Origin: a virus
Direction: 5' to 3' (one strand)
Virus record (IMG/VR): IMGVR_UViG_3300032053_014513
Coordinates: 1-20,406 of that record
Length of the DNA: 20,406 nt
Part shown: in pieces, positions 1 through 20,406 of the stretch
Numbering within the stretch: position 1 is the first letter of the stretch
How the letters are laid out: each line of letters starts with the position of its first letter
Notes under the pieces: model-generated
The model's database searches: none
What the model was told of the DNA's origin: nothing
The model's input: the letters and a program-made list of their open reading frames with translations, nothing else
Position numbers and translations under genes: made by a program

Positions 1-1266
1 ATATGAAGCTAAATTATTTAGCGCTTTAGCTATTAATGTTACGTTTCCAGGACTTGTTTTATCTTGTGATACACCAGGAACTTTTTTAGCAAAATCAGTC
101 ATAATTTTTTTTGCTTCTGGCTCTGCCATATTTTGAGTTATTTTATTATACTCTTCTGGACTTGTCTTTTTAAACTCTTCAAGAGTGCTTTGCAAAACGT
201 TTTGTTGAGATGTCATTTCTATATCAGCAACTTTTATGAAATTTTGCGCAGCTAAAAATGCGTCACGAAATTCATCGCCACCAGTAAAATATTCTGTCCA
301 ATTCAATGGGTTTATGCCCATTCCTCCACCAGCACTTCCTTTACCCCCAACAATGCTGCTTATTCTTACAGCAAGTTTACGAAGATTATTAAGTCCGGAT
401 ATCACCTGATTTAAACTATTTATATCTTTTTTATTATAATCTTGTTCGAATTTGACAAAATCTTTTTTGAAAGCATCAAAAACTATTTTTTGTTCAGCAG
501 TGATTGTTCCATTTTCTTCTTGATTGCTAACTTCAAGATCATCAAGCTCCGATATGAAATTTTTGCCAGCATCAATTAATTCTTTTTTATCATAAATATG
601 ACTAAAAAGTTTGTTGGCTAAATAACCAGTAAGCACACCAGCTGAAATAGCCAATGATAAAGTTGTTGCCAACCCTACTGCTCCAGTAACGGCAACCCCT
701 GATAATCCTGTTGCTGCTGGGGCGGCTTCTAACCACGCTCCAGCACCAGCCATCTCAGATAGTTGAGCTTTTTTTTTAAGTCCTAGTATATCCTCTGCAT
801 CTTTTATAATGTCAGCAACATCAGCTCCATACTTGCCCGTTGGCTGCTTATTCACAACATCAACAATCTTCTTGTGTCTCTCAAGTATGTTCGGCACCTT
901 CGCATGCTCTGAATCACTAATTGGCTTCGCCGCATGTGGATGCGCAAAATCTATAACGTCATCCCCATCCTCATCAATCGCACGATATAAATGAGTCTCA
1001 GCCTTTTTATAATCAAAGAACTTCGTCTCCAATGAATCGGCCTGCTTCTCAAACCCCTTGGCGCGCAATCCATCAGCAAGTTTCAATATGTCCTGCATTA
1101 AATCTTTGCCAGGCTTATATGAAACCTTCTTCTTTGGCTTCGATGCCGCTACCTTCTTTACAACAGACTCAACCGAAGAAGAATTAAACTCGCCCTTCGC
1201 TTTCGAAATTCGTTCTAATTCTCGCATGACCGGACTGTCTAAAAAATTAATGTGCTTAAAAGTCAT
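1..1266 (-). CDS. Virion-cluster protein with helical module and hydrophobic segment (3' end outside window)
   Basis: The reading frame is open for 422 codons from an ATG at 1266 to the window edge, so the C-terminus is missing. The N-terminal 50 residues are basic (KPKKK near 44-48). Residues about 54-92 form a helical module of the kind LA..L...GF...AD.L, which recurs in other proteins of this cluster. It is followed by LYRAIDEDGDD and an AHP motif (108-110), then VVNKQPTGKYG (137-147). Residues about 183-218 are a Gly/Ala/Val/Leu-rich hydrophobic stretch that could be one long or two short membrane-spanning helices. The remainder is helical and charged. The start lies 2 nt after the stop of the 98-residue gene, which suggests translational coupling. 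The function is not recognised. A hydrophobic segment in a virion-cluster protein could mean an ejected or membrane-interacting protein, but that is inference. Confidence 0.8.
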   Translation of the reverse strand, partial: MTFKHINFLDSPVMRELERISKAKGEFNSSSVESVVKKVAASKPKKKVSYKPGKDLMQDILKLADGLRAKGFEKQADSLETKFFDYKKAETHLYRAIDEDGDDVIDFAHPHAAKPISDSEHAKVPNILERHKKIVDVVNKQPTGKYGADVADIIKDAEDILGLKKKAQLSEMAGAGAWLEAAPAATGLSGVAVTGAVGLATTLSLAISAGVLTGYLANKLFSHIYDKKELIDAGKNFISELDDLEVSNQEENGTITAEQKIVFDAFKKDFVKFEQDYNKKDINSLNQVISGLNNLRKLAVRISSIVGGKGSAGGGMGINPLNWTEYFTGGDEFRDAFLAAQNFIKVADIEMTSQQNVLQSTLEEFKKTSPEEYNKITQNMAEPEAKKIMTDFAKKVPGVSQDKTSPGNVTLIAKALNNLASY

Positions 1267-1268
1267 TA

Positions 1269-1565
1269 TTATTCCTGCTCTTCTAAATTGATTAGCATCA
1301 CACTTTCAACAAATTTAGGATCTACTTTGGCTGTATACTCAGGATCATTAGTAAATGCATGCTGAAGCTTCTTAAATGCCTTTTTTAAACGCGGCGAAGC
1401 ATTAACCTTTCGCTCAAAACCCTCAAGGTCCTGCAAAAGACTTATGTCCGCGTCAAGCTCTTCCTCAGCACTCTTTTTGCTAAATGCTTCTTTTTTAAGC
1501 TCGCTGGAAACATATTCGCGAAATATCTCAGAATTTGTTGCTGCGGCCCAATCGGTAGAATTCAT
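1269..1565 (-). CDS. Small hypothetical protein, 98 residues
   Basis: A short, charged, predicted helical protein with no family I recognise. The ATG at 1565 is preceded by a good ribosome binding site, GGGAG at 1571-1575 with 5 nt spacing, which supports the start. The sequence is rich in Glu, Lys and Ala (for example SSELKKEAFSKKSAEEELD) and has no Cys, signal peptide or membrane segment. It lies 36 nt beyond the HNH endonuclease gene and is followed after 2 nt by the 422-codon partial gene, so those two are probably co-translated. By position it is probably a small virion or assembly protein, but no role can be assigned. Confidence 0.75.
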   Translation of the reverse strand: MNSTDWAAATNSEIFREYVSSELKKEAFSKKSAEEELDADISLLQDLEGFERKVNASPRLKKAFKKLQHAFTNDPEYTAKVDPKFVESVMLINLEEQE

Positions 1566-1601
1566 AGTAACTCCCTAATATATCAATGCTTATTTATTGC
1601 A

Positions 1602-2483
1602 TTATTCTGTCCTATTACCTTTCTTTATATTAGCTATAGTCTCTAATGGTCGAAGATTCTCAAGTTTCCAACACTTTAAGAAATTTTCGTCAGTCAAAGA
1701 AATGAACAGAAGCTTAGATTGTGGAATAATGTGGTCTACTTGCCATGTATTTTTATTTGAATCATATTTACCATAATTACCCCAATTCATCCATGGCTCC
1801 CATAATGATTCAATATGTTTACGTAATTCATTCATGTCATACGGCAAATAATTTAAAATAGAATTATTATTTTTTAAACCACCATTTATCTTAATATATT
1901 TATTAACTGCCGAACTAACAACCTCTCTCAATCTAAAAGACGCATCTATTATTCGTTTTTGCTTTTTATATATTCGTTTATATTTGATACGCACAGGCTT
2001 GTATAAAATTTCTCTTTTATATATACATGCTTTACAAACACTTATATGCATGTTTTTTGAATATCTGTCTTTACTAAAATATTTAATATTTTTCTCTAAA
2101 CTACAAATTATACATTTTTTTAAAGATTTGATATCATATTTTATTTTTGTTAATCTTAGTTTCCTATATAATTTAAGGCAATTTTTGCATTTAGAATTAT
2201 ATCCATCTTTTATATATTTATTTTTACTAAATAAATTTATATTGAGATTATTACAGCAACTTGAACACAATTTATTTTCTAAAACAGGTTTTTTGCTATT
2301 TTTTGTTAATAGCTTTATACTTCTGCTTTGCTCAATTAATTTTGATTTATTGTTTAAATATCTTGCGCGATCCGTTTCTTTAACACATATTTTGCACCAT
2401 ATAACAAAACCATCCGCTTTACTACTCGATTTGCTAAATTGATTGAAACCTTTAGTTATTTTACATTTCGAACAAATTTTCAT
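1602..2483 (-). CDS. HNH endonuclease with three N-terminal zinc-binding repeats
   Basis: This is probably a mobile (homing-type) DNA endonuclease of 293 residues. Three evenly built four-Cys units precede the nuclease: C4/C7...C30/C33, C73/C76...C99/C102 and C124/C127...C150/C153. Each has a 22-residue gap between its two CxxC pairs. The second also has an extra Cys77. A Lys/Arg-rich region (about 155-180) leads to the C-terminal HNH core: WQVDHIIP (D250, H251), then LENLRPL (N276) and N285/N290 in ANIKKGN. HNH enzymes use the His to activate water and Asp/Asn/His to hold a metal. No clear ribosome binding site precedes the ATG at 2483. The gene is visibly more A/T- and Asn/Lys-rich than its neighbours, consistent with recent insertion between the 231- and 98-residue protein genes. 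The DNA target cannot be read from the sequence. Confidence 0.9.
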   Translation of the reverse strand: MKICSKCKITKGFNQFSKSSSKADGFVIWCKICVKETDRARYLNNKSKLIEQSRSIKLLTKNSKKPVLENKLCSSCCNNLNINLFSKNKYIKDGYNSKCKNCLKLYRKLRLTKIKYDIKSLKKCIICSLEKNIKYFSKDRYSKNMHISVCKACIYKREILYKPVRIKYKRIYKKQKRIIDASFRLREVVSSAVNKYIKINGGLKNNNSILNYLPYDMNELRKHIESLWEPWMNWGNYGKYDSNKNTWQVDHIIPQSKLLFISLTDENFLKCWKLENLRPLETIANIKKGNRTE

Positions 2484-2505
2484 AAATAGCTGAAATTATT
2501 GAATT

Positions 2506-3201
2506 TTATACCCAGAGAAACTCTAATGAAGAAAAGACCGATGTAGGAGTTCCGGTCACAATAGCTACACCAGGATGACTTGGGCTTGGCTGACGAGTAG
2601 TTAATTTGCCTTCTTCAGAAACAAATAAGTTTGCATTAATTGGATATCTCTGATTAGTCTCATATTGGTCAGTCTGCGCAATAAGCCTAGTAAACCACAC
2701 AGTAACTCTAGAACTTCCTTGTGTAGAATCATCGCCAGGAACATTGGGAACCTGATATGTATAATTAACTCTAGTTCTAATAGAGTCTGGAATTCCATCA
2801 CCATCGGCATCAAAATTCAATTGTGTTCCAGCCAAAAATATAATAACCCCGTTTCTTGGAATTAATTCTACATCTACCGGATCGGATGTAAAACTAGATG
2901 AAACAACATTTGGGTTTTCTAATTCCATTTTTACATCAGTAGGAGTTATTAAAGTCCCTCCAGGCCCAGAGATACCAGCAATTGGACCAGCAATTATTAT
3001 TTCATCAACAGATGGTGCAAAGAATGCTTTTGTCTTTACGTCATCAATAATGCCTATTGGAACTGTACCATCACTAACTCCACAAACTACGTTGTTGCCC
3101 ATTACTGTCAATTGCGCAATCATACCGGGTTGAAACTCAGCGTTGGGATCAACTGGGAAAGTAAAGGGAATTGAATTACATACCTGAATAAGACGTAACA
3201 T
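2506..3201 (-). CDS. Conserved-type phage virion protein, beta-rich, with DxDxDG loop
   Basis: A 231-residue protein beginning MLRLIQV, with SIPFTF, FQPGMIAQLTV and VPIGIIDDVKTKAF near the N-terminus. From memory, this layout resembles a virion protein usually found beside the major capsid gene in environmental phage genomes; no search was possible. Near residue 127 there is a calcium-loop-like FDADGDGIPD. The C-terminal half is beta-rich (NYTYQVPN, SRVTVWFTRLIA, NQRYPINANLFV) and ends in LEFLWV. The frame could open with TTG at 3207, but GAGAGG at 3208-3213 sits 6 nt before the ATG at 3201 and directly abuts the TTG, so the ATG is preferred. Endonuclease genes lie on both sides. A head decoration or completion role is likely but inferred. 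Confidence 0.8.
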   Translation of the reverse strand: MLRLIQVCNSIPFTFPVDPNAEFQPGMIAQLTVMGNNVVCGVSDGTVPIGIIDDVKTKAFFAPSVDEIIIAGPIAGISGPGGTLITPTDVKMELENPNVVSSSFTSDPVDVELIPRNGVIIFLAGTQLNFDADGDGIPDSIRTRVNYTYQVPNVPGDDSTQGSSRVTVWFTRLIAQTDQYETNQRYPINANLFVSEEGKLTTRQPSPSHPGVAIVTGTPTSVFSSLEFLWV

Positions 3202-3207
3202 ATACAA

Positions 3208-3213
3208 CCTCTC
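3208..3213 (-). promoter_or_regulatory. Ribosome binding site that fixes the start of the 231-residue virion protein
   Basis: On the minus strand this reads GAGAGG. It is 6 nt upstream of the ATG at 3199-3201 and immediately adjacent to the TTG at 3205-3207. The spacing supports the ATG and argues against the longer TTG-initiated form. Confidence 0.7.
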
Positions 3214-3217
3214 GAAA

Positions 3218-4051
3218 TTATTGAAGATTTAAATTATTTGACCATTTATACTGAAAACAGCTGACATCTGGAGCGCCAATTTTATCAAGTAAAGCTCTTG
3301 TTGCTTTCTTTGAGGCATAAATTACTGGATATTTTTGTTTATTTGTAACATGAATTGTATCATCACCAACGAATTTATTTAATTTTTCGGCTAAAAATTC
3401 GCACTCATCTATAGTAAAAGAACAGGTACAAAGTCTTAAATGGCCTTTTTCTTTAGATACTGAGCCATCATCCATAATCCAATTTCTAATGGCCGGAGCC
3501 GAAAGTTCAACATCCATAGGTACAATTTTTTTAGCACCTGCATAATATTTATTAATTTTCTTTGCACCAATATACCATTTATTATATATCTCAGCTAATT
3601 GTATAGTGCATTTTGTTGTCAATTTATAAGCATATGTTTTATACGTTTTATCAAATATTTTATATATTCTACAAACCAAATCATTTTGTTCAATTATATT
3701 TTTTACATATTGTATATATTCTTCGTATTTTGATGTAAATTGAAAAAATGCCTGTATTCCAACAAATGCAATACTTCCATCACCCAACAACCAACCATCT
3801 AATTTTTGCAAAGTATCATTATTTAATTTAGTATGATTAGCAAAAATCATATGATTTACTTCAGATCTATTTCTTCTTTTAATATTGTTTTCTTTTAAAA
3901 CATCTCTTACATATGCAGGATGAGTGCTATATGTTTTAGCAATATCATATGTTGACTCGCCATTTTGATACCGCTCCACAATAGATATATCTTCGCCTAT
4001 TAAAACGGTTTTTACCGCATATTTTCTATCCATCATGAATCTATATATCAT
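3218..4051 (-). CDS. Free-standing LAGLIDADG homing endonuclease with N-terminal helix-turn-helix
   Basis: A 277-residue protein with two LAGLIDADG-type helices, LDGWLLGDGS (84-93) and IRNWIMDDGS (188-197). This marks a single-chain two-repeat endonuclease in which D91 and D195 are the expected metal-binding acidic residues. Residues about 24-60 (YQNGESTYDIAKTY...VRDVLKENNIKRR) look like a resolvase/sigma-type helix-turn-helix. No splice-junction motifs surround it, so it is read as free-standing rather than as part of an intein. It lies between a transcription terminator and the 231-residue virion protein gene, and its stop codon is 16 nt above that protein's ATG. No strong ribosome binding site precedes the ATG at 4051. 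An alternative start is one of the two consecutive ATGs giving MMDRK, at residues 6-7. The gene is AT-rich, as expected of a mobile gene. Confidence 0.9.
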   Translation of the reverse strand: MIYRFMMDRKYAVKTVLIGEDISIVERYQNGESTYDIAKTYSTHPAYVRDVLKENNIKRRNRSEVNHMIFANHTKLNNDTLQKLDGWLLGDGSIAFVGIQAFFQFTSKYEEYIQYVKNIIEQNDLVCRIYKIFDKTYKTYAYKLTTKCTIQLAEIYNKWYIGAKKINKYYAGAKKIVPMDVELSAPAIRNWIMDDGSVSKEKGHLRLCTCSFTIDECEFLAEKLNKFVGDDTIHVTNKQKYPVIYASKKATRALLDKIGAPDVSCFQYKWSNNLNLQ

Positions 4052-4070
4052 GTATCATGCTGTTTAAATG

Positions 4071-4105
4071 AAAAAGCCCAAGTTGTGAGATACCTGGGCT
4101 TTTTT
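4071..4105 (-). terminator. Rho-independent terminator after the head gene block
   Basis: A 10-bp stem, AAAAAGCCCA at 4071-4080 pairing with TGGGCTTTTT at 4095-4104, encloses a 14-nt loop. On the minus strand the GC-rich part is followed by a run of five T. It begins 23 nt after the stop of the 393-residue gene, so it would end transcription of the long operon. The plus strand also ends in six T after the stem, so it could work in both directions, but no plus-strand gene is seen. Confidence 0.8.
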
Positions 4106-4127
4106 AAGTTAAGTTTTGAATAGAAGA

Positions 4128-5309
4128 TTAAACATCTTCGAATAATTCATTTATCATATTAATATCATCTGCTTCATTATTTTCGGCGATTTGATCTATT
4201 TCTTCTTCTGGAACCTCGCCCTTATCGCCTAATATCATATCTAAAAACCTATCTTCTAAAGCATCCGAAGGCCCACTTTGCAAATTTGGAGTTTCTGTTA
4301 ATCCAGACTCCAATTGCTCACGCATCCATTCTCCTGGTCCTTCATGTGTTTTATTATAAACACTTGGAAGATGCGCGTTACCATAATACATGCCTTTTCT
4401 ACCGGCATTACCATGTGGGCTATCCTGTATATCATTTACATCATAACCAATATGCCGATACATCTCTTTTTCATTTTTGGATTTGCCAGGATTTTTTGGT
4501 TTCTTAACCTTTTTGCCTACAGGCTTTTTCTTTGCAGCTTCGCTTATAATGACATCGTTACTATCATTGTTTCTATGGCGTGAAGCATCTCCCATTTCGC
4601 CAATATTCATTTTGGAAAGCCATCGAGCCACTTCCTTGGCAGCCCCAGCAATCTCATTTTTATCATCCACATATTCTGTAAATGCTCGTCCTAGCAAAAC
4701 TCCTGACTCGCCTTCAATTCGAACAGCTGCGATCATATAGCCGCCTTCGCTTTGAGGCCGTACAATAATGGTGATTCCATTATCTGCACGAGAAATTTCT
4801 TTTGGTTGGAGCCTGATATGTTTTGCAGCTTCTGGATATTCAAAATCTGAATCACCAGAATCACTTGCTAAAATATCATTTTGTTGAGCATGCCAATTAG
4901 CATCATCATCTGGATCTAAACCTATTTTATTTAGATGTCTTAATGAGTAAATTTTTACTGCATTACGTGGTTGAAATTCTAAAATTTCTCGCGCGTTATC
5001 TTTGGCATCTTCTGGATATTCCCAGCCAGATTCAATTTTGCCATTTACTAAAACATAATGTGTATAATCTGGATTATTTATTCCAGCTGTTTTTTGAATT
5101 TTTGAATTTAATATTCTTTCAACAATAATAGTAGAAGCTTCTGCAAATTTAAATAAACCAGCTTGTTCGAAAGCTGTTGCCGCTACACTTAACTGACGTG
5201 CTGCTTCTATACGTTTTCTATCAACATGAGATTCTTCTTCATGTGTGGCTTTATATAGATTGCTCTCCATTTCGGAAGCTATGTCAATAGTATTTGCTAA
5301 TTTAAACAT
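4128..5309 (-). CDS. Head-cluster hypothetical protein with N-terminal helical module, 393 residues
   Basis: Not assignable to a named function. Residues about 34-70 carry the helical module shared with neighbours (QLSVAATAFEQAGLFKFAEA). Residues 81-139 form a small domain with HYVLVNGKIESGWEY followed by DAKDNAREIL and GLDPDDDANW. Residues about 165-245 look like an alpha/beta domain (ITIIVRP, YMIAAVRIEGESGVLLGRAF, AAKEVARWLSKM). A Lys-rich linker (258-280) and a strongly acidic C-terminus follow. The ATG at 5309 is 1 nt beyond the stop of the 68-residue gene, so translation is probably coupled. It is the last gene before the terminator. Position and composition suggest an internal head or scaffold-associated protein; this is inference. 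Confidence 0.8.
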   Translation of the reverse strand: MFKLANTIDIASEMESNLYKATHEEESHVDRKRIEAARQLSVAATAFEQAGLFKFAEASTIIVERILNSKIQKTAGINNPDYTHYVLVNGKIESGWEYPEDAKDNAREILEFQPRNAVKIYSLRHLNKIGLDPDDDANWHAQQNDILASDSGDSDFEYPEAAKHIRLQPKEISRADNGITIIVRPQSEGGYMIAAVRIEGESGVLLGRAFTEYVDDKNEIAGAAKEVARWLSKMNIGEMGDASRHRNNDSNDVIISEAAKKKPVGKKVKKPKNPGKSKNEKEMYRHIGYDVNDIQDSPHGNAGRKGMYYGNAHLPSVYNKTHEGPGEWMREQLESGLTETPNLQSGPSDALEDRFLDMILGDKGEVPEEEIDQIAENNEADDINMINELFEDV

Positions 5310-5310
5310 G

Positions 5311-5517
5311 TTACGCCAATTTTTCTAATAGTTTTGTAACAAGCTCTGCATTCTTATGATCACCCAAGTTTTCTAAAATATCAGCTGCCTTGATTAAACT
5401 ATTCATGGCAATAGTTATATCATCAGAACGAACAACTGATTCGGCTTGCTCTGCCATAAGATTTTTTCTCATGGCAGAGGCAATTTCATCGCCAATTATA
5501 GAATTTAAGTTAGTCAT
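5311..5517 (-). CDS. 68-residue protein made almost entirely of the shared helical module
   Basis: This small protein is essentially an N-terminal amphipathic helix (SIIGDEIASAMRKNLMAE) plus one copy of the helical module at residues 32-68 (SLIKAADILENLGDHKNAEL...). The same module occurs in the genes on both sides: residues 34-70 of the 393-residue protein and about 160-202 of the 408-residue protein. It starts 5 nt after the stop of the 408-residue gene and ends 1 nt before the next ATG, so the three appear to be translated as a unit. It may be a stand-alone version of an assembly or docking module. The function is unknown. Confidence 0.75.
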   Translation of the reverse strand: MTNLNSIIGDEIASAMRKNLMAEQAESVVRSDDITIAMNSLIKAADILENLGDHKNAELVTKLLEKLA

Positions 5518-5522
5518 TTAAT

Positions 5523-6749
5523 TTAGAGATAGTCTATATCATCACTATTTTTTATCCATTTATCCAATGATTTAAATGCTTTAACTACTTGAGCATCTTT
5601 GCAATTAGAGTGATGAACGTGACCTTCTCCGCTCTCATTTAATTTAGGGTCGATACTTGATTTAAGCTGACTTGGTGATACATAATCATCATCAGACATG
5701 TTTATTTCAGTTGGTTCCATTTTTGGACGATTCCAAGCTGGAGCCGGTTTGCCTACTGGTGCTGCTGGCTTACCAGCTACCCCAGGTGCCTGATGCATGA
5801 ATGGAGCATTTGGCTTACGTTCTGGCATTTTCGGACCAGTATATGGAGCCTGTTGTGATTTGCCGACTGGTTTTGCAGCCGGTTTTGCAGCAGAAATTGG
5901 AGCATCAGCATTGTTGGTATCAAAATCTAATTCTTCATTAGAATCTAATTCAAAATCAAGATCACGCTCTTCTTCTGGGCGCATATCTGGATATGACTCA
6001 GTGTCCATATCTTCCTCTTCTTCTCCTGATAAACCAAGTTCTGAACGCGGCTCTGGACCAAAGAGATCTTTGTCTAATTGACTTTCAAGCTCTTCGTCAT
6101 CAAACTCGCCTTCTTCCTCTTCATCATATGCGGTTTTAATAGAAGCCTCACGAACGATAATATCAAGGGCCTGTAGTGCCGCCATAGAACTGCGCTCATA
6201 GCCCATTTCATCTAGCACGGCTGAAGTTTTTGATAATGAATCAACGATATAATGCAAAGCTAACATCGCATCTTTCTTTTTTGATTTCTTAGCCTCTTCT
6301 TTTTCTTTCTTTGCCTCTTCTTTTTCTTTCTTCGTTTCTTCTTTTTCTTTGGCTTTTTCTTCTTTGGCCTCTTCTTTGGCTTTTGCTTTCTCTTCTTTAG
6401 CCTTCTCTTTGTCGTCTTTCTTATCTTTGGCAAAGTTTACATCATTATCATCATCTTCTTCTTTCTTCTTCTTTTTCTTGCCTTTTTGAAGCCAAGGAGG
6501 CATTTTACCTTTCTTTGGCTTGGTCTTTTTAGACTTGCCTTTCTTATCCTCGTCCTCGTCCTCTTCATCTTCATCATCTTTATCATCAGCTGCAAACTGA
6601 GCAAAACGATTGAATGCATCTAAACTTGGATTAGCAGCTGTTTTTATAACAGCCGGTCCTGGCTTAGCAAATATCTTTTTAAACTCATCACTATTGAGAG
6701 TTTCATCCATATTTGCCGCAACTAAGTCACCTAAATTATATCGTTTCAT
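5523..6749 (-). CDS. Highly charged head-cluster protein with Lys/Glu-rich region, 408 residues
   Basis: The order along the protein is: an N-terminal segment with LGDLVAANMDETLNSDEFKK; an acidic stretch (55-68); a Lys-rich stretch (69-96) containing MPPWLQKGKKKKKK; and a long Lys/Glu/Ala repeat region (108-159) of KEEAKKEK type, likely a single alpha-helix. The shared helical module follows at about 160-202 (SLSKTSAVLDEMGYERS). Then come an acidic region (208-280) and a Pro/Ala/Lys-rich part (284-345). The C-terminus has GEGHVHHSNCKD and KSLDKWIKNSDDIDYL. AGGA sits about 8 nt before the ATG at 6749. Scaffolds and internal head proteins often have this composition, and the gene follows the protease-scaffold gene, so a core or internal protein role is plausible but unproven. 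Confidence 0.8.
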   Translation of the reverse strand: MKRYNLGDLVAANMDETLNSDEFKKIFAKPGPAVIKTAANPSLDAFNRFAQFAADDKDDEDEEDEDEDKKGKSKKTKPKKGKMPPWLQKGKKKKKKEEDDDNDVNFAKDKKDDKEKAKEEKAKAKEEAKEEKAKEKEETKKEKEEAKKEKEEAKKSKKKDAMLALHYIVDSLSKTSAVLDEMGYERSSMAALQALDIIVREASIKTAYDEEEEGEFDDEELESQLDKDLFGPEPRSELGLSGEEEEDMDTESYPDMRPEEERDLDFELDSNEELDFDTNNADAPISAAKPAAKPVGKSQQAPYTGPKMPERKPNAPFMHQAPGVAGKPAAPVGKPAPAWNRPKMEPTEINMSDDDYVSPSQLKSSIDPKLNESGEGHVHHSNCKDAQVVKAFKSLDKWIKNSDDIDYL

Positions 6750-6767
6750 AATTGTATCCTATAATTC

Positions 6768-6794
6768 TGGCCCGCCATATAATATGGCGGGCCA
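6768..6794 (-). other. Perfect 13-bp inverted repeat between protease-scaffold and 408-residue genes
   Basis: TGGCCCGCCATAT is followed by one base and then its exact reverse complement. It is GC-rich within an AT-rich region and fills most of the 58-nt gap between the stop at 6808 and the ATG at 6749. No T run follows on the minus strand, so it is not a standard terminator. It could be an mRNA processing or stability hairpin, an attenuator, or a binding site for a dimeric protein. It lies upstream of the AGGA ribosome binding site of the next gene and does not overlap it. Confidence 0.75.
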
Positions 6795-6807
6795 AACGAA
6801 TCATTAA

Positions 6808-9800
6808 TTAGTATTTTCTTCCAGAGAAAGCTGCCGCTAGATCTGTGCGAATATCAGATGACGCTGCTGGTGCAGAAAGAACAATCTGATCTGAAGCTCC
6901 AACCATTAAATCCTGCATTCCTACTTGTGGAATATAAGAAGCCGCCTTACGCATTGAGCCTTGGCGTTGAACCATACGCTGCATGCTAGTAAATGCTTCA
7001 TCATCCCACTTCATAATGCTGTTTACTTGTTCCGTGACTGATTCACGAGCGCTGGCACAAAGACCAACGTCCGCCATCTGGTTAGCAAGCTCATAAGAAC
7101 GAGCTAACTTAACACGGTAAGATTGCATCTCTTCTGCCGCTTTCTTCTTGGCATGCTCCTTTACAAACTCAGAAGCAAACTCCGTAGACTCTGGGTCCTT
7201 TGCCTCGCCCCAGAATTGCTTCCAGTATTTAACTGCATTAGAGTCAAGACCTTGCGCAATTAATCCAGGGAAATCAGTCTTTGGATCGATAGCACCTGCT
7301 ACAACAAGTCTCTGAATTTCTTCAGCTGCCTTGCGTACCTTTGGAGCCGCCGTTGCAACATCCATTATTGCATCATGCTTCTCTTCCAAATCCTCAACAA
7401 GCGCCCCATCCTTGAGGGATGGTTTGTTGTCTAGACTTGTGGTTGTTCCACCGGATGGATGTGCCTTTCCAAGCATATCGCTAAATTGAAGCCCTTTTTG
7501 AGCGATTTTCATTCTCATTTGTGCGCGTCCTTCTTTGGTGTTTAAGCTAGCGCTCGCTGTTAATTCACTATCATTTACCATTAAATCATCATCAGCTGGA
7601 GCGCTATCTTTCTTAGGATCATAATTCTCTATTTGCCATTTGCCGTCCTTAAACTCGGCAGTTGCGTCATTATCATCATAATCATCTGCGCGACCCATTT
7701 CTAAGCCAGTACCAACATTAGGTGCAGTAGCTGGGAATTCTGGGCGCATTGTTGATCTTGGCTTTGCTGGACCAAAGCTTGGTGTAACAGGAGCTTCTCC
7801 TAACATTCCGCTTATGCCAGCAAACATTCTCTTGATATCTTCTAGACTTTGAGCTTTGGAAAATTGATTTTTGATAGCTTGTACTTTTGCCGCATCCGCA
7901 GTGTCTGCGTCATTCTCATCCTCTTCCTCTTCCTTATCTTCGTCTTTTTCGTCTTTTTCGTCTTCTTCCTCTTCTTCCTCTTCGTCCTTATCCTTCTTCT
8001 TTTTCTTCTTATCTTTCTTATCGTCATCATCAGCTAACAAGGCATCAAGGTCCGCCGCGCTATTAATATCAATAATTCCTGCGCGCTTAACTAATGCGTC
8101 GGAACCTTCTGCATATTTAACAAATGCGCTCATGAGTTTGTAAGTATTAGCAATGGTCTTATCTGCATCACTAATCGCATCCTTTGTTACTTGATTAACA
8201 AGATTTTTGTTTTCTTGTGTTACCGCACCATTTGTATCATAAACATATGAAACAAGCTTAAGCTCTTCAATATGATCTTGAATTTCTGCTACCGCCTGCT
8301 TAATACCTTTTCTTAAGGCGCCATTAAGAGTTTTGGCCATTGAAGTAAGAGATACGGATGCCGTTGCACCCATCGCTGGAGCAGGAGCTTCCGCTGCTGG
8401 CATCTGTTGATCCTTAAGAGCCTCGAAAGCCTCGCTCAACTCTTGAACGAGATTATCTAACTCTTTGATCTTTGATCCAACATTATCAGTTGGATCTCCC
8501 TCTGCGCCAACTTCTGTGCCTGCATTTGGCTCTAATCCGGCTTGATCCATAGGCATTCCCATTCCTGCTGCTCCGCTCGCATCTGGAGTAGCACCTGGGG
8601 CAGCGCCTGGACCCGCTGCGGCCGGAACTGGCTGAGCGCTCTTAAATAACCTGGACGCTTTATCAAATCCCTGAGTCTTAATTGTAGAAAGGATTTTCTT
8701 GCCGAAATCACGAGTTGCAATTACGTCATAAAGAGACTCTGACTTACCGCCCGTTAACTCATCAACGCTAACTTGCAATACCGCTCTCTTATCAGCGAAT
8801 ACCTGCCAATAACTTGCTCCTTTGTTATCGGAGCCGTCTACTGGGTTCGCAGCCTTTATGAAACGTGCGCTAAGAGACGCGCGCTGTAACATTTGCTTGC
8901 GCTTTAATTCGTCCTTAATATCAGCTGATTCTGGACTTGGATGCAAACTGTCAACTGGACCAACTCCTGGGAATGGCTTCTGTCCAGTCATTTGCTTATC
9001 TTCTTTATCACGATTTGTCTCGTAATTCTCTTTTGGATACTTTGGCTTACCTGGGGTTGGCTCATTAACATCGCCTCCACCCTGGAAGTAAGCTTCCTTG
9101 CGCTTATCTAAAGCTTCTTTGGCCTTTGAGATTGCTGCCTGACGACGAAGCGTGCGACGCTCAGCCTCCGCAGCAAGACGCTGTAGACGACGCTTGCGCG
9201 CCTCTTCGGTCTCTCCATAGGACTCATAACCAGGATGCATGCCATCAATTGGGCCTGTATCTGGGAATGGCTTTTGGCCATTCATTTGTTTATCAACATT
9301 ATCACGAATAGACTCGTAATCCTCTTTTGGATATTTAACGTCTTTTGGCGCTGGTTCATTGATTCCGCCGCCGCCTTGAAAATATGCTTTTTTCTCAGTC
9401 ATTTGTGTTTCCTCGTCTGTTAACTTAAAAGCCAATTTATTGATAAGATTATCCATTTTTTTATGTAAATTTGAAATTAGACCATGCATCCGGTCTGTAT
9501 CAGAGGCATATTTAGCCGGAGGAGTGCTTAAATCCTTCTTACTTTCAGGGTAAGTTCCTTCCGGACTCTCCATTGATAAACTGCCTCTACCCGGTTGTCC
9601 ATACGCAGAATCTGAATCTGAATTGGAATCAACGTCTTTTACAGCAGCGTCTAATTTCTGTAATTCATTTTGTAATCGCTCAACCTCAGCCTTAAGCGTA
9701 CTGAAATCTTCAGTACTTAAATTTTTCTCTTCCTCTAAAACCTTTTCTTTCATATCAACATAACTTGCTATACTATCAGCCGCTGCAACAATATGTCGAA

Positions 9801-10536
9801 TCTTTGCTTTCTGATCCGCACCATTTACAACAATTGAAAGTTCAATTGGATTTAATCCAACGTTAATTTCTCCATAACAACTTTTTGCTATCATGCAAGC
9901 GCAAAAGTCTGACTCTACTTTTGCTACCTTTCCACAATCAGTGCAAATAGCTTTTCCTACTGCTGTACCCATTGATACAGAAGTGGCGTAACCTGTAGCA
10001 ACCTTACGTGCTAAATCTGGATAATTTTTCTTATCCAAAGCGCATAAGGCAATAATCCTTTTGAATTTGTTATCATAATATGTATCTACGATAACGCCGC
10101 GAATTGCATCCACTGAGCTTGATTTATGATCCAAACAAAGAGGCTTTCCAATCCAATTCTTATATGCTTTCTTTAATTCCTCTTCTGGAAAAATATCACA
10201 ATTGCTATTCTTATAGGGCTTTATATTTTCATTAGAACATTTCCACTTCCATGATTCACCGTTTTTTACCCATTCGGATGTCAACGGAGTGCCATCAGAA
10301 GAGGTCTTTATATTTCCGCCATCATCAATTAACGCTGCCTCTGCGGCATGCATCATAATGGCCGTAAAATATAAAAAGTCCTTTGCCTTTGGAGCAATTG
10401 ATTTTAATTCAGCGGCTACCTTTGCAAATCGTTCCAAAATTTCTGGGTCAGCCTCATTAAGCACCATCTCCGTTGGTTTGATGTTATCCGGAGTAATGGT
10501 ATAGGCTTGACCTATTTTTATAAGAGGGGTGACCAT
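6808..10536 (-). CDS. Capsid maturation protease fused to a large scaffold-like protein
   Basis: Residues about 50-250 match the fold order of phage prohead proteases. WIGKPLCLDHKSSS holds the likely catalytic His137, GYATSVSMGT holds the likely nucleophile Ser188, and a Cys cluster follows (C198, C201, C212, C214, C220). NPIELSIVVNGAD closes the domain. After a coiled coil (262-300) come two copies of a roughly 55-residue repeat (about 383-438 and 481-537, starting KAYFQGGG/EAYFQGGG). Next are a Lys/Arg-rich linker, an Ala/Pro/Gly-rich region (635-725), helical segments, and a dense Asp/Lys/Glu tract (836-877). A helical C-terminus (1045-1190) resembles a scaffold. Such proteases cleave the scaffold during head maturation; here both would be one chain. 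The ATG overlaps the previous stop (TAATG), with AAGGA 9 nt upstream. The protease call is firm; the scaffold role is inferred. Confidence 0.85.
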   Translation of the reverse strand: MVTPLIKIGQAYTITPDNIKPTEMVLNEADPEILERFAKVAAELKSIAPKAKDFLYFTAIMMHAAEAALIDDGGNIKTSSDGTPLTSEWVKNGESWKWKCSNENIKPYKNSNCDIFPEEELKKAYKNWIGKPLCLDHKSSSVDAIRGVIVDTYYDNKFKRIIALCALDKKNYPDLARKVATGYATSVSMGTAVGKAICTDCGKVAKVESDFCACMIAKSCYGEINVGLNPIELSIVVNGADQKAKIRHIVAAADSIASYVDMKEKVLEEEKNLSTEDFSTLKAEVERLQNELQKLDAAVKDVDSNSDSDSAYGQPGRGSLSMESPEGTYPESKKDLSTPPAKYASDTDRMHGLISNLHKKMDNLINKLAFKLTDEETQMTEKKAYFQGGGGINEPAPKDVKYPKEDYESIRDNVDKQMNGQKPFPDTGPIDGMHPGYESYGETEEARKRRLQRLAAEAERRTLRRQAAISKAKEALDKRKEAYFQGGGDVNEPTPGKPKYPKENYETNRDKEDKQMTGQKPFPGVGPVDSLHPSPESADIKDELKRKQMLQRASLSARFIKAANPVDGSDNKGASYWQVFADKRAVLQVSVDELTGGKSESLYDVIATRDFGKKILSTIKTQGFDKASRLFKSAQPVPAAAGPGAAPGATPDASGAAGMGMPMDQAGLEPNAGTEVGAEGDPTDNVGSKIKELDNLVQELSEAFEALKDQQMPAAEAPAPAMGATASVSLTSMAKTLNGALRKGIKQAVAEIQDHIEELKLVSYVYDTNGAVTQENKNLVNQVTKDAISDADKTIANTYKLMSAFVKYAEGSDALVKRAGIIDINSAADLDALLADDDDKKDKKKKKKDKDEEEEEEEDEKDEKDEDKEEEEDENDADTADAAKVQAIKNQFSKAQSLEDIKRMFAGISGMLGEAPVTPSFGPAKPRSTMRPEFPATAPNVGTGLEMGRADDYDDNDATAEFKDGKWQIENYDPKKDSAPADDDLMVNDSELTASASLNTKEGRAQMRMKIAQKGLQFSDMLGKAHPSGGTTTSLDNKPSLKDGALVEDLEEKHDAIMDVATAAPKVRKAAEEIQRLVVAGAIDPKTDFPGLIAQGLDSNAVKYWKQFWGEAKDPESTEFASEFVKEHAKKKAAEEMQSYRVKLARSYELANQMADVGLCASARESVTEQVNSIMKWDDEAFTSMQRMVQRQGSMRKAASYIPQVGMQDLMVGASDQIVLSAPAASSDIRTDLAAAFSGRKY
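8926..9390 (-). repeat. Two copies of a roughly 55-residue repeat inside the protease-scaffold gene
   Basis: Copy 1 (about 9390-9223) and copy 2 (about 9096-8926) both encode AYFQGGG, then NEP.P, KYPKE.YE..RD..DKQM.GQKPFP, GP.D..HP..ES. They are separated by a basic helical linker of about 42 residues. Conservation is obvious in protein and clear in DNA, indicating an internal duplication. Confidence 0.85.
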
Positions 10537-10736
10537 TAGTTTTGTTCCTTATCTAAAATTTGTGAAAGTTTTTTATAACTTTCAATTTCATTCTCGGCAC
10601 CGTCAATAGTTTTCTTAATAGAATTTTGAGCAGCCTTCTTCATAGCTTCACGGGTTTTATAATCGTTCAAATCTTGCTTAATTTTATCATCTCCAAGAAT
10701 TTTCACAGATTCAACTTTACATGTCTTAATAAACAT
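10536..10736 (-). CDS. Small hypothetical protein, 66 residues
   Basis: A Lys/Glu/Asp-rich, mostly helical small protein. A short beta-like start (FIKTCKVESVKILGDD) is followed by one long predicted helix or coiled coil. The start at 10736 has GGGAG at 10745-10749, spaced 8 nt. Its stop overlaps the ATG of the protease-scaffold gene in a TAATG, so the two are translationally coupled. No family is recognised. A small partner or assembly factor for the protease-scaffold is possible only by position. Confidence 0.7.
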   Translation of the reverse strand: MFIKTCKVESVKILGDDKIKQDLNDYKTREAMKKAAQNSIKKTIDGAENEIESYKKLSQILDKEQN

Positions 10737-10740
10737 TATG

Positions 10741-11388
10741 CTAACTCCCGTTTCCTTTAAGCATGTCTTCTACTTGTTTCTCTCTATCATTATAAAGCCG
10801 TTTTATGTATGGTTCTTTATCTTCAATTTGAAATTTTAATTCTTGAGATAAATTTTCCTTCCAATTAGTTGCCAGAATATTGGTATTTATATGATTTAAA
10901 AGTCTTTCATCAATCAGTTTTGTGACCTGAGCGGCCTGTTTTTTAATTCCCTGAACTACTTTTAACACATTATCTCTAAATTCTTTCGCTTTCAAATTTT
11001 TAAATATTGAATCAAAAATTTTAACTTGATCCTCTATATCACCAATAGATTCTACGAAAGACCTCATTAATTCAACAGAATGAGTATCATTAGAAAATTG
11101 ATTCATATGAGCTACACAATAAAGCGCCGTTTTGGCTATATTATTAAAATTGTCTCTAACCTTATTCTTATAACGAATAAGCGCTCCTCTATTATCTATT
11201 ATTGATTTTGTTGATATTGTTTGATGAGCGTTAAATGGATTATAAATAATATCCAAATGAGTATTAAGTGCTTCAATTTTTTCTTTTACTTGCAAAAAAG
11301 CCTTTACAGCCTTTTTAGCCATGACTTTTTCATTGTCTGGAACATCAAAAGACAGCTGAGGTGTTTGAGCAAATTTTGAAATATTCAT
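10741..11388 (-). CDS. Helical hypothetical protein of the head cluster, 215 residues
   Basis: Almost entirely alpha-helical by composition, with several amphipathic segments (KKAVKAFLQVKEKIEALN, DNFNNIAKTALYCVAHM, QAAQVTKLIDERLL). It has no signal peptide or membrane segment, and I recognise no catalytic motif. The start at 11388 lacks a strong ribosome binding site and is 30 nt beyond the stop of the phosphatase gene. Its stop is 4 nt from the next ATG. It is probably a structural or assembly protein; the function is unknown. Confidence 0.75.
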   Translation of the reverse strand: MNISKFAQTPQLSFDVPDNEKVMAKKAVKAFLQVKEKIEALNTHLDIIYNPFNAHQTISTKSIIDNRGALIRYKNKVRDNFNNIAKTALYCVAHMNQFSNDTHSVELMRSFVESIGDIEDQVKIFDSIFKNLKAKEFRDNVLKVVQGIKKQAAQVTKLIDERLLNHINTNILATNWKENLSQELKFQIEDKEPYIKRLYNDREKQVEDMLKGNGS

Positions 11389-11418
11389 TTGTTAAATATA
11401 TATTATAAAAATACCATG

Positions 11419-12375
11419 TTACATTTGAGGAATAACGCCGCCAATCGGTTGAGCAGATACACTAGAACCAGGAGTTCCGCCCTCTGCGCCACTTGGTGGA
11501 TTCAAACTCGAATCTTGTATTCCATTAAAATTGCTTCTTAAACCTACAGATGGCATGTCCAATTCATTATTATCTTTATTATCTTTATTAAGAAATGATT
11601 TTAATAACTTTCTCAAGATCTTAATTCTTTCTTTTTTACTTTTCTTAGAATCATCATCATACGCAACATCAGAAGAAGAAGGATTTGTTCCCATTGCGCC
11701 TTCTCCGTTAGGATCCATATATGGCGCAAATGATTGTTGCATTGGTGCTGCTGGACCAATAGAATTAGCTGGGTTACCAATTAACATTTCTTCATTTTCA
11801 ACTAAATCGCGAATATCCTTTTTTGCAGCCGTTTTAGCAGCTTGTTCTCCTGGTAATGGCGGCTTTGGTGGCTTATCCGGCGAAGCAGCATTTACGCAAT
11901 AATGAGTATGAGCTATCTTGCAGGCCTTACAAATTTCAGAATTAAATTGATTTTCAACATCAGGTGATATGCCTGTTCCATATCCAAGATTTTTGGCTTC
12001 TTTAATTGCGTCCGTGCATGCGCGTCCCTGAATAATAACTCTATACAAAGCTATAACAAATCCTGTTCTATCTTTACCACGGGCACAGTGAACTAATACA
12101 GCTCCACCATTACTTGATTTAAATAAACTCTGAGCGTTATTTCTAATTAATTGTGATGATGAGCGCACATTTGAATTATCAAGAATTGGAATTAATATTT
12201 GCTCAATACCATATTGTTTTGCATACGGCGCTATTATTGTTCCAGCTGTTTGATCAAGACTTATTATTTTATGAATATTATAAGGCGGCCCAGAAAGCAT
12301 ACGAATTTCAGTCGGCGCAATACGTCCGCTTCTATACAATGCACCCGGTATTACAACTTGAAAATTAACTGGCAT
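11419..12375 (-). CDS. Tyrosine/dual-specificity-type protein phosphatase with disordered C-terminal tail
   Basis: Residues 9-20 (IPGALYRSGRIA) and 91-105 (VLVHCARGKDRTG) match the atypical dual-specificity/tyrosine phosphatase fold. The signature is HCxxGxxRT, with Cys97 as the expected nucleophile and Arg103 as the phosphate-binding residue. An Asp in the ILIPILDN segment (D66) is a candidate general acid. A short Cys/His cluster follows (C149, C152, H156, H158, C160). The rest (about 165-318) is low-complexity: Pro/Ala-rich, then a basic segment (KKSKKERIKILRKLLKSF), then Gly/Ser/Pro-rich. The gene sits inside the head operon and overlaps the preceding gene by TAATG, with AGGA about 10 nt upstream. 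The substrate cannot be read: it may be a phosphoprotein, phosphoinositide or nucleotide. Whether it is a virion component is unknown. Confidence 0.85.
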   Translation of the reverse strand: MPVNFQVVIPGALYRSGRIAPTEIRMLSGPPYNIHKIISLDQTAGTIIAPYAKQYGIEQILIPILDNSNVRSSSQLIRNNAQSLFKSSNGGAVLVHCARGKDRTGFVIALYRVIIQGRACTDAIKEAKNLGYGTGISPDVENQFNSEICKACKIAHTHYCVNAASPDKPPKPPLPGEQAAKTAAKKDIRDLVENEEMLIGNPANSIGPAAPMQQSFAPYMDPNGEGAMGTNPSSSDVAYDDDSKKSKKERIKILRKLLKSFLNKDNKDNNELDMPSVGLRSNFNGIQDSSLNPPSGAEGGTPGSSVSAQPIGGVIPQM

Positions 12376-12710
12376 TAGTATAAATTCCTAACAATTTCTT
12401 GTATAACTCTTCTAATGTAAATAGGATGATGCCCAATAAGAATGGTTTTCACAAAAGTAATTGCTTGACCTAATGATGCAGTAGATGGATTTTTTTTGTT
12501 AGCTATATCATATTCGTTTATAGCCCAAATTTTATTACGTAAATTCGTCACTGACTTGCCACGCTTATCTGGCGAAATACGATTTATAATAAAACGAATT
12601 ATATTGGCTATAATTTTACCGGACGAACCAGGATCTCCCATTTCCGCTACCGTTGCGGCCAAAACAGTCATTCGTATAATTTGTTGACTATTCTTTTTCA
12701 TCACTATCAT
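12375..12710 (-). CDS. Small basic hypothetical protein, 111 residues
   Basis: A predicted helical, basic protein (SGKIIANIIRFIINRISPDKRGK, ending RRVIQEIVRNLY) with no recognised family. The frame overlaps the end of the preceding gene by 23 nt if the ATG at 12710 is used. A second ATG at 12701 (MKKNSQQ) would shorten the overlap to 14 nt, and neither has a clear ribosome binding site. Its stop overlaps the phosphatase ATG in TAATG, so these two are coupled. By its position it could be a head completion or adaptor protein, but there is no direct evidence for that. Confidence 0.7.
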   Translation of the reverse strand: MIVMKKNSQQIIRMTVLAATVAEMGDPGSSGKIIANIIRFIINRISPDKRGKSVTNLRNKIWAINEYDIANKKNPSTASLGQAITFVKTILIGHHPIYIRRVIQEIVRNLY

Positions 12711-13140
12711 CTTTATAATTAATTGCTTTTATTGAAGAAAACAATGCAATATTAACAGGATCTTCTAACTCATCAATAAACGCCTTATCAAAAGCATCCT
12801 TAAAAGATTTCATAAATGCATACAAACGCTTAGGATCATCCTGCTGTCTTAATTTTCGCATAATATAAGAATAACTAAGATTGGCATTTGAATTATCAGC
12901 GCCAAGCACACATAACACCCTGTTACTTAAATCATCTTCTCCAATAAGTTTTAATTCTTTAGCAATTGAAATCAATATTGATGACGCTTTTTTATCTTTA
13001 TGTTTAAAATATTCTATTTGTTTTAATCTATCTTCTGCTTTTAAACGACTAGGATACGTACCCATACTTCGGCCTTTCCGATCATGCACTCGGAATTTAC
13101 CATTGGGTAGCTTTCTAATTATTGCAAGTTTTTCAAACAT
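12688..13140 (-). CDS. Phage protein with N-terminal beta motif and helical module, 150 residues
   Basis: Residues 8-48 (IRKLPNGKFRVHDRKGRSMG then LKAEDRLKQIEYFKHK) form a small beta-beta-alpha unit. I have seen similar N-termini in many phage hypothetical proteins, where the wording runs roughly 'NGKYRV...KGK..G.......AE.RL.QIE.FK'. Residues 53-80 (ILISIAKELKLIGEDDLSNR) fit the helical module found elsewhere in this cluster. The C-terminal half is helical and ends acidic (DDSDEKE). Its ATG overlaps the previous stop in TAATG. The function is unknown; a regulatory or structural role cannot be separated. Confidence 0.75.
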   Translation of the reverse strand: MFEKLAIIRKLPNGKFRVHDRKGRSMGTYPSRLKAEDRLKQIEYFKHKDKKASSILISIAKELKLIGEDDLSNRVLCVLGADNSNANLSYSYIMRKLRQQDDPKRLYAFMKSFKDAFDKAFIDELEDPVNIALFSSIKAINYKDDSDEKE

Positions 13141-13445
13141 TATTTTATACCATTATTAACCTTAGTAACACAAACAATCATATTAGCCGTAGACATTCCG
13201 GTTTTAGGCTCACAAATAGTTTTTATTTGCCAAGAGTTCATATACATTAAATTAGTTTTATCTCCAATAGTAACTTCTAAAATTATACATTCTTCATCAA
13301 CTTCTATTAATTTACCATAAACGACACCGTATTTTAAGGTATTATATTCTGAATACATTAACGATTCGAATTCATCTCCAGTATACACTTCTATCATTTT
13401 GCCAATTAAACGAGCGGATATAACTTTTGAAAATCCATTAGACAT
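13140..13445 (-). CDS. Small beta-rich protein, possibly Sm/Hfq-like, 101 residues
   Basis: The core reads like an Sm-type barrel: a short N-terminal helix (NGFSKVISARLIG), then strands MIEVYTG, YGVVYGKLIEVD, ECIILEVTI and LMYMNSWQIKTI. The pair G.L.EVD...I.LEV with a later Y...WQI.TI recalls Sm1/Sm2 motifs, but no diagnostic RNA-binding residues can be confirmed. GAGGAA at 13451-13456 is 5 nt before the ATG, and the preceding stop is 1 nt from the ATG. If it is Sm-like it could bind RNA or form a ring in the virion. Other small barrels are equally possible. Confidence 0.75.
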   Translation of the reverse strand: MSNGFSKVISARLIGKMIEVYTGDEFESLMYSEYNTLKYGVVYGKLIEVDEECIILEVTIGDKTNLMYMNSWQIKTICEPKTGMSTANMIVCVTKVNNGIK

Positions 13446-13446
13446 A

Positions 13447-16107
13447 TTATTTCCTCATTTGTATTAATGAATAAACAGATGTTTTTACTAATTGTTTGTT
13501 TATAATTTGATAACCTTCTGATACGCAATCACAAACTGCCTTGACAGCATCAGTTGCTATTTTTTCATTACCCGCTACTATGCAATTAATTTCAGTCTTA
13601 TTGCCATTTTTTCTTGTAGATATTTCAGCTCCAAATAATTTATGTAATGATTTGCATAACATATTTACGTAATCATCTCCGGCGTCCTTTGCAATAACCA
13701 ATACATTTGACTTCGGTAAAAGCTTACGAGCTATCGCATTTTTAACCACATGATTTAACTGACTACCATTTGCAGAAGTCCATAACATGCGTTCAAAATT
13801 TTCAATTGAAGAATCTTCTTGTTTTTTTGGTTCTTCCGTTTTTTTAGCTATCATTTGCTTCCTTTCATCAGTAGACGTGTCAGTATATGGAGGCACTGTA
13901 AAAAAACTTGCAGGATCTTGTATTTGATTATTTTTCCATACTTGAAAATGTAAATGAGGAAATGTATGCATAGCGTTACCAGTTTTTCCTACATTGCCAA
14001 TTACCGTATTATTATCTACTTTATCGCCTTTATTAACATTAAATCCAGAAAGATGAGCATAATAAGTTCTAAATCCATTATCATGCTCAATATTAATTAC
14101 ATTGCCGCCTTTTGGATCTGTGCCAACATTTGTTACTATTCCTGGTAAAAATGGATAAATAGAAGTTCCTTCCGGCGCTCTCATATCTACTCCAAAATGT
14201 CCCTTGGATCCATTTGGACGAACAGAAATTGGATCAAACACACCAGAAGTGCGCCAATCTGATTTAATAGGAGACTGATAAGATCCGGTGGTAAAACCAG
14301 TGTTGCTATTATTTTTATAATCACTAAATTGAGCGCGCTCGTTTAATGCAACAGTTATGGCTGCCAGACCTTTGTTCATTTTATAAATATGATCATTTAT
14401 ATTTTCTTCTCTATTTTTACCAGTACCTTCGTAATATTTTGAATCATACATGGCAGTAGAAAAATCTTTTATAGATCTGTTTTCCGCAGCATCTAAAGTA
14501 AGATCTTTTCTTCTTTTGTTGACAAATATTTGCTTTATTAAATCCGCCGCTCCTGCTTCTGGAGTTGGATAAGATTTGTAACACCAATGATAAACCTTTT
14601 GCTTTCCACTTGGTGTAGGGCTGCTGTCCTGCTGAAGAAAACTTCCTGTTGGACATTTGCCATTAACAGGCTTTCCTTTATTTGGGCAATCTGCGCATTG
14701 AATTGCTCCCCAATTGTTCGAATTCTTACCCTCTCCTTTCCATCCAGTTCCATAAGTAGTTTCCATTAACGCAGTTGTTTGCGCCAATTGTATTTCTTGT
14801 AATGCTGGCTTGCGCCCCATTACTTTCTCAAATGCCCGCTCTAATATTTCTCTGGCCCATTTGTGTTGCCCATTGGGATCAACAGAAATCACAGGAGACG
14901 TTTTTATTTTATCAGTAGGGGCTTTTATCTTATCAGGATCCCACCAAGCTATTTTTTTAATAGCATTTATTCTAGCAGACATCTTTGGTCTATATTGCTC
15001 AACGCCAATGATGTCATATCCCTCACCAACAAAATGTTTAGTTAAAGCCTCAATCTTATCCGCTGTAGCATCAATAACCTCTTCTACATTGTGCTTCTTT
15101 TTTAATTCTTCTTTGACTTTAACAATATCTTTTTTAGAATTTTCATTTTGTGAATATTCTGGCACAATTAAAAACAATGCTTTTTTGCCCGATTTTGTTT
15201 TTGGAATAATACTTGGCGCCTCTCCACTATATTTTACATCCCAAATGCGAGGGGTTCTAAAAATTGATAATTCTGCTCTAGGACGTATTTGCGCCCCAAA
15301 ATCATTTAAAATTACCTCTGCTTTAAATGATAAATTTAATTCTGGTACATCAACATTCGAAGTCTCAACTATAATTCTAGTCAATCCTTCTGCTGGATCT
15401 AAAGGCGGAACTTTACTTTCTATTGCATATTTATTAGAAATAACTATCCCGTCACGAATGCCATTTATCAACGCATTAAATAAAGCATCAATTTTCCTTG
15501 AATCACCAAATACTTCAATTGGAAATTTAGCCTTTCTAAATTCATTAGCAAAATATCTTCTTAAATTAAACTCTTTTGATTTATCTGAAATAATAATTTT
15601 CGCACGTTTAAGATGGTCGAAATCCTGATAAGGTTTATTAATGTTATCACTTATTGGCATGTCATAACCAACAGGATGACGCTGTTTATACCCCTCTAGA
15701 ATTCCTGATATTTCTTCCTGCTTCTTTGATTCTTGTTCATGCTTTATTGACTTCGGTTGCTCATGAGGCACAACAGAGGCTTGTTCAGCCGATTCTTCCA
15801 TCTGGCCCAAGCGCTCTGATAAATGCTTAATCAATATACGAACTTCACTTAAATTTTGTTCATAAGTGCTGACATCAGCATTTTGAATAGCATCCTGAAC
15901 ATTCTGAGTTGCCGTATTTAAATCAGACAATAAACTACGAACATCGTCGAATTTATTTGTTAAATCATCGACTTTATCACGATACTCTGGACTAACAAGA
16001 CGCTTTAAAAAATTCGAAATATTTTGCACGAATCCGGCACTCTTGACAATATCATTATTATCAAGAGTTAGACTTGCATTTTTAAGTATTTCGATTTCAT
16101 TATACAT
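13447..16107 (-). CDS. Virion-associated peptidoglycan hydrolase: lysozyme-like plus M23 endopeptidase
   Basis: Domain order in 886 residues: N-terminal coiled coils (40-135); a structural alpha/beta region (160-300); an alpha/beta domain (308-373) shared with the neighbouring 951-residue protein; a lysozyme-like domain (about 415-592); an M23 (LytM-like) domain (about 620-740); and a C-terminal alpha/beta domain (770-880). In the lysozyme-like part, METTYGTG holds the likely catalytic Glu449, NNWGAIQ follows, and there are four Cys (471, 474, 485, 509). The M23 part is complete: H637/D641 (GHFGVD) and H720 as zinc ligands, with H685 (YYAHLSG) and H718 (HLH) as catalytic His. It would cut glycan strands and peptide cross-links to help DNA entry. 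The ATG lies inside the end of the previous gene (8-nt overlap), with AGGA 9 nt upstream. Location in the virion is inferred from the head/portal neighbours. Confidence 0.85.
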   Translation of the reverse strand: MYNEIEILKNASLTLDNNDIVKSAGFVQNISNFLKRLVSPEYRDKVDDLTNKFDDVRSLLSDLNTATQNVQDAIQNADVSTYEQNLSEVRILIKHLSERLGQMEESAEQASVVPHEQPKSIKHEQESKKQEEISGILEGYKQRHPVGYDMPISDNINKPYQDFDHLKRAKIIISDKSKEFNLRRYFANEFRKAKFPIEVFGDSRKIDALFNALINGIRDGIVISNKYAIESKVPPLDPAEGLTRIIVETSNVDVPELNLSFKAEVILNDFGAQIRPRAELSIFRTPRIWDVKYSGEAPSIIPKTKSGKKALFLIVPEYSQNENSKKDIVKVKEELKKKHNVEEVIDATADKIEALTKHFVGEGYDIIGVEQYRPKMSARINAIKKIAWWDPDKIKAPTDKIKTSPVISVDPNGQHKWAREILERAFEKVMGRKPALQEIQLAQTTALMETTYGTGWKGEGKNSNNWGAIQCADCPNKGKPVNGKCPTGSFLQQDSSPTPSGKQKVYHWCYKSYPTPEAGAADLIKQIFVNKRRKDLTLDAAENRSIKDFSTAMYDSKYYEGTGKNREENINDHIYKMNKGLAAITVALNERAQFSDYKNNSNTGFTTGSYQSPIKSDWRTSGVFDPISVRPNGSKGHFGVDMRAPEGTSIYPFLPGIVTNVGTDPKGGNVINIEHDNGFRTYYAHLSGFNVNKGDKVDNNTVIGNVGKTGNAMHTFPHLHFQVWKNNQIQDPASFFTVPPYTDTSTDERKQMIAKKTEEPKKQEDSSIENFERMLWTSANGSQLNHVVKNAIARKLLPKSNVLVIAKDAGDDYVNMLCKSLHKLFGAEISTRKNGNKTEINCIVAGNEKIATDAVKAVCDCVSEGYQIINKQLVKTSVYSLIQMRK

Positions 16108-18955
16108 TTACAATTTTCCTGGCCCGCATGAGTAACTTCATACTCATAACAGGATCAATTTCATCAATTTTCTCTGAATACGCAGCCATTATAGATGCCA
16201 TCAAATACTTGTCGCCTGTACTAGCAACCTTCTTCAACTCATTAAAGAATCTTTGATGAGTATATTTAATAGCTGCTTGCATTGGAGAAACGGCCACTTT
16301 TACCTCAGGTACATTTTCAGACAATTCTTTTATAATATCCTTCAAATAAGGCTCTAAAGCATTTTTTTCTTCGTCTGTCAATGGTATAGGATCTGCTTTA
16401 GTAAGAGCTTCTTTTGAAACATTAAATAATACGTTGCTCAAATAATTTAAACCAAGTTTTGATTGTGCTATTATATCTACTCCAGGCAAAGACTTTATTT
16501 TGCCTAAAAATTGTCCAGGTTCGGATTTTGACAAAATATTAATGATCTCTTTATGATTTGCCAAAGCCGTAGCCCAAACCTGCTTAATATTATCTAGTTG
16601 TTCTTCTGAAACAACGGGTGTGCTCTTTTCTTTTCCTTCTAATCCAACTTGAGAAGGTTTTGATTCAGGCTTAGTTTGTGTTTTTGATTCTTTATATTCA
16701 ACAAGTTCTACTTTATATCCAGCTTTTTCAAGAGCTTCCATTCTTTCCAAAGAATCATCATCTGAATATTGACCACCAAAAATCCAGCCATTTTCTTTCG
16801 CTTTATTCTTTGCACTTTCAATTTGAGCCGCTTGCTGAGCTTCGTTTGCATCAGGTCTTGTTATAAAAATAACTGCTGTTTTTTTACCTGGAGCAGCTTC
16901 TGGTTTAGTTTCCGCTTCTGGCTTAGTTTCCGCTGTTGGCTTTTCTGGTCTAACTCTAACCAACTTTCTCGCATGCACAGCGTAACCTTCAGATTCGAAA
17001 TCTTTTATAGCCTTATCAAATTCGTCTTCATATTCAATGCGTTTAACTTCTGTATTAAACTCTTCTTTCAATTTTTTAGCTTGAGCACTATAATCAACGC
17101 CTGGAGGAGCAAGCAATAATACTATTGATTTGCCTGGCGTTGCCGTAGGAGCGGTTGACTCTGGTATTGGTGCTTCTGATGGCGCAACTTTTTTTGGACG
17201 CCCTGGTCCACGTTTTGGAGCTTCCGCAGTTGGTTCAGCAACCTCTGTTGAAGGTGGCGCTTTTGATTCTTCTTTTTTACCTAGAAGAACGCTAACCGGA
17301 ATTACTCTTACTTCGTCATAATTTCTCTGAAAATTTTGTTTAAATCTTTCTACTTTTTCTTCCGGAGTTGGTTGCACAGTTACCGGTCTCCCATTAACTT
17401 TCATTGCAATTTGACGTAATTGTTCAGTTGGTAAATTTTTCAATTCAAAACCAGCAGGAAATGACATTAATATCATTGGCCTCTTAACACTATCATCAAA
17501 TTTTACAGCCTCCTCAGTAGATACCTCTGCTGGTTTCTCAGCAGGCTCGGTCTTAGCAGATTCTGATGCCTCAGGCGCACTTGGAGCCGCTACTTCTGGC
17601 GCATCAGGAATGAGCGCACTTGGAGCCGTCACTTCTGGCGCATTAGGAATGAGCGCACTTGGAGGAACACTTGGAGTTTTTCTTGGACGCCCTGGTCCAC
17701 GACGTTGCGACGTTTCTGTTGGGGACGCCGCCTGCTCTCGCACTAATTTTTTAAGAGCCTCTAATTTATCATCTGTTGGCCCAGGTAATATTTCAGTAGA
17801 TGGTGCGGAAGAAATTGGTGCAGCTTCTGGAGAACTTGGCGGAACCGAAGGCTTCTTACCCGGTGGACGACCGCGACGTTTTGGAACCTCTGCTGATGGA
17901 GCGGAAGGTACTTCTACTGATGGAGCGGAAGGTGCTTCTACTGACGGCACGGACGGCAATTCTGTAGGTTCTTCTTTTAATTTTTTCGCAACCTGCGCTA
18001 CTTGATCAAGTTCATCCCAATCGGTAATTTTATTTGGTGGACGACCTCTTAAAACTTCATCATCTTCTTCTGAAGAAACCTCTGGTTGTGGTTTAACTTC
18101 TGATTTAAATGGCTGTTCAACTGGTTCAGTCCGTGACTTAAAAGGCTCATCAACTTTTGCTTTTGGAGCCGTTCGTTCTGGTTCAGGCTTTACTTCCGGC
18201 TTTACTTCCGGCTTTGGTCGTGACTTGCGTACAGCGTCTACCAATGGTAGAATGTTTTTATCATATTTGATCTTAAATTCCGTCTGAAATTTATGATGCA
18301 TAGGAACTATTTTTTGTGCCTCATGAATCCAGTTGCCTAAATTTCCTTGAGCCCGAGCGTGGCCCATAGAATTTAAAACTCTCTTCAAACTTTCTACATA
18401 TCTAGAAGAATCTTTGATAAGAAGATCTAATGCTATTTTACGCGCTTGTGTCTGTTTCCAATACATCTTCTCTAAAAAGCCACCAGAAATTCCGCTAATA
18501 GCATCACCTATTAGTCCGGCTTCTATTTCCATAGCAGCAGTTGAGGTAAAACCGCCACTTTCGGCAGGTGGCGCAGTAAAATAATCATCGTCATGATCTG
18601 CTTCTGTTGATTGACCAAATTGTTCTGCCAAATGTTCTGACTTCAAATCAACAACTTGTTTAGCCAACTGAAGCATTCTATGAGAGCCTAAATTAATTTG
18701 GCCAATCCAGTGAGCAACATCAATATACCTTTTCTGCTTATATGCAGCCCTGGCATTATTAATATAATCATCAAATCCTGCTGCTACTGCGCGCATATTT
18801 TCATCAGCGTCACGCAATACATCCATGTGCCCACGATATTTATCCCAGAAATGTTCTAGGATTTTTCTCTTTGCGCCAGATAAAGGACTTGATAACCAAT
18901 GTTTTATACCATAGGCTTGTGCTATGGTTATAAGTTGCTGCTCGTTTAAAGACAT
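16100..18955 (-). CDS. Large portal-adjacent protein with AT-hook-like motifs and repeated alpha/beta domains
   Basis: A helical N-terminal region (1-245) is followed by a Pro/Glu/Lys/Ala/Ser-rich linker (246-490). Four AT-hook-like motifs are seen: LRGRPP (302-307), KRRGRPPGKK (359-368), RRGPGRPRK (418-426) and KRGPGRPKK (581-589). Three related small alpha/beta domains lie at about 491-560, 609-668 and 691-755. Each has a hydrophobic first strand (MILMSFPAG, IVLLLAPPG, AVIFITRPD) and a later helix running into a strand with GY.V or similar. The C-terminus (780-951) is helical. AGGAG at 18962-18966, 6 nt before the ATG, supports the start. AT-hooks bind the minor groove of AT-rich DNA, which would suit a protein that touches packaged DNA. 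That role is inferred, and no named family was recognised. Confidence 0.8.
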   Translation of the reverse strand: MSLNEQQLITIAQAYGIKHWLSSPLSGAKRKILEHFWDKYRGHMDVLRDADENMRAVAAGFDDYINNARAAYKQKRYIDVAHWIGQINLGSHRMLQLAKQVVDLKSEHLAEQFGQSTEADHDDDYFTAPPAESGGFTSTAAMEIEAGLIGDAISGISGGFLEKMYWKQTQARKIALDLLIKDSSRYVESLKRVLNSMGHARAQGNLGNWIHEAQKIVPMHHKFQTEFKIKYDKNILPLVDAVRKSRPKPEVKPEVKPEPERTAPKAKVDEPFKSRTEPVEQPFKSEVKPQPEVSSEEDDEVLRGRPPNKITDWDELDQVAQVAKKLKEEPTELPSVPSVEAPSAPSVEVPSAPSAEVPKRRGRPPGKKPSVPPSSPEAAPISSAPSTEILPGPTDDKLEALKKLVREQAASPTETSQRRGPGRPRKTPSVPPSALIPNAPEVTAPSALIPDAPEVAAPSAPEASESAKTEPAEKPAEVSTEEAVKFDDSVKRPMILMSFPAGFELKNLPTEQLRQIAMKVNGRPVTVQPTPEEKVERFKQNFQRNYDEVRVIPVSVLLGKKEESKAPPSTEVAEPTAEAPKRGPGRPKKVAPSEAPIPESTAPTATPGKSIVLLLAPPGVDYSAQAKKLKEEFNTEVKRIEYEDEFDKAIKDFESEGYAVHARKLVRVRPEKPTAETKPEAETKPEAAPGKKTAVIFITRPDANEAQQAAQIESAKNKAKENGWIFGGQYSDDDSLERMEALEKAGYKVELVEYKESKTQTKPESKPSQVGLEGKEKSTPVVSEEQLDNIKQVWATALANHKEIINILSKSEPGQFLGKIKSLPGVDIIAQSKLGLNYLSNVLFNVSKEALTKADPIPLTDEEKNALEPYLKDIIKELSENVPEVKVAVSPMQAAIKYTHQRFFNELKKVASTGDKYLMASIMAAYSEKIDEIDPVMSMKLLMRARKIVNV
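17575..17664 (-). repeat. 39-bp tandem repeat encoding a Pro/Ala-rich 13-residue unit
   Basis: Two near-identical 39-bp units (17575-17613 and 17614-17652, differing at only a few bases) plus the first 12 bases of a third lie inside the 951-residue gene. They encode SALIPNAPEVTAP-type units. A further 24-bp repeat array (SVEVPSAP-type) lies at about 17888-17960. Both are in-frame expansions of the disordered linker between AT-hooks. Confidence 0.8.
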
Positions 18956-18961
18956 GAAGTT

Positions 18962-18966
18962 CTCCT
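18962..18966 (-). promoter_or_regulatory. Strong ribosome binding site for the 951-residue protein
   Basis: AGGAG on the minus strand with 6 nt to the ATG at 18955. It is one of the strongest in the window and follows a 117-nt AT-rich gap, the longest between any two genes here. Confidence 0.75.
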
Positions 18967-19007
18967 ACTAAAAGGCGTAAATAATAATAGAGCTTTGTAA
19001 TATCAAG

Positions 19008-19079
19008 TGATTATCTTCATGAATGCAAGATTATACTTTGATTATCTTTATCAATGCGAAATTATTATTTGATTATTTT
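19008..19079. repeat. 31-bp imperfect tandem repeat in the portal/951-residue intergenic gap
   Basis: Unit A (19008-19038) and unit B (19039-19069) match at 25 of 31 positions. A third partial unit, TGATTATTTT, starts at 19070 and covers the portal stop codon. The units begin TGATTATCTT. No stem followed by a T run is seen, so it is not a terminator. It could hold a binding site or a promoter, or be a relic of local duplication. Confidence 0.6.
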
Positions 19080-20406
19080 AAGCCGCCAGGTGGTCCTCCC
19101 ATACCTCCTGGCATTGGCATAGGTGGTGGCGGACCTCCTCCTGGTGGGCCGCCTAAGCCCAAACCTCCGCCCATGCCTCCGCCCATACCTCCTCCCATGC
19201 CTCCCATGCCTCCTCCCATGCCTCCTCCCATGCCTCCGGCTGCGTCATATGCTGATTCGCCAGGCAATGGAGTTTCGGTAACTTCTTGAATCTCATCTTC
19301 ATCGCCAAGAGCACGAAGATCATTAAGAGGCATTCTTGACAAAGCCTCCATTTCTTTCATTTGAATCATATTCTTAATATTTTCTTTACGAATCTTTCTG
19401 ACCTCATCGTCATATTCAAGGCCTAAAGATTTGTATAACGTTTGCAAAGAAACCTTGGCCGGTTGAGCAGATACTAATTGAGTGAGGTTACCAATGTAAT
19501 CGCCCATATCAAATAATGACATGTGATTCCATTCTACTTCGGGTACAATCAAAACCTTTTCGCCATCTACATATTCATAAAAATCATTAGCTTTTGAAAT
19601 TGGAGCAAATATTTTTCTGCGTAACCAACTTGATAACATGTTCCTAAATTGCATATACCGCTGACGTAAAACATCAAGTGCCACGCTGCCGTTTGCATAA
19701 GAAGTGTCAGCTCCACCATCCATTAATACTTGAGGCACTACAAGACCGATATACATTTCCTTTATAAGCTGAGTAATATCTCCGGAAATATCATATATTC
19801 CTTGACCATGCCCTACACGCTCAACTGTTACGGCCTCATGAGTGAAGACTTTAAAGTCTTTGTCATATTGAGCCGAATTTTGTTGAATTGTTATTTTCCC
19901 ATTTCTTCTAGTTACAAACAATCCAGTAGGAACAGTAAAACACCAAACTTTGCCATTATATTTTTCTTTTTTCAATAACTCGTGTTTTTCTTTTGTTATA
20001 CTGTTTCTTGATGTTTTATATACCAATGGAAATTCTCCATTACCAGAACTTGACCATAATAAAGTATAAAGCGGCAATCTTCTTCCATCAATATATTTAT
20101 CATCATCACGTACAAACATTGTTGGAACATAACCACATTTATATACTATTTCATAAACATCTTCTGCTAATTGTTTTGATGTTGTATAATATGCAAATCT
20201 GTTTGATTCTTTTTTAGGATTATCATAAACAGATCCGTCACCTCTTACTAAAGCATCTAAAAATATAGTCAACAATCTTGGGCTCAAATCCATTATCCAT
20301 CGTGGAACTTGTTTATATTCTGCTTTAACATTTCCATTAATATCGCCAATACATTCTTTAAAATGATTATATAATTTTTTTCCAGAAAATATTATTGACC
20401 AACAAT
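19073..20406 (-). CDS. Portal protein, C-terminal part, interrupted by an intein (5' end outside window)
   Basis: The frame is open to the window edge, so an in-frame ATG at 20293 is internal, not a start. From Ser at 19876 onward the sequence is portal-like: VTVERVGHGQGIYDISGD, LIKEMYIGLVVPQ, GSVALDVLRQRYMQFRNM, WLRRKIFAPI, YVDGEKVLIVPEVEWN and SLQTLYKSLGLEYDDE. Portal proteins form the dodecameric ring at the capsid vertex through which DNA is packaged and ejected. The C-extein is 267 residues and ends in an unusual Gly/Met- then Gly/Pro-rich tail. The first part of the visible frame is intein and must be spliced out for a functional portal. The terminase would be expected just upstream, outside the window. 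Confidence 0.85.
   Translation of the reverse strand, partial: CWSIIFSGKKLYNHFKECIGDINGNVKAEYKQVPRWIMDLSPRLLTIFLDALVRGDGSVYDNPKKESNRFAYYTTSKQLAEDVYEIVYKCGYVPTMFVRDDDKYIDGRRLPLYTLLWSSSGNGEFPLVYKTSRNSITKEKHELLKKEKYNGKVWCFTVPTGLFVTRRNGKITIQQNSAQYDKDFKVFTHEAVTVERVGHGQGIYDISGDITQLIKEMYIGLVVPQVLMDGGADTSYANGSVALDVLRQRYMQFRNMLSSWLRRKIFAPISKANDFYEYVDGEKVLIVPEVEWNHMSLFDMGDYIGNLTQLVSAQPAKVSLQTLYKSLGLEYDDEVRKIRKENIKNMIQMKEMEALSRMPLNDLRALGDEDEIQEVTETPLPGESAYDAAGGMGGGMGGGMGGMGGGMGGGMGGGLGLGGPPGGGPPPPMPMPGGMGGPPGGLK
19164..19238 (-). repeat. Gly/Met-rich short tandem repeat near the portal C-terminus
   Basis: The DNA is a run of 9- and 12-bp units of the type GGAGGCATG on the coding strand, encoding GGM and GGGM units. 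A Gly/Pro-rich end (GGPPGGGPPPPMPMP) follows. It is low-complexity and prone to slippage, and probably a flexible, exposed tail. Confidence 0.85.
19877..20406 (-). mobile_element. Intein with LAGLIDADG endonuclease region, C-terminal part, in the portal gene
   Basis: The visible 176 codons read into VPRWIMDLSPRLLTIFLD and ALVRGDGSVYDN, an endonuclease LAGLIDADG helix. A basic, Tyr-rich region follows, then the C-terminal splicing blocks: KVWCFTVPTGLFVTRRNGK (block F) and ITIQQN (block G), ending in Asn directly before Ser at 19876. Asn cyclisation and a +1 Ser are required for splicing. The residue before the Asn is Gln rather than the usual His, and block F carries a Cys where Asp is common. 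The N-terminal splice blocks and a possible second LAGLIDADG helix are outside the window, so the class cannot be fixed. Confidence 0.85.

Follow-up and report, generated by a model that had tools for sequence, protein, structure and literature searches.

Three adjacent head-cluster proteins of a huge-phage clade are built on a common two-part helical module, a possible docking element of the prohead core

In phage T4, the proteins of the prohead core join the core before the shell is added. The internal proteins are directed there by N-terminal propeptides of 10-19 residues, from which the protease then frees them (PMC9026906). The giant phages phiKZ and SPN3US package many internal proteins that carry N-terminal propeptides (PMC10052503, PMC13282480), and in SPN3US the propeptides removed are 20-254 residues long and are cut off after A-x-E (PMC10052503). 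The proteases of T4, phiKZ and SPN3US all cleave after glutamate (PMC10052503, PMC9026906).

The window considered here, that is, the whole stretch of DNA that was analysed, comes from IMG/VR, as a virus record 20,406 bases long. The minus strand encodes all its main genes; in order, they are portal C-terminus, p951, p886, p101, p150, p111, p318, p215, p66, p1242, p408, p68, p393, an endonuclease gene, p233, a second endonuclease gene, p98 and p422. Proteins like p408 (408 residues) are called A, those like p68 (68 residues) B, and those like p393 (393 residues) C. Profile searches with p1242 and p233 gave about 150 related loci, some of them in records of 200-480 kb. Since many of these loci are stretches of one record that overlap, they cannot be counted as phages; identity of sequence was the sole criterion by which distinct intervals were told apart.

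By capsid and protease, the nearest named relative is Bacillus phage G. The head cluster of that phage (gp14 portal, gp19 protease, gp21, gp27 capsid) has a protease and a capsid protein of one lineage with those of the clade, at 34% identity for the protease and 52% for the capsid protein. At its N-terminus, the product of p1242 (6808..10536, minus strand) matches phrog_18299, a family of head maturation proteases (3.5e-14), and there is also a match to phrog_2774 (6.4e-18); the protease is followed by a scaffold-like region, whose C-terminus is homologous to phage G gp21 (6.7e-10). Since gp19 and gp21 are separate genes in phage G, p1242 is evidently a fusion of protease and scaffold, which supports the name protease-scaffold that the initial annotation had given it. 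Phage G thus differs from the window's clade in keeping the two genes apart, and also in that the module described below was not found in it and that its capsid protein has no counterpart to the extension, some 46 residues long, at the N-terminus of the clade's capsid protein.

The initial annotation had pointed to a helical pattern recurring in five or six proteins of the head cluster. All six segments were located at the residues given for them, and the recurrence is real: in the window, a loose form of the pattern is seen four times, where shuffled sequence would give 0.23 (for the other genes of a relative, record G001, 6 against 4.2). The number of true members is smaller. The module is firm in p68, p393 and p408 and borderline in p422, and it does not extend to p150 or to the C-terminus of p1242.

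The first three, p408, p68 and p393, are confirmed by sequence comparison as adjacent paralogues with a common module, which has two halves: an N-terminal helix (consensus approximately SxSDEIxxSMxxxL) and a helical hairpin (approximately yLnxAAeIfdxxGmxxeAxxvtxlLxxlA). The N-terminal half had been missed in the initial annotation. Together the halves occupy 57-70 residues, about 65, and in A the hairpin half starts past residue 45. The 68-residue protein (5311..5517, minus strand), suspected from the outset to be nearly all module, is the bare, stand-alone form according to profile searches and AlphaFold2, with the N-terminal helix at residues 3-30 and the hairpin at residues 31-68 (5314-5427). 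Residues 1-70 of p393 (5100..5309, minus strand) hold the N-terminal helix and, at 34-70, the hairpin, again by profile searches. In p408 the N-terminal helix half lies at residues 1-35 (6645..6749, minus strand) and the hairpin half at residues 160-202 (6144..6272, minus strand). A charged linker (6273..6644, minus strand) parts the halves in A, which is why the module is regarded as two-part.

A profile made from the window with each segment left out in turn recovers p68 alone, so the homology is not provable from the window and relatives are needed. In one of these, L002, the orthologues of p68 and p393 are visibly similar along all of p68, and an iterated profile seeded on p68 gathers all three families in the relatives. 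Once relatives are included, hhalign aligns B/C with A at a probability of 94-95% (E 9e-8 and 2e-8) over 33-34 columns; for the hairpin half of p408, the E-values against B/C are about 1e-7 to 1e-8. In the forward direction, the other head families that served as controls stay within 3%, p422 (10-14%) excepted; reversed profiles do not exceed 1.5%. Compared on their own, the N-terminal helices of A and B/C give 88-93%, against 4.9% for the best reversed decoy. The profiles are short (33-58 columns) and their information is limited; confinement, gene order and the two independent halves concur.

Restriction to head-cluster proteins was half of what the initial annotation had asked for in support of its idea, and it holds. 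Sixteen records of 216-481 kb were searched in six frames with a B/C profile (58 positions) and an A hairpin profile (41 positions), and no match with E<0.05 falls outside the head cluster; all are in the A/B/C interval but one, which is in a p951-like protein. The module is therefore no generic hairpin. For A, B and C, convergence on such a hairpin, which the initial annotation had named as its own possible undoing, is ruled out by the significance of the profiles, the confinement and the separate match of the N-terminal helix, and as an account of the pattern as a whole it is very improbable. It does account for p150, p1242, most p951 C-termini and an unrelated protein (L191) with a look-alike stretch of 23 residues, a chance match from a search of viral contigs with p68. 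The segment at residues 53-80 of p150 (12901..12984, minus strand) is hairpin-like, but profile comparison gives it at most 0.4-0.7% to A/B/C, at the level of reversed decoys or below, and p150 shows a weak likeness to p422 (37-51%). The C-terminal segment of p1242 (7003..7113, minus strand), proposed as a weaker copy, comes to at most 0.3%, likewise no higher than reversed decoys; it belongs to a distinct, conserved scaffold domain, which has a homologue in phage G gp21. The p951 C-terminus was matched by HMM in three relatives, but the profile of its family gives about 1% or less.

The case of p422 lies between. AlphaFold2 predicts for its residues 1-98 (973..1266, minus strand) a helix (12-23), a linker and a hairpin (56-98), with pLDDT of 93-98 over residues 51-90, and this helix-linker-hairpin architecture is that of A. 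By hhalign, its hairpin matches the module at 24-51% and its N-terminal helix at 21-31%. With so borderline a match, p422 is a possible relative of the module.

The module genes keep constant company. In the relatives, the interval from p1242 to p233 holds exactly A, B and C in 40 distinct cases, and nearly all other such intervals also hold module genes; what else they contain is mostly homing endonucleases or short ORFs. The gene p1242 lies directly upstream of the module genes, and their position beside the protease-scaffold gene is fixed. Among named relatives, the head regions that were fetched for phage G, Rctr197k, LR745208, Tunturi_5, Myrna and Motura gave no match to the module. A Pfam/PHROG scan of 68 module members gave no consistent family (scattered weak matches appeared in one to three members only); a search of PDB sequences turned up nothing beyond noise and a weak resemblance to a designed cage, and a search of named-phage proteins with a B gene gave noise only. 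No protein with two modules turned up when such proteins were sought, and a short literature search found no description of the module.

What follows the module varies. The first gene with an N-terminal module has a tail of fewer than 20 residues in 48 of 87 cases; B thus usually amounts to the module and little else. Tails of the second gene range from 32 to 563 residues. Altogether, 162 tails of at least 30 residues fall into 40 single-linkage clusters. The tail of p393 (71-393) is nearly unique to the window's phage and clusters with one other tail only. In the main clade, most C tails have a C-terminal segment in common (48 of 62 in one cluster) and are therefore not arbitrary cargo. Over 61 A proteins, the median D/E fraction of the linker is 0.27 and the median K/R fraction of the C-tail 0.38, i.e., an acidic linker and a lysine-rich tail, which often finishes in KKK or KKKV. 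The linker is acidic in the A proteins of most relatives and rich in D, E and K in p408. One A protein has a PG_binding_1 domain.

Such an arrangement resembles that of T4 IPI, IPII, IPIII and Alt, where an N-terminal element is common to several products of the head genes, the remainder is variable, and protease and scaffold are encoded nearby. A, B and C likewise combine a common element with a differing remainder (the 40 tail clusters), and they are encoded with a prohead protease and scaffold, in the form of p1242. The element itself is another matter. That of T4 is a cleaved peptide of 10-19 residues, whereas the module is a folded hairpin of about 65 residues with no sequence in common with it. 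Since the module is longer and folded, we do not class it as a targeting sequence, though it may act in a similar way. T4 also has small, charged, helical core proteins, gp22, gp67 and gp68, the genes of which lie near those for protease and capsid. The likeness to A, B and C lies in just these traits; no homology of the module proteins to the three was found, and gp67 and gp68 are not known to have a module in common.

Sequence comparison has established that the module is homologous in A, B and C, that it is restricted to the head cluster with a fixed place by the protease-scaffold gene, and that it occurs both bare, as B, and with differing tails. From these we infer, with about even confidence, that A, B and C are prohead-core proteins of a huge-phage clade, built on a common docking module. 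The module would bind one common partner during prohead assembly, and the proteins bearing it would thereby be enclosed in the head. The probable partner is p1242; most likely the module would bind its scaffold part, or else a mixed helical bundle of A, B and C. B would serve as a spacer or filler, and A and C would supply charged or otherwise different tails. Gene order, confinement, the homology of both halves and a constant module with a varying tail count in favor of docking, as do the charged linker and tail of A, the PG_binding_1 domain of one A protein and the precedent of T4, where prohead-core proteins enter the core before the shell. Against it count the segment common to most C tails and that phage G and the five other relatives form heads with no detectable module.

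Because A, B and C are adjacent paralogues, their common sequence may also reflect duplication with no role in docking. A small helical structural gene might have been duplicated in tandem, giving accessory scaffold or core proteins that simply retained an ancestral N-terminal domain and target nothing. This is a serious rival, possible though somewhat doubtful. The three genes are neighbors and keep their order in the relatives, their C modules mostly cluster together in the tree (50 of 62, with weak support), and the tail diversity of most C genes is low, all as duplication would have it. It is harder to reconcile with A, which retains both halves of the module despite a long, variable linker, and it leaves the bare form and the unrelated tails of the window's sub-clade less expected.

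The predicted fold bears on the partner. AlphaFold2 gives p68 helices at 3-51 and 54-67, with pLDDT of 85-95 over residues 31-68. Foldseek searches of the PDB and of viral models found no significant fold match for the module; the best viral model, an uncharacterised phage protein of 69 residues, came in at E 0.076 with 31% identity. The PDB search did match chain 8i1v_H, which has 30 residues and comes from the P22 procapsid, over 27 columns with a TM of 0.85 by target length. The scaffolding protein of P22 has a helix-turn-helix, likewise a short two-helix hairpin in a head-assembly protein, and if the module were a coat-binding element of this kind, A, B and C would be accessory scaffolds touching the capsid protein and not the scaffold of p1242. 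We consider that quite unlikely, as the match is not significant (E 8.8) and stands amid many unrelated helical hairpins.

Quite apart from the module, the head-cluster proteins of three records are rich in a hydrophobic-Lys-x-Ala motif. It was first seen by eye in one of them, G001; when the four-residue motifs of that record were then scanned by residue class, it ranked top among those not explained by low complexity. The head-cluster proteins of G001 contain 31 instances against 13.2 from within-protein shuffles, and its other genes are not enriched. The enrichment recurs in two further records (1.89-fold in G005 and 1.99-fold in G011), although a reversed motif taken as control is enriched just as much in G011. 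The motif is strong in the capsid protein and in p1242, p886, p422, p111, p215 and p951; p233 has none, and there is no enrichment in the portal, HNH or B/C proteins. As a hypothesis, it may be the recognition site of the p1242 protease. If so, the site would be unlike the glutamate sites of T4, phiKZ and SPN3US.

The docking module might, by analogy with T4, later be removed by the protease. In the strict form of this idea, the module would be a true capsid-targeting sequence: it would guide A, B and C (perhaps also p422) to the core, and the p1242 protease would afterwards cut it off, possibly at hydrophobic-Lys-x-Ala sites. We think it rather unlikely; it is a special case of docking, so the confidence given to the two overlaps. 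The module is N-terminal and confined to the head cluster, and in three records the motif is about twofold enriched in head-cluster proteins and about 1.1-fold elsewhere, as cleavage would lead one to expect. But the motif is not enriched in B/C proteins (16 instances against 13.8), and the equal enrichment of the control in G011 weakens its meaning. B would vanish entirely on cleavage, and the known proteases of T4, phiKZ and SPN3US cut after glutamate. Unlike the case of SPN3US, no common A-x-E site was found here.

A bolder possibility, in our estimation unlikely, is that the clade loads a set of proteins into its proheads by means of a folded two-part module and matures its heads with a protease of new specificity, for hydrophobic-Lys-x-Ala, the bare-module protein acting as a competitor or filler that tunes the loading. 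How proteins are chosen for the heads of huge phages is known in few systems, those of T4 and of phages like phiKZ. A conserved module that occurs in a bare 68-residue form beside a protease-scaffold fusion offers a small and directly testable handle on the matter. If the module suffices for loading, it would represent a second, structurally different route by which proteins are packaged.

In the head clusters of three large related records (G001, G005 and G011) and in the window (1-20406), the motif hydrophobic-Lys-x-Ala is enriched about twofold in head-cluster proteins and stands near 1.1 elsewhere, one control motif being as enriched in G011. Hydrophobic-Lys-x-Ala is a candidate for the recognition site of the prohead protease.

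At the N-terminus, the capsid proteins of the relatives (e.g., L085:17175-18194) have an extension that is conserved and about 46 residues long (MNASSLKDALQTLVKYAAILEENxPSN); gp27, the capsid protein of Bacillus phage G (PDB 6wkk), does not carry it. The extension is possibly a propeptide.

In the relatives, the last 35 or so residues of the p951 family are strongly conserved, YIxKYAKSIQxxDPETAIKLFxIxKxI, and this segment is unrelated to the module shared by A, B and C; the C-terminus of p951 itself lies at window 16103-16327. A second N-terminal element, approximately SEIFeeFaKIAqEKGLiS, is common to p422 (window 1-1266), p98 (1269-1565) and another family located downstream (e.g., L026:20545-21777), which matched both p422 and p98 at 90-95% by hhalign.

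The window (1602-2483 and 3218-4051) and relatives (L002:12100-12987 and L002:16849-17808) have homing-endonuclease-like genes, of the HNH, LAGLIDADG and GIY-YIG types as judged by eye, inserted at corresponding places among the head genes. By eye, the translated portal gene (window 19073-20404) appears to include the end of a LAGLIDADG-like intein, terminating in ITIQQN/S.

The head cluster also encodes a phosphatase-like protein, p318 (window 11419-12375), which is conserved across 83 related loci and carries a Cys-x5-Arg signature of the tyrosine-phosphatase type, HCARGKDRTG. By eye, p886 (window 13447-16107) seems to carry peptidoglycan-hydrolase domains, and the A protein of a related locus (L034:13743-15317) contains a PG_binding_1 domain; together these point to cell-wall functions inside the head cluster.
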